Positions 1 through 50,180 of a stretch of 50,180 bases of DNA are shown one piece after another. Within the stretch, counting starts at the first letter, position 1, and each line of letters opens with the position of its first letter. The position numbers and the translations under genes are program-made. The DNA comes from Bacteroidales bacterium (GTDB lineage Bacteria; Bacteroidota; Bacteroidia; Bacteroidales; UBA7960): assembly GCA_007129255.1 (NCBI GenBank), contig SKVW01000073.1, forward strand, positions 1 through 50,180, written 5' to 3'. The notes beneath the pieces were generated by a model. That model did no database searches, was not told where the DNA came from, and saw only the letters and a list, made by a program, of their open reading frames with translations.

Positions 1-592
1 GAACAATATCTTTCCATAGGTAATCAACATGTATATTGTCGGGATTAAATCCTGCCTTAATAATGTTTTCATGGGTTTTCCTGTTAATGTTAGCACCATA
101 TGTATTCACAGGAATGGGGTTTAGGATATCCATTATTTTGCCTGTTATTCTTTTATTGCTCCTTACGTGTTCCAGCATAAGGATTTTTCCTTTGTTTTTA
201 CAAACACGCCCGATCTCCTTCAGGCCCCGGATGGGATCGGGAACAGAACAAAACACACACGAACTAACAACAGTATCAAAAGTGTTGTTTTCAAAATCCA
301 TGTTTTCGATATCCATAACATATAAGCTGATATTGGGTTTGTCCTTCGCTTTCTTTCCGGCCTTTTCAATCATTTTTTCACTGAAATCTATTGCGGTAAG
401 TTCGACCCTTTCCGGGTAATAAGGTATGTTTTTTCCCGTGCCGATACCAACTTCCAGCGTTTTGCCTTTTACTTTTTTCAGCAACCGTTTTCTCCATTTT
501 GAAAAACCATGCTCCATGGGCGCTTCCATAATATCGTACAGACCGGAAATGCGGTTGTAACGTTTTTTGATTTTGTTTGTTACCGTATTCAT
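1..592 (-). CDS. Class I SAM-dependent methyltransferase, UbiE/PmtA-like (partial, C-terminus beyond window)
   Basis: The gene runs off the left edge, so its C-terminus is missing; about 197 residues are visible. The protein starts MNTVTNKIKKRYNRISGLYD and has the SAM-binding loop LEVGIGTGKN, an acidic strand end (TAIDFSEKM), and a motif II/III region with VSSCVFCSVPDP and LMLEHV. This is the class I Rossmann methyltransferase layout, nearest to UbiE/PmtA-like enzymes that act on quinones or phospholipids. The ATG at 592 lies 21 bases after the stop of the UPF0182 gene, so the two are probably co-transcribed. The substrate cannot be told from the sequence. Family assignment is firm; function is inferred only. 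Confidence 0.85.
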   Translation of the reverse strand, partial: MNTVTNKIKKRYNRISGLYDIMEAPMEHGFSKWRKRLLKKVKGKTLEVGIGTGKNIPYYPERVELTAIDFSEKMIEKAGKKAKDKPNISLYVMDIENMDFENNTFDTVVSSCVFCSVPDPIRGLKEIGRVCKNKGKILMLEHVRSNKRITGKIMDILNPIPVNTYGANINRKTHENIIKAGFNPDNIHVDYLWKDIV

Positions 593-613
593 AAATACCC
601 GCTGTTTTTTTCA

Positions 614-3436
614 TTATTCAGGCTCCTGCTGCAAGCGGTTAAGTTCACGGATAGCTTCCTCAAGCTCCCGCAGCGCTTCCGAGGCCATTTCAAAATCTCT
701 TGCACCGGTATGCCGCAGGTAATCTTCAAAAGCCTGGTCTGCCTGCCGGATCAGCTCATCTATTCCGACAATATCCGGGGCAACCGGTTCTATTTCTTCA
801 GGATCTTCAAACAATCCGCGTATGGCATCTTCAAAGTTATCGGCATAACTAATCCTGTCTTCGTGCATGGTAACTACCAGCCGCAGCTCAGGGTAAGCAG
901 CTGCTTCGGCTTCCAGGTAGATGGGCTCAACATAAACCAGGGTTTCTTCCACGGGAATAACCAGCACATTGCCCCTGATGACCCTGGAGCCACGTTGGTC
1001 CCAGAGACTCAGTTGTCCGCTCAAGTGTGCATCCTGGTCTATCCTGGTTTCAAACTGCTGGGGACCTAAGACCCTCTTTTCTTTTGGGAATTTATAGGCC
1101 AGAAAACGCCCGTAATTTTCTCCGTCGCTCATACCTGCGATCCAGCCGATGGCTACCTGCCGGGTTTTGGGAGTAAAGGGCTGCATTAAAATATATTCCA
1201 GGCCATTGGCTTCCGGAGGATCCCACATAATATAATAGGGCTCCACCGGTTCTTCTCTTCCGTAATAATTTTCGGTGGCGCGCACCCACAAGTCTTCCTG
1301 GTTGTAAAAAACCGTTGGGTTGGTCATGTGATACCTTGCAAAAACCAGCCCCTGGGTGGCGAGCATATCAATGGGATAACGCAAATGCTCCCTCACTTCC
1401 GGGGGCATCTCCTCTTTGGATTTAAATAAGCCGGGAACAATGTTGTTCCAAACCCGGATTACGGGATCCTCCTCCTCAAAAATATAAAGATCTACTTCTC
1501 CTGTATAGGCATTTACAATGGCCTTTACAGAATTCCTCAGGTAGTTTTTCCCGTGAAAATCCCATTTTACATCAGGACTGGTTCTGAGGTCGTAACCGGT
1601 TATATCTTCGTGTTCGCCTGCATCAAAGGGCTCACTGTAAGGAAAATAGGTTGAAGTGGTATAGGCATCCACAATCCACATCAACTCCCCATTTATAGCA
1701 GCGATATAGGGATCATCATCCAGTGTAAGAAAGGGTGCTACATTTTTTACCCTTTCACTGATCTGCCGGTGAAACAGCACCCTGCTGTCCTTATTCGGAA
1801 TTCCGGAGAAGAGCAAACGCGTGCCATCAAACTTCCAGCCAAACAATAGTCTTCTCCAGAAGTTACGGAACTCCACGCCTCCATCGCCGGTATACCGGTA
1901 ATAAACATTTTCATCACCTAAGGGGTAGTCAAATTCTTCCTCGTCGGAATTTACGATAACATGGGTGCGGGTAAGTTCTCCATAATATATCCTGGGCTGC
2001 CTTAATTCAAGTTCCGGATAATCTGTTACAGGTGGGATATCTCTAATCAGCAGTTTCGGAAGACCGTCATCGGTAAACTCGCTGACCCCGGTCAGGGTGA
2101 TCCCCATACCATGGGTGTAAATAAAACGTTCGTTAACGAATGTCTGACTGCGTTCAGGGAGGTTTCTCAGTTCCATCTCCCTTGCCGATACCATGACCTG
2201 CCGGTATTCATCATCAATGGTGTAGCGGTCGATGTCCACATCATCGAATTCATAATAAAGCCTGATCTCCTGGAACTGCTTGTAGACCTGCTCCAGGACA
2301 CGGTAGTCCCACAGCCTGATATTGTCAAAAAGCAGGCGGTTGTCTTCCAGGGTTTGTTCCGTAAATCTTCCGGTCACCGGAAATTCACGTTCTTCCACAC
2401 GGTCCAGGGCAAAAGCCTTGCGGGTAAAACTGATATTGTGTTCGATATAGGGCCTTTCGGCACGCAACTCATTGGGCTCTACCCTCAGCAATTGAAAAAG
2501 CCCGGGTATGACTGTCAATCCAATGAACCAGATCACAAAAGTAAAGACAAAAATCCCGGCAGCATGCCACAACCAAGAGCGTTTAAACCCATAATAAATC
2601 CTTCCAAATACCCTTGCTGACCATGCCCTTAGCCCAGGAATAAAAAATACAAGGGCGATAAAAAAAGTAAAAATGGAAATAATGGTTAAGGCCGGCAAAC
2701 GAACATTCACATCCGTCCATCCCGGCCCGCTTACTACTCCGTATTCAGAAAACAAAAGATGGTACCTGTCGATGTATTTCATGGATGCCAGGATCAGGGC
2801 TATTATTCCCAATAAGACAAAAGCGGTTCGTTTAATTTTCAGTTCAATAATGCCTTTGCCATTCGACCTTAATACCAGTTCAATATTTTCTCCTTCTTTT
2901 TTTATGTTAAAACCGCCGGCAAGCACCCCTATTAATGTGATTATAGCCAGCAATAAAAGCAACACCAGTAACGCATCAATAAATGGCAAAGTAAAAAGGT
3001 AAAAGCCTGTATCCATTGACAGGATGGGATCATTCAATCCACTCTCCACCCGGTTGGCATATCGAAGATAGGTTCCCCAGTGGTTGCTTCCCCATGCGGC
3101 GGTGGCTAAACCACCGATTACTCCGGCGTAATATCTCATGGAATTCATCACCTTTTTCAGGGAAGTGGTGGCAAGGAAGATAACCAAAAAGCCCACCACA
3201 AACCCTCCAATGGTAAACCCCAGTCGGGTAAGCTCAAAGGTCCAGAACCGGCTTTCAAAGCCTAAGCTCCTGAACCATAACATTTCGCCCCAGAAATCCA
3301 TCAGCCAGAAAAATAAATACCCGGCAATGGCAAGGGCAACCCCTCCGGTGATTAGCTTTTTTTTCTTGCGGCTGATACCCGAATACAGCAGGTATAAAAC
3401 CAAAATGACGATCAAAATTATCAATACTGAATACAT
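614..3436 (-). CDS. UPF0182 family multi-pass membrane protein
   Basis: A 940-residue protein of the UPF0182 (COG1615) family, whose biochemical role is unknown. The N-terminal third holds about seven hydrophobic helices (near residues 1-22, 28-50, 70-92, 150-176, 205-222, 250-275 and 290-315). A large soluble region of about 600 residues follows, containing stretches typical of the family such as YIEHNISFTRKAFALDRV and PYFPYSEP-like aromatic motifs, then an acidic helical tail rich in Glu and Arg. Length and layout match the family (about 900-1000 residues). The start at 3436 begins directly with the first membrane helix. It lies 115 bp downstream of lpd and just upstream of the methyltransferase gene. 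The family is best known from Cyanobacteria, Actinobacteria and Firmicutes, so its presence here is somewhat unexpected. Confidence 0.9.
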   Translation of the reverse strand: MYSVLIILIVILVLYLLYSGISRKKKKLITGGVALAIAGYLFFWLMDFWGEMLWFRSLGFESRFWTFELTRLGFTIGGFVVGFLVIFLATTSLKKVMNSMRYYAGVIGGLATAAWGSNHWGTYLRYANRVESGLNDPILSMDTGFYLFTLPFIDALLVLLLLLAIITLIGVLAGGFNIKKEGENIELVLRSNGKGIIELKIKRTAFVLLGIIALILASMKYIDRYHLLFSEYGVVSGPGWTDVNVRLPALTIISIFTFFIALVFFIPGLRAWSARVFGRIYYGFKRSWLWHAAGIFVFTFVIWFIGLTVIPGLFQLLRVEPNELRAERPYIEHNISFTRKAFALDRVEEREFPVTGRFTEQTLEDNRLLFDNIRLWDYRVLEQVYKQFQEIRLYYEFDDVDIDRYTIDDEYRQVMVSAREMELRNLPERSQTFVNERFIYTHGMGITLTGVSEFTDDGLPKLLIRDIPPVTDYPELELRQPRIYYGELTRTHVIVNSDEEEFDYPLGDENVYYRYTGDGGVEFRNFWRRLLFGWKFDGTRLLFSGIPNKDSRVLFHRQISERVKNVAPFLTLDDDPYIAAINGELMWIVDAYTTSTYFPYSEPFDAGEHEDITGYDLRTSPDVKWDFHGKNYLRNSVKAIVNAYTGEVDLYIFEEEDPVIRVWNNIVPGLFKSKEEMPPEVREHLRYPIDMLATQGLVFARYHMTNPTVFYNQEDLWVRATENYYGREEPVEPYYIMWDPPEANGLEYILMQPFTPKTRQVAIGWIAGMSDGENYGRFLAYKFPKEKRVLGPQQFETRIDQDAHLSGQLSLWDQRGSRVIRGNVLVIPVEETLVYVEPIYLEAEAAAYPELRLVVTMHEDRISYADNFEDAIRGLFEDPEEIEPVAPDIVGIDELIRQADQAFEDYLRHTGARDFEMASEALRELEEAIRELNRLQQEPE

Positions 3437-3550
3437 ATTCTGAGTTTTATATGTGAGAAAAATCTGTTTTTTTCCGGCAAAACCAGAGAAAAATTTTTTC
3501 CGGATGACCTTTTAACAGAAAAAAATCTTCCGTTAATTGTTTTTTGGTTC

Positions 3551-4966
3551 TTATTTCTTTTTCAGGGTATGGGTTGCCTGTCCGAAATACATTTCGGCGG
3601 CCTCCATAATGGTTTCCGAAAGGGTGGGGTGGGGGTGGATGGTCAGTTCCAGGTCTTTGGCAACCGTGCCCATTTCAATAGCCAGCGCCGCTTCAGCCAC
3701 CAGGCTTTCCGACCCGTTACCGGCAAAGGCGGCACCCAGCAGCCGGTCATTTCCGGGGTCAAAGATCAATTTGGTCAAACCGTGCTTTCTGCCCATGGCT
3801 ACTGCCCGCCCTGATGCCCCCCATGGGAAGCGGGTAACCTTCACCTTGCGACCCTGTTCTCTGGCCATATTTTCGGTAAGGCCAACCCAGGCCAAACCCA
3901 CATAAACAACAGAAGGGATGGCTTTGGGCTCGTAAGCCGTTTTGTGGCCCGCCAAATGTTCTGCTGCTACCCGCCCCTCGTGGGATGCCTTATGGGCAAG
4001 CAAAGGCTCACCGGCAACATCTCCTATGGCATAAATATGTTCTTTATTGGTTTGCCGGAATTCATTTACCCGAATAAAACCCTTGTCGTCTGTTTTTATA
4101 CCGGCCTTGTCGAGCCCAATATTTTCCGTATTGGGAAGCATACCAATGGCAACCAGTATTTTATCAAAAGTGGCTTTTTCTTTTTTGCCTTCCTCATTTT
4201 CAAAGGTGACCCGTAGTTTTTTCTTTTCTTTGGAGGCATCCACTACTTTGGTGTTAAAGCGGGCCCCTTTCAGCAAGGCTTTTCTTTCCTTGCGAAACAC
4301 TTCGGCAAGATCTTCATCAAGGCCGGGCAAGATGCCGGAAGTAGCCTCAACAATGGTGATGTCTGAGCCCAAAGCCTGGTAAATGGCTCCCATCTCCAGC
4401 CCGATATAGCCGGCCCCCACCACCAGGAGGTTTTTGGGGGCATCCTGCAATTCCAGGGCTGACATTGAACTGAGGATTTGTTCGTGATCGAAATCAATAC
4501 CCGGCAGAGGCCTGGAACGGGCCCCGGTGGCAATGATGGCTTTTTCAAAAGCCAGGCTGCTTTTTTTATTATCCTTACCGGTAATTTCCAGGGAGTTATT
4601 CCCTGTAAATACCGCCTTGCCTCTTATATGTTCGATCTTCCGGCTTTTGGTCAAATGGCCCAGGCCTTTGGTAAGCCTGGAAACCACCTGTTCTTTCCAG
4701 GTACGCAACTTCTCCAGGTTGGTGGAGACTTCTTTAAATTCAAGCCCCCAATCCTTTGCCAGATGGGTTTCGTGTTTTACATCAGCAAAATGCAACAGGG
4801 CTTTGGTAGGAATGCACCCATGGTACAGACATACCCCGCCTGGATTTTCTTTGGGATCAATCAGGGTGACGTTAAGCCCTAAATCAGCAGCATGAAAGGC
4901 GGCTGCGTAGCCTCCCGGGCCGGCACCGATGATGGCCAGTTGCGTTTTTTTGGTTTCTTCAGGCAT
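3551..4966 (-). CDS. lpdA: Dihydrolipoyl dehydrogenase (E3 of pyruvate dehydrogenase)
   Basis: This FAD enzyme reoxidises the dihydrolipoyl arm of E2 and passes electrons to NAD. The N-terminal FAD motif IGAGPGGYAAA is followed by the redox-active disulfide GGVCLYHGCIP. There is a second dinucleotide-binding motif (VVGAGYIGLEMG), an AIGDVAGEPLLAHKA segment, and the C-terminal catalytic His-Glu region HPHPTLSE. The length (471 aa) is normal. The ATG at 4966 is chosen over the in-frame GTG at 4969 because a perfect Shine-Dalgarno lies 6 bases before it. It overlaps the E2 stop codon as TGATG, so translation is coupled to aceF. It is the last gene of the aceE-aceF-lpd operon. Confidence 0.96.
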   Translation of the reverse strand: MPEETKKTQLAIIGAGPGGYAAAFHAADLGLNVTLIDPKENPGGVCLYHGCIPTKALLHFADVKHETHLAKDWGLEFKEVSTNLEKLRTWKEQVVSRLTKGLGHLTKSRKIEHIRGKAVFTGNNSLEITGKDNKKSSLAFEKAIIATGARSRPLPGIDFDHEQILSSMSALELQDAPKNLLVVGAGYIGLEMGAIYQALGSDITIVEATSGILPGLDEDLAEVFRKERKALLKGARFNTKVVDASKEKKKLRVTFENEEGKKEKATFDKILVAIGMLPNTENIGLDKAGIKTDDKGFIRVNEFRQTNKEHIYAIGDVAGEPLLAHKASHEGRVAAEHLAGHKTAYEPKAIPSVVYVGLAWVGLTENMAREQGRKVKVTRFPWGASGRAVAMGRKHGLTKLIFDPGNDRLLGAAFAGNGSESLVAEAALAIEMGTVAKDLELTIHPHPTLSETIMEAAEMYFGQATHTLKKK

Positions 4967-6414
4967 CACTTACCTCCTTTAAACAGGGTTAACAACGGGT
5001 TTTCAAGGGCTTCACAAAGCCAGCGTAAAAACCGGGCGGCTTCTGCTCCATCTATTAAACGGTGGTCATAAGAAAGGGATAAAGGCAGGATATTTCTTGG
5101 CTTAAACTCCCCATCCATATAAACCGGTTCGGTGGTGGTGCGCGAAACACCCAGAATGGCCACGTTGGGCCGGTAAATGATGGGCGTGAAGCCGGTTCCC
5201 CCAATGCCACCCAGGTTGGATATGGCCATATTGCCTCCCTGCAATTCATCGGGTTTAATTTTCTTTTTCCGGGCTTTTTCGGCCATCTCTCCAAGCTCTT
5301 TGGAAAGGTCAATAATGGATTTTTTATCCACATCCCGGATTACAGGAACCAGCAAGCCTCTGTCCGTATCAACTGCCACTCCAATATGGTAGTACTTTTT
5401 GTAAATGATCTCACCATTCTTCATATCCAGGCTGGCATTAAATGCTGGAAAAACCTCCAGGCCTTTGGCCAGTATCTTTAAAAGAATGGCGGTGACCGTT
5501 AATTTGGCGCCCTCTTTTTCAACCTGTCCGGCATATTTTTTTCGAAATACCTCCAGTTCTGTTACGTCTGCCTTGTCGAACTGGAATACATGGGGAATGC
5601 TTTGCCAGGAAGCCGTCATGTTTTTGGCGATCCTTTTGCGGATATTGTCCAGGGGCTTATGCTCCACCTTGCCGAATTTACTGAAATCAGGCAATTCATA
5701 ATCATCGCCTGTGGCAGCCTCGTGGCTCGATTTACGCACAATTTCTTTTGCATAAGCTTTTACATCATCGGCCGTGATGCGGTCATAAGGTCCTGTTCCC
5801 TCAACCTTATAGATGTCAACACCCACCTCACGTGCCAACCGCCTTACCGAAGGAGAAGCAGGGACCTCTTCCCGCTTTTTATCTTCTTCCCTGGCCCCTG
5901 TTTGCTTCTCTTTTCCAGCCTCTTCACTCTCCTCCTTCTCTTCTTCCTTCTCTTCTTCTCTCTTCTGCACACTCTCCTCTTCCTTTGCTTTCTCCCTCTC
6001 TTTCTCCCTCTCTTTCTCCGTCTCTTTCTCCGCCTCTTCCCCGCTCTCTTCTTCCTGCTCTTCTCCCCCGGCTTTTTCTTCTTCCTCTTCTTCCGTCTCT
6101 TCTTTTTTCTCCTGCTCCTCTTTCTTAGTCTTTTCTTCCCCCTCATCTTCTTCTTTTTTCTCCTTCTCATCCTCTTCTTCCGTTTCAATGGTCATGATCA
6201 CCTGCCCGACCTTAACTTCATCACCCTCACTGATCTTTATCTCCTTGATGACCCCGGAGAAGTCCGAAGGCAATTCGAAAGCGGCTTTATCACTTTCCAT
6301 TTCAACGATATCATCGTCTTTCTCAACTTTATCTCCCTCTGAAACGAGGATGCTGAGCACAGTTGCTGAGTCGACATTGTCTGCAATTTCCGGTAATTTT
6401 ATTTCTTTGATCAT
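4966..6414 (-). CDS. aceF: Dihydrolipoamide acetyltransferase (E2 of pyruvate dehydrogenase) with a charged E/K linker
   Basis: E2 moves the acetyl group from E1 to CoA and forms the core of the complex. Residues 1-76 are one lipoyl domain with the lipoylated Lys43 in ESDKAAFE. Residues 77-183 are an almost pure Glu/Lys/Arg linker. Residues 184-221 are the peripheral subunit-binding domain (PSVRRLAREVGVDIYKVEG). From about 240 to the end is the acyltransferase domain with the catalytic motif DHRLIDG near residue 450. Typical E2 linkers are Ala/Pro-rich and flexible; this one is highly charged and may form a stiff single helix. It lies 12 bp after aceE and overlaps lpd. The linker DNA (5866-6186) is a near-continuous purine tract on the coding strand. 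Confidence 0.95.
   Translation of the reverse strand: MIKEIKLPEIADNVDSATVLSILVSEGDKVEKDDDIVEMESDKAAFELPSDFSGVIKEIKISEGDEVKVGQVIMTIETEEEDEKEKKEEDEGEEKTKKEEQEKKEETEEEEEEKAGGEEQEEESGEEAEKETEKEREKEREKAKEEESVQKREEEKEEEKEESEEAGKEKQTGAREEDKKREEVPASPSVRRLAREVGVDIYKVEGTGPYDRITADDVKAYAKEIVRKSSHEAATGDDYELPDFSKFGKVEHKPLDNIRKRIAKNMTASWQSIPHVFQFDKADVTELEVFRKKYAGQVEKEGAKLTVTAILLKILAKGLEVFPAFNASLDMKNGEIIYKKYYHIGVAVDTDRGLLVPVIRDVDKKSIIDLSKELGEMAEKARKKKIKPDELQGGNMAISNLGGIGGTGFTPIIYRPNVAILGVSRTTTEPVYMDGEFKPRNILPLSLSYDHRLIDGAEAARFLRWLCEALENPLLTLFKGGK
4972..4980 (-). promoter_or_regulatory. Strong Shine-Dalgarno for lpd inside the aceF 3' end
   Basis: On the minus strand the sequence AAAGGAGGT lies 6 bases before the lpd ATG, inside the last codons of aceF. 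It decides the lpd start at 4966. Such a complete Shine-Dalgarno is rare in Bacteroidota, where most genes lack one. Confidence 0.75.
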
Positions 6415-6426
6415 GATATCCTGGTT

Positions 6427-9087
6427 TTATTGCTCATCCGCTGGATTTGCTTTTTTGTTATTGATTTTAAGTTCTTTTGCTGCTTTGCTTAGGGTTTTCT
6501 TTTCTATTTTGTCGTTGGTGAAAAGCGCATGCAGGCTTGCAAAAGCAATATGCCTGTGATCCACTTCAAAATGATCACGCAAAGTTTCCCGGTCATCGCT
6601 TCTGCCAAAGCCATCGGTGCCGAGTACGGTCAGTATCCCCGGGAACCACCGGCAAACGGTCATGGGGATAGCCTTAACATAGTCATGTGCAGCAATACAA
6701 AGCCCTTCATCTCCGTCAAAACACTCTTCAATATAGGTTTTGCGGGGTTTTTTATCCGGGTTGAGGCGGTTCCACCGGTCAGTTTCCCTGGCATTGTCAT
6801 ACAGTGCTTTGTAGCTGGTAACACTCCACACATCGGCCGGTATCCCGTAATCCTTTTCCAGTGTTTCGGCAGCTTTCAGTGCTTCGTTTAAAATGGCACC
6901 ACTTCCGAAAAGATGTACCTTTTCCCCTTTACGCTTGCGGGTTTTCCGGTATTTATACATCCCTTTTAGAATTCCTTCCTCAACCCCTTCGGGCATGGCC
7001 GGCATGGGATATTTTTCGTTGAGCACGGTAATGTAATACATCAGGTCTTTTTGATCCACAAACATTTGCTGGATGCCGTCTTTTACAATAACTGCCAGCT
7101 CATAGGCAAAAGCAGGATCATAAGCCCTTAATCCCGGTACCGATAGTGCCGTAAGATGGCTGTGTCCGTCCTGGTGTTGCAAACCTTCTCCGGCCAGGGT
7201 CGTCCTTCCGGAAGTGCCTCCCACCAGGAACCCCCGGGTACGGGCATCTGCTGCAGCCCATATAAAATCGCCCACCCGCTGAAAACCAAACATGGAATAA
7301 TAAATAAAGAAGGGCATCATGTTAACCTTGTGGGTGGAGTAGGCTGTACCTGCCGCAATGAAAGACCCCATGCAGCCTGCTTCGGTAATGCCTTCCTCAA
7401 GAATGGCGCCGTCGCGGGCTTCTTTGTAATACAAAAGACTCTCTTTATCCACCGGCTCATAATTCTGCCCGGTATGCGAGTAGATCCCTGCCTGCCTGAA
7501 CAATGCGTCCATCCCGAAAGTCCTGGATTCGTCCGGTACGATCGGCACCACGCGTTTGCCGATATTTTTGTCGCGCAGCATTTTGCCCATCAGCTGTACC
7601 ATGGCCATGGTGGTGGCATACTCCCTGTCACCTGAGCCTTCCAGGAACTCTTTGTATATTTTGTCATCAGGGGCTTTTACCGCACTGGCATTTGCAGTAC
7701 GTAAAGGAATATACCCTCCAAGTTCTTCCCTTCGCTTTTTCAGGTATTTCATTTCTTCACTTTCTTCATCAGGCTTATAGAAAGGTGCTTTCTTTGCCTC
7801 TTCATCTGAAAGAGGAATTCCAAAGCGGCTCCTGAAGTGCAAAAGCTCTTTTTCATTGAGTTTCTTCTGCTGGTGGGTAATGTTACGGCCTTCCCCGGCC
7901 TCACCCAGTCCATAGCCTTTAATAGTCTGGGCCAAAACCACCGTAGGTCTTCCCGAAGTTTTTACGGCTTCTTTGTAAGCATTGTAAACCTTTATGGGGT
8001 CATGCCCGCCCCGGCGCAACTTATGCAGCTGCTCATCAGAATAATTTTCTACCATTTTAAGCAGCTTGTCACTTTTGCCAAAAAAATCCTTGCGAAAATA
8101 TTCGCCTGATGAAACCACATATTTCTGAAACTGCCCGTCAGGAGTTTGTTCCATTACTTTTATCAGATCCCCTTCTTTATCCTGTTCAAGCAAGGGGTCC
8201 CAGTCCTTGCCCCAGATTACCTTGATCACTTTCCACCCGGCACCCCTGAAGGCTGCTTCCAGCTCCTGTATCACTTTGCCGTTGCCGCGAACCGGCCCGT
8301 CCAGGCGCTGCAGATTGCAATTGATCACAAATATCAGGTTGTCCAGTTCTTCCCGGCTGGCAACGGTTAATGCCCCAAGAGATTCGGGTTCGTCCATTTC
8401 CCCATCACCAATAAAGGCCCATATCTTTTGGTCGGTTTTCTCTTTCAATCCGCGGTCTTCCAGGTACTTGTTAAATCTTGCCTGGTAAATGGCCGTTAAC
8501 GGGGATAACCCCATGGATACGGTAGGGTACTGCCAATAATCAGGCATGAGCCTGGGATGGGGGTAGGAAGAGATGCCCCCGTTTTTTCCGAGTTCCCGCC
8601 GGAAATTATGAAGGTCTTCATCGCTCAGCCGGCCTTCAAGAAAAGATCGTGCATAAACTCCCGGGGAAGCATGGCCCTGGAAAAAAACAATATCCCCTTC
8701 CTGATCTTTGGTTTCTCCCCTGAAAAAATGATTAAACCCTATTTCAAAAAGGGTTGCGGCTGAGGCGTATGTGGAAATGTGTCCCCCAATACCTTCCGAC
8801 TCTATATTTGCCCTTACTACCATGGCCATGGCATTCCACCTGACCAGGCTTTTGATTCTTCTTTCTGTTTCCTGACTTCCGGGAAAGGGGACTTCCTTCT
8901 CCGGGGAAATGCTGTTGATGTAAGGCGTATTTCCCGGGCAGGCCGAACTGATGCCGTGTTGCTGTGCCCTGGCCTGCAGCATCAAAAGCAAATCCCGAAC
9001 CCGTTCTTCATCCTCGTTTTGAATAATATATTCCAGTGAATCTAACCATTCACGGTTTTCTATTTCGTAGAATTCTTTTTTTTCCAT
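6427..9087 (-). CDS. aceE: Pyruvate dehydrogenase E1 component, homodimeric type
   Basis: This 886-residue thiamine-diphosphate enzyme decarboxylates pyruvate and transfers acetyl to E2 lipoate. The length and the segments NTPYINSIS, SEGIGGHISTYASAA, FFQGHASPGVYAR and the ThDP/Mg motif GDGEMDEP...NCNLQRLDGP match the AceE (proteobacterial homodimeric E1) family rather than the alpha/beta heterotetramer. The middle part carries the pyrimidine-binding region (VPIVPDESRTFGMDALFRQ). It is the first gene of the aceE-aceF-lpd operon. Its 5' side is occupied by a dispersed repeat that directly abuts the ATG, so this repeat may form the leader of the operon. Many Bacteroidota use other pyruvate-oxidising systems, so the complete aerobic-type operon is informative about respiration. 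Confidence 0.97.
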   Translation of the reverse strand: MEKKEFYEIENREWLDSLEYIIQNEDEERVRDLLLMLQARAQQHGISSACPGNTPYINSISPEKEVPFPGSQETERRIKSLVRWNAMAMVVRANIESEGIGGHISTYASAATLFEIGFNHFFRGETKDQEGDIVFFQGHASPGVYARSFLEGRLSDEDLHNFRRELGKNGGISSYPHPRLMPDYWQYPTVSMGLSPLTAIYQARFNKYLEDRGLKEKTDQKIWAFIGDGEMDEPESLGALTVASREELDNLIFVINCNLQRLDGPVRGNGKVIQELEAAFRGAGWKVIKVIWGKDWDPLLEQDKEGDLIKVMEQTPDGQFQKYVVSSGEYFRKDFFGKSDKLLKMVENYSDEQLHKLRRGGHDPIKVYNAYKEAVKTSGRPTVVLAQTIKGYGLGEAGEGRNITHQQKKLNEKELLHFRSRFGIPLSDEEAKKAPFYKPDEESEEMKYLKKRREELGGYIPLRTANASAVKAPDDKIYKEFLEGSGDREYATTMAMVQLMGKMLRDKNIGKRVVPIVPDESRTFGMDALFRQAGIYSHTGQNYEPVDKESLLYYKEARDGAILEEGITEAGCMGSFIAAGTAYSTHKVNMMPFFIYYSMFGFQRVGDFIWAAADARTRGFLVGGTSGRTTLAGEGLQHQDGHSHLTALSVPGLRAYDPAFAYELAVIVKDGIQQMFVDQKDLMYYITVLNEKYPMPAMPEGVEEGILKGMYKYRKTRKRKGEKVHLFGSGAILNEALKAAETLEKDYGIPADVWSVTSYKALYDNARETDRWNRLNPDKKPRKTYIEECFDGDEGLCIAAHDYVKAIPMTVCRWFPGILTVLGTDGFGRSDDRETLRDHFEVDHRHIAFASLHALFTNDKIEKKTLSKAAKELKINNKKANPADEQ

Positions 9088-9308
9088 GTGTTTATTATTT
9101 TACAACTATTTGATTATCTAAACTTACTAAACGCATCCCAGATCCCGAATTGAGGGTAGAAGCTAGAGGGTAGAAAGTAGAAGGAAGATGGTAGAGTTAA
9201 ACGCTAACCCCTATCCTCTATCCTCTAATCTCAATCTTCGATAATCATCCACGCATGTATTCAAAACTAATCATGGATGTTTCATATCAGAACAAAACAT
9301 TGGTTTTG
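9088..9308 (-). repeat. Dispersed intergenic repeat, copy 1 (5' of aceE)
   Basis: It starts right at the aceE start codon with the shared block TTTTACAACTATTTGATTA (plus-strand sense). It continues through a CATCCC..GAATTGAGGGTAGAA segment, a purine-rich arm (9151-9198), a pyrimidine-rich arm of TATCCTCT units (9209-9238), ATAATCATCC and a TAATCATGGAT tail. The two arms can pair imperfectly. Copies 2 and 3 share the same order of blocks. On the minus strand a TAGTTTTG box at 9262-9269 matches the Bacteroidota -7 consensus, so the hairpin could be transcribed as part of the aceE leader; this last point is inference. Confidence 0.75.
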
Positions 9309-9684
9309 CATGATAGTTGGGAAAAACATGCCAATATTGAGAGATGGAAAGTAAAACAACAAGGATAGAGGTGGGAACCCTGATTTGTTAAAGGCCCGAT
9401 TCCCCTTTTAAAAAGAAATTCAAAAACATGCGAAACAGGCTTCCGTGGAATTTTTTCTACAACCCGTAGATTTTATCCGTAAAACAGATTGCCGGGTCAA
9501 TTATATTGAATTGGCTTCATGATGTTGAACCTTAGGTATATATTTTTGGTTTATTCATTTGCAATCACCCCTGAGGCAGTTTATGTTTATTAGGAATGAA
9601 TTTTGAAAATTCTTATAACGCTGAATCGATTGCTAAGCAGAAGTATTGATTTTTTTAAAATTAAGTGGTATTAATAAATCGAAA
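9309..9684. other. Intergenic region with no gene seen
   Basis: This stretch lies between repeat copy 1 and the rightward methyltransferase gene. No convincing reading frame or RNA was found. A TATTTTTG box at 9541-9548 fits the -7 consensus TAnnTTTG, but no TTTG lies at the right distance upstream, so it is only a weak candidate promoter for the methyltransferase gene. Confidence 0.4.
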
Positions 9685-10488
9685 ATGCAGGAAGAAGTCA
9701 GGAAATATTATAACCAACATTCCAAAGAGGAGGATCGCCGGTTGGATGCACATCCTTTTGAATTGCCGGTGACCATGCATTTTATTAAAAAATACCTTAG
9801 CCCGGGAGAACACCTCTTTGATGTGGCATGCGGTACGGGCCGCGTTGCGAAGGAACTTATGGGAAAAGGTTATTTTGTGGGGTTGAACGACATTTCCGAT
9901 GAAAATGTGGAAATGGCAAAAAAACGCCTGGATTCCCATCGCAATTTATTGTTTATTGACCGGGCCGATGCCCTTGAAAGCCCGCGATGGGAAGAAAAAA
10001 AATGGGGAGGGATCCTGATCCTCGGTCCTCTTTATCATTTAAGTAGTAAAGAAAAGCGGTTGAAGTTGCTATCCCTGGCTAAAGAGCATCTGAGGCCCGG
10101 AGGTTTTGTTTTTTCCGCTTTTATGACCCGTACCGGGGCCCTGGTTTATGGATTGAAACATAACCCCAAAGGGATCCTTTATCCTGAAGGGGCAAAAAAA
10201 TTGTGGGAAACCGGAACTGATGAGAAGTTTATTGAAGAAACCGAAAATTTTACGCATGCCTATTTTTCCCACCCCGAAGAAATCAATCCCCTGATTGAGG
10301 AAGCGGAGCTTGAACCTTTGCACCTTGCCGGTGCCGAAGGGCCATTTGGGGAACGGTTTGAATTGTATCATTCGCTGGAAGAAGATTTAAAAAAGCCCTG
10401 GATGAACTTTGTGATCAATCATTGCGAAGATCCCCATTTGGTGCAACAATCGAAACATTTGCTGAGTGTGGCCCGAAAGCCCGGATGA
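9685..10488 (+). CDS. Class I SAM-dependent methyltransferase
   Basis: A 267-residue methyltransferase. The SAM-binding motif FDVACGTGRVAKEL lies near residue 45. It is followed by GLNDISDENVEMAKKRL (the acidic residue that would hold the ribose), FIDRADALES, and LILGPLYHL, which is typical of family members annotated as methyltransferase domain 11/25. The N-terminus (MQEEVRKYYNQHSKEEDRRL) is typical of this group. The ATG at 9685 is preferred over the one at 9646 because conservation patterns start here and the extra residues are unlike a domain. It appears to be a single gene. The substrate is unknown. Confidence 0.85.
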   Translation: MQEEVRKYYNQHSKEEDRRLDAHPFELPVTMHFIKKYLSPGEHLFDVACGTGRVAKELMGKGYFVGLNDISDENVEMAKKRLDSHRNLLFIDRADALESPRWEEKKWGGILILGPLYHLSSKEKRLKLLSLAKEHLRPGGFVFSAFMTRTGALVYGLKHNPKGILYPEGAKKLWETGTDEKFIEETENFTHAYFSHPEEINPLIEEAELEPLHLAGAEGPFGERFELYHSLEEDLKKPWMNFVINHCEDPHLVQQSKHLLSVARKPG

Positions 10489-10748
10489 CAGTCTCCAGAA
10501 ATAACCGTTTTTGTGAACCTTTAATGTATGCAGGCAACAGTCTTTTGCCGGATAAAAGGAATTAAAGTGTGGAAGTTTTTCTCATTTTCAGAAAATCCCT
10601 TGTTCGTATAACCTGGAATTACTTTTTATTAATACTTTTTATTTGTCTTACTTTCAGCAAATTAAATATATTACAAGAATAGGGTTATTAAGGTATGAGA
10701 AATGGCAGGATTATTTCACTGTTGAATTACAAAGAAAAGCATCAGAAA

Positions 10749-11513
10749 ATGAAAAAACTTGAAAACAAATTTGCAGTAATCACCGGTGGAGCCGGTGGTA
10801 TTGGAAAAGCAGCTGCGGAGCTTTTTCTGAAAGAAGGTGCTTCGGTATTGCTTGTCGACCTGAAGGAAGAAGACCTCAAGGCGGCAGCAGAAGAGCTGGG
10901 AGGAAAAAATGTGGAGTATATTGCTGCTGACGTAAGTAAAGAGGATGAGGTGAAAAAATATGCGCAATATGCCAAAGACAAATTCGAGCATGTGGACGTT
11001 TTCTTCAACAATGCCGGGGTGGAAGGTAAAATAAAACCCATAACCGAACACCCTGTTAAGGAATTTGATCATTTGATGGGTGTGAATGTAAGAGGGACCT
11101 GGCTGGGCATGAAATTCATTATTCCCTTAATGCGCGAAGGCGGAAGCATCATCAACACTTCTTCCGTTGCCGGCATGCGGGGAATGGCCAACCTGAGCCC
11201 TTATGTGACGAGTAAACATGGAGTGGACGGAATGACCCGTACTGTGGCTCTTGAAATGGCTCCTTCCAAAATCCGGGTCAACGCAATCAATCCCTCACCG
11301 GTGGACAATGACATGATGCGGTCCGTTGAATCCGGAATGGGCGGGGACAAGCCTGAAGAAGCCCGGAAACAATTTGAGGCAATGATCCCCCTGGGCCGTT
11401 ATGCCGAAAATAAAGACATTGCCGATGTGGTGCTGTTTCTGGCCAGTGAGGAAAGCCGGTTTCTAACCGGGGTCATTCTGCCTGTAGATGGCGGTATGAC
11501 AGCCAAACTTTAA
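10749..11513 (+). CDS. Short-chain dehydrogenase/reductase (SDR), classical type
   Basis: A 254-residue NAD(P)-dependent oxidoreductase. It shows the cofactor motif TGGAGGIG near residue 11, the acidic DL after strand 2 (LLVDLKEED, favouring NAD), NNAG, and the catalytic Ser...Tyr-x3-Lys (NTSSVAG ... YVTSK). It ends with the usual FLASEESRFLTGVILPVDGG. The resemblance is to 3-oxoacyl-ACP reductase and glucose dehydrogenase-like SDRs; the substrate cannot be named. The start at 10749 (MKKLENKFAVITG) is chosen over an ATG at 10695, since the extension is not SDR-like. A bidirectional terminator follows. Confidence 0.9.
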   Translation: MKKLENKFAVITGGAGGIGKAAAELFLKEGASVLLVDLKEEDLKAAAEELGGKNVEYIAADVSKEDEVKKYAQYAKDKFEHVDVFFNNAGVEGKIKPITEHPVKEFDHLMGVNVRGTWLGMKFIIPLMREGGSIINTSSVAGMRGMANLSPYVTSKHGVDGMTRTVALEMAPSKIRVNAINPSPVDNDMMRSVESGMGGDKPEEARKQFEAMIPLGRYAENKDIADVVLFLASEESRFLTGVILPVDGGMTAKL

Positions 11514-11534
11514 GCATTAAATGATTTTTACATA

Positions 11535-11574
11535 AAAACCCCGGCAAAAGGTTTTTCCTTTTGCCGGGTTTTTA
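11535..11574. terminator. Bidirectional rho-independent terminator
   Basis: A perfect 12-bp stem, CCCGGCAAAAGG (11540-11551) with CCTTTTGCCGGG (11557-11568), around a T5 loop. It is flanked by A-rich sequence on the left and T-rich sequence on the right, so it can end both the SDR transcript and the convergent OsmC transcript. Confidence 0.9.
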
Positions 11575-11597
11575 TTGGGGTTGGTTTTCAGTCTCTT

Positions 11598-12026
11598 TTA
11601 CAATAGCTCAGCTTCAAGCTTGATGGTTGTCCCTTGCAGGGCCTTGCTTACCGGGCAGTTCTCTTTGGCCCCATTGGCTATCTCCAGAAATTTTTCTTTC
11701 TGAATACCGGGGACATTTCCTTCGGTTTTAAGCAGGATCTCCGTAATGGCAAATCCTTCGCCTGATTTAGCCAGGGTGACTTCTGCTTTTGTTTCAACAT
11801 ATTTTGGGGTAAACCCTTCCTGGTCTAAGGCATGAGAAAAGGCCATGGAAAAACAAGTGGCATGTGCTGCTCCAATCAGTTCTTCCGGGCTTGAAGCGGA
11901 TTTGTCGTCTTCAAACCTTGACGAAAATCTCACTGATCCCTCATATCCACTGGTTTTCAGGGTAAACTTACCATTACCTTCGGGAAGGTTACCTTCCCAG
12001 CGTGCGTTTGCGAAATGTTTACTCAT
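11598..12026 (-). CDS. osmC: OsmC family peroxiredoxin-like protein
   Basis: A 142-residue OsmC-family thiol peroxidase that reduces organic hydroperoxides. It keeps the two catalytic cysteines: Cys58 in AAHATCFSMA and Cys124 in ENCPVSKAL. The SSPEELIGAAHA motif is a family signature. The ATG at 12026 (MSKHFANARWEG) is chosen because OsmC proteins begin here. A -7-like box TACATTTA (minus strand, 12039-12046) just upstream would give a very short leader and argues against the longer frame starting at 12170. It converges on the SDR gene and shares its terminator. It fits the stress-protection theme of the neighbouring genes. Confidence 0.93.
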   Translation of the reverse strand: MSKHFANARWEGNLPEGNGKFTLKTSGYEGSVRFSSRFEDDKSASSPEELIGAAHATCFSMAFSHALDQEGFTPKYVETKAEVTLAKSGEGFAITEILLKTEGNVPGIQKEKFLEIANGAKENCPVSKALQGTTIKLEAELL

Positions 12027-12120
12027 AATGTTTCTGTTTAAATGTATAATATTGATTTCCTTTGAAAGAGGTTGTCTTACCTGAAAGCTAACAACCTTTT
12101 CCGGGCTTTGTTCTAATTGC

Positions 12121-12153
12121 AAAACATTTAACTGCACAACAATTAAATGTTTT
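12121..12153. repeat. Perfect inverted repeat between the SpoIIAA-like gene and osmC
   Basis: An 11-bp arm AAAACATTTAA (12121-12131), an 11-bp spacer, and the arm TTAAATGTTTT (12143-12153). It lies about 95-127 bases upstream of osmC and about 47 bases after the stop of the preceding gene. It could be a weak AT-rich terminator or a regulator binding site for osmC; the sequence does not decide. Confidence 0.5.
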
Positions 12154-12199
12154 ACAAGTAGGAAAAGCAACTCCGGGAAGTGATGAAATCATCCCCTTG

Positions 12200-12562
12200 T
12201 TAATCATTGCCCATGACCCAGTCCCTCGCGGTGATGGCCTGGCTGTTATCAAAAAACTTCAATTCACCGGAAATAAATGGTTTGGTCAGGCCCGTTAAGG
12301 ATTTGGAGATTTCATCCGGGGCAACAATGGCAATTTTATCGAAATTTTTGATGTGTTTGAAAAAGACTTTGAAATCTTCCCATAAAGCAGCTGGTTCAAT
12401 CCCTTCAAGGCTTTTTATCTCTACATATAACTTTTGGGTGTCGTAGTCCCGCTCTGTCTTGTTCAGCAGGGGTTTTAGCTTTTCATAGTCCGCCTTCTCA
12501 ACTTTCCCTTCTACCTGGAAAGCTACAAGGTTGTCTTTTGTGAAATCCAATATTGTAAACAT
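12200..12562 (-). CDS. SpoIIAA-like (STAS-fold) protein
   Basis: A 120-residue protein of the SpoIIAA-like family (PF11964 type). The N-terminus FTILDFTKDNLVAFQVEGKVEKADYEKL and the central KLYVEIKSLEGI, WEDFKVFFKHIKNFDKIAIV and C-terminal FDNSQAITARDWV match this family, which adopts a STAS-like fold. The role is unknown; proposed roles include sensing or membrane-associated signalling. It is a single domain with no signal peptide. It lies between baeRF and osmC, all leftward, with gaps of about 140 and 170 bp, so they may be co-regulated rather than one tight operon. Confidence 0.75.
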   Translation of the reverse strand: MFTILDFTKDNLVAFQVEGKVEKADYEKLKPLLNKTERDYDTQKLYVEIKSLEGIEPAALWEDFKVFFKHIKNFDKIAIVAPDEISKSLTGLTKPFISGELKFFDNSQAITARDWVMGND

Positions 12563-12702
12563 TATCCTGATCTTTTTGAGTTAATAATGAGGCTTGTTAT
12601 AATGAATTTGGTAATCAATTTTAAAAAAGGCAACATTTCCCCTTATTCCAGGGGAGGGTAGTGAATCAGTTTACGGAAAGTGAATTTTCCGATTAATCAT
12701 CA

Positions 12703-13860
12703 TCAAAACCGGAATAAGGCATTCAATTTCGAATTGGGTTCCGGCATTTCATCTGATTCCATCAGAAAAACATTTCCGCTATTCAACAGGGTGTGCATGG
12801 CCGCCATATTCAGCAGGCAGGGGCTGTATTCGGTCTGCACTTCACGAACCATAATACGATCGCTTTCTTTATTATACATACCCCAAAGCGCTTCCCCTTT
12901 TTTAACAAAAAGGGTATCTATACGCTGATTAATGGCTGCCGGTACAATTTCCTCTTCTTTGTAGGACGCTTTTTTATTGGATAGCATTTCTTCAAACATT
13001 CCGGCTTTTTCTTTCCGGTCTTTTTCAAAAAACCCTTTGATGATCTCCATTCCTTTTTTATGAAGGTTTTTGGGATCTTCATGTTCAGGATTGCCTGGTA
13101 TGAAATCTTCCTGTAAATATTTGTAATCATTTGCCTCTTTATAGATTGGCACCAGGTAATCCACAGTAGCAAGTATCAGGGGGGCTTTCTTGTCTTGCAG
13201 GTATTGCATGACGCCATCATTGACAGCCCGGAAGAATTTCAGGGCTTCTATCTTGTCAAACTCTTCGCTGGAAAGGCCATGCCCATGAAAGTTGGCCCTG
13301 CCTTTTTCGTCGATGCCTGCGCGGTATTGCAATTGTTTTTCCTTAATGTCAAAACCTACCACTTCCTCCAGCCTGTCAGGCAACAGCTCATCCAGCTCCA
13401 GATCTTTGATGCGGTGGGCAGTACCTTCATAAAGCTTTACTTCTCCCAGGCTAAGGGCCAGAAGATAAAACCTGCCTTCTTCATTCAGGTATGGGATCAG
13501 GGGCATGGGGTAAAAATGATCGGCAACATAATTAAAGGATTCGAAACTTACCGGAAGGGAGTAGTATTCAAACCGATCATGATTTCTGAAAATCGCCAGT
13601 CCTTCGTATTGCTGTGTCCAGAAACCGGTATCCTCCAATAGATCTTTTACCGGTTGGAGCAACTCTTCTATTTCACGAGGCTTTAACTGAAGGTTTTCCA
13701 GTTTTTGTTGAATATCCTGAACATGGTTCTTCAACTCTTTCTGGTCCAGCATTTCTTTGACTTCCTGCCCCGACCGCCGGGTAGGTATAAAAATGCTTAT
13801 ACAATGCGGCTTATTTACCTGGGCCAATTCTTTTACTTTATCAATCGTTACATGATCCAT
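12703..13860 (-). CDS. baeRF family protein (bacterial archaeo-eukaryotic release-factor-like)
   Basis: A 385-residue protein resembling the baeRF group, bacterial relatives of archaeal/eukaryotic eRF1 found in stress-related gene neighbourhoods. Family-like segments are ISIFIPTRRSGQEV near the N-terminus, GFWTQQYEGLAIF, the domain-2 region RFYLLALSLGEVKLYEGTAH, and a C-terminal eL30-like domain with NMAAMHTLLNSGNVFLM. No GGQ peptidyl-hydrolysis motif is seen, so classical release activity is not expected; some baeRF members are thought to act on stalled ribosomes. A TGGCAT-N5-TTTCA motif lies about 40 bases upstream (minus strand, 13900-13915), only a weak promoter candidate. Confidence 0.75.
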   Translation of the reverse strand: MDHVTIDKVKELAQVNKPHCISIFIPTRRSGQEVKEMLDQKELKNHVQDIQQKLENLQLKPREIEELLQPVKDLLEDTGFWTQQYEGLAIFRNHDRFEYYSLPVSFESFNYVADHFYPMPLIPYLNEEGRFYLLALSLGEVKLYEGTAHRIKDLELDELLPDRLEEVVGFDIKEKQLQYRAGIDEKGRANFHGHGLSSEEFDKIEALKFFRAVNDGVMQYLQDKKAPLILATVDYLVPIYKEANDYKYLQEDFIPGNPEHEDPKNLHKKGMEIIKGFFEKDRKEKAGMFEEMLSNKKASYKEEEIVPAAINQRIDTLFVKKGEALWGMYNKESDRIMVREVQTEYSPCLLNMAAMHTLLNSGNVFLMESDEMPEPNSKLNALFRF

Positions 13861-14600
13861 AATAAAATTTTAATTTAAGATTTTTCGGAACCTGATTAGT
13901 GAAAAGAATATGCCAAATCCGCTATGGTAATAAGCCCGCTTTTAATTGACCCCGGTTTCCAGCACTTTACACATAAAAAAAACAATGATCAAAAAATGCA
14001 GGGATCCTGATAATTTTTTTCCACGGAAAGCTGTGTAGGAAATTCCACATGTTTTTATTTTGCTGGTATGGAAAATGAAAAACCAAAAGGGCTTACCCCT
14101 GATCATTTTTGAACAGGTTGCCGGATTAAGTTAAGTGGTCAACCTCGTTTTCATTGCGGTCTTAATATAAAAGTTAACCCTATCCGTTTATCCTTTTCAT
14201 TGATCAAGCTGGAGGAATGGCTGCGGTGGTTGTTTATGTTGTGATGGCTGCAGGGAGTTTACCGTTCACTGAACAGGATCATGCCCTCGTGTATGCCTTC
14301 CGGGCAAAGGCTTAAAAAGCCCGGGAACATGGCGGCATCCTCCAGGTTGATTTAGGGATTGTGTTTTGGGGTATGGATGAAATCCCCGAATTTTTTGGGA
14401 GCAATGAATTTTTCTGACGTTTTTTTCGGCAATTTTTTTTCAAAAACGAAAAAAATTTTGAAAAACTTCCAAATCTGCAGAAAAAATCCTGGAAACGACT
14501 TGTCAAACATCCATTAATCAGGTATTTAAGACGAGTGATTAAATTATGTTAAAATGCATAAATAAACAATTCTATGTGTTTAAAGCCCAATAAGTTTAGT
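13861..14600. other. Long intergenic region with no recognised gene
   Basis: About 740 bp between the divergent baeRF and nitronate monooxygenase genes. Short open frames exist on both strands but none shows a recognisable domain, and the right half is low-complexity (A/T runs, 14400-14500). Promoters for both flanking genes should be inside. A small decayed gene cannot be excluded. Confidence 0.5.
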
Positions 14601-14645
14601 TACCTTTATATCTTATTTTATTTACAAAAAATAGAGGAATTTACT

Positions 14646-15743
14646 TTGATCAAAGAACTAAAAATTGGCGGGTTAACCGTACCCGTTCCTGTAATTCAGG
14701 GTGGCATGGGGGTGGGTATTTCCATGTCGGGCCTGGCAACTGCTGTGGCCAATGAGGGCGGAGTAGGGGTAATCTCTGCCGCCGGCCTTGGGTTTGTACA
14801 CCGCAACCCGGGCCTTGACTTTATAGAAGCCAGCATAGAAGGCCTGAAAATTGAAATACAGAAAGCCAAAGAAAAAACCAAAGGAATTATAGGCGTAAAC
14901 GTAATGGTGGCTATGTCAAACTTTGCCGATTTGGCGCGCACGGCCATTTCTGAAAAGGCAGACATTCTCTTTGCCGGGGCAGGTCTTCCTTTTGATTTGC
15001 CAAAGTTTTTAACTCCTGGTAGTCAAACCAAACTGGTACCCATTGTATCATCCGGCAGGGCCGCGAAACTGATCTGCAACAAATGGAAAACATTGCATAA
15101 TTACCTTCCGGATGCTATTGTTGTGGAAGGACCCAAAGCAGGGGGGCATCTTGGATTCAAAAACGAACAGCTGGAGGATGCCCATTATTCTCTTGAAGAA
15201 ATTGTTCCGGAGGTGGTAAGGGAAGTTAAATATTTTGAAGATCTTTACCAGCAGGAAATCCCGGTGATTGCCGCCGGCGGTATTTATACCGGGCAGGATA
15301 TTTACAATATCATGCAGAAAGGAGCCAAAGGGGTTCAATTAGGAACCAGGTTTGTTACCACAGAGGAATGCGATGCTTCACTTAACTTTAAAATGGCTTA
15401 TGTGAATGCTTCGGAAAAAGATATTGAAATCATCCAGAGCCCCGTCGGAATGCCGGGAAGAGCAGTAATGAACAACTTTATTGAAAAGGTCAGGGATGGA
15501 TTAAAAAAACCCATTAAATGCCCCTTTCATTGTATTAAGACCTGCGATGTTTCCAGCAGTCCATATTGCATTGTTACCGCATTATACAATGCTTACCGAG
15601 GCAACATGAAAAACGGTTATGCATTTGCAGGGACCAATGCTTACCTTGCAACAAAAATTACAACCGTTAAGGAAATTTTCTCCGAGTTGGTCAATGATCT
15701 GCAGGCGGCCATAAATAGTTCAGAAAAAAACGAATTGAAATAA
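14646..15743 (+). CDS. Nitronate monooxygenase / FabK-like FMN enzyme
   Basis: A 365-residue TIM-barrel flavoenzyme of the nitronate monooxygenase (2-nitropropane dioxygenase) family, close to FabK-like proteins. It shows the N-terminal VIQGGMGVGIS, the EGGVGVISAAG segment, the FMN/His motif EGPKAGGHLG, and IPVIAAGGIYTG...GVQLGTRF for phosphate binding. A C-terminal cysteine-rich CPFHCIKTCD...PYCI region follows, found in a subgroup of the family. I choose a TTG start at 14646: a GAGGA Shine-Dalgarno lies 7 bases upstream and a -7-like box TACCTTTA lies at 14601-14608. The ATG at 14574 would add 24 hydrophobic residues unlike the family. The physiological role may be nitronate detoxification or another flavin-dependent reaction. 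Confidence 0.88.
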   Translation: MIKELKIGGLTVPVPVIQGGMGVGISMSGLATAVANEGGVGVISAAGLGFVHRNPGLDFIEASIEGLKIEIQKAKEKTKGIIGVNVMVAMSNFADLARTAISEKADILFAGAGLPFDLPKFLTPGSQTKLVPIVSSGRAAKLICNKWKTLHNYLPDAIVVEGPKAGGHLGFKNEQLEDAHYSLEEIVPEVVREVKYFEDLYQQEIPVIAAGGIYTGQDIYNIMQKGAKGVQLGTRFVTTEECDASLNFKMAYVNASEKDIEIIQSPVGMPGRAVMNNFIEKVRDGLKKPIKCPFHCIKTCDVSSSPYCIVTALYNAYRGNMKNGYAFAGTNAYLATKITTVKEIFSELVNDLQAAINSSEKNELK

Positions 15744-15752
15744 TAGCATAAC

Positions 15753-15799
15753 AAAAAAAATGAGGACCTTCTTTTCAGAGGGTCCTCATTTTTTTTTTC
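15753..15799. terminator. Bidirectional rho-independent terminator
   Basis: Stem AATGAGGACC (15759-15768) and GGTCCTCATT (15781-15790) with a 12-base loop. Eight A on the left and nine or more T on the right allow use on both strands. It separates the convergent nitronate monooxygenase and helicase genes. Confidence 0.92.
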
Positions 15800-15809
15800 A
15801 GGAGGTTGG

Positions 15810-17492
15810 TTAGTTATAATACCGTTTTCCTGAACCTGATTTTTTGAAACGGTCGCGAAAATCACCGCCTGCGAAATCATAATTTTCTTCGGCTTCAATA
15901 CGAACACCTTTGTAAACCGTGCGGTTTAGCTCGTCAATAATTTTACCGGCCAGCTTGCTGTCTACTTCCACCGATGAAGAGCGTTTTTGTATATCGATTT
16001 GCCCGATTGCCGCATTGCGGGCACCGGGTGCATTTACAAACATGCTGATGATCTCTCTTTTGGTAATGTTTTTGCCTTTCCCGACATTAAAAAGTACCCT
16101 GGCCATTTTGCCGTTTTTTCGCCTTTTCAGGGCACCGGCTCCTCCTCCGTTTTTCTCTTCAAGCTTCCAGGCTACATTGAGGTCAGGAGCATTTTTGTAA
16201 TAATCCAGGAAACGGTTAAACTCAAGTGATACGAATCTTTTAATGATCTCCTCTTTTGACAGGCCGTTCAGCATGTTACCCACTTGTTCCATATAGGGAT
16301 CGATCTGCCCGTGTTCTACAATTGAATTTTGCATGCGCTCAATCATGCTGAACAGCTGCCGTTCACAGATCTCTTTTCCACCGGGAATGGGAAGGAGACG
16401 GAATTTTTTGCGGATCAGTTTTTCGATCCTTTGGATTTGTCCTTTTTCTTTGGTGTGGATGATGGAAACAGCAAGACCGGTTTTGCCTGCTCTGCCGGTA
16501 CGCCCGGAGCGGTGGGTATAAATCTCACTGTCATCAGGGAGATTGTAATTGATCACGTGGGTGAGGTTGTTCACATCCAGCCCCCGAGCCGCAACATCTG
16601 TTGCCACCAGCACATTGAGGTTGTTGTCCCTGAATTTTTGCATCACATTATCGCGCTGCGATTGCGAAAGGTCACCGTGCAGGGCTTCGGCGTTGTAGCC
16701 ATCGCGCATCAGCCAGGCCGCCACATCTTTGGTTTCCTTGCGCGTGCGGCAAAAAACAATGCCGTATAGGTCGGGATGATAATCAACCACGCGCTTCAGG
16801 GTATTGTACCGGTCTTTGGCATGGGTTACATGATAAACATGTGAAACATTATCGGCACTGGCATTTTTCTCTCCGGCGGTGATCTCCGTGGGTTGATGCA
16901 TGTATTTTTTTGTGATGGATGCAATACCCGGGGCCATGGTGGCCGAAAAAAGCAAAGTGTTTTTCTCTTCGGGGGTTTGTGCCAGGATGGCATCCACATC
17001 TTCACGAAAACCCATTTTCAGCATTTCGTCCGCTTCATCCAGTACCAGGGTTGTTACCCGGGAAAGATCAATGCGCTTGCGACGCACCAGGTCATGGATG
17101 CGGCCGGGGGTGGCTACCACTGCGTGGGCACCTCTCTTTAAAGCACCAATCTGGGTTTCCATGGAGGCCCCTCCATAAACGGAAACTACCCGTAACCCGT
17201 TCATGAAACGACTGAAATCCATAAGGTCGCGGCTGATCTGAAGGCAAAGCTCACGTGTGGGGCTAAGGATAAGCAGCTGCGGATAGGCGGCACTCAGGTC
17301 AATATTTTCCAGGGCAGGAAGACCAAAAGCGGCGGTTTTACCCGTTCCTGTCTGGGCAAGCCCGATCAGGTCAATTTGATTTTGCAACAATACAGGAATT
17401 ACTTTTTCCTGGATAGGGGTGGCTTTCTCAAATCCCAAAGCTTCAATTCCCTGGAGGATCTGAGGGGAAAGCCCCATTTCTTTAAATAACAT
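15810..17492 (-). CDS. deaD: DEAD-box RNA helicase with DbpA-type RNA-binding domain
   Basis: A 560-residue ATP-dependent RNA helicase of the DeaD/CsdA type, involved in ribosome assembly and mRNA unwinding in the cold. Motifs in order: Q motif (GFEKATPIQ), Walker A AQTGTGKT, PTRELCLQ, the DEAD box, SAT, ARGLDV and HRSGRTGRAG. The C-terminal domain (about residues 470-540, with RVLFNVGKGKNI) matches the DbpA RNA-binding domain. A basic, Gly-rich tail ends the protein. A good -7 box (TACCTTTG) lies more than 200 bases upstream, which suggests a long structured leader like that of cold-shock mRNAs. It is convergent with the nitronate monooxygenase gene. Confidence 0.95.
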   Translation of the reverse strand: MLFKEMGLSPQILQGIEALGFEKATPIQEKVIPVLLQNQIDLIGLAQTGTGKTAAFGLPALENIDLSAAYPQLLILSPTRELCLQISRDLMDFSRFMNGLRVVSVYGGASMETQIGALKRGAHAVVATPGRIHDLVRRKRIDLSRVTTLVLDEADEMLKMGFREDVDAILAQTPEEKNTLLFSATMAPGIASITKKYMHQPTEITAGEKNASADNVSHVYHVTHAKDRYNTLKRVVDYHPDLYGIVFCRTRKETKDVAAWLMRDGYNAEALHGDLSQSQRDNVMQKFRDNNLNVLVATDVAARGLDVNNLTHVINYNLPDDSEIYTHRSGRTGRAGKTGLAVSIIHTKEKGQIQRIEKLIRKKFRLLPIPGGKEICERQLFSMIERMQNSIVEHGQIDPYMEQVGNMLNGLSKEEIIKRFVSLEFNRFLDYYKNAPDLNVAWKLEEKNGGGAGALKRRKNGKMARVLFNVGKGKNITKREIISMFVNAPGARNAAIGQIDIQKRSSSVEVDSKLAGKIIDELNRTVYKGVRIEAEENYDFAGGDFRDRFKKSGSGKRYYN

Positions 17493-17709
17493 AGATAATA
17501 AGTGTTTTATAGGCTTTCCCGGATCTTTTTTTCTGATGATGGCAGGCCAACCTGTTTATAAAATTTTCTTAACAGAACGCCGGGTCAGGCTTCTCCAAAC
17601 AGGTTTACCACTGCGGAGAGCCCGAATTCATCAGATGCTACCTTGAAAACTGTGTGAATTGTTTCAGTTATGGCGGGATCGTATAAATACATTCTCTTAA
17701 AAACCGGGG

Positions 17710-17717
17710 CAAAGGTA
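17710..17717 (-). promoter_or_regulatory. Putative -7 promoter box for the DEAD-box helicase
   Basis: TACCTTTG on the minus strand is an exact match to the Bacteroidota -7 consensus TAnnTTTG. Transcription from here would give a 5' leader of about 210 bases before the helicase ATG. No clear TTTG lies at the -33 position, so this is a moderate candidate. Confidence 0.45.
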
Positions 17718-17792
17718 ATCTTTATTTTTAACCCCCGACACATTACATGAAAATAAATAGTTCTTAAAGTGTATTTTTTTGGTGAATTGCAC

Positions 17793-17830
17793 AAAAAAGC
17801 CCCGGCAGTCTTTTCAAAGTTACCGGCGCT
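17793..17830 (-). terminator. Rho-independent terminator of the T9SS cargo gene
   Basis: Read on the minus strand: AGCGCCGGTA, a 12-base loop, then TGCCGGGGCT (one mismatch, one wobble), followed by T6. It begins 25 bases after the stop of the T9SS cargo gene. Confidence 0.7.
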
Positions 17831-17854
17831 TTTTCCGTACTGTATCAGCACGGC

Positions 17855-19510
17855 TTATTTTTTCATAAACTTCCTGGAAGTCCGCCCTTGCGGGGTTAGT
17901 ATGCTGATGATGTAAAGCCCTGATTTTAAAAAGTCCACATCTATCACGAATGGCTGTTCTCCGGGAATTTGTTTTTCCAAAAGCAGTTTTCCTCTCAGGT
18001 CATTGATTTGCAAAAGGGTTTGGCCTGCATGTCCGGTTTCTACCACCAGTTTGCCGGCTGCAGGGTTGGGGAAGATACTCAGGGATTGTTTTCCGGATAA
18101 TTCGGGAATGGAGGTGGTGTTAAAGGTCTTGCAAAGCATATTCCCGCTGATGTCGGGTTCAATTTGGCTATTGGGTGCAAGCACTTCAAAACAAAACTCA
18201 TGATCTTCTGTTGGGGGCTTGGACTCCATCAGGCCGGTATAGCTGATGGATAGCTCCTGCCCGGGACTCAGATCAAGGTCGGTTATTTTTTTGTAAAAAA
18301 AGTTTACTATACAGTTGAATCCTCCGCTCAAAAGAGAAAATACAGCAAAAGACTGCAAAGGCTCCGGTCCGTTGTTGCGAACCTGCAGTTCCACATCAAA
18401 ATGAAATCCAACAGGCATGTCATCATATGAATAATAGTCGAGGTTGCTGATTTCAAAATCAAGTAGTTCCAGATCGGGCCATATATATTCTTCAGGTTCT
18501 TCTGCCATGTTGTAGGCGGCCATGGCCATTTGCCCGGAGAAGGAATCGCCGGTGACAAAGATTTTGTCTCCGGCAACCAGGAAATCGGGAGAATCAACGA
18601 TCAGCTCAAAACTATGGGTTTCGCCAGGCACCTGTTCTTCCAATGGGGTAAAGTGGATCTCTTCTTCATCGATACCCATGATCCATAGCTTTTCCCCGAA
18701 TTTTTTCAGGCGCTGAAGTTCCATAACTTCGTTAGTAAAAAGTGTATCCTGTATTTCCAATTGTTGGTTGCGGGTAATCAGAAGATGGTCGAAAAGCTGG
18801 TAGATCTGCCCATTTGCCACCAGTATTTCCAATGAGGCACCTTCAAAGGCGGCCGAATCTGTTAACTCTCCCTGCATGTCGGCCATATAAAGCTTTTCAT
18901 TGGCATGCAGGATAAAGGCATCTTCGTTTATAAACCGCACACTGTTTACATGAAAAGGATATTCTTTATACCACACCACCTCTCCTTCGGCATTAAGGTG
19001 GATCAGTTGTGCCGCATTGATTGGATCATCCGAGCTTACCAGGATGTTGCCTTCTCCGCTAACGTCCATGCTGTTGGGCGAAAAAAAGAATGGTTCTTCA
19101 GGATTTTCCTCCGGATAATGGGTGACGAAAATTGGATTTCCCTCTTTGTCAAAACGGGAAAATACCGGGTGGTCATCAAGTGAAAAATCGTCATGATAAA
19201 GTAATCCCGCAGCATAAACCGAAGTTTCATCTGCCATGATCACATCAAAGAACCCTCCCCGGTCAAATTCCAAACTGTCCTGCAGCATCCAGAGCTTCTC
19301 ACCCTGGAAATTGTAAGCAAAAAGGGCATTGCGTGGGCAGGATATACCCAGATAACCGGCAGGCAGGATGAGCGAGTCACCCAGGAGGGCACCGCCCAGA
19401 CTATAGGACTTGTTGTGTTCCTGTTGGTCAAGTGCCTGGGTCCAGGTGGGCTGCCCCGGCAGCTTGCAGGTCATGCAAAGCAGGACAAAAAGTGGAATGA
19501 GGTTTTTCAT
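17855..19510 (-). CDS. Secreted protein with type IX secretion C-terminal sorting domain
   Basis: A 551-residue exported protein. Residues 1-19 are a signal peptide (MKNLIPLFVLLCMTCKLPG). The body to about residue 330 is beta-rich and resembles a propeller-like repeat region with recurring GEVVWYKEY, ADMQGEL and LWIMGIDEE units. Residues about 345-455 look like a CARDB-type beta sandwich (LQVRNNGPEPLQSFAV). The last 80 residues are a type A T9SS sorting domain: LSIFPNPAAGKLVVE, LQINDLRGKLLL, LKSGLYIISI, and the basic tail SRKFMKK. The protein should cross the outer membrane by T9SS and be released or anchored on the cell surface. The cargo function is unknown. Confidence 0.88.
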   Translation of the reverse strand: MKNLIPLFVLLCMTCKLPGQPTWTQALDQQEHNKSYSLGGALLGDSLILPAGYLGISCPRNALFAYNFQGEKLWMLQDSLEFDRGGFFDVIMADETSVYAAGLLYHDDFSLDDHPVFSRFDKEGNPIFVTHYPEENPEEPFFFSPNSMDVSGEGNILVSSDDPINAAQLIHLNAEGEVVWYKEYPFHVNSVRFINEDAFILHANEKLYMADMQGELTDSAAFEGASLEILVANGQIYQLFDHLLITRNQQLEIQDTLFTNEVMELQRLKKFGEKLWIMGIDEEEIHFTPLEEQVPGETHSFELIVDSPDFLVAGDKIFVTGDSFSGQMAMAAYNMAEEPEEYIWPDLELLDFEISNLDYYSYDDMPVGFHFDVELQVRNNGPEPLQSFAVFSLLSGGFNCIVNFFYKKITDLDLSPGQELSISYTGLMESKPPTEDHEFCFEVLAPNSQIEPDISGNMLCKTFNTTSIPELSGKQSLSIFPNPAAGKLVVETGHAGQTLLQINDLRGKLLLEKQIPGEQPFVIDVDFLKSGLYIISILTPQGRTSRKFMKK

Positions 19511-19779
19511 GGCAGGAGGTTGTTGGGTTAAGTCGATGGTAAATTGATGGATTCATCCTAAAAAGCTGGATGGAGATTGGTGCGTTTCCCGGTTCAATTA
19601 TATGAAAAAAAATGGAAAGAGAAAAACCCGGTGCGGAAAATATTTAAAAAAAATAATTATCAGCCATAACAATGGAAATTAAAAGGTAAACAACACCTGG
19701 CGGAATGTCGGATTGGATGTTTAACTTCGAAGTTATTTTATATAAATTAGTATTTACATAAATTAATTGATTTGCAAAA
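19511..19779. other. Divergent intergenic region
   Basis: It lies between the divergent T9SS cargo gene and the membrane protein gene. It is AT-rich with no coding signal. A TACCTTTT box on the minus strand around 19700 is a possible but weak -7 element for the cargo gene. Confidence 0.4.
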
Positions 19780-19812
19780 TTTGGCTTTGTGTAATAAAAT
19801 TTCATACATTTA
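19780..19812 (+). promoter_or_regulatory. Putative Bacteroidota promoter for the 197-residue membrane protein
   Basis: TTTG at 19780-19783, a 21-base spacer, and TACATTTA at 19805-19812 (7 of 8 to TAnnTTTG). The predicted transcript would start near 19819, about 23 bases before the ATG. Confidence 0.55.
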
Positions 19813-19841
19813 GCCCCCGTAAACCCAAAAAAATAACCACT

Positions 19842-20435
19842 ATGGAAAAAAAACTTGACTTTGGTGAAATTGTATCCAATGCATTCTCCATTGGATTTAA
19901 AAACATTGCTTCCATCATCGGTTGCGTGGTGTTGTGGATCCTCACCATCTGGATCCCCTACGTGAATGTAGGTACTACCATTGCCCTTGTTACCCTGCCA
20001 GCTGCCTTAAGCAAGGGAAAGGTCATTTCGCCGGTACAAATCTTTGACAAGTCCTATTACAAGTACATGGGCGAATTTTTCCTTGCCACCGGCTTAAGAG
20101 GCCTCATTGTAGGGGCTGCCACCCTGTTTCTGATCGTTCCCGGCATTGTCATGCGCATTGCCTATTCGCTTACCGCCTTGCTGGTTGTGGATAAGGGCAA
20201 GGGAGCAGCTGACGCCTTGAGGCTAAGCAATAATGCCACTTATGGAAATAAATGGATGATCTTCCTTTGGGTACTTTTCTATGGGGTTGTGCTTCTTGTC
20301 ATTCCTATGGCCATTTTAAGATGGATATGGAATCCGCTGGCCATCATATATCTTATCTTTATCAGTGCCGTTGGATTTGGCGGAATGGCGCATATATACG
20401 GACAACTTACCTCCGATATACCGGAAGAAAGTTAA
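19842..20435 (+). CDS. Multi-pass membrane protein of unknown function
   Basis: A 197-residue integral membrane protein. It starts with a short amphipathic segment (MEKKLDFGEIVSNAFSIGFK). About five hydrophobic helices follow: IASIIGCVVLWILTIWI, an alanine/threonine-rich stretch, LIVGAATLFLIVPGIVM, WMIFLWVLFYGVVLLVI and LAIIYLIFISAVGFGGM. The segment ALLVVDKGKGAADALRLSNNATYGNKW is a loop typical of DUF975/YciC-like membrane families, where a conserved helix-loop precedes the next membrane segment. The ATG at 19842 fits the predicted promoter just upstream; the alternative ATG at 19767 lies in front of that promoter. Function is not known. Confidence 0.75.
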   Translation: MEKKLDFGEIVSNAFSIGFKNIASIIGCVVLWILTIWIPYVNVGTTIALVTLPAALSKGKVISPVQIFDKSYYKYMGEFFLATGLRGLIVGAATLFLIVPGIVMRIAYSLTALLVVDKGKGAADALRLSNNATYGNKWMIFLWVLFYGVVLLVIPMAILRWIWNPLAIIYLIFISAVGFGGMAHIYGQLTSDIPEES

Positions 20436-20501
20436 AAATGAGTTTGATTTTCAGAAAAGAAAGGCCGGATTATAAGCCTGTTTTTTCGGAATATATAAAA
20501 A

Positions 20502-20540
20502 CCAAAGCCCGCAATCTTATGATTGGCGGGCTTTGGCTTT
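20502..20540 (+). terminator. Rho-independent terminator
   Basis: Stem CCAAAGCCCGCAATC with GATTGGCGGGCTTTGG (one bulged base) around a 4-base loop, then CTTTTA. It follows the membrane protein gene by 66 bases. Confidence 0.8.
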
Positions 20541-20597
20541 TAATGAAAATTGAGAGGTGTCTTAAAAGAAAGCAGTTGTTTTTCGTTTTGACCGGTT

Positions 20598-21077
20598 TTA
20601 AAACCCAAGGAAAAGTCCGATTCCATTTCGGGTAAATCCAAACTCCAGGCTTAACTCTTTAGCAGCTCCTTGTTTAAGACCTGCATTATAGATCCTGACA
20701 GCATTCCGGTTTTGCCGGAAATACATATCGGTAAAGGAAAACGAGATCACCATCAGTCCGGCCCCAAAACCGGTATAAGTCCAATTGGCTTTTCCATCGC
20801 CAAATTCCCGGCTGAGTTGACGGCCCATTAGATAACCGCCGGCAGCACCTGCGGCCAGCCCAAACCACAAATTTGTCCTTGCCCTTGAAAGCTCTTCTTT
20901 TGCCCGCTCGTTTACCCGGATCATTTCCCTGACTTCCCGCCTGGGTATATGCTCTCCATCCTGCAGATAAGAAGTCAGAAAAAATGATCTCCGGATCTCA
21001 ATGGGTTCTTGTATCTTATCTGCATGCAGAGGGGTGGCAATGAACAATAGTAGAAAAAACAGGGTAAAAAACTTCAT
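20598..21077 (-). CDS. Small exported protein of unknown function
   Basis: A 159-residue protein with a clear signal peptide (MKFFTLFFLLLFIATPLHA, cleavage expected after residue 19). A charged helical segment follows (HIPRREVREMIRVNERAKEELSRA), then two glycine-rich hydrophobic segments (LWFGLAAGAAGGYLMG and YTGFGAGLMVISFSF), and a C-terminus ending in Phe (GIGLFLGF). I do not recognise the family. The glycine-rich segments could sit in the inner membrane or form hairpins near the outer membrane. The ATG at 21077 is chosen because the signal peptide starts there. It is convergent with the gene at 19842 and divergent from 21294. Confidence 0.6.
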   Translation of the reverse strand: MKFFTLFFLLLFIATPLHADKIQEPIEIRRSFFLTSYLQDGEHIPRREVREMIRVNERAKEELSRARTNLWFGLAAGAAGGYLMGRQLSREFGDGKANWTYTGFGAGLMVISFSFTDMYFRQNRNAVRIYNAGLKQGAAKELSLEFGFTRNGIGLFLGF

Positions 21078-21256
21078 ACTGTAAGAACTTCTTGATGAGT
21101 AAAAAAAACCGCAAACTCCATTGAAGGAGAGATTCAAAATTAAGTAAATTATATTTTTTGAGAATATATTGACCTGTTTTCTTTTATTTTTTTTCCTCCA
21201 ATTTCCTCCAACTTCAAAAAAACTTTGCCTTCTCCATTATTTTTTTTAAAATTGTA

Positions 21257-21282
21257 AAAATAGTTTCATTTGTAACTATTTT
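21257..21282. promoter_or_regulatory. Perfect palindrome (operator candidate) upstream of the dehalogenase remnant
   Basis: Arms AAAATAGTT (21257-21265) and AACTATTTT (21274-21282) with an 8-base spacer, ending 11 bases before the ATG at 21294. The size suits a dimeric regulator. Reductive-dehalogenase genes are often controlled by CRP/FNR or MarR-type regulators, which makes this notable; the link is inference. Confidence 0.5.
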
Positions 21283-21293
21283 AAAAAAATGGC

Positions 21294-21689
21294 ATGGACA
21301 GACGGAAATTTCTAAAATATACCGGTTTAGCCGGTGGAACCCTGGCTTTGGGTGGGATCGCCTCGGCAGGTTATATGGCCGGTGCCGATAAAGACGGGCA
21401 TACAGGCTTTGGCCGCACTTATTATGGTAAAGACCAGTTTTTCAATCGTAAACCTTTTTTGGTGGAAAAGCCGACCTATGAAATCACAGGTCCTGCAAAA
21501 AGGGTGCAATATATTGAAAATCTTTTCCGGCTGAACGGCCCCGCCATTCTTATAGCCGTAATGGCGGTGGTGTTGGTATTGTCTTTGGTGATCAGCAGGC
21601 CCTGGTGTCATTTCCTTTGCCCATTGGACGGGGTGTTTGCCTGCCTGCGGCTTATGAACCGCAGCATAAAAAACCTTTGGAAAAAATGA
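21294..21689 (+). CDS. Reductive-dehalogenase-like remnant: Tat leader fused to a membrane 4Fe-4S anchor
   Basis: The 131-residue product looks like two ends of a larger protein or locus. Residues 1-75 resemble the N-terminus of a reductive dehalogenase: a twin-arginine signal (MDRRKFLKYTGLAGGTLALG) followed by HTGFGRTYYGKDQFFNRKPF and RVQYIENLFRLNG. Then the corrinoid and iron-sulfur catalytic body of several hundred residues is missing. The reading goes straight into a membrane helix (AILIAVMAVVLVLSLVI) and a cysteine motif PWCHFLCPLDG typical of NosR/NapH-like membrane 4Fe-4S proteins. The frame is intact and the stop overlaps the next gene (ATGA). An in-frame internal deletion is the simplest reading; a genuine small protein is possible. 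No dehalogenase activity is expected. Confidence 0.6.
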   Translation: MDRRKFLKYTGLAGGTLALGGIASAGYMAGADKDGHTGFGRTYYGKDQFFNRKPFLVEKPTYEITGPAKRVQYIENLFRLNGPAILIAVMAVVLVLSLVISRPWCHFLCPLDGVFACLRLMNRSIKNLWKK

Positions 21690-21883
21690 GCGCAAAAAAC
21701 ATAAAGGAATTTCTCAAAACCCTGATTATACTGGGTTGTATTGGTTTATTGGCAACCCACCTGTTTTTCCGGGCAAAAGATCACCTTGGGGTGGAACCTG
21801 CTGAAGCGATAAAACCATATTCTCCGGAATCAGAGCCCCCTGATAGTGCCTTTTGGAAAGGCACTGAATTTATGCCGGACTGA
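21686..21883 (+). CDS. Small single-pass membrane protein, translationally coupled
   Basis: A 65-residue protein starting at the ATG in the ATGA overlap with the previous gene. Residues 6-28 form one membrane helix (EFLKTLIILGCIGLLATHLF). The rest is a polar, Pro-rich tail (AIKPYSPESEPPDSAFWKGTEF). The tight coupling suggests it belongs to the same former dehalogenase-type operon and acted as an anchor or assembly subunit, but no family is recognised. It ends 20 bp before the convergent flavodoxin-like gene. Confidence 0.6.
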   Translation: MSAKNIKEFLKTLIILGCIGLLATHLFFRAKDHLGVEPAEAIKPYSPESEPPDSAFWKGTEFMPD

Positions 21884-21903
21884 AGCAAAAACCTTAATTT
21901 TTT

Positions 21904-22614
21904 TTACCGGTATTCCGGATTCTCAAAATTCCATTTTTTGCCCTGATCCCATTGCTTGCGGGAATTGCCATATTCGGGGTAGCCATGGTTTTCTTTAAGC
22001 ATTTTGGCAAGATGCAGCATGTTGTAGGTCATAAAGGTGGTGTTGCGGTTGGTAAAATCATTCCAGGCTGCATTGGATTCTTCATCCAGGTAACTCGGTC
22101 CCGGGCCGATTTCACCTATCCAGCCGCAATCGGCCTGCGGAGGGATGGAATAACCAATATGCTGCAGGGCGTATAGTATGCCCATGGCACAATGTTTTAC
22201 GCCGTCTTCATTGCCGGTAATCACACAACCGCCTACTTTTCCGTAAAAAAGATACTGCCCTTTTTCATTCGTTTCTCCGCTCATGCTGTAAAGGCGTTCA
22301 ATCAGTTTCTGGGCAACCGAGGACTTTTCTCCCAGCCAAAGGGGCGTTCCAATCACCAGGATGTCGGCATCGAATATTTTTTTAAAAAGTTCGGGCCATT
22401 CATCTTTTTCCCAGCCATGTTCCTTCATGTCGGGATAAACCCCAAATGCCACGTCATGGTCAACAAATCTGATTTTTTCAACCAGAACTCCTTCTTTTTC
22501 CATTATTCTAATGGATACATCCATTAAGCCCTGCGTATGGGTTATTTCAGGCGATTTTTTTAATGTACAGTTCACATACATGGCCTTCAGGCCGGAAAAG
22601 TCGTTTTTTATCAT
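21904..22614 (-). CDS. Flavodoxin-like NAD(P)H-dependent FMN reductase family protein
   Basis: A 236-residue protein with the flavodoxin fold of the NADPH-dependent FMN reductase/WrbA-like group. The first strand and phosphate loop read AMYVNCTLKKSPEITHT, where the loop binds FMN phosphate. The next segment, DADILVIGTPLWLGEKSSVAQKLIERL, carries the aromatic PLWLG contact to the isoalloxazine. The third, KVGGCVITGNEDGVKH, is the second FMN loop. The C-terminal 60 residues are aromatic and helical. It probably reduces quinones or other small acceptors. It sits between alr (upstream, leftward, about 97 bp) and the convergent dehalogenase remnant. Confidence 0.82.
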   Translation of the reverse strand: MIKNDFSGLKAMYVNCTLKKSPEITHTQGLMDVSIRIMEKEGVLVEKIRFVDHDVAFGVYPDMKEHGWEKDEWPELFKKIFDADILVIGTPLWLGEKSSVAQKLIERLYSMSGETNEKGQYLFYGKVGGCVITGNEDGVKHCAMGILYALQHIGYSIPPQADCGWIGEIGPGPSYLDEESNAAWNDFTNRNTTFMTYNMLHLAKMLKENHGYPEYGNSRKQWDQGKKWNFENPEYR

Positions 22615-22711
22615 ATCTTTTTTGTTTAATGGTTTAGACGCTTCACGCTTTCAAAACCTGACATAAAAAAGATTGAAAGCTTTATCCTGTCTCAATATAA
22701 TACATATCCTG

Positions 22712-23863
22712 TTAAGTCTTCTGTTTTCTTGGAATATGATGGGGTAAACGTGTTAGCAGCTCGTAATTCAGGCTGTTGTTCATATCACTGAAGGAACCCA
22801 CCGAAATGGTGTTGCCATTTTGTTCGCCGATCAGCACTACTTCATCCCCAACCTTTACGTTTTCGGCATCGGTGACATCAATTACCACCATGTTCATATT
22901 GACGGTACCCACTACCGGCACCCTTTTTCCATTAACCAGCACATGGCCGTTGTTGCTCAGGGTCCTGCTGAAACCATAGCCGTACCCCACAGGCACGGTG
23001 GAAATTTTACTGTCCCTGTTGGTCATATAACTTTTTCCGTAGCTTACATATTTTCCTTTGGGAACACGGTTTAAGCTCATGATCACGCTTTTCCAGGAGA
23101 GTACTCTCTGAAGCGGGTCGGTATCAAAAGCTTCTTCTTTCAAATGCATCATTTTGGTTTCATCACTAGGCCAGAAGCCATAGCTCGAAATCCCCACCCT
23201 TACCATATCCATGATAGATTCAGGATAATTCAAAAGCCCTGCAGAGCAGGCCAGGTGGCGGTATGCCGGCTGGAAACCTTCACTGTGAAACCAGCTGCAC
23301 AGTTTGTTGAAGGTTTCTATCTGTTCTTGCATGCGCTGGTAGTTAACAATGCTTTCGGCTCCTGCCATGTGTGAGCATATACCTTCCAGATGCAGGTAGC
23401 TTGAATATTTTTTGAGCAAACGGGAAACCTCTTCCAGCTGGTCTTCACAAAAGCCGGTGCGGTGCATCCCGGTTTCCAACTCCACATGTATTTTGGCAGG
23501 TTTACCTTTCTTTCGGGCCACCTCAATTACCTTTTGAAGCCTTTCCGGAGTGAAAACAAAAAATGAAACATCTTTCTCTATGGCCCATTCCAGGTGATCT
23601 TCATCAATGTAACCCATGATCATCAATTGGCAGCAATCTTTTTTGATCTCATAGGCACGCATGGCCTCCGCCACACTGAACACCGAGAAATGGTCCACCC
23701 CGCATTCCTCTATCATTGGCAGGAGTTGCTCCAGTCCATGCCCGTATGCATTGGCTTTTACTACCATGGAATATTTGGCATGATCGCCCATCCTTTTTTT
23801 CAGGTATTGTAAATTGTTATTGAGCGCCTCTTTGCTTAATTCAATGTAGGATGTGTGAAGCAT
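22712..23863 (-). CDS. alr: Alanine racemase
   Basis: A 383-residue PLP enzyme that makes D-alanine for peptidoglycan. Lys36 in VVKANAYGHG binds PLP. The catalytic tyrosine is in SYGKSY. Other family marks are ELETGMHRTGF, HMAGAE, RVGISSYGFWP and the C-terminal beta domain with VNMNMVVIDVTD. The length is normal. A textbook Bacteroidota promoter lies just upstream, giving a leader of about 35 bases. No murF or other wall gene is adjacent, so it is a stand-alone racemase. Confidence 0.96.
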   Translation of the reverse strand: MLHTSYIELSKEALNNNLQYLKKRMGDHAKYSMVVKANAYGHGLEQLLPMIEECGVDHFSVFSVAEAMRAYEIKKDCCQLMIMGYIDEDHLEWAIEKDVSFFVFTPERLQKVIEVARKKGKPAKIHVELETGMHRTGFCEDQLEEVSRLLKKYSSYLHLEGICSHMAGAESIVNYQRMQEQIETFNKLCSWFHSEGFQPAYRHLACSAGLLNYPESIMDMVRVGISSYGFWPSDETKMMHLKEEAFDTDPLQRVLSWKSVIMSLNRVPKGKYVSYGKSYMTNRDSKISTVPVGYGYGFSRTLSNNGHVLVNGKRVPVVGTVNMNMVVIDVTDAENVKVGDEVVLIGEQNGNTISVGSFSDMNNSLNYELLTRLPHHIPRKQKT

Positions 23864-23903
23864 TTAGCAGAATTTTGAAATTGGATTGCCTTTTGGTTTA
23901 TAT

Positions 23904-23934
23904 CAAATTTAAGGCGAATAAACTGGGAATCAAA
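23904..23934 (-). promoter_or_regulatory. Consensus Bacteroidota promoter of alr
   Basis: On the minus strand TTTG (23934-23931), a 19-base spacer and TAAATTTG (23911-23904) match the consensus TTTG-N19-TAnnTTTG exactly. This is the clearest phylum marker among the regulatory sites. Confidence 0.75.
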
Positions 23935-24346
23935 TAAAATTTTAATAAAACGGGTTTACTTCCAATAATTTATTTTACCTGAATCAGCATTCATGGTTCG
24001 CGATCTGTTTGATCCGCATTCCAATTTACCTGGTTAATCACCACCCTGGGGACACAAAACCGTCTAGCTGCCTTTGCAGGGCGAAATAATACGTGTGGTT
24101 GTTTTCCACAAGGCGTTGCTTTTGGATGAATTAATTGGTCACTTCAGGGCGTTTCTTAAATTATTCTTTTTGCAGGAAAGCTAAATTCCGATGAGGCAAA
24201 TTTGCGGGTAATCAAATATTTATTTCAGAAAAAACAGATAATCCGGGTATGGTATAATTTTTTCATTATAAATATTTTAATCCCTTGAAGAGGCAAGGAT
24301 TATTCATGCGGGACTAAATTATTGACTTTACCACTGTTTCACAACA
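23935..24346. other. Intergenic region upstream of polX
   Basis: About 410 bp with no recognised gene or RNA. It contains a TGGTAT-N5-TTTCA motif at 24250-24265, resembling the motif found before both ferredoxin genes but lacking the G of the -12 element. This is a weak promoter candidate only. Confidence 0.4.
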
Positions 24347-24355
24347 AAAAGGAGG
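24347..24355 (+). promoter_or_regulatory. Strong Shine-Dalgarno of polX
   Basis: AAAAGGAGG lies 9 bases before the ATG at 24365 and fixes that start. It is one of three near-perfect Shine-Dalgarno sites in the window. Confidence 0.75.
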
Positions 24356-24364
24356 AACCAGAAT

Positions 24365-26092
24365 ATGCCTGTACACAATAGCGATGTAGCAGATAAATTC
24401 AACCGGGTGGCTGATCTGCTGGATATCAAAGGAGAAAACGAATACCGGATACGTGCTTACCGCAATGCAGCCCAGACCATTTCAGGACTTTCCCGCAGTG
24501 TTGTTGAAAGTGTTGAAAAAGGGGAAGACCTGTCTGAATTATCCGGCATCGGCAAAGACCTGGCTGGAAAAATTGAAGAAATTGTAAAAACGGGAGAACT
24601 GGAACAGCTCAGGCAGTTGGAAAGAGAAGTACCTACCGGCCTCAGGCAGTTGCTCAGCATTGAGGATCTTGGGCCAAAACGTGTAAAACAATTGCATGAA
24701 GAGATCGGGATAAAATCCATTGAAGATCTTGAAAAGGCGGCCAAAGCCGGGAAGATTCAGAACATGGAAGGGTTTGGGAAAAAAACCACCCAAAAAATAC
24801 TGGAAGCCATTGACCGGGCCAAAAAAGAAGGGCCAAAAAAGCGCTTCAGGCTCAATGAAGCGGAGGAACGCAGCCTGCCTTTACTGGATTATCTCAAGAA
24901 AACCGAAGGGGTAAAAAAAGCTGAAATTGCCGGCAGTTACCGCAGAAGAAAAGAAACGGTGGGAGACGTGGACATTCTGGTTACCTGTAAACAGGGCACC
25001 AACATTATGGACCGTTTTGTCAATTATGAAGACGTGCAGAAAGTTATTTCCAAAGGAGACACCCGCTCTTCGATAATGCTGCGCAATAACCTGCAGGTTG
25101 ACCTGCGGGTGGTGCCGGAGGTAAGCTACGGGGCCGCCATGCTTTATTTTACCGGTTCCAAAGCCCACAACGTAGCCCTGAGAAAAAAAGCCGTGGAAAA
25201 TGACTGGAAAATGAATGAATACGGCTTGTTTAAAGGAAAAAAGCGGATCGGTGGAAAAACAGAAAAAGAACTTTATGAAAAATTCGGCCTTCAATACATT
25301 GAACCCGAATTAAGAGAAAACCGTGGTGAATTTGATGCAGCTGCAAACAACGAATTACCGGATCTGGTAAAGCTTAAAGATATTCGAGGTGACCTGCAGT
25401 CGCATACCAAAGCCACGGATGGGAAATATTCTCTTGAGGAAATGGCCACTGCTGCCAAAGAGAAAGGGTATGATTATTTTGCCATCACTGATCATTCCAA
25501 ACGGGTGACCGTGGCCAATGGCATGGATGAAAAACGGTTGCTGAAACAACTGGAGGAAATTGACCGCCTCAATGAAAAGATTAAAGGCTTTCGTGTTCTT
25601 AAGTCTGTGGAGGTTGACATATTGAAAGATGGTACACTTGACCTGGCCGATGAGGTTCTGGAAAAACTGGATATCGTCATTTGTTCCATTCATTATAATT
25701 TCAAGCTATCCAGGCAAGCGCAAACCCGGCGGGTATTAAAAGCCATGGAGCATCCCTGTTTCCATATTCTGGCCCATCCCACCGGACGCATGCTAGGCAA
25801 AAGGGAACCTTATGAGATTGACCTGGAGAAAGTGATTGATGCAGCCAAAGAGAACCGGTGCTACCTGGAGATCAATGCACAGCCCGACCGTTTGGACCTG
25901 AATGATGTTTATGCAGGGATGGCAAAAGAGAAAGGGGTAAAACTGGCCATCTCCACCGATGCCCACACCATCAGCGATCTGGACCTGATGCGCTTTGGGG
26001 TTGGACAGGCCCGGCGCGCATGGCTGCAAAAGGAGGATATATTAAATACCCATTCCTGGGAAGAACTCAAAAAAATGCTCAAAAAAAAATAA
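24365..26092 (+). CDS. polX: DNA polymerase/3'-5' exonuclease PolX
   Basis: A 575-residue family X DNA polymerase for base-excision repair gap filling. Residues 1-150 are helix-hairpin-helix regions (ELSGIGKDLAGKI, IEDLGPKRVKQL, MEGFGKKTTQKI). The nucleotidyltransferase core has AGSYRRRKETVGDVDILV with metal ligands Asp201 and Asp203, and a third acidic residue in VDLRVV. The thumb has YFTGSKAHNVALRKKA. From about residue 340 a PHP domain (DLQSHTKATDGKYSLEEMA, AITDHSKR, SVEVDILKDG, HPTGRM, STDAH) gives exonuclease activity. Length and domain order match bacterial PolX. It is transcribed alone and converges with the DUF2007 gene. Confidence 0.96.
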   Translation: MPVHNSDVADKFNRVADLLDIKGENEYRIRAYRNAAQTISGLSRSVVESVEKGEDLSELSGIGKDLAGKIEEIVKTGELEQLRQLEREVPTGLRQLLSIEDLGPKRVKQLHEEIGIKSIEDLEKAAKAGKIQNMEGFGKKTTQKILEAIDRAKKEGPKKRFRLNEAEERSLPLLDYLKKTEGVKKAEIAGSYRRRKETVGDVDILVTCKQGTNIMDRFVNYEDVQKVISKGDTRSSIMLRNNLQVDLRVVPEVSYGAAMLYFTGSKAHNVALRKKAVENDWKMNEYGLFKGKKRIGGKTEKELYEKFGLQYIEPELRENRGEFDAAANNELPDLVKLKDIRGDLQSHTKATDGKYSLEEMATAAKEKGYDYFAITDHSKRVTVANGMDEKRLLKQLEEIDRLNEKIKGFRVLKSVEVDILKDGTLDLADEVLEKLDIVICSIHYNFKLSRQAQTRRVLKAMEHPCFHILAHPTGRMLGKREPYEIDLEKVIDAAKENRCYLEINAQPDRLDLNDVYAGMAKEKGVKLAISTDAHTISDLDLMRFGVGQARRAWLQKEDILNTHSWEELKKMLKKK

Positions 26093-26149
26093 AGGATAAA
26101 AGCAACTGAGCCCCCTGATTGGTGTTTTTTTCTTCTAAGGGGTTGTTCC

Positions 26150-26548
26150 TTAAAGTTCTCCTATGGCAGAAAGGGTAAGCAGGTAAATGATGAATAGCAG
26201 TACAGCCAGGAAAACAAGGATAAAGATGGCCATGCGCAATTCAATCCTCAGATGTTTTAACAAAGGAATACGGGCGGTGATGCTTTCAATATTGGTGCGG
26301 AAATCCGAATGACCATTGTCCGATTCATCAAGGTACCCGGCTTCTTTGAGTATTTCCGTGGCACGGATGGCATCGCTTTGCCTCACCTGCAGTTTAACGC
26401 CACCAATGGCATTGGAAATGAAATTATGCACCTGGGCAGTCATTTCGTCTTTCATGAAACAATCGATCCCCTCCGATTCCAGTCGTCCCTTGATAACAAC
26501 CGCTTCGGAGGGATAGGTGAAAGTGGCAACGGTGACCAGTTTGTCCAT
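26150..26548 (-). CDS. DUF2007 domain protein with C-terminal membrane helix
   Basis: A 132-residue protein. Residues 1-72 are a DUF2007 domain (putative signal-transducing protein family, PF09413 type), with VATFTYPSEAVVIKGRLESEGI and VKLQVRQSDAIRATEIL. A polar linker follows. Residues about 107-129 form one membrane helix (MAIFILVFLAVLLFIIYLL), leaving a very short outside tail. It starts 3 bases after the stop of the upstream ATP-grasp gene, so it is the last gene of the operon. Its role there is unknown; it may tether or regulate the ligases at the membrane. Confidence 0.8.
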   Translation of the reverse strand: MDKLVTVATFTYPSEAVVIKGRLESEGIDCFMKDEMTAQVHNFISNAIGGVKLQVRQSDAIRATEILKEAGYLDESDNGHSDFRTNIESITARIPLLKHLRIELRMAIFILVFLAVLLFIIYLLTLSAIGEL

Positions 26549-26551
26549 AGG

Positions 26552-27850
26552 TTATTTTTGTGCAGGGTCTATTTTAAATGTCAGGTTTTTCACCACATCA
26601 TCGTATTTTTCAAGAAGGTCCGCCTGGGTTTGTCCGCCAAGATTAATATAGGCCAACACATAACTATAGCTGTCAATATGATGTTCTTCAATATCATCCA
26701 GGTCCATATCCTTTTTTGCAGAAATTTTTATTTCCGCTTCCGGGTACTTTTTCTTAACCTTCTCAATTTCCTCTTTGGAGGGAACTTCCTTCACTATTCC
26801 CGATTTTCGGAAAGTCCGAAGCATAAAATGCGCAGCCACCTCAAAATCCCCTTCGTTTTCAAGAGGGCTGGGCCTGCGGTCAAGCGCAAGATTGAGCATC
26901 ACATGGTGATGGGAAATCCCATGCACTTTATAAAACATGTCGGCATGAGACTGCGACATGCGCGGATTCACCTCCAAAAGGTTAATTTTATTTTCCTCCT
27001 CATTGTAAAAATATTCAATGTTGAAAGCCGAATTCATCAGCCCGATCTGTTTAATAACTTTACGTGAGAGGTCCGACATCCGGTACTGCACTTCATAGGG
27101 CAGATTGGATGGGTATTGATAGCGCGCAAAAGAAGGGTATTCGTTATGGGTAACGGAGTCAATCAGGCCATAGATCACCACTTCCCCGTCAAATGCGTAC
27201 CCTTCTACGGTGCACTGATGACCCGATATGGGGGTTTCGGCAAACATCTTTTCCTTTGATTCCGATATTTTTTTGGGCATCCCGAATTCGGAAACGATAT
27301 AGCTGAAGGGCTCCACCATATAGTCGATGTGTTCACGCACCTCTTCCATGCATTCATCAAACTGCTTTTTATTTTTTATTTTGTAGGCAAGATAAGAGTG
27401 ATACGATTTGATGGGCTTGATCCAGAAAGGAGGCTTAAAGCCAATCTTGTCATAGGCCTTTTCATCAAAAGGATCAAAAGCCCTGAACTTAGGGATGTTG
27501 TCCGGAACCACCTTGTGCTGTTCCATGCGGCTCCAGTATTTATGCTCACATTTCATCACACTTTCCAGGCTGGGCCCCGGCAGCTTGTATTTTCCGGCAA
27601 TGATGGGCACCATGACCGATCCGGGAAAATCAAGATAAGAAACCACGGCATCGATTCCTCCTTCCTCGTTAACCCTTTCTTCGGTTTTTTTCAGCAGATC
27701 GGGTATGGAAAAATCTTCCACACCCCGTATTTCGGAAAACTTCACAGCCGGAAGGATCTTACACTCCTTGAATTCCGGAAGCTGTTTGATCAATGACAGG
27801 TTGAATTCGTCCAGTCCTACAACAAATACTTTCTTTTTTTTCTTAGCCAT
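26552..27850 (-). CDS. ATP-grasp ligase of unknown substrate (paralogue B)
   Basis: A 432-residue ATP-grasp enzyme; such enzymes activate a carboxylate with ATP and join it to an amine or thiol. The N-terminal domain (KKVFVVGLDEFNLSLIKQL) is a Rossmann-like pre-ATP-grasp fold. The ATP-grasp domain spans about residues 105-330, with a nucleotide-binding Lys in FWIKPIKSYHSYLAY and the metal-binding motif NLLEVNPRMSQSHA. The last 100 residues may bind substrate. It is equal in length and closely similar to the upstream gene at 27922, so they are tandem duplicates. Both keep the catalytic motifs. No peptide- or purine-pathway gene lies nearby; the only partners are the CocE-type hydrolase and the DUF2007 protein. 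Confidence 0.85.
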   Translation of the reverse strand: MAKKKKKVFVVGLDEFNLSLIKQLPEFKECKILPAVKFSEIRGVEDFSIPDLLKKTEERVNEEGGIDAVVSYLDFPGSVMVPIIAGKYKLPGPSLESVMKCEHKYWSRMEQHKVVPDNIPKFRAFDPFDEKAYDKIGFKPPFWIKPIKSYHSYLAYKIKNKKQFDECMEEVREHIDYMVEPFSYIVSEFGMPKKISESKEKMFAETPISGHQCTVEGYAFDGEVVIYGLIDSVTHNEYPSFARYQYPSNLPYEVQYRMSDLSRKVIKQIGLMNSAFNIEYFYNEEENKINLLEVNPRMSQSHADMFYKVHGISHHHVMLNLALDRRPSPLENEGDFEVAAHFMLRTFRKSGIVKEVPSKEEIEKVKKKYPEAEIKISAKKDMDLDDIEEHHIDSYSYVLAYINLGGQTQADLLEKYDDVVKNLTFKIDPAQK

Positions 27851-27921
27851 TTCAATTTTGATATTGATTAGAAAAAACAGTTAAAATGTGATCGCAGTAC
27901 TTTTTTAGACCGGTCATGCCT

Positions 27922-29220
27922 TTATTTTTCCGGTTCTTTTTTTTCAATTTTAAAGGTAAGGGAATTTATGATGAAATCATATTTCTGGAGCAGTTCTTCC
28001 CGGGATGAAGCCCCGATGAAAATATTGGCCAGCACATAACTGTAACTGTCAATACAATACGGAGGGAGCTCGTCAAGTTCCATATCTTTCTTAACGTTAA
28101 TTTTAATTTCAAAGTCCGGGAATTTTTGCTTCAATTGCACGATTTCTTTTTCTGATGGCACAGCCATTACTTTTCCTGAATGAAAAACCCGGGGCATAAA
28201 GTTGCCGGCCACATTAAAATCCCCTTTAAATTCATAGGGTTTGGGAGATCTGTTCAAAGCAAGATTCAGCATGGTTTCGTGATGAGAAACCCCGTGCACT
28301 TTTTCAAACAGTGCCGAATGTGATTGGGAAATGCGGGGGTTGATCTCCAGTAAATAAACATTTTCATCTTCTTCATTGTAGAAAAATTCAATGTTAAACG
28401 CAGACTGATTCAATCCAATCTGCCTGATCACCTTGCGGGCCAACTCCTTTATTTTGCCCGTTACCCGTTCGGGCAGGCTGCTTGGGTATTCATACCTGGC
28501 AAAGGACGAACTGCCTTTTACCCGGACGGTATCCACCACGCCATATACATTGACTTCGTGATCGTAAACATACCCCTCTGCCGTGCATTGACGCCCTGAC
28601 AATTCCGTTTCTGCAAACATCCGGGCTTTTAGTTCAGGTTTTTTTTCCGTGTAGTTGTATTTTTCCAGTAACTCGCTGAAGGGTTCGGCCACCTGATTGA
28701 TGCGTTGCCTTACTTCCTCCATGCATTGATCAAAATGTTCACTATCGGTGATCTGATAGGCCAAAAAAGAGTGATAGGATTTGGTCGGTTTAACCCAATA
28801 GGGAGGGGTAAACCCTATTTTGTCAAAAGCCTGCTCATCGAATGGGTCAAAAGCCTTGAAGTGTGGGATGTGCATCGGAATCACTTTTTTTTGTTCCAAA
28901 CGACTCCAGTATTTATGCTCACATTTCAATACACTTTCCACCGTAGGGCCTGTTAAATTAAATTTCTCAGCTATTACCGGCACCAGCAATGTTCCCGGGA
29001 AATCAAAATAAGACACCACGGCATCAATGCCCCCGGCTTCTTCAATCCTTTTCTCTGCAAGTGCTATAAGACCGAAAATGGAAATCCCCTCTTGCTTTCT
29101 CATTTCCGAAAAACTGACTGCAGGGAAAAATTCACATTCAGCGGCTTCGGGCAAACGCTTCAGCCTGGCCATGTTGAAATCATCCCATCCGATGATGAAA
29201 ACTTTTCTTTTTTGTGTCAT
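27922..29220 (-). CDS. ATP-grasp ligase of unknown substrate (paralogue A)
   Basis: A 432-residue ATP-grasp enzyme, paralogous to the next gene downstream. Shared blocks include AECEFFPAVSFSEMR, GGIDAVVSYFDFPG, VESVLKCEHKYWSR, DKIGFTPPYWVKPTKSYHSF, GRQCTAEGYVYDHEV and the metal motif EINPRISQSHS. Differences concentrate in the N-terminal strand pairs, the segment around residues 180-205 and the C-terminal third, which suggests different substrates or two successive additions. It starts 30 bases after the stop of the CocE-type hydrolase gene and is separated from paralogue B by 71 bases. All are in one leftward operon. Confidence 0.85.
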   Translation of the reverse strand: MTQKRKVFIIGWDDFNMARLKRLPEAAECEFFPAVSFSEMRKQEGISIFGLIALAEKRIEEAGGIDAVVSYFDFPGTLLVPVIAEKFNLTGPTVESVLKCEHKYWSRLEQKKVIPMHIPHFKAFDPFDEQAFDKIGFTPPYWVKPTKSYHSFLAYQITDSEHFDQCMEEVRQRINQVAEPFSELLEKYNYTEKKPELKARMFAETELSGRQCTAEGYVYDHEVNVYGVVDTVRVKGSSSFARYEYPSSLPERVTGKIKELARKVIRQIGLNQSAFNIEFFYNEEDENVYLLEINPRISQSHSALFEKVHGVSHHETMLNLALNRSPKPYEFKGDFNVAGNFMPRVFHSGKVMAVPSEKEIVQLKQKFPDFEIKINVKKDMELDELPPYCIDSYSYVLANIFIGASSREELLQKYDFIINSLTFKIEKKEPEK

Positions 29221-29250
29221 CCTGGGTTTTTTGTGTTTTCTGTTTTATTA

Positions 29251-31239
29251 TTAAACCATATCCCTGGGTATGCTCTCGTCGAATGAGCGGCTGAATACCC
29301 TTACATCTCCCTCATAAGCGTCAAGGGTGGCCCGGATCACAAAATGGGTCGTGGTGGAGGTAAGGATGGTACGGGTGATGGTTTTGATCTTCCATCCCTC
29401 TCTGCGAAATTCACGAACCCCTTTTACCTGACCTCTTACCGTTTCATACTTGTTGTTGCAATAGGAATACCTTTCGGTGGCGTCTTTTCTTATTTCTAAA
29501 TTTATATGTTTGAGGTGATACTGAGGATCGTTGTTTACGATTTTCTGGGTCACTTCATTAGTGGCCAGGTTTCGCTCCACGATCCATTCCCGGTGGGGTG
29601 GCACCAGCAGGGTAGTTTCCAGTTCGTCCAGGGGACCGGGTTTTTCCAAAGCCTTTTGGGAAGTATCCCTTTTGGCAATATTTCTTTTTGGCAATACCAG
29701 GGAGCTTTCATCCGGGTAAAGGGTTAATGTAGCGGATTCGGGAGCCGGCCAGGCAAGGGGCCAATAAGAAGTGGAAATGGATACCCTGATCTGGTTTCCG
29801 GCCGGGAAACGCTGGGCGATATAATTCATGGGTACGGTAACTTCATATGTTTTTCCGGGTTCCAGTTCCTGGGGCTCCTCGTTGCTTTCACGATGGGTGA
29901 GATTAAGCAATCCAAAGGTTACCCGGGTTGCCCTTCCGTCGGGCCCTATATCGGAAATACGGGCAGCAACCTGGGCCACGCGCTTGTCGGATTTTAACTT
30001 CAGTTTCAGGTAAGGCATTCCCAGAATCTCATAATCCTCTTCCAATACCGGGCTGTCGAATACCAGGGCACCGCCGTCTTCCTCTCTTTGGTCGCTGGGC
30101 AGGTCGGTCGATTCTGAATAAGAACACCATTTCCCCCCAAACAGCCCTACATTCAAAGGGCTTTTTATTTTAAGGGAGCCCGGTTCTTTTGACGGATTAA
30201 CGTATGATCCTACCTTAAGCGAATTAAGCTTGTATTCTCTTTCCTCAATTTTGGGAGAGGGCCAGTTTTTTTCGTCGATCCACCTGCCCGGTCGATCGGA
30301 TGAAAGGGGTGAGACCGAATCCAGAACAAAGGTGCGCAGCATGGGCTCGTCCTTAACGCCATTATCAATTCCTTTGAGCCACTGATCCCACCACCGTACC
30401 GATTTTTTTAAGAAGTCGATGGCCGGACCCGGTCCGCCCATATGGGGGTATTTATGTCCGTAGGCACCAACAATGCCTTTTCTGGGTACTTTCAGATTTT
30501 CCAGCAGCCGGAATACCGTATTGGAGTACCCGTCTGCCCAACCGCTTACGGCCATTACCGGACATTTAATGGCGTCATAGTCTTCACATACAGAACCATG
30601 TTTCCAATAGTCATCGCGGCGCTGGTGCTCCAGCCACTTTTTCAGCCAGAGCCCGCTACCTTCCAGGCGCTCCATCCACATGTCCCTCCACTTTTCTCCC
30701 ACTAATTCCGGATCAGGTGGACAGCTGGTATGGGCAAACATTACCGAAGCCCATGAGAGGTTGTCCGAAAGCAGGCATCCCCCCATGTAATGCACATCAT
30801 CGGCATAACGGTCATCGGTTGAAGCCACGGTAATGACCGCCTTTAATTCAGGCGGCTGCAAGGCTGCGATTTGCAAGCCGTTAAATCCGCCCCATGAAAT
30901 GCCGATCATGCCCACATTGCCATCGCACCAGGGTTGGGAAGCAATCCATTGGATCACTTCCACCCCGTCATTTAACTCCTGCTGCAGGTATTCATCCCGT
31001 AAAATGCCCTCAGAATCTCCGCTTCCGCGCAGGTCTACCCGGATCCCGGCATAACCTTTCCTGGCAAAATATCCGTGCATCTGATGGTCGTTATATGCTT
31101 TCAAATCCCGCTTGCGGTATGGGATGTACTCCAAAATTCCCGGCACCGGGTTCTTTTCTGCATCCTTCGGAAGCCAGATCTTGGCTGCCAGTTTGGTGCC
31201 GTCACTCATCGGAATCCATGTGTTCTCTATTACCTTCAT
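29251..31239 (-). CDS. CocE/NonD family serine hydrolase
   Basis: A 662-residue alpha/beta hydrolase of the CocE/NonD (X-Pro dipeptidyl-peptidase S15-like) family. The N-terminus MKVIENTWIPMSDGTKLAAKIWLP and the oxyanion-region EYIPYRKRD are typical. The nucleophile is in GMIGISWGGFNGLQ. The acid lies in VSGWADGYSNTV and the His in YGHKYPHMGGPGP. The C-terminal third is the jelly-roll domain (GALVFDSPVLEEDYEILG, PAGNQIRVSISTSYWPL). No signal peptide is seen, so it is probably cytosolic. Family members cleave esters, amides or acyl-amino acids. It is the first gene of the operon with two ATP-grasp ligases, so a linked make-and-break chemistry is plausible but unproven. Confidence 0.9.
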   Translation of the reverse strand: MKVIENTWIPMSDGTKLAAKIWLPKDAEKNPVPGILEYIPYRKRDLKAYNDHQMHGYFARKGYAGIRVDLRGSGDSEGILRDEYLQQELNDGVEVIQWIASQPWCDGNVGMIGISWGGFNGLQIAALQPPELKAVITVASTDDRYADDVHYMGGCLLSDNLSWASVMFAHTSCPPDPELVGEKWRDMWMERLEGSGLWLKKWLEHQRRDDYWKHGSVCEDYDAIKCPVMAVSGWADGYSNTVFRLLENLKVPRKGIVGAYGHKYPHMGGPGPAIDFLKKSVRWWDQWLKGIDNGVKDEPMLRTFVLDSVSPLSSDRPGRWIDEKNWPSPKIEEREYKLNSLKVGSYVNPSKEPGSLKIKSPLNVGLFGGKWCSYSESTDLPSDQREEDGGALVFDSPVLEEDYEILGMPYLKLKLKSDKRVAQVAARISDIGPDGRATRVTFGLLNLTHRESNEEPQELEPGKTYEVTVPMNYIAQRFPAGNQIRVSISTSYWPLAWPAPESATLTLYPDESSLVLPKRNIAKRDTSQKALEKPGPLDELETTLLVPPHREWIVERNLATNEVTQKIVNNDPQYHLKHINLEIRKDATERYSYCNNKYETVRGQVKGVREFRREGWKIKTITRTILTSTTTHFVIRATLDAYEGDVRVFSRSFDESIPRDMV

Positions 31240-31878
31240 GCCTTAAACCTGTCTTTTGTAATTTTACAATACAATGTGTTTTTGTTTGGTTCTTTTCCGG
31301 AAACAGAATTGCGTTGTCCGGGATCTTTTGCCTTACAAGGTGCAAAAAAGAAGCCAAATCTGCCGATATTCTTTTGATTACACCATTGGTTCCGGCCCCT
31401 GTGTAAAGGACTGTACCTGTTTAAAACGTGGATGTTATAAAAAAATCAATCACCCTCAGGAAAACTGTAACAGAAGAATGGACAGTTGGTGTTCAGGCGG
31501 TTGGTGTTCATTTGAAGGGACGGGCCAATAATTTGCCCTGTGGACTTTTTGTTGTTGGAGATCAGGAAATTGAAAGTGCGGAAAAGGTATCTGATAACCC
31601 GCGGTAAACCTAGCCAACGGGAAAACACCACAATTGCCCGGCCTGCTTGAAAAAACGGAAAAAGAATTATTAAGAATTCAGCTGGTTTTTCATTGTTTCA
31701 CTATAGCCAGAAAAACTGTAAAACAAAAATCGTTCGTTTATAAATCTGTGGAAGTTTATCAACACTTCCAGTGCATTTTTTCCACTATCGGATTTCTTTA
31801 AAGGATCAATTCTGTTTTCACCTTCGTTTATTCTGCCTGTTACAATTGCGGGCATAGGTTAGCGCACTCAGTAAGTGC
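31240..31878. other. Long intergenic region, no convincing gene
   Basis: About 640 bp between the divergent hydrolase and ferredoxin genes. Only short frames occur. One (31274-31531, plus) holds several Cys residues but has no recognisable pattern or good start. The right end has an imperfect hairpin (31861-31879) directly before the sigma54-like motif. Confidence 0.5.
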
Positions 31879-31894
31879 TGGTATGGTAATTGTC
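31879..31894 (+). promoter_or_regulatory. Sigma54-like -24/-12 motif, ferredoxin copy 1
   Basis: TGGTATGGTAATTGTC: GG, ten bases, then GT (consensus GC), with the correct TGG-N8-TTG phase. Copy 2 of the cassette has the matching TGGTATATTAATTGCC. The ATG lies 70 bases downstream. One base off the core consensus, so moderate. Confidence 0.45.
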
Positions 31895-31964
31895 TTCTTT
31901 AAAAACGAGGATTTTGTTCATTTATTTAAAGATTGTTTCATTTTAAAAACCAAAAAAAATTACC

Positions 31965-32162
31965 ATGGCTATAAAAAAAGTTTGGATAGAAGACGATTGT
32001 ACAGCTTGTGAATTATGCGTTGACCTTTGCCCGGAAGTGTTTGAACTTCCCGATGACATTGCAGTGGTAAAGGAAGGGGCAGATTTTGACAAACATGAGG
32101 AGAAGATCAAAGAAGCTGCCGAGGATTGCCCGGTGGAGGTGATAAAGATTGAGGAAGAATAG
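31965..32162 (+). CDS. Single-cluster 4Fe-4S ferredoxin (cassette copy 1)
   Basis: A 65-residue ferredoxin of the monocluster type known from Pyrococcus and Thermotoga. Likely cluster ligands are Cys12, Cys15, Cys18 (CTACELC) and Cys55 (DCPVE); Cys22 in LCPEVF is the extra conserved cysteine. The sequence is very acidic and ends in EEE. It is 50 of 65 residues identical to the second copy at 39018. It is the first gene of the ferredoxin-DUF2267-Hsp20 cassette, but a terminator-like hairpin separates it from DUF2267, so it can be expressed at a higher level. The electron partner is unknown. Confidence 0.93.
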   Translation: MAIKKVWIEDDCTACELCVDLCPEVFELPDDIAVVKEGADFDKHEEKIKEAAEDCPVEVIKIEEE

Positions 32163-32221
32163 GGGCGGATAATATTTTGGGCAATGAATTACCGTTGCCC
32201 TTTATCTGTATTAATATAAAT

Positions 32222-32288
32222 AACCCGGCTTAAAAAGAAAACTGGTTCATTGTTCATTTATTTTTCCAGTTTTTCAACCGGGTTTTTT
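32222..32288 (+). terminator. Long imperfect hairpin terminator after ferredoxin copy 1
   Basis: AACCCGG near 32222 pairs with CCGGGTT near 32277-32283, and AAACTGG pairs with CCAGTTT inside it. The stem is followed by T6. It lies between the ferredoxin and DUF2267 genes. Confidence 0.65.
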
Positions 32289-32414
32289 GCATGGAAGGTT
32301 TTCACTAAGTAATTGAAAAGCAAAACGAAAAATTTTTTCCCGAAAGCAAAGGTTGGTAAAAACCCAGTTTGGTTTTTGGGATTGGTTGTTGAATTTTAAG
32401 AAAACAAAAACTAT

Positions 32415-32422
32415 AAAGGAGG
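32415..32422 (+). promoter_or_regulatory. Strong Shine-Dalgarno of the DUF2267 gene, copy 1
   Basis: AAAGGAGG lies 8 bases before the ATG at 32431 and decides that start over the ATG at 32353. The paralogous gene at 39323 has no such site. Confidence 0.75.
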
Positions 32423-32430
32423 AAAGAGTT

Positions 32431-32880
32431 ATGGCTATTAATTTTGAAAAATTTGCACAGGAAGGAAATGAATTTTTAAGCAGGCTGGCAACAAGCCTGG
32501 GCCATCCTGAAGAAAAGGGACGCACAGGGATTATAATGCGGTCTGTAATGCATACTCTTCGGGAAAGGATCACCATGGGCGAATCCCTGAATCTGTTAGC
32601 GCAGTTGCCAATGTTTTTGAAAGGTATTTACGTGGACAACTGGAAATACCAGGAAAAACCTGCAAACATTAAGAAAAAGGAAGAGTTTTTGGATGCCGTA
32701 AAAAATCATCAGGCCCAGTATGGAGAACAGGATTTCGATTGGGAAAAATCCACTGAAGACATTGTAAAAATTGTTTTAAGAGAACTGAGTACCTATGTTT
32801 CCCGGGGTGAATTTGAAGACATCATGGCCCAGATGCCTCAGCCCATAAAAGAGTTGATCCATGAAAGCCTGGAAATTTAG
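32431..32880 (+). CDS. DUF2267 family protein (cassette copy 1)
   Basis: A 149-residue helical protein of the DUF2267 family. The conserved block GRTGIIMRSVMHTLRERITMGESLNLLAQLPMFLKG is recognisable, as is the C-terminal repeat-like segment IVLRELSTYVSRGEFEDIMAQMP; the two halves echo each other, as if the fold is duplicated. Members of this family are commonly found beside Hsp20, BON and universal stress genes, but no biochemical function is known. It is 107 of 149 residues identical (by eye) to copy 2 at 39323. It has a perfect Shine-Dalgarno and lies 68 bases before Hsp20 copy 1. Confidence 0.9.
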   Translation: MAINFEKFAQEGNEFLSRLATSLGHPEEKGRTGIIMRSVMHTLRERITMGESLNLLAQLPMFLKGIYVDNWKYQEKPANIKKKEEFLDAVKNHQAQYGEQDFDWEKSTEDIVKIVLRELSTYVSRGEFEDIMAQMPQPIKELIHESLEI

Positions 32881-32948
32881 ACCATTTCTCCAGGCAATTC
32901 AAAACATAAAAAATAGACTTTAGTAAAAACCAGCAAAAAAGCATGATT

Positions 32949-33395
32949 ATGGCACTTATCAGAAAACGAAAAGCAAATGTACCCTCCACCATGGAGCGCT
33001 TATTAGAAGGAAACATCGGTGATTTTTTCGGTACCCCTGCTTCACCCATGGACTCGACAATTCCTGCTGTAAACGTTAAGGAAGAGGAAGACGAATTTGA
33101 GATACAGGTCGCTGCCCCCGGCATGGAAAAGGAAGATTTTAACATCAGCCTGGACGGTAACTTGCTGACGGTATCCTCCGAGCGCGAAGAAAAGGAGGAA
33201 GAAGAAGCTAAGGAAGGCGGCTATTCCCGTCGTGAATTCAGCTATCAATCATTTTACAGGACTTTTTCTCTTCCGGAAAATACCATCGATAGTGAAAAGA
33301 TCCTGGCCAAATACAAGGATGGAATTCTGCGCATCAAGCTCCCGAAGCTGGAGCATGCCAAAAAACGGCCAATCAGGAAAATCGACATTTCCTGA
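32949..33395 (+). CDS. Hsp20/alpha-crystallin small heat-shock protein (cassette copy 1)
   Basis: A 148-residue small chaperone that holds unfolding proteins. The alpha-crystallin domain spans about residues 38-135, starting with TIPAVNVKEEEDEFEIQVAA and containing PGMEKEDFNISLDGNLLTV. The conserved motif GILRIKLPKLE lies near the end. The N-terminus is short. A Glu/Lys-rich loop (EEKEEEEAKEG) sits in the beta5-beta7 region. The ATG at 32949 is chosen (MALIRKRK matches the start of copy 2: MALIKRDK); an ATG two codons earlier is possible. A strong terminator follows. Confidence 0.93.
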   Translation: MALIRKRKANVPSTMERLLEGNIGDFFGTPASPMDSTIPAVNVKEEEDEFEIQVAAPGMEKEDFNISLDGNLLTVSSEREEKEEEEAKEGGYSRREFSYQSFYRTFSLPENTIDSEKILAKYKDGILRIKLPKLEHAKKRPIRKIDIS

Positions 33396-33459
33396 GGGGT
33401 TATTGATCAATCCCAGGCAGGCGCAGCAATCCGTTTGGGTAATTCCCCAGGATAGCCTG

Positions 33460-33501
33460 AAAAAAGCAGCCTTCCCTAAAAAAAGGGGAGGCTGCTTTTT
33501 T
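33460..33501 (+). terminator. Rho-independent terminator after Hsp20 copy 1
   Basis: AAAAAAGCAGCCTTCCCT pairs with the GGGGAGGCTGCTTTTTT side across an A-rich loop, giving a stem of more than ten pairs ending in T6. Confidence 0.88.
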
Positions 33502-34099
33502 AAAGAAAGGCCTAGGTATGGGCTTTTCGGAGCCTGATCAGAAAAACGGAACAAAAACAAAGTGGTTGACAAGGAATTCATAGTAAAAAATTCCTATTCA
33601 ATTTATAAAGCATTAAAAACTAATACTATTACTTAAAAAACTTCTTTTTTTCTGCTTTATTCCGCGTTGTATATTTATTGTAGAATTAAATACTCATCTT
33701 GTTGTTTTTACACCATAAAATTTAAAAGTGCATATGCGCATTAGTATCTAATATTGTTATTTTTTTGTGAAAATTGAGATTGAATTAATTTGTTGAAAAT
33801 TAAAGTTTTGCGGGTATTAACTTATTTTTTAATAAATTATAATGACTTTATTTTAGTGCTGATATTTAGGAGATTAAACAATATCGGATTTGTTCTTCAG
33901 ACTCTTGCAGATTCTAAGATTTTCAACTATCAGTTTCATCTGGCATAATTTTCCTTATTGATTCCAACAAAATTCCAGTTGGTTTTAAATTTCCTTGTAT
34001 TCATTTTTAACTGGTGATTTCTTTTATGTAATACTTTAATTTTTAATTGGTTTCTACAAAACAGCACCCTTATTTTCATTTAATTAAAAAAAATATCTT
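33502..34099. other. AT-rich intergenic island
   Basis: About 600 bp clearly richer in A and T than the flanks, without a recognised gene or RNA. It precedes the orphan gene at 34100 and ends the first stress cassette. The composition hints at acquired DNA or a long regulatory region; nothing specific could be identified. Confidence 0.5.
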
Positions 34100-34600
34100 A
34101 TGCAGCAGGCAAGCAAGTTAACAGCAGAACAAAAACATGAAATCCAGGAAAATCTGGAAAAAATCTATGCTCGTGAGTTTACAGCACATTTTAAAGCCAA
34201 TTTACCTGTTTTGGAAAACAGCCTGAATCAAACCACTTCCCGACTTTATCAGATTTTTCAGGAAATGTTTAAAGAATTAAGGGTAGAGCATGTGGATGAT
34301 GACTGGATGTGGAATGATAACAAAGCTAAGGCATTTTATGAAGTCGTAAGTAATCTTTTCAAGGAAGGTGATTACCAAAAGGCTTTTGAATTGACCATTA
34401 AGTTCCATTTATATCATTTCAATCTGCGCCTTTTTGAAAGGCAGTACAATCTCTTGAAAGAGCTTATAGAAGGAGCTCATTCCATAAAAGATGAAATTGA
34501 TGAAATGCAAACGGTAAGTCATTTGAATAAAATACTCGACAGTTACGGGATGGATATCAACGGAAGGAAAAACCACTGGTTTTATTGTAATAAAGAATAA
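34100..34600 (+). CDS. Helical protein of unknown function
   Basis: A 166-residue acidic protein that I do not recognise. It appears all-helical: ASKLTAEQKHEIQENLEKIYAREF, LENSLNQTTSRLYQIFQEMF, an aromatic centre VDDDWMWNDNKAKAFYEVV, KAFELTIKFHLYHFNLRLFERQYNLLKELI, and a C-terminal helix. There is no signal peptide and no membrane helix. The gene is AT-rich like the island in front of it and unlike its neighbours, which suggests transfer or a lineage-specific gene. It converges on the first BON-domain gene with a shared terminator. Confidence 0.75.
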   Translation: MQQASKLTAEQKHEIQENLEKIYAREFTAHFKANLPVLENSLNQTTSRLYQIFQEMFKELRVEHVDDDWMWNDNKAKAFYEVVSNLFKEGDYQKAFELTIKFHLYHFNLRLFERQYNLLKELIEGAHSIKDEIDEMQTVSHLNKILDSYGMDINGRKNHWFYCNKE

Positions 34601-34612
34601 GGATATTTAATT

Positions 34613-34657
34613 AAAAAAAGAAGCTGCTTTTAAATCAAAAAGCAGCTTCTTTTTTTT
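34613..34657. terminator. Bidirectional rho-independent terminator
   Basis: AAAAAAAGAAGCTGCTTTT (34613-34631) and AAAAGCAGCTTCTTTTTTT form a near-perfect stem with a five-base loop. It serves the convergent genes at 34100 and 34688. Confidence 0.92.
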
Positions 34658-34687
34658 AACCGGTAAAATGCTTAATGAAATCGCGGA

Positions 34688-35356
34688 CTATACGCCAATA
34701 GAGATATCATCAACAATATCAATAACCCCCGAGGTATAAAATGCAATATCCAGTGCTTCCTTTTTCATAACAAAAAAAGGAACTTCCCCTGTTAAACGCA
34801 CAACACCATCTTTTACGCTGACCTCAATAGCATTTTCATCAACCAGGGCACTTCGCTGGTAAGCTTTTTTAATGTCGTTCTCGATATCAATATCTATTGA
34901 AGTTTTTCGGGGCATCACCAATAATTTGTTGATTACACCAACCACACCCTGGGTGGAGGTTGCGATATCTTCTGCCAGGATCTTTTCCCAATAGCTTTCA
35001 ACCTCGCCGGAAAGAGTAACAAATCCCTCATCAGTTTCCACAATAATTTTGCTGGCGTTAATCTGATTGTTCCATAGCAGCCTGACCTCCACATTGCTTT
35101 TGATTTCTTCGTCAGTGGGTAAGGTGAATTCGGGAGGAAATACTACTTCAAGCATGTTCTCCACACTGGTGATTCCGCCTACCAGGTATGCCTCTTCCTC
35201 AGCAGCTTTTTTGGCGGCATAGGCCGGCACACTTCCTTCAAGCATCACCGTGTTTCCTTTTACGGTGACAGTTACGTCATTTGCATTTACACTGTCATTC
35301 CAGGCAAGCTGGTCAACAATTTCCTGTTTTTTAATTTCTTCTGAAGTTGGGTTCAT
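34688..35356 (-). CDS. Triple BON-domain protein (copy 1)
   Basis: A 222-residue protein made of three BON domains (about residues 6-72, 80-146 and 155-221), each with the pattern of an N-terminal helix and a Gly-bearing strand: VTVTVKGNTVMLEGSVP, IIVETDEGFVTLSGEVES, IEVSVKDGVVRLTGEVP. BON domains usually bind membranes or protect against osmotic shock (as in OsmY), but this protein has no signal peptide, so it is probably cytosolic. The ATG at 35356 is chosen because the paralogue at 46610 starts at the same place. The first 105 residues are about 60-65% identical to that paralogue. It is divergent from pcm. Confidence 0.88.
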   Translation of the reverse strand: MNPTSEEIKKQEIVDQLAWNDSVNANDVTVTVKGNTVMLEGSVPAYAAKKAAEEEAYLVGGITSVENMLEVVFPPEFTLPTDEEIKSNVEVRLLWNNQINASKIIVETDEGFVTLSGEVESYWEKILAEDIATSTQGVVGVINKLLVMPRKTSIDIDIENDIKKAYQRSALVDENAIEVSVKDGVVRLTGEVPFFVMKKEALDIAFYTSGVIDIVDDISIGV

Positions 35357-35408
35357 GACAATTTGGTTTTTCAGGTGTAACAATTTTTTATTTATACTGA
35401 AAGTTTTG

Positions 35409-35424
35409 CCAAAGTTTATTCCAT
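35409..35424 (-). promoter_or_regulatory. Conserved upstream motif of BON gene copy 1
   Basis: TGGAATAAACTTTGGC on the minus strand, 52 bases before the ATG. The second BON gene has TGGAATAAAACTTGAA at nearly the same distance (47 bases). GG-N10-GG keeps sigma54 spacing but not the GC of the -12 element. It may simply be conserved by descent. Confidence 0.35.
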
Positions 35425-35539
35425 AATTGAGAGAAAGGGTGCATTTGCTTTAATACCGCGATAAAAACCCTAAAACCTTAATTGTGTTTCAACTACGGGA
35501 ATGGTTTTTGCCTTTATATCTGCAAAACTTTTTAAAACT

Positions 35540-36166
35540 ATGGATGCCAAAGAAAAAATGATCAAGCACCACCTGAAAGGACGTGATATTTATGATGGAC
35601 GGGTTTTACGTGCCATGCGCGCCGTCGAGCGGGAGTTGTTTGTACCGGATGACATGGTGCATGTTGCTTATGACGATACCGCCTTGCCCATCGGACGGGG
35701 ACAAACCATCAGTCAACCTTATATTGTTGCTTTCATGGCCCAGGCCCTTCAGCTTAAACCCGATGATAAGGTGCTTGAAGTTGGCAGTGGTTGCGGATAC
35801 AATGCCGCTGTTTTGTCACAGCTTGTTAACCATGTGTACAGTGTGGAGATCATTGAATGGCTGGCCGAAAAGGCAAGGAAAAACCTTATGAAGGCAGGGG
35901 TGTATAATGTTACGGTAAAGCATGGCGATGGATATAAAGGGTGGCCCGAAAAAGCCCCTTTTGATAAAATTATGCTGACAGCAGCCGCCGGTGAGGTCCC
36001 CTCCGGTTTAAAAGATCAACTGAAAACAGGAGGAAAGATTCTTGCCCCTGTCGGTAAAACCCTGCAAGTACTGAAGTTAATGGAAAAACTAGGAGAGGAT
36101 GATTTCGAAGAAACCGAATTGATCCATGTTCGTTTTGTCCCGATGACCGGAGAAACAGAAAAATAA
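35540..36166 (+). CDS. pcm: Protein-L-isoaspartate O-methyltransferase
   Basis: A 208-residue SAM enzyme that methylates isoaspartyl residues in aged proteins and starts their repair. Family marks in order: RVLRAMRAVERELFVP, AYDDTALPIGRGQTISQPYIVAFM (substrate loop), the SAM motif VLEVGSGCGYNAAVLSQL, VYSVEIIEWLAEKAR, HGDGYKGWPEKAPFDKIMLTAAA, and GGKILAPVG. The ATG at 35540 (MDAKEKMIKHHLKGR) fits the family start; the longer frame from 35501 does not. It is followed by an unknown helical protein gene and an erythromycin-esterase-family gene, a repair/stress setting. Confidence 0.95.
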   Translation: MDAKEKMIKHHLKGRDIYDGRVLRAMRAVERELFVPDDMVHVAYDDTALPIGRGQTISQPYIVAFMAQALQLKPDDKVLEVGSGCGYNAAVLSQLVNHVYSVEIIEWLAEKARKNLMKAGVYNVTVKHGDGYKGWPEKAPFDKIMLTAAAGEVPSGLKDQLKTGGKILAPVGKTLQVLKLMEKLGEDDFEETELIHVRFVPMTGETEK

Positions 36167-36298
36167 AACCTCTTTTTTACTGTGGAGATTTATCCCCGTT
36201 CGTTGAAAAACTTCCCATCTGTTATGACCATCGATCATTGTAAACAGGAAAACTTTTGATCGGAAAAGTAGTTCTAAAAAAATTCAAATCCCTAACCC

Positions 36299-37456
36299 AT
36301 GAGCAGTAAAGCAAAGCATCATAACCAAATTGCCAGGCAGTTGCTTGATGATTTTTTGAATCGTACCGGTATAACAGGACAGGGGGGTAATCCCGGGCGA
36401 AGATATCTTTGGACGGATGCATTTGCCGTGCACTGCTGTTTTGCCCTTGCCCGTTCAGAAAAAGATGAAAACTATCTGCAACACGGTTTGCATTTAATCG
36501 ATGCGGTACATAACACATTGGGGAAGCACCGGACTGATGATTCCAGAACCGGATGGATTAGCGGGTTGCCCGAAGAAGAAGGGGAAAAACACCCGACAAC
36601 CGGCGGGCTCAGAATAGGTAAGAAATTGCCGGAGAAAGCCGCAGGAACTTATCTGAACCCATACAAGGAAATGGAATGCGACGGGCAGTACTTTCATTAT
36701 CTGACCCGTTGGTTTAGCGCCCTTACCGGTGCTTACCATCAAACCGGCGAAGAAAAATATGCCTTCTGGGCTGCGGAATTGATTAAGGTTACCGAAAAAT
36801 TCGTTAATAAAGAAGGGGAGACGGTTCGCTTATTCTGGAAAATGAAAACAGACCTGTCGGAACCTTCGGTAAAAAGTATGGGAATGCATGACCCCCTGGA
36901 AGGATTGATATGCACCCTTAGCATAAAAGAGTTTGCAAAAAAGAAAGAAATTTCCCTGGAAGAACTGGAGGAAGATTTACAAAAAATCTGCAAGGACATG
37001 TCCTGGTTTACAACGGACGCCCTGGGCATTGGCGGGCTGCTCTTAAACACGGTTAAAGCTGGAATGATGGCGCAGAACGGGCAAACGCTCCCGAAGAACA
37101 TTCAGCCCGGCAAATTGCTGGCCGACAGCATGGCCGGCTTACAGGCCTATCTTGGGAATTCTCCCGGACCCTTGCATCCTGCCGAAACCAGGTTGCCCTT
37201 TCGCGAATGCGGCCTTTCCCTGGGAATTCGCACCATTACAGGTATGCAAAACGACCTGGATTTGCCCGACCTGGATATCCGGCCTCTGGAGAACTTTTCC
37301 GGACTGGCCGAAGACCTCGAAAATTTTTGGCTGGTTTCTCAGCACCGCCAAGCGCAAACCTGGAAAAATCACCGCGATATCAATGCCGTTTCTCTTGCTG
37401 CAAGTTTGCTGGCCCAAAAACAACCCCGGGCTTTTTGCCCAAAAACCATTAAGTGA
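36299..37456 (+). CDS. Unrecognised helical protein, possibly alpha/alpha-barrel fold
   Basis: A 385-residue soluble protein. I do not recognise the family. The pattern of paired helices with aromatic and acidic loop residues (RRYLWTDAFAVHCCFALAR, YFHYLTRWFSALTGAYHQTGEEKYAFWAAELIK, MGMHDPLEGLICTLSIKEFA, WFTTDALGIGGLLLN, RPLENFSGLAEDLENFWLVSQHRQAQTW) suggests an alpha/alpha toroid like that of glycosidase or terpenoid-cyclase folds. Possible active-site residues are Asp and His in WTDAFAVH and MHDPLEG. It is 132 bp after pcm in the same direction and ends 4 bp from the convergent erythromycin-esterase-family gene. Function is open. Confidence 0.8.
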   Translation: MSSKAKHHNQIARQLLDDFLNRTGITGQGGNPGRRYLWTDAFAVHCCFALARSEKDENYLQHGLHLIDAVHNTLGKHRTDDSRTGWISGLPEEEGEKHPTTGGLRIGKKLPEKAAGTYLNPYKEMECDGQYFHYLTRWFSALTGAYHQTGEEKYAFWAAELIKVTEKFVNKEGETVRLFWKMKTDLSEPSVKSMGMHDPLEGLICTLSIKEFAKKKEISLEELEEDLQKICKDMSWFTTDALGIGGLLLNTVKAGMMAQNGQTLPKNIQPGKLLADSMAGLQAYLGNSPGPLHPAETRLPFRECGLSLGIRTITGMQNDLDLPDLDIRPLENFSGLAEDLENFWLVSQHRQAQTWKNHRDINAVSLAASLLAQKQPRAFCPKTIK

Positions 37457-37460
37457 TCGT

Positions 37461-38786
37461 CTAAATTCCCCATGGATAGGTTTCCGGGATAAGCCGGGGA
37501 TCTTCTTCTGTTTTTATCGGGTGTAAAGCCTCTGTCTCATCAAGGTAAATGAAAGCATCATACCGTACAGGAATCAGGCTTGGTACATAGTTTCCAAAAT
37601 GATCCCTTTCCGGATGGTAAATGACCCCAATGGCCCGGTGATCCATCTGTTGCGCCATCAGGGAATGATCTTCCACGTCACGGGTTATGATCAGTTTATC
37701 AATTGGTCCGGATTGATGAAGAAGGAACTCCCAACTGTTTTTCCGGGCTTCCGGCACCTCCATTTTTTCCATGGGTGCATCCCAGGCCTGCCCGGCTATT
37801 ACACTGCCCTTATAGGAACCAAAGCCAACGGCTACGGTATGGTCTGTTCCCCATTTTTCCCGCACAAGCTGTCCCACGTTAACCATCCCGCCTGCTTTCA
37901 TATTGGTGGCACGGGCATCCCCAATGTGGGTGTTGTGTTCCCAGATCACCGCTTTGGAGTCCGGGCCATGAAAATCAAGCAGCCTTTCCAGGGTAGCGGT
38001 CATGTGCTCATCGCGTATGTTCCATGATTGGGGTCCTCCTTTTACCATGGCACGGTAATACCTTTCGGCATTTACGGCCGTCATGGCATTTTGTTCGGCA
38101 TTAAAGGGTGCTTCATGATCATTGTTGTATAGGGGAACCCTGTTGCGGATCTTTTCCAGTAAATCCAGCACTTCCCTTTCGCAACTTTCAGGAGTAAACC
38201 GGGTTGAGGTGGCGTATTGGGTCGCTTCCCTGTTGTAGGGCTCAAAACAGGCCAGGGCTTCTTCCGCAGACCTCAGCGCATCGGGATCGTTTTCCTTTAA
38301 ATATTCCCTGATGGCCTCAAGCGACTCCCACAAGCTATAAACATCCAGGCCATAAAAGCCTGCCTGATGGATAAAATCATTGTTTTGATTGTAGTCCTTT
38401 AACCACTCCATCAATGCGGCAACTTCCCAGTTTGCCCACATCCAGGAAGGCCATCTGTGGAACTTTCGCAACACTTGCTGGGCATTTATTCCACTATCAT
38501 TGTAATTCCTGATATAACGGTTTATTTGATAACAATCCGGCCAGTCGCCCTCTACCCCAATGATGTTAAAACCCTTCTCCTGGATTAGTTTCTTTGTTAT
38601 GTGTGCCCGCCACACATAATATTCGTGGGTGCCATGGGAGGCCTCTCCAAGCATGACAATCTTTGCATCGCCAATTCGGTCAAAAAGGGGGTCCAGCCCT
38701 TTTTGCAGCAAATGCGACTTTTCATTGATCAATTCCGTAAGACTTTCTTTAGAAGGATCACTTGGTTTTCCGGTTAAAAGGCTCAT
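37461..38786 (-). CDS. Erythromycin esterase family protein
   Basis: A 441-residue protein of the EreA/EreB-like superfamily. Key segments are MLGEASHGTHEYYVWRAHITKKLI (catalytic His and Glu), VEGDWPDCYQINRYI, HRWPSWMWANWEVAALMEWL, FYGLDVYSLWES, and WEHNTHIGDARAT with the second conserved His. Most chromosomal members are not macrolide resistance enzymes; they are linked with pcm (fusions of the two families are known), and the true substrate is uncertain. Here pcm is close by, which supports a role in that repair context. No signal peptide is present. It converges with the helical protein gene. Confidence 0.9.
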   Translation of the reverse strand: MSLLTGKPSDPSKESLTELINEKSHLLQKGLDPLFDRIGDAKIVMLGEASHGTHEYYVWRAHITKKLIQEKGFNIIGVEGDWPDCYQINRYIRNYNDSGINAQQVLRKFHRWPSWMWANWEVAALMEWLKDYNQNNDFIHQAGFYGLDVYSLWESLEAIREYLKENDPDALRSAEEALACFEPYNREATQYATSTRFTPESCEREVLDLLEKIRNRVPLYNNDHEAPFNAEQNAMTAVNAERYYRAMVKGGPQSWNIRDEHMTATLERLLDFHGPDSKAVIWEHNTHIGDARATNMKAGGMVNVGQLVREKWGTDHTVAVGFGSYKGSVIAGQAWDAPMEKMEVPEARKNSWEFLLHQSGPIDKLIITRDVEDHSLMAQQMDHRAIGVIYHPERDHFGNYVPSLIPVRYDAFIYLDETEALHPIKTEEDPRLIPETYPWGI

Positions 38787-38920
38787 GATTTCTTTTTTCT
38801 TTTTTTAATAACAAATCCATGCCATGATGTCCGGATTATCTGTAGAAATCGAACGGTTTGGGCTTTATTTCTTCTCAAAGGAACAACTGAAGCGGACAAA
38901 AAAATTAACCCTTTCTTTTG

Positions 38921-38936
38921 TGGTATATTAATTGCC
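38921..38936 (+). promoter_or_regulatory. Sigma54-like -24/-12 promoter, ferredoxin copy 2
   Basis: TGGTATATTAATTGCC has GG, ten bases, then GC, and TTGC in the -12 position, a good fit to TGGCAC-N5-TTGCW. Copy 1 of the cassette carries the same motif with two changes in the spacer and one in the -12 box. The ATG lies 81 bases downstream. Confidence 0.55.
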
Positions 38937-39017
38937 TGTTTTAATCCTGAAAAGGAGTTTTATATTATGAAAATAGCCTGTCAGGATATAATATAATCAC
39001 CCTAAAAGAATGAAGTT

Positions 39018-39215
39018 ATGGCGATAAAAAAAGTAAGGATTACCGAAGACTGCACTGCATGTGAATTGTGTGTTGAACTTTGCCCGGAAGTTTTCAGCCT
39101 TCCGGATGAGATAGCGGTTGTAAATGAAGATGTAAACCTCGATATGTACGAGGAAAAAATTAAAGAAGCCGCCGAAGAATGTCCTGTTGAAGCCATTAAA
39201 ATTGAAGAGGAATAA
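39018..39215 (+). CDS. Single-cluster 4Fe-4S ferredoxin (cassette copy 2)
   Basis: A 65-residue monocluster ferredoxin, with cluster ligands Cys12, Cys15, Cys18 and Cys55 and an extra Cys22, all in the same positions as copy 1 at 31965. The 15 differing residues are mostly conservative (Asp/Glu) and sit outside the cysteine motif, so both copies should be functional. It starts the second ferredoxin-DUF2267-Hsp20 cassette. The best sigma54-like motif of the window lies upstream, and a perfect hairpin lies between this gene and DUF2267. Confidence 0.93.
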   Translation: MAIKKVRITEDCTACELCVELCPEVFSLPDEIAVVNEDVNLDMYEEKIKEAAEECPVEAIKIEEE

Positions 39216-39237
39216 AAGGAATAAAAACAGATCCTGG

Positions 39238-39267
39238 CAGATCATTTTATAACCGGAAAATGATCTG
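39238..39267 (+). terminator. Perfect hairpin between ferredoxin and DUF2267, copy 2
   Basis: CAGATCATTTT and AAAATGATCTG (11 bp) around an 8-base loop. No direct T-run follows, so it may be an mRNA processing or stabilising element rather than a full terminator. The first cassette has a hairpin in the same place. Confidence 0.55.
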
Positions 39268-39322
39268 TTCATTCTGTTTAATGATTTTTTTAATAACCAT
39301 TAACCAAAAAGAATAAGATACC

Positions 39323-39772
39323 ATGGCTATCAATTTTGAAAAATTCGCACAAGAAGGAAATGAGTTTTTGAATAACCTGACCAGCGGCCTGGGTCATCCT
39401 GAAGAAGAGGGCCGCACGGGAATCATTTTGAGGGCAGTGATGCATACCCTTCGCGAGAGGATTACCATTAGTGAATCCCTGAACCTGCTTGCCCAGTTGC
39501 CCATGTTTCTCAAAGGAATTTACGTGGATGGATGGAGATACCGGGAAAAACCCCTGGATTTGAAATCTGCTGAAGACTTTACCAATGAAGTGAAAAAGCA
39601 CCAGGCACATTATGGGGAGCGGCAGTTTGAATGGGAAAAATCAACCGAAGAGATCGTTAAGATCGTTCTGAATCACTTAGGTAAATACATTTCTGATGGA
39701 GAGTTTGAGGATATCATAGCCCAGATGCCCAAACCCCTCAAAGGGTTGATCCGCGAAAGCAGGGATTTATAG
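39323..39772 (+). CDS. DUF2267 family protein (cassette copy 2)
   Basis: A 149-residue DUF2267 protein, the same length as copy 1 and about 72% identical. The core (GRTGIILRAVMHTLRERI, ESLNLLAQLPMFLKGIYVDGW) is nearly unchanged; differences gather in residues 75-100 and the C-terminus, which may define the partner surface. The start at 39323 aligns with copy 1. Unlike copy 1 it has no Shine-Dalgarno, so translation control differs. Hsp20 copy 2 follows after 160 bases, longer than in copy 1, with its own small hairpin. Confidence 0.9.
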   Translation: MAINFEKFAQEGNEFLNNLTSGLGHPEEEGRTGIILRAVMHTLRERITISESLNLLAQLPMFLKGIYVDGWRYREKPLDLKSAEDFTNEVKKHQAHYGERQFEWEKSTEEIVKIVLNHLGKYISDGEFEDIIAQMPKPLKGLIRESRDL

Positions 39773-39844
39773 AGTTTTCCTGTTCGTAAAAAGCGGGTGT
39801 TTTTTGTTTTTTAACCCAGACTCCAGGGGTTGGAATGTCAAGCT

Positions 39845-39868
39845 CCTTCAGATAACTTTCTCTGAAGG
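39845..39868 (+). other. Small hairpin between DUF2267 and Hsp20, copy 2
   Basis: CCTTCAGA, an 8-base loop, TCTGAAGG, upstream of the Hsp20 gene. No T-run follows. It may be a leader structure of the Hsp20 mRNA. Confidence 0.45.
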
Positions 39869-39932
39869 GTTATTCTTTGACTCAAACCAACGGTAAAATG
39901 AATCTGTTTGCAGGATAAAAAAAGAAAATATT

Positions 39933-40373
39933 ATGGCACTAATCAAAAGAGACAAACCGGCATTTATTTCCACACTGGAAAGGTTAATGGGAGAAGACCT
40001 GATGGACCGGCTTCAAAGCGGATTTTCATCGACTCAGACTACCATTCCTGCAGTCAATGTAAGAGAAGAAGAGGATGAATTTGAGATCCAGGTTGCTGCG
40101 CCAGGCATGGAAAAGGAGGATTTTAACATTGATCTGGACGGCAACCTGCTGACGATTAGCTCGGAACGCGAGGATGAAGTAAAAGAAGGAGAAGGAGAAT
40201 TCAGTCGCAGGGAGTTCAGCTATCAGTCTTTTAGCAGAACCTTTACCCTGCCCGAAAACACCATCGACAGTGAAAAAATAAAAGTCAAATACAAAGAGGG
40301 TATATTACGCATTAAATTGCCCAAACTGGAGCATGTCAAAGGACGGGGCAGCCGGAAAATTGAGATTTTCTGA
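39933..40373 (+). CDS. Hsp20/alpha-crystallin small heat-shock protein (cassette copy 2)
   Basis: A 146-residue small heat-shock protein. The alpha-crystallin domain spans about residues 35-133, with TIPAVNVREEEDEFEIQVAA, PGMEKEDFNIDLDGNLLTI and the GILRIKLPKLE motif. It closely matches copy 1 (32949), including SRREFSYQSF and LPENTIDSEKI. The acidic loop is shorter (DEVKEGEGE). Two paralogues could form mixed oligomers or respond to different stresses. A terminator at 40483 separates it from the aldehyde dehydrogenase gene. Confidence 0.93.
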   Translation: MALIKRDKPAFISTLERLMGEDLMDRLQSGFSSTQTTIPAVNVREEEDEFEIQVAAPGMEKEDFNIDLDGNLLTISSEREDEVKEGEGEFSRREFSYQSFSRTFTLPENTIDSEKIKVKYKEGILRIKLPKLEHVKGRGSRKIEIF

Positions 40374-40482
40374 AAGCCGTTCTGCTGATAAACAGAATTT
40401 TTTTGAAGTAATAAAAGTTTATTCTCTTCAAAGGGCAAAAAAAAGAGAAGGAAAGGAGAACTGCAGACAAAAAGAAGCCGTC

Positions 40483-40524
40483 AGGTTCCCCCTTTTTGGC
40501 TTCATAAGGCGAACCTCTTTTTTT
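40483..40524 (+). terminator. Rho-independent terminator after Hsp20 copy 2
   Basis: AGGTTC pairs with GAACCT and inner CCTT with AAGG, followed by CTTTTTTT. It ends the second cassette about 110 bases after the Hsp20 stop. Confidence 0.7.
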
Positions 40525-40620
40525 GAACAAGGGCTTGTGCAGCAGACATTTTATCCTGCCTTTCTGATAAATCGTAAAAAAGGTCAAAGCTCATTTAATA
40601 TAATTTTAAAACCATTTGCT

Positions 40621-41988
40621 ATGTTACAATCCATAAACCCCAATACCAAAGAAGTGATTGGCAGTTTTCAGCATGCCAGTCTGGAGGAAGTTGATAACAG
40701 TCTTTTTCTGGCACAACAAGGTTTTTCCAACTGGCGTCTGAAAACTTTTGATGAGCGGAGCCATTTTTTAAAAAAGCTGGCTGCTTTGCTGCGGGAAAAC
40801 AAAAGAACCTGTGCAGAGATCATCAGCCGGGAAATGGGAAAAGTAATCAGGGAATCCATCAAGGAAGTAGAAAAGTCTGCCATGGTGGTAGATTTTTTTG
40901 CCGAACATGGTGCACGTTATTTAAAGGAGGAAAAAATCAAATTAGATGAGGGGGAAGGACTTATTAAATATGAACCCCTGGGGGTTGTTTTGGGGGTTAT
41001 GCCCTGGAATTTTCCTTTCTGGCAGGTTTTTCGCTTTGCCGCTCCTACTCTGATGGCAGGAAATGCCATTGTTTTGAAACATTCCTCTCAAGTACCGGCA
41101 TGCTGTGAAAAAATTGAAGAGATGTTTGAAAGGGCCGGTTTCCCTGGAGGGGTATTCCAGAAACTAATCATTCCTTCTGCCATGGTTGAAAACATCATCA
41201 AAGATTTTCGTGTGCAGGCGGTGAGCTTTACCGGAAGCCTGGAAGCGGGCAGCAAAGTAGGCCGTTTTGCAGGCGAAGAGATCAAAAAATCTGTTTTGGA
41301 GCTCGGCGGCAGCGACCCTTTTATCGTACTGGAAGATGCAGACATAAAAACGGCAGCCAAAGCTGGTGTAAGTTCCCGGATGAAAAATTTCGGGCAAAGC
41401 TGTGATGCCGCCAAACGATTTATTTTGCACGAAAGCATTGCAGAGGATTTTCTGGATGCCATGATCGAAGAATTGGAATTGCAGCGGTTTGGTGATCCCC
41501 TGGATGAAAAAAGTGACTTTGCCGGCCTGTCCAGCCAGAAACAGAAAGACCTGTTGCAAAAACAAGTAAAAATTTCCCTTGAAATGGGAGCAGAAGTGGG
41601 ATGGGAGGCAGAAAAAGCCCCGGATAATGACACCTTTTTCAAGCCTTTGATTTTGAAAGGCATTACCCCCGACATGCCCGCATACAAAGAAGAGTTGTTT
41701 GGTCCGGTATTTTCCGTTTTCATTGTTTCCGATGGGTTAGAGGCAATACGAATAGCCAATAATACCGAATTCGGACTGGGCGCATCCATTTGGACGGAAG
41801 ACCTGGTAAGGGGTTGGAAGCTTTTACGTGAGGTCCAGGCAGGGATCGTTTCCATTAACAATCAGGTTAAGTCCAGACCTGAACTTCCTTTTGGAGGCAT
41901 TAAAAAGTCAGGAACGGGTCGTGAATTGTCCGGAGAAGGATGCCGGGAATTTACCAACCGCAAATCTGTTTGGTATTCAATAGAATAG
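40621..41988 (+). CDS. NAD(P)-dependent aldehyde dehydrogenase, succinate-semialdehyde type
   Basis: A 455-residue aldehyde dehydrogenase nearest to short succinate-semialdehyde dehydrogenases (GabD/YneI type). The catalytic set is Asn130 (MPWNFPF), Glu228 (LELGGSDPF) and Cys261 (FGQSCDAAKRF). NAD-binding parts are KHSSQVPA and SFTGSLEAG. The C-terminal motif is ELPFGGIKKSGTGRELSGEG. The ATG at 40621 (MLQSINPNTKEVIG) is the family start; a longer frame from 40333 overlaps Hsp20 and a terminator. It may clear reactive aldehydes formed under stress, matching its neighbours, but a catabolic role is as likely. Confidence 0.92.
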   Translation: MLQSINPNTKEVIGSFQHASLEEVDNSLFLAQQGFSNWRLKTFDERSHFLKKLAALLRENKRTCAEIISREMGKVIRESIKEVEKSAMVVDFFAEHGARYLKEEKIKLDEGEGLIKYEPLGVVLGVMPWNFPFWQVFRFAAPTLMAGNAIVLKHSSQVPACCEKIEEMFERAGFPGGVFQKLIIPSAMVENIIKDFRVQAVSFTGSLEAGSKVGRFAGEEIKKSVLELGGSDPFIVLEDADIKTAAKAGVSSRMKNFGQSCDAAKRFILHESIAEDFLDAMIEELELQRFGDPLDEKSDFAGLSSQKQKDLLQKQVKISLEMGAEVGWEAEKAPDNDTFFKPLILKGITPDMPAYKEELFGPVFSVFIVSDGLEAIRIANNTEFGLGASIWTEDLVRGWKLLREVQAGIVSINNQVKSRPELPFGGIKKSGTGRELSGEGCREFTNRKSVWYSIE

Positions 41989-42022
41989 CTTCCCTTAATT
42001 TTTAATTCAGGGATCAGCGTTG

Positions 42023-42055
42023 GCAGGTTTTAAAGCAATGCCATTTTAAACCTGC
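42023..42055. terminator. Hairpin between convergent aldehyde dehydrogenase and apgM genes
   Basis: GCAGGTTTTAAA and TTTTAAACCTGC form a stem with two mismatches around a 10-base loop. No T-run follows, so it is a weak shared terminator. Confidence 0.45.
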
Positions 42056-42092
42056 AGATCTTGTGTAACCAGTTTTTCCCTTCAAAAGCAGT

Positions 42093-43304
42093 TTAAGCGC
42101 CGAATTTCTGAAGCTTGCCCGAATGGGCCATGGCCAGGGTCATGATCTCCATGGAGCGGATCATGCCAAGCTCTCCTCCCAGGGTAAGGACTTCGTCAAA
42201 CTTTTCAACATAAGGCCCGCGGCTGCCGGGAGCACTGATCAACAAAGGAACAGGATGCCAGCTGTGGCTTTTCAACGGTGCAGGAGAAGAGTGGTCGCCT
42301 GTAATGATCAAAACATCGGGATTGTGGTCGGTTAAAATCGGCAGTGCCTCATCCATGGCTTCAATGGCTTTTACCTTTTCTTCAATATTTCCGTCTTCCC
42401 CTTTTTTGTCCGGATCCTTAAAATGGGTAAAAACAAAATTGTAGTGTTCCAGGGCCTTTATGGTTTCCTTTAAGATATCTGCGGGTTCTACGGGTTCAGA
42501 ATAGACCTCCATGCCCAGCAGTCTGGCAATTCCGCGATACATTGGGTGCCCTGCAACAGCTCCGGGCTTCAGGCGGTACTTTTCTTCAAAAGAGGGCCAG
42601 TTTGGGAGTTGTGCAAACCCCCGGCTCAACAGCATATTGGCCGGATGCTCCTCTTTTAAAATTTCCCGCACCTGTTCAAATATTTCTTTGACCACTTTTG
42701 CTGTCTTACTTTCCTCATATGGCGCACGGGTAGGATCCAGGGGTTCTTTACCGGTTTCCTGAGGGTCGGTATCTCCAACCTCCGCATTTAAGCCTTCGCC
42801 CCTTAGAACAAGCAATGCCCTGTGCTCCGACTCGGTTTCAAAAAACACTTCCGCTTTATCGCTTTCAATATGTTTGCGGATCTTTTCTATCAGCTCCCGG
42901 TTCTTTTCTGAAGAGATCCTGCCTGCACGTCGGTCAGTTATTTTCCCCTTATCATCCAGGGTGCAGAAATTCAACCGGGCCGCAACGTCTCCTTTCTCCA
43001 GGGGAAATTCTATTCCCAGAGCAGATAAAACCCCCCGCCCAATCTGATAAAGGATGGGATCGTATCCGAAAAGGCCCAGATGACCCGGCCCGCTGCCGGG
43101 GGTAATCCCGGGACTTACCGGATGTGCAAGACCTGTGGCAGATCTGCCGGCCAGCTTGTCCATGTTGGGGGTGTGGGCTATTTGCAAAGCTGTCCCTTTT
43201 CCGTTGTTGTTGGTGTCTCCAATTCCATCAAGTACCAACAGAACTATTTTTTTGTCATTAACCCCGGACAGGGAGGTAATGAGTTCTCCGTAATGATCTT
43301 TCAT
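42093..43304 (-). CDS. apgM: 2,3-bisphosphoglycerate-independent phosphoglycerate mutase, archaeal type
   Basis: A 403-residue alkaline-phosphatase-superfamily enzyme that interconverts 3- and 2-phosphoglycerate. Metal and active-site motifs are KIVLLVLDGIGDT, GKGTALQIAHTPNMDKLA, GITPGSGPGHLGLFGYDP (a Ser nucleophile in this region), VFTHFKDPDKKGEDGN, and the C-terminal VLIITGDHSSPAPLKSHSWHPVP. The length fits the ApgM family, first known from archaea. It starts 8 bases after the ligA stop, so it forms an operon with DNA ligase, an odd pairing of glycolysis and DNA repair. It converges with the aldehyde dehydrogenase gene. Confidence 0.95.
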   Translation of the reverse strand: MKDHYGELITSLSGVNDKKIVLLVLDGIGDTNNNGKGTALQIAHTPNMDKLAGRSATGLAHPVSPGITPGSGPGHLGLFGYDPILYQIGRGVLSALGIEFPLEKGDVAARLNFCTLDDKGKITDRRAGRISSEKNRELIEKIRKHIESDKAEVFFETESEHRALLVLRGEGLNAEVGDTDPQETGKEPLDPTRAPYEESKTAKVVKEIFEQVREILKEEHPANMLLSRGFAQLPNWPSFEEKYRLKPGAVAGHPMYRGIARLLGMEVYSEPVEPADILKETIKALEHYNFVFTHFKDPDKKGEDGNIEEKVKAIEAMDEALPILTDHNPDVLIITGDHSSPAPLKSHSWHPVPLLISAPGSRGPYVEKFDEVLTLGGELGMIRSMEIMTLAMAHSGKLQKFGA

Positions 43305-43312
43305 GACTTTAA

Positions 43313-45555
<2,243 letters not shown>

Positions 45556-45657
45556 TTTCTAATTTTTGGTTAATATCCATGGCGTCAACATTAATACCTT
45601 TGAAGATCCCTTTAAAAATTAAAAAGAAACTTTGACCTTAAACGATAGTATGGCAGT

Positions 45658-46440
45658 TTAGCCTGGTTTTTGACAGTGTTTGCAATAATAACCCGTTCTT
45701 CCGGAAACGCTTATTTTCTCAATACTTCTTTCGCAGCGGGGGCATTTTTCTCCTTCTTTTCTTACCGGCAAAAGAAAATGACGCGGGAATTTTTTCACGT
45801 CTGCCTGTTTTTCAACGGCGGTTTTCAAAACCTTACGAACCTGTTCATACAGTTCTTCTTTCTGATTGTCAGTTAATTCATAAGTTTTTTCTTTGGGGTG
45901 AAGTTTTACCTGAAACAGGATCTCATCGGCGTATATATTTCCTATTCCACTTAAGGCTGATTGATCCGTAAGAAACCGCTTGACCATCGATTTGCTTTCA
46001 TTCAACTTTTTAAGAAAATCCTTTTTGCTGATCTCAAGGGCGTCTGTCCCGATTTCATTTTGTCGGATGTATTCCTGGTAATCGCGGGTGAGTTCAACTT
46101 TACCCAGTTTTCGTCTGCTGATATAATGCAATCCATGTTGGTTCTTCAGGTAAAAACTGCAAAGGGTATAGGGCGGAGGGTCTTTTTCTTTTGCTGAGTA
46201 AGTGAGTACTCCGGTCATTCCAAAATGCATGGCCACCGCTTTGGGACTATTGGTGATCAAAAAAAGGTATTTGCCCCGTCGATAAGCTTTGTGAAAAGAT
46301 TTTCCACGAAGGAATCCGTTTATTTCCTTTTCCGTATGGCTCAGCAATTTGCTCTCCTTGCCATGGAAAGTTTCTATCTCCTTATCCAGGGCTTTTTCTG
46401 CTTCTTTTTTAAAAACTTCAACGTCGGGCAGTTCAGGCAT
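45658..46440 (-). CDS. Formamidopyrimidine-DNA glycosylase (Fpg/Nei family)
   Basis: A 260-residue base-excision repair glycosylase/AP lyase. After Met removal Pro2-Glu3 (MPELPDVEVF) form the catalytic N-terminus. Other parts are RRGKYLFL with the conserved Lys, MHFGMTGVL, LSGIGNIYADEILF (helix-two-turn-helix), and the C-terminal zinc finger CPRCERSIEKISVSGRTGYYCKHC. The Arg before TGYYC contacts the damaged base. Whether it prefers 8-oxoguanine (Fpg) or oxidised pyrimidines (Nei) cannot be told safely. It lies between BON copy 2 and ligA, all leftward, so this is a repair-rich stretch. Confidence 0.92.
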   Translation of the reverse strand: MPELPDVEVFKKEAEKALDKEIETFHGKESKLLSHTEKEINGFLRGKSFHKAYRRGKYLFLITNSPKAVAMHFGMTGVLTYSAKEKDPPPYTLCSFYLKNQHGLHYISRRKLGKVELTRDYQEYIRQNEIGTDALEISKKDFLKKLNESKSMVKRFLTDQSALSGIGNIYADEILFQVKLHPKEKTYELTDNQKEELYEQVRKVLKTAVEKQADVKKFPRHFLLPVRKEGEKCPRCERSIEKISVSGRTGYYCKHCQKPG

Positions 46441-46535
46441 TTTTCTTAGCGTTTAAATTTAATGCAAACAGAAAACCATAATTTGCAAAATTTCCCTGGC
46501 AAGGGGCTTGTTGCCCCCTGCTGTTTTTTATTACC

Positions 46536-46560
46536 TCCCGGCTATCTTCACCAGCCGGGA
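46536..46560 (-). terminator. Hairpin after BON gene copy 2
   Basis: TCCCGGCT, a 9-base loop, AGCCGGGA: a perfect 8-bp GC-rich stem about 50 bases after the stop of the BON gene. No T-run follows; termination or mRNA protection are both possible. Confidence 0.5.
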
Positions 46561-46609
46561 AATATCCGGTGAGCCGGTTAAAACAGCCAAAGTAGAGTTT
46601 ACAGGATAT

Positions 46610-47275
46610 CTATCCGATGGTCACCTCATCAACCACATCTACCACCCCGGAGGTATTGTTTGCGATATCCAGTATTTCTTTTTTCATGGCGTAAAAAGGA
46701 ACGATGCCGCTTAAATGCACATGTCCGTCATTTACGCTTACCTGTATTGCCTTTTCATCCACCAGGGCGCTCCGGATATAAGCGCTTTTAATGTCATTTT
46801 CTATGTCAATGTCCATGGTGGCTTTTCTTGGTTTTACCTTTAGCTCGTTGTTAACACTGATAACCCCTGTGGCAGATCCGGCAATATTTTCTGCAAGCCT
46901 TTTTTCCCAGTAGCTGTCCACTTCGCCCGTAAGGGTAATCAACCCGTTTTCTGACCGGACCTTAATGTTGGCGGCGTTGAGCTGGCTGTTCCACAATAAC
47001 TTGGCTTCCAGGTTGCTTTCTATTTCCGGATCATTGGGTAAAATGGTTTCCGGTGGGTGCTCCACTTCCAACCGATTTTCTACCAAAGATACTCCCGCTA
47101 TCAGGTAAGTATCTTCTTCGGCGGCTTTTTTTGCAGCAAAGCTTGGAACTGTTCCCTCCAGGATAACGGTATTTCCCTGGACGGTTACATTTATTTCGTT
47201 GGCATTTACACTGTCGTTCCATGCAAGTTGATCAATGATTTCCTGCTTCTTTATTTCTGCTGATGTGGGAGTCAT
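46610..47275 (-). CDS. Triple BON-domain protein (copy 2)
   Basis: A 221-residue protein of three BON domains (about residues 6-72, 80-146 and 155-220), with VTVQGNTVILEGTVP, VRSENGLITLTGEVDS and VSVNDGHVHLSGIVP as the three strand motifs. It is homologous along its whole length to copy 1 (34688) and keeps the same start, MTPTSAEIKKQEIIDQLAWNDS. There is no signal peptide, unlike OsmY. The duplicated BON genes parallel the duplicated ferredoxin-DUF2267-Hsp20 cassettes, which suggests that one stress set was copied. It lies upstream of fpg in the same direction. Confidence 0.88.
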   Translation of the reverse strand: MTPTSAEIKKQEIIDQLAWNDSVNANEINVTVQGNTVILEGTVPSFAAKKAAEEDTYLIAGVSLVENRLEVEHPPETILPNDPEIESNLEAKLLWNSQLNAANIKVRSENGLITLTGEVDSYWEKRLAENIAGSATGVISVNNELKVKPRKATMDIDIENDIKSAYIRSALVDEKAIQVSVNDGHVHLSGIVPFYAMKKEILDIANNTSGVVDVVDEVTIG

Positions 47276-47321
47276 AGTCCTCTTTTTTAAAGGTTTATTA
47301 ATTTTATGTTTTTATTGTTTT

Positions 47322-47337
47322 TTCAAGTTTTATTCCA
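47322..47337 (-). promoter_or_regulatory. Conserved upstream motif of BON gene copy 2
   Basis: TGGAATAAAACTTGAA on the minus strand, 47 bases before the ATG; compare TGGAATAAACTTTGGC before copy 1. Sigma54-like spacing, but the -12 dinucleotide is GA, so weak as a promoter. Confidence 0.3.
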
Positions 47338-47473
47338 AAAACCCTTTTGTAAAACCCTTTTAACGAAAGGCCAGGTTAGGTTAAGAATAAGCTGAAAGCA
47401 ATTTTTCTCATTGGAAAGGAAATATTTCCTTAAGTTGAGGATGTGGATGCTTATCCCCAGGTGTGAAAAATTG

Positions 47474-48205
47474 CTACAAGTTGAATAGCTTTTTCAGGGT
47501 TTGGGCATTTTTTGCCGAATAAGCGTTTTTATCGTTATTGAAATAAACAAAAAGCCTTTCTGTTTCATGCAGGCTGTCCAAACGCTGTCTCCAGTTTTTC
47601 AGTTCCTGCTCAGAATAATTATACGCATACCAGGTCGTTTTCCCGTGAAACCTCAGGTATGCCGTATTGGCGGTTGCAATCGTATCTTCCGGCAAATTAC
47701 CGGGGGCTGATAGCATGCTGCAGGCTACGCCCTTGTCTTTTAAAAGATCGTAAACCGAAGTATTAAACCAGGATTCATGGCGAAACTCTACAACATGTTT
47801 CATTCGCTTGTCGAGGCAGTTGCAGAAAGCTTCAAGCTTTGAAATATTCTGATGCTGGTTTCCCGGCAACTGCCAGAGGATGCAGCCAAGCTTTCCTTCC
47901 ATGACCCTGACCGTATCCTGAAATCCCTCCAGCCTTTCCCTGAAGTCCTCATCGGTATTCAGTTTTTTTAAATGGGTAAAATAGCGGTGGGCTTTAATGG
48001 TAAATTTAAAATCCCCGCCAACCTGCTCCTTCCATTTTTTCAGGTGATTTTGCTTGGGGAAAGAATAAAAAGTATTGTTTATTTCCACCGTGTTGAACTG
48101 CCCGGCATAATATTCCAGCCATCCGGATTCCGGCAGATCGGCAGGATAAAACTTATTCTGCCAGTCTTTATAGTTGAATCCGCTGCACCCAATATAAACT
48201 TTCAT
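47474..48205 (-). CDS. DUF72 family protein
   Basis: A 243-residue protein of the DUF72 (YecE-like) family with a TIM-barrel-like fold. Family marks are VYIGCSGFNYKDWQNKFYP, YYAGQFNTVEINNTFYSFP, FTIKAHRYFTHLKKL, CILWQLPG, HVVEFRHESWF, and the C-terminal LRFHGKTTWYAYNYSEQEL...VYFNNDKNAYSAKNA. The biochemical role is not known; a nuclease or sugar-related activity has been suggested for relatives. It lies between usp and BON copy 2, all leftward. Confidence 0.9.
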   Translation of the reverse strand: MKVYIGCSGFNYKDWQNKFYPADLPESGWLEYYAGQFNTVEINNTFYSFPKQNHLKKWKEQVGGDFKFTIKAHRYFTHLKKLNTDEDFRERLEGFQDTVRVMEGKLGCILWQLPGNQHQNISKLEAFCNCLDKRMKHVVEFRHESWFNTSVYDLLKDKGVACSMLSAPGNLPEDTIATANTAYLRFHGKTTWYAYNYSEQELKNWRQRLDSLHETERLFVYFNNDKNAYSAKNAQTLKKLFNL

Positions 48206-48230
48206 TTTCCGATTTTTTCCATTTCAAAGA

Positions 48231-48258
48231 ATAATCACCGGATATTTCCGGTGATTAT
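48231..48258. repeat. Perfect inverted repeat between usp and the DUF72 gene
   Basis: ATAATCACCGG (48231-48241), a 6-base loop, CCGGTGATTAT (48248-48258). It lies 26 bases before the DUF72 start and 62 bases after the usp stop. No T-run; an operator or processing hairpin is possible. Confidence 0.55.
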
Positions 48259-48320
48259 ACGGCCCCAACTTATCTTATATCAGCCTTTCCATTTTACGGT
48301 AATTGCTCCAGCTGGGCGCA

Positions 48321-49181
48321 TTAGTAGAACAATACAGGTTTATCAAAGGTTTCCACCATTTGCCTGGCCAACTCCCCTGAGAATAAATAATCTCCTGTTA
48401 CGGATTTTTTGTCGGAGGGCAGAATAACCAGGTCGGGATTATTTTTGCGGACATGATCCAGTAAAATGCCGACCTGGTCATCTCCTTTCATCACCCCGGT
48501 ATTATAATCCAGGCCGGAACCCGAGTAAGACTTGATATCTTCCATCCATTCATAAGTATTTTGTTCGATATCGGCCTGGTTTTCGTCCTGTATTAAACTA
48601 CAGGTAAAGATCAGGGTGTTGAAAGGATCCAGCCATTCAAACAAATATTTGGCATTCGGGCTTTTGCCTTTTTCCAGGTCACTTACGAGAACGGCATTTT
48701 CGGGTTTGACAAATTCATGACCCGGTGGCACTACCAGGGTAAGCAATCCTGCGTTCCTTGCCATCTCAAGTAGCTCATCCAATCCCCTAACCATGTGGCT
48801 TCCCGGGATGGTGCCGGAAACCAGCAGGGAATTGGGATCTTCTTTCTGGGCCTCTTTTAGTGCCGGCTCCATTTCTTTTATCTCTATTTCCGTGTTTACC
48901 CGCAGGGGGTAGTTCAGCCGGGATACTTCCCTGCTAAGTATCTTTTTAAAATCATTGTCTGCCATCTCTTTCTCTCTTTTCATCACTTCTTCATGGGATA
49001 ATTTTTCCCCGGGAGTTGTGGTCTGTGAGTCGGAATATGAACTGTATGGGCCATGCATGGCTTTGGGGTCAATCAAATGGAATATATCCGTTTTGGTTTC
49101 CGTGTGCTTTCCGAAGTTTAACCCATACCGGATGATGCTTTCTGTTTCTTCCCTGATATTGCTGATGATAATGGTTTTCAT
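48321..49181 (-). CDS. Two-domain universal stress protein
   Basis: A 286-residue protein made of two UspA-like domains (about residues 1-145 and 150-286). The first starts MKTIIISNIREETESIIRYGLNFGKHT and ends with LLTLVVPPG. The second starts with ENAVLVSDLEKG and ends with ARQMVETFDKPVLFY, close to the usual Usp C-terminus, with DLVILPSDKKSVTGDYLFSGELARQM in the nucleotide-binding region. The classic G-2x-G-9x-G(S/T) loop is not clear, so ATP binding is uncertain. The ATG at 49181 is chosen because the Usp fold begins there; a start six codons earlier is possible. Repeat copy 3 abuts this start. Confidence 0.85.
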   Translation of the reverse strand: MKTIIISNIREETESIIRYGLNFGKHTETKTDIFHLIDPKAMHGPYSSYSDSQTTTPGEKLSHEEVMKREKEMADNDFKKILSREVSRLNYPLRVNTEIEIKEMEPALKEAQKEDPNSLLVSGTIPGSHMVRGLDELLEMARNAGLLTLVVPPGHEFVKPENAVLVSDLEKGKSPNAKYLFEWLDPFNTLIFTCSLIQDENQADIEQNTYEWMEDIKSYSGSGLDYNTGVMKGDDQVGILLDHVRKNNPDLVILPSDKKSVTGDYLFSGELARQMVETFDKPVLFY

Positions 49182-49385
49182 GTGTTTGTATTTTTGCAAT
49201 TACTTAATTTTCTTTACTTCAAAAATGCATCCATGGTTCTGAACTGAGGGCAGAAAGTAGAGATTAGAGGGTGGATGATGGAGTTTCTTTTCTCTACTCT
49301 CTATCTTCTACCCTCTATCCTCTTCCTTCAATAATCATCCTCCTGTGTGTTTAGAGTTAATCATGGATTTTTCATTTTCAGGATT
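49182..49385 (-). repeat. Dispersed intergenic repeat, copy 3 (5' of usp)
   Basis: Directly at the chosen usp ATG it reads GTGTTTGTATTTTTGCAATT, resembling the first bases of copy 1. Then come a CATCCATGGTTCTGAACTGA segment, a purine-rich arm (to about 49282), pyrimidine-rich CTCTATC units (to about 49325), CAATAATCATCC, and TTAATCATGGATTTTTCAT, which matches the tail of copy 1. The copy is diverged but the order of blocks is the same. Confidence 0.75.
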
Positions 49386-49461
49386 TCAGATTTATGCTTG
49401 ATGATAATTGCCTTTAAAACGTTGGTTTTTAGTTCAAATCCTATTCCATGTTTTTTTGATG

Positions 49462-50180
49462 TTAGAATCCGCCAAAAGAAAGGTGGAATCCAAAGGTACC
49501 GGAAGTTTGGTCTGCCCTTCGCTGGAAGGGGAATGCGTAGAAAGGCTCTAAAATAATGGCTCCGAAAAGGTTTACACGCAGAGCCAACCCGGCACTTACC
49601 ACCGGAATTCGCCGGTCGTCATCCCGGTGTGGTTCCCAGCGAAAGTCAATCTGATCGAATTCATGCCATGCCAGGCCGGCATCGGCAAACAAAACCAAAT
49701 CGCTGAAAAACATTCGTGAACTGATAAGGGCAAAGGCTTCAGGGCCGGTGAAGGGATACCGGAGCTCGGCATTGACAAGGGCTATTTTACTCCCGAGCAG
49801 GTTGTTGAGGCTCATCATGTCTTCTGCGGTTTCATCAGATCTTCTCAGGCCCCTGAAACTATATCCCCTGACAAAAAATGGATTACCTAGAAAAATGGGG
49901 CGCATCTCCTGTGCATCATCCCCATAGCGCCCAAAATGCATTGTCCTGAAGGCCAGCGAAAACGGGGATATCATGAAATACCTGCGGTAATCTGCAGTAA
50001 CTCCCCAGAAAGCATATTCTCCCATGGTTTTGCCTACCTGAAAACGGTAACGGTAACCTCTCATGGGGGAGGTCATGCCAAATGTGGAGCCGTCGCCTAC
50101 AAAAGCAAGGTATAGCTGGTAAATCATGAAAGGGTCGGGGGCATCCAGTTCGTACTCTTCGCGATCTACAAGGAATCCAC
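49462..50180 (-). CDS. Outer-membrane beta-barrel protein, surface-antigen (D15/BamA C-terminal) type (partial, N-terminus beyond window)
   Basis: The C-terminal 238 residues of a larger protein; the reading frame is open to the right edge. Alternating aromatic strands (YRYRFQVGKTMGEYAFWGVTADYRRYFM, LAFRTMHFGRYG, LVNAELRYPF, LVLFADAGLAW, LALRVNLFGAIILEPFYAFPF) and the end FHLSFGGF, with a terminal Phe, mark an outer-membrane barrel. FFVRGYSFRGLR resembles the RGY-type loop motif of the Omp85/D15 barrel. In Bacteroidota such barrels often follow a TolB-like propeller in one protein; that part would lie outside the window. It is upstream of usp in the same direction, separated by repeat copy 3. 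Confidence 0.8.
   Translation of the reverse strand, partial: GFLVDREEYELDAPDPFMIYQLYLAFVGDGSTFGMTSPMRGYRYRFQVGKTMGEYAFWGVTADYRRYFMISPFSLAFRTMHFGRYGDDAQEMRPIFLGNPFFVRGYSFRGLRRSDETAEDMMSLNNLLGSKIALVNAELRYPFTGPEAFALISSRMFFSDLVLFADAGLAWHEFDQIDFRWEPHRDDDRRIPVVSAGLALRVNLFGAIILEPFYAFPFQRRADQTSGTFGFHLSFGGF

Follow-up and report, generated by a model that had tools for sequence, protein, structure and literature searches.

A duplicated ferredoxin–DUF2267–Hsp20 block in a Bacteroidales genome and the association of its ferredoxin with DUF2267

In a 50,180-nt stretch of DNA from a Bacteroidales bacterium (contig SKVW01000073.1; hereafter the window), genes for a small ferredoxin, a DUF2267 protein and an Hsp20 occur twice, in the same order and on the same strand. 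A preliminary description took the three genes for a working unit, perhaps one that couples redox state to a chaperone. Whether the three belong together was analysed here from the copies themselves, from their neighbourhood in other genomes and from the distribution of the gene families.

Gene content and families of the duplicated block

All six open reading frames were located where the preliminary description had placed them (Table 1), and the identities it had counted by eye were reproduced by global alignment, with 50 of 65 identical residues for the ferredoxins and 107 of 149 for the DUF2267 proteins; for the Hsp20 copies, 101 of 146 aligned residues were identical by the same method. 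The alignment score of each pair was far above those of 200 shuffles, and the twice-present block consists of genuine duplicated copies. Exactly two DUF2267 matches and two ferredoxins of the Fd1/Fd2 type are present in the window's genome, all of them inside the two blocks, and a third Hsp20 lies elsewhere (contig C27). Since a BON-domain gene is also paired (146/221 identical residues, global alignment), the repeated set comprises at least four families. The genes between the two copies include those for PCMT and an erythromycin-esterase-like protein.

Table 1. Features of the duplicated block and its surroundings (window positions)
Feature	Positions	Strand	Description	Basis
46-bp stretch	31744..31789		Upstream of Fd1; 84.8% identical to esterase gene part 38453-38498	
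Fd1	31965..32162	+	Single-cluster ferredoxin, 65 aa, C12-x2-C15-x2-C18 ... C55-P, extra C22	ORF, Pfam
Hairpin	32179..32200	+	Terminator-like, just 3' of Fd1	
D1	32431..32880	+	DUF2267 protein, 149 aa, without cysteine	Pfam, alignment
H1	32943..33395	+	Hsp20/alpha-crystallin, 150 aa, without cysteine	Pfam, alignment
Orphan ORF	34100..34600	+	166 aa; kept in sister species, 91.6% identical in L009	
BON1	34688..35383	-	Three BON domains, paralog of BON2; resembles OsmY, below NCBIfam cut-off	
PCMT	35501..36166	+	Protein-L-isoaspartate O-methyltransferase	
385-aa protein	36299..37456	+	Without Pfam match	
Esterase	37461..38786	-	Erythromycin-esterase-like protein, divergent from Fd2	
Fd2	39018..39215	+	Single-cluster ferredoxin, 65 aa	ORF, Pfam
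Hairpin	39236..39269	+	Terminator-like, 13 pairs, between Fd2 and D2	
D2	39323..39772	+	DUF2267 protein, 149 aa, without cysteine; model pLDDT 87.4	Pfam, structure model
H2	39933..40373	+	Hsp20/alpha-crystallin, 146 aa, without cysteine	Pfam, alignment
Aldehyde dehydrogenase	40618..41988	+	Top NCBIfam match (score under the cut-off): succinate-semialdehyde dehydrogenase	
BON2	46610..47275	-	Three BON domains, paralog of BON1	

The ferredoxins were assigned to Fer4_13 (E 3.3e-12 and 2.6e-12; 47.3 and 47.7 bits vs. a Pfam cut-off of 24.5), the DUF2267 copies to PF10025 (E 4.9e-24 and 1.5e-22; 85.3 and 80.6 bits vs. a gathering score of 29.8) and the Hsp20 copies to PF00011 (E 7.4e-25 and 2.8e-23; 87.5 and 82.4 bits vs. 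a cut-off of 20.8). As had been reported, the ferredoxin cysteines are intact: five are found at identical positions in both copies, Cys 12, 15, 18 and 55 being the predicted cluster ligands (C-x2-C-x2-C ... C-P), and the extra Cys22 is kept in four of five aligned rows. The closest solved chain to Fd1 is Desulfovibrio gigas ferredoxin II (1F2G), which is of the same length class and cysteine pattern; the window ferredoxin, which is acidic (pI 4.1), differs from it by Cys22 and by its surroundings of stress genes.

The architecture of DUF2267 is helical with two internal repeats. The structure model of D2 was poor when built from 6 sequences (pLDDT 51.7) and good when built from 36 sequences (pLDDT 87.4). 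The D2 model was aligned over 141 residues (Z 18.9, rmsd 2.3, TM 0.81, 31% identity) with the solved family member TTHA1432 of Thermus thermophilus (PDB 2YSK), which shares Pfam family and fold with the window's copies; further matches reached only Z 2.7 and below and, being this weak, were treated as noise. A literature search turned up no function for the family, in agreement with the preliminary description.

Within 31239-40700, 17 terminator-like sites were counted, compared with 11.6 (sd 3.5) in shuffles. Hairpins separate the ferredoxin gene from the DUF2267 gene in both copies and also D2 from H2, and none lies between D1 and H1; those between ferredoxin and DUF2267 speak against a single transcript, without settling the matter. 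The Bacteroidota -7 motif TAnnTTTG was absent from the 250 nt preceding each of 12 genes, which tells little since only 0.07 occurrences are expected per stretch. An Rfam scan of the window yielded nothing at gathering scores. The 46-bp esterase-like stretch upstream of Fd1 scored 52.7 bits, compared with at most 31.9 bits for the other 63 control stretches. It is possibly a relic of a duplicated esterase gene; this resemblance is suggestive only and, as the stretch is short and partly palindromic, was not taken as proof of an esterase duplication.

Age and history of the copies

The ferredoxin–DUF2267–Hsp20 duplication is old, since synonymous sites are near saturation between the copies (dS 1.88 for D1 vs. 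D2, saturated for the other copy pairs). The sister species has counterparts of both copies (Fd1/D1 in locus L140, Fd2/D2 in L009), and both copies are under purifying selection, with dN/dS values between window and sister species of 0 to 0.07 for Fd1, D1 (48 codons only), Fd2, D2 and H2. Between the window's genome and G001, Fd1 and D1 show a low dS, which falls within patches of very high identity and is not to be over-read.

In the Hsp20 tree, the rows of which are fetched loci and not all copies, H1 and H2 fall into a single clade with the Hsp20 of the sister species (98/93). Similarly, the genus's four BON proteins cluster in a tree of eight rows (86/92), and the counterpart of BON2 in the sister species (L141) lies directly downstream of DUF2267–Hsp20. 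In the ferredoxin tree, Fd2 clusters with ferredoxins from two further genera (99/98), which lie on contigs other than those of DUF2267, and a single clade of the genus's ferredoxins was rejected by a test applied post hoc to the tree (p-AU 0.036). The DUF2267 tree leaves the duplication unsettled (p-AU 0.37 for a single clade of the genus rows). A simple duplication of the entire block at genus level fits Hsp20 and BON but not the ferredoxin. As the ferredoxin pair does not resemble a purely genus-level duplication, some parts of the block may be older than others or may have been transferred sideways.

Linkage and co-occurrence in other genomes

Ten close DUF2267 loci beyond the window were compared, i.e. 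twelve minus the most distant L017, L018 and L020 plus L143, with the L141 fragment uncounted. The ferredoxin gene adjoins DUF2267 or lies one gene away in 6/10 of these loci, and in 4/8 outside the genus. Linkage of all three families was confined to the window's genus in the loci read, with the trio spread over two contigs in the sister species, and no locus read outside the genus, several of them cut by contig ends, holds ferredoxin, DUF2267 and Hsp20 together. In the relatives, PEBP (YbhB/YbcL) occupies the place of Hsp20, as in the order PCMT–esterase–Fd–DUF2267–PEBP–aPGAM–ligA–Fpg–DUF72 of L012, relative to which L010, L013, L011, L015 and L143 are shuffled. The order Fd–DUF2267–PEBP was found in L012 and L015, DUF2267–PEBP–Fd–aldehyde dehydrogenase in L010 and L013, and Fd–PEBP without DUF2267 in L134 and L139; the aldehyde dehydrogenase gene adjoins the ferredoxin gene or sits one gene off in L010, L013 and L132. 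DUF2267 and Hsp20 share locus L011, and the genomes of L011 and L016 yielded no ferredoxin of the Fd1/Fd2 type. In L050, which belongs to another class, a PCMT–esterase fusion and a homolog of the 385-aa protein lie beside DUF2267 and PolX. Several relatives are incomplete MAGs with short contigs, and contig ends truncate DUF2267 of the L143 and G001 loci.

Across 48 genomes, the window's own included, the ferredoxin is present in 6/6 genomes with DUF2267 vs. 5/42 others (Fisher 3.8e-5; within-genus permutation p 0.007), a weak match in G017 (within a frame of 294 aa; E 5.6e-4) being excluded from the counts. Unexpectedly, PEBP is also present in 6/6 of the DUF2267 genomes (within-genus permutation p 0.004). 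Hsp20 was detected in 44 of the 48 genomes, independently of DUF2267 (p 0.58); co-occurrence with DUF2267 beyond chance held for ferredoxin and PEBP and not for Hsp20. By neighbourhood as well as by presence and absence, ferredoxin and DUF2267 are genuinely associated; Hsp20 is the least informative member of the block. DUF2267 itself is patchy, being found in 6/98 genomes (own included) from three genera and a second family. In G085 and G030 the ferredoxin gene is located on a different contig from DUF2267, and in some DUF2267-bearing genomes PEBP and ferredoxin lie at separate places.

DUF2267 matches were obtained in 35 other Bacteroidota genomes, of which G157, G258 and G466 were omitted (matches below cut-off only). 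The remaining 32 genomes yielded 36 stretches around DUF2267 (three each from G418 and G300; nine shortened by contig ends), and 25 of the same genomes supplied 40 control stretches, whose positions were chosen by offset rather than randomly. No ferredoxin of the Fd1/Fd2 type was found in any of the 36 stretches, and the link to ferredoxin and PEBP seen for the window's type was not observed there. Hsp20 was found near DUF2267 in 3/36 stretches vs. 0/40 controls (p 0.10, not significant), USP in 8/36 vs. 2/40 (p 0.03 uncorrected), which would not survive correction for the 19 families tested, and the other cassette families in 0 or 1 of the 36.

Alphaproteobacterial plasmid stress islands (Sinorhizobium, Leisingera, Sulfitobacter, Mesorhizobium, Rhizobium) resemble the window in that DUF2267 lies near USP, Hsp20 or CBS, and the Sinorhizobium island additionally holds BON and FtsH. 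Ten annotated plasmid loci out of 50 matches (9 alphaproteobacterial and 1 actinobacterial), counted without a control set, contain USP in 4/10, Hsp20 in 3/10 and a CBS protein in 3/10. Their gene order differs from that of the window, and no small ferredoxin is annotated beside DUF2267 in the incomplete gene tables of these 10 regions. One plasmid region encodes a NapF ferredoxin-type protein at a distance of about 6 kb from DUF2267.

A stress-survival island and alternative readings

The locus probably belongs to a general stress-survival island, one segment of which has been duplicated and the proteins of which would act in parallel under shared regulation. The segment would comprise ferredoxin–DUF2267–Hsp20 and the BON gene, possibly also a now-lost esterase copy, and its genes would be switched on by one common stress regulator. 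Judging from the families, Hsp20 would hold unfolding proteins, BON would protect the envelope, PCMT would repair isoaspartate and the ferredoxin would supply a low-potential electron carrier; the two diverged copies could allow more product or different induction. Ferredoxin and DUF2267, together with PEBP in relatives, form an evolutionarily linked core, with Hsp20 as a genus-level addition. Ferredoxin and Hsp20 have a precedent as parallel members of a single stress regulon in the Mycobacterium DosR hypoxia/dormancy regulon, whose published table of induced genes includes the ferredoxin gene fdxA (Rv2007c) and the Hsp20 gene acr/hspX (Rv2031c) (PMC4082495). The window differs from it in that its genes are clustered, belong to another phylum and lack a DosR-type site (0 found across the window when up to 3 mismatches to the consensus were allowed). 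No regulator or shared promoter motif was found for the block genes, which counts against the stress-island reading. The closest named relatives of this Bacteroidales bacterium are probably soda-lake sediment organisms, and a habitat of that kind may be presumed.

The other readings are taken in decreasing order of probability. It appears unlikely that ferredoxin and DUF2267, with PEBP, form a functional pair or trio, such as an electron-transfer or sensing module, beside which Hsp20 would be a bystander in the stress island. The 6/6 co-occurrence of ferredoxin and of PEBP with DUF2267 and the adjacency retained in differing orders (L012, L015; L010, L013; L134, L139) agree with such a module, but the ferredoxin type is absent from the 36 stretches around other Bacteroidota DUF2267 genes and from the genomes of L011 and L016, occurs without DUF2267 in 5/42 genomes and lies on another contig in G085 and G030. 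We likewise doubt that a mobile stress island circulates among these Bacteroidales, its genes co-occurring by travelling and not by working together; the patchy distribution of DUF2267 and an Fd2 clade that spans genera would fit, but the window holds no tRNA, a Pfam scan of 32 window proteins (not every ORF covered) matched no integrase or transposase, and PEBP and ferredoxin lie apart in some DUF2267 genomes. Of low probability, too, is the more specific proposal of an undescribed stress module of ferredoxin, DUF2267 and PEBP, in which the two-repeat helical DUF2267 would dock the ferredoxin directly and Hsp20 would have replaced PEBP as third gene in the window's genus.

A dedicated three-protein unit, in which the redox state of the ferredoxin would control the Hsp20 chaperone through DUF2267, is very improbable, for in spite of the identical order in both copies, the retained ferredoxin cysteines and the purifying selection, the trio is limited to one genus among the loci read, PEBP stands where Hsp20 would be in relatives, Hsp20 is distributed independently of DUF2267, hairpins lie between ferredoxin and DUF2267, and D1, D2, H1 and H2 contain no cysteine, with no column of the 36-row DUF2267 alignment holding more than 4 cysteines. 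Because neither the DUF2267 nor the Hsp20 copies carry cysteine, redox coupling via thiols is unlikely and was dropped as the leading idea. What stands of the proposed unit is the ferredoxin–DUF2267 association and the old, selected copies, not Hsp20 as a fixed third member.

The first reading is corrected in that the eye-catching Hsp20 tells least. For DUF2267, a family with a solved structure and without a function found, ferredoxin and PEBP are two concrete candidate partners, and their association with it is the best lead on this family. If ferredoxin were indeed docked by DUF2267, the family would have gained its first functional handle.

The duplicated block and its genome

Ferredoxin, DUF2267 and Hsp20 genes are present twice in the window as the preliminary description had it, and Pfam assigns both copies to these families. 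Alignment reproduced the identities counted there by eye (50 of 65 residues for the ferredoxins, 107 of 149 for the DUF2267 proteins) and gave 101 of 146 aligned residues for the Hsp20 proteins, with all pair scores far above 200 shuffles. In the own genome (3.14 Mb, 247 contigs) the two DUF2267 matches and the two ferredoxins of the block type all lie inside the blocks, and one of three Hsp20 genes lies outside them. The BON genes are paralogs (146 of 221 residues identical in the alignment). The tandem ATP-grasp paralogs upstream (244 of 430 aligned residues identical) are tandem in the sister species G001 (same genus; locus L140) as well, and their duplication need not stem from the same event as that of the block.

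Window features, with patches of high DNA identity to sister-species loci
Feature	Position	Strand	Remark
OsmC-like, SpoIIAA-like, baeRF release-factor-like genes	11598-12562, 12703-13860		
ATP-grasp pair	26552-27850, 27922-29220		tandem
Ferredoxins Fd1, Fd2	31965-32162, 39018-39215	+	
DUF2267 D1, D2	32431-32880, 39323-39772	+	
Hsp20 H1, H2	32943-33395, 39933-40373	+	
Orphan protein	34100-34600		91.6% identical in sister species
BON1, BON2	34688-35383, 46610-47275	-	
PCMT	35501-36166		
385-aa orphan protein	36299-37456		90.9% identical in sister species
Esterase	37461-38786	-	
ALDH	40618-41988		
High-identity patches	31930-32180, 32430-32574		vs L140
High-identity patches	36779-37029, 38029-38279		vs L009
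High-identity patch	48842-48981		vs L141
Repeat	9081-9285, 45324-45488, 49175-49375	- (each)	ends at gene starts

Both ferredoxins show the cysteine pattern of the single-cluster type and are acidic (pI 4.1); among solved chains, D. gigas ferredoxin II comes closest. The DUF2267 model is all helical (pLDDT 87.4) and as a prediction clearly matches 2YSK (Z 18.9), and the halves of the protein are related, residues 25-72 against 101-149 beating all 2000 shuffles in both copies. D1, D2, H1 and H2 contain no cysteine; of the 36 DUF2267 sequences aligned, 19 are cysteine-free. Terminator-like hairpins occupy the ferredoxin/DUF2267 gap of each copy and the D2/H2 gap, and the D1/H1 gap has none; the region holds 17 such sites vs 11.6 in shuffles (sd 3.5), a modest excess.

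An interspersed repeat of roughly 200 bp, whose purine-rich and pyrimidine-rich arms make up an imperfect inverted repeat, matches 24 places in the genome, some being pieces of one copy. At 13 of the 14 distinct places with the right end present (exception, contig C102) an ATG opening a long frame stands at a fixed position within it, and the genes that follow are unrelated. The right half matched 8 of 59 genomes, with 13 matches in the own genome (G000), seven in G001 and short ones of 23-41 bases in the remaining six. The repeat, which gave no Rfam match, may be a mobile element that serves as leader or promoter.

Age and history of the copies

The duplication is older than the species split, since both kinds of copy are represented in G001: Fd1 and the N-terminal 48 residues of D1 (L140, the same locus as L019), Fd2 together with D2 (L009), and a DUF2267 end, a copy 2-like Hsp20 and BON2 (L141). 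Between the copies, synonymous sites are close to saturated or past that point (dS 1.88 for D1-D2, not computable for the other pairs) and dN/dS between the species is low (0.06-0.07 for Fd2, D2 and H2, 0.05 for Fd1, and zero for D1 over 48 codons only); the copies are therefore old and retained.

In the trees, H1, H2 and the sister Hsp20 formed a single clade (98/93); in an eight-row tree the genus's four BON proteins clustered at 86/92. Fd2 grouped with ferredoxins of two other genera (G030, G035; 99/98), and constraining the four ferredoxins of the genus as one group was rejected (p-AU 0.036, tested post hoc with the tree already seen). Given this conflict, and a DUF2267 tree that left the duplication branching without resolution, a single clean event behind the block is not proved. 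Upstream of Fd1, a stretch of 46 bp similar to the esterase gene preceding Fd2 hints that the duplicated segment may formerly have extended into that gene. Compared with the sister species in 250-bp steps, DNA identity is mostly 76-94% but rises to 96-99% in patches, some at contig ends of that species and others away from them; the patches could reflect an exchange in recent times, strong constraint or cross-talk in the assembly.

The nearest named matches are for the most part Bacteroidales MAGs labelled CSSed or T3Sed, which we take to be soda-lake sediment samples. From these labels of relatives we infer the same habitat for the window organism.

Neighbourhoods and co-occurrence of DUF2267

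Beyond the window, ten close DUF2267 loci were read: two from the sister species (L009, L019), L010-L016 and L143. On the upstream side L143 is truncated by a contig end and L011 has 391 bases left. The ferredoxin lay next to or one gene from DUF2267 at six of the ten (L009, L019, L010, L012, L013, L015), or four of eight outside the genus. PEBP (YbhB/YbcL-type) followed directly at six (L010, L011, L012, L013, L015, L143), all among those eight. Gene orders were ferredoxin-DUF2267-PEBP, DUF2267-PEBP-ferredoxin-ALDH, DUF2267-PEBP-Hsp20-BON and DUF2267-PEBP-BON. Ferredoxin-PEBP pairs without DUF2267 were seen at L134 and L139, and PEBP is present in the own genome and the sister species, but away from the blocks. 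Co-occurrence was counted in 48 genomes, 47 from the family (counting the own one) plus G085 from a different family. DUF2267 occurred in 6, ferredoxin in 11 (one weak match excluded), PEBP in 9 and Hsp20 in 44. All six DUF2267-positive genomes had ferredoxin and PEBP, vs 5 and 3 of the 42 negative ones (Fisher p 3.8e-5 and 6.8e-6; within-genus permutation p 0.007 and 0.004), statistics limited by incomplete genomes and by two informative genera only (g3, g5). A functional module of ferredoxin and DUF2267, perhaps with PEBP, is a minority view that deserves a hearing, although we think it improbable. In 36 stretches around DUF2267 genes of 32 other Bacteroidota genomes neither PEBP nor a ferredoxin of the block type was found (ferredoxin 0/40 in control stretches from 25 of those genomes, p 1).

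Locus L012 and the surroundings of copy 2 have a common series, PCMT, esterase, ferredoxin and DUF2267, then aPGAM, ligA, Fpg and DUF72; in L012 PEBP stands in for Hsp20 and ALDH, and neither the 385-aa gene nor a BON gene is found at the window's positions. The genes may simply have been carried along on a spreading island, a reading to which we give slightly less credence than to the module. Homologs of one or another of the OsmC-like, SpoIIAA-like and baeRF genes share a stretch with ferredoxin or DUF2267 at L132, L136, L142, L143 and L013. Neither orphan protein has a Pfam or NCBIfam match.

That ferredoxin, DUF2267 and Hsp20 form a unit coupling redox state to a chaperone, as the preliminary description proposed, is very unlikely: Hsp20 lay near DUF2267 at one of the ten close loci (L011) and additionally at L141, its co-occurrence with DUF2267 gave p 0.58 in the 48 genomes, and the loci read outside the genus held no fixed trio around DUF2267.

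A probable stress island

DUF2267 matched in 36 of 395 Bacteroidota genomes, own included. In the 36 stretches, Hsp20 occurred in 3 vs 0 of 40 controls (p 0.10) and USP in 8 vs 2 (p 0.03), both uncorrected with 19 families tested, and BON, esterase, PCMT and PolX in one each. Locus L050 combines on one stretch two DUF2267 genes with PolX, a fused PCMT-esterase gene and a homolog of the 385-aa orphan. In L017 (Cyclobacteriaceae) three genes are consecutive: Hsp20, one whose product has a PDZ-like match short of the cut-off, and DUF2267. The L050 fusion (217-2199) is a single 660-aa protein with PCMT and erythromycin-esterase-like domains, unlike the separate, close genes of the window. Ten plasmid loci, read from 50 matches with no control set, had USP at four, Hsp20 at three and CBS at three. 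From the Bacteroidota and plasmid surveys, DUF2267 thus recurs in stress neighbourhoods with no fixed trio.

These facts are probably best accounted for by a stress island of which one segment was duplicated, and the module and hitchhiking readings overlap with this account. The gene table of the mycobacterial DosR regulon lists both ferredoxin and Hsp20 (PMC4082495), a published precedent, as far as that table goes, for the two belonging side by side to a single stress regulon. The likeness of the window to it would be an analogy of content, not membership.
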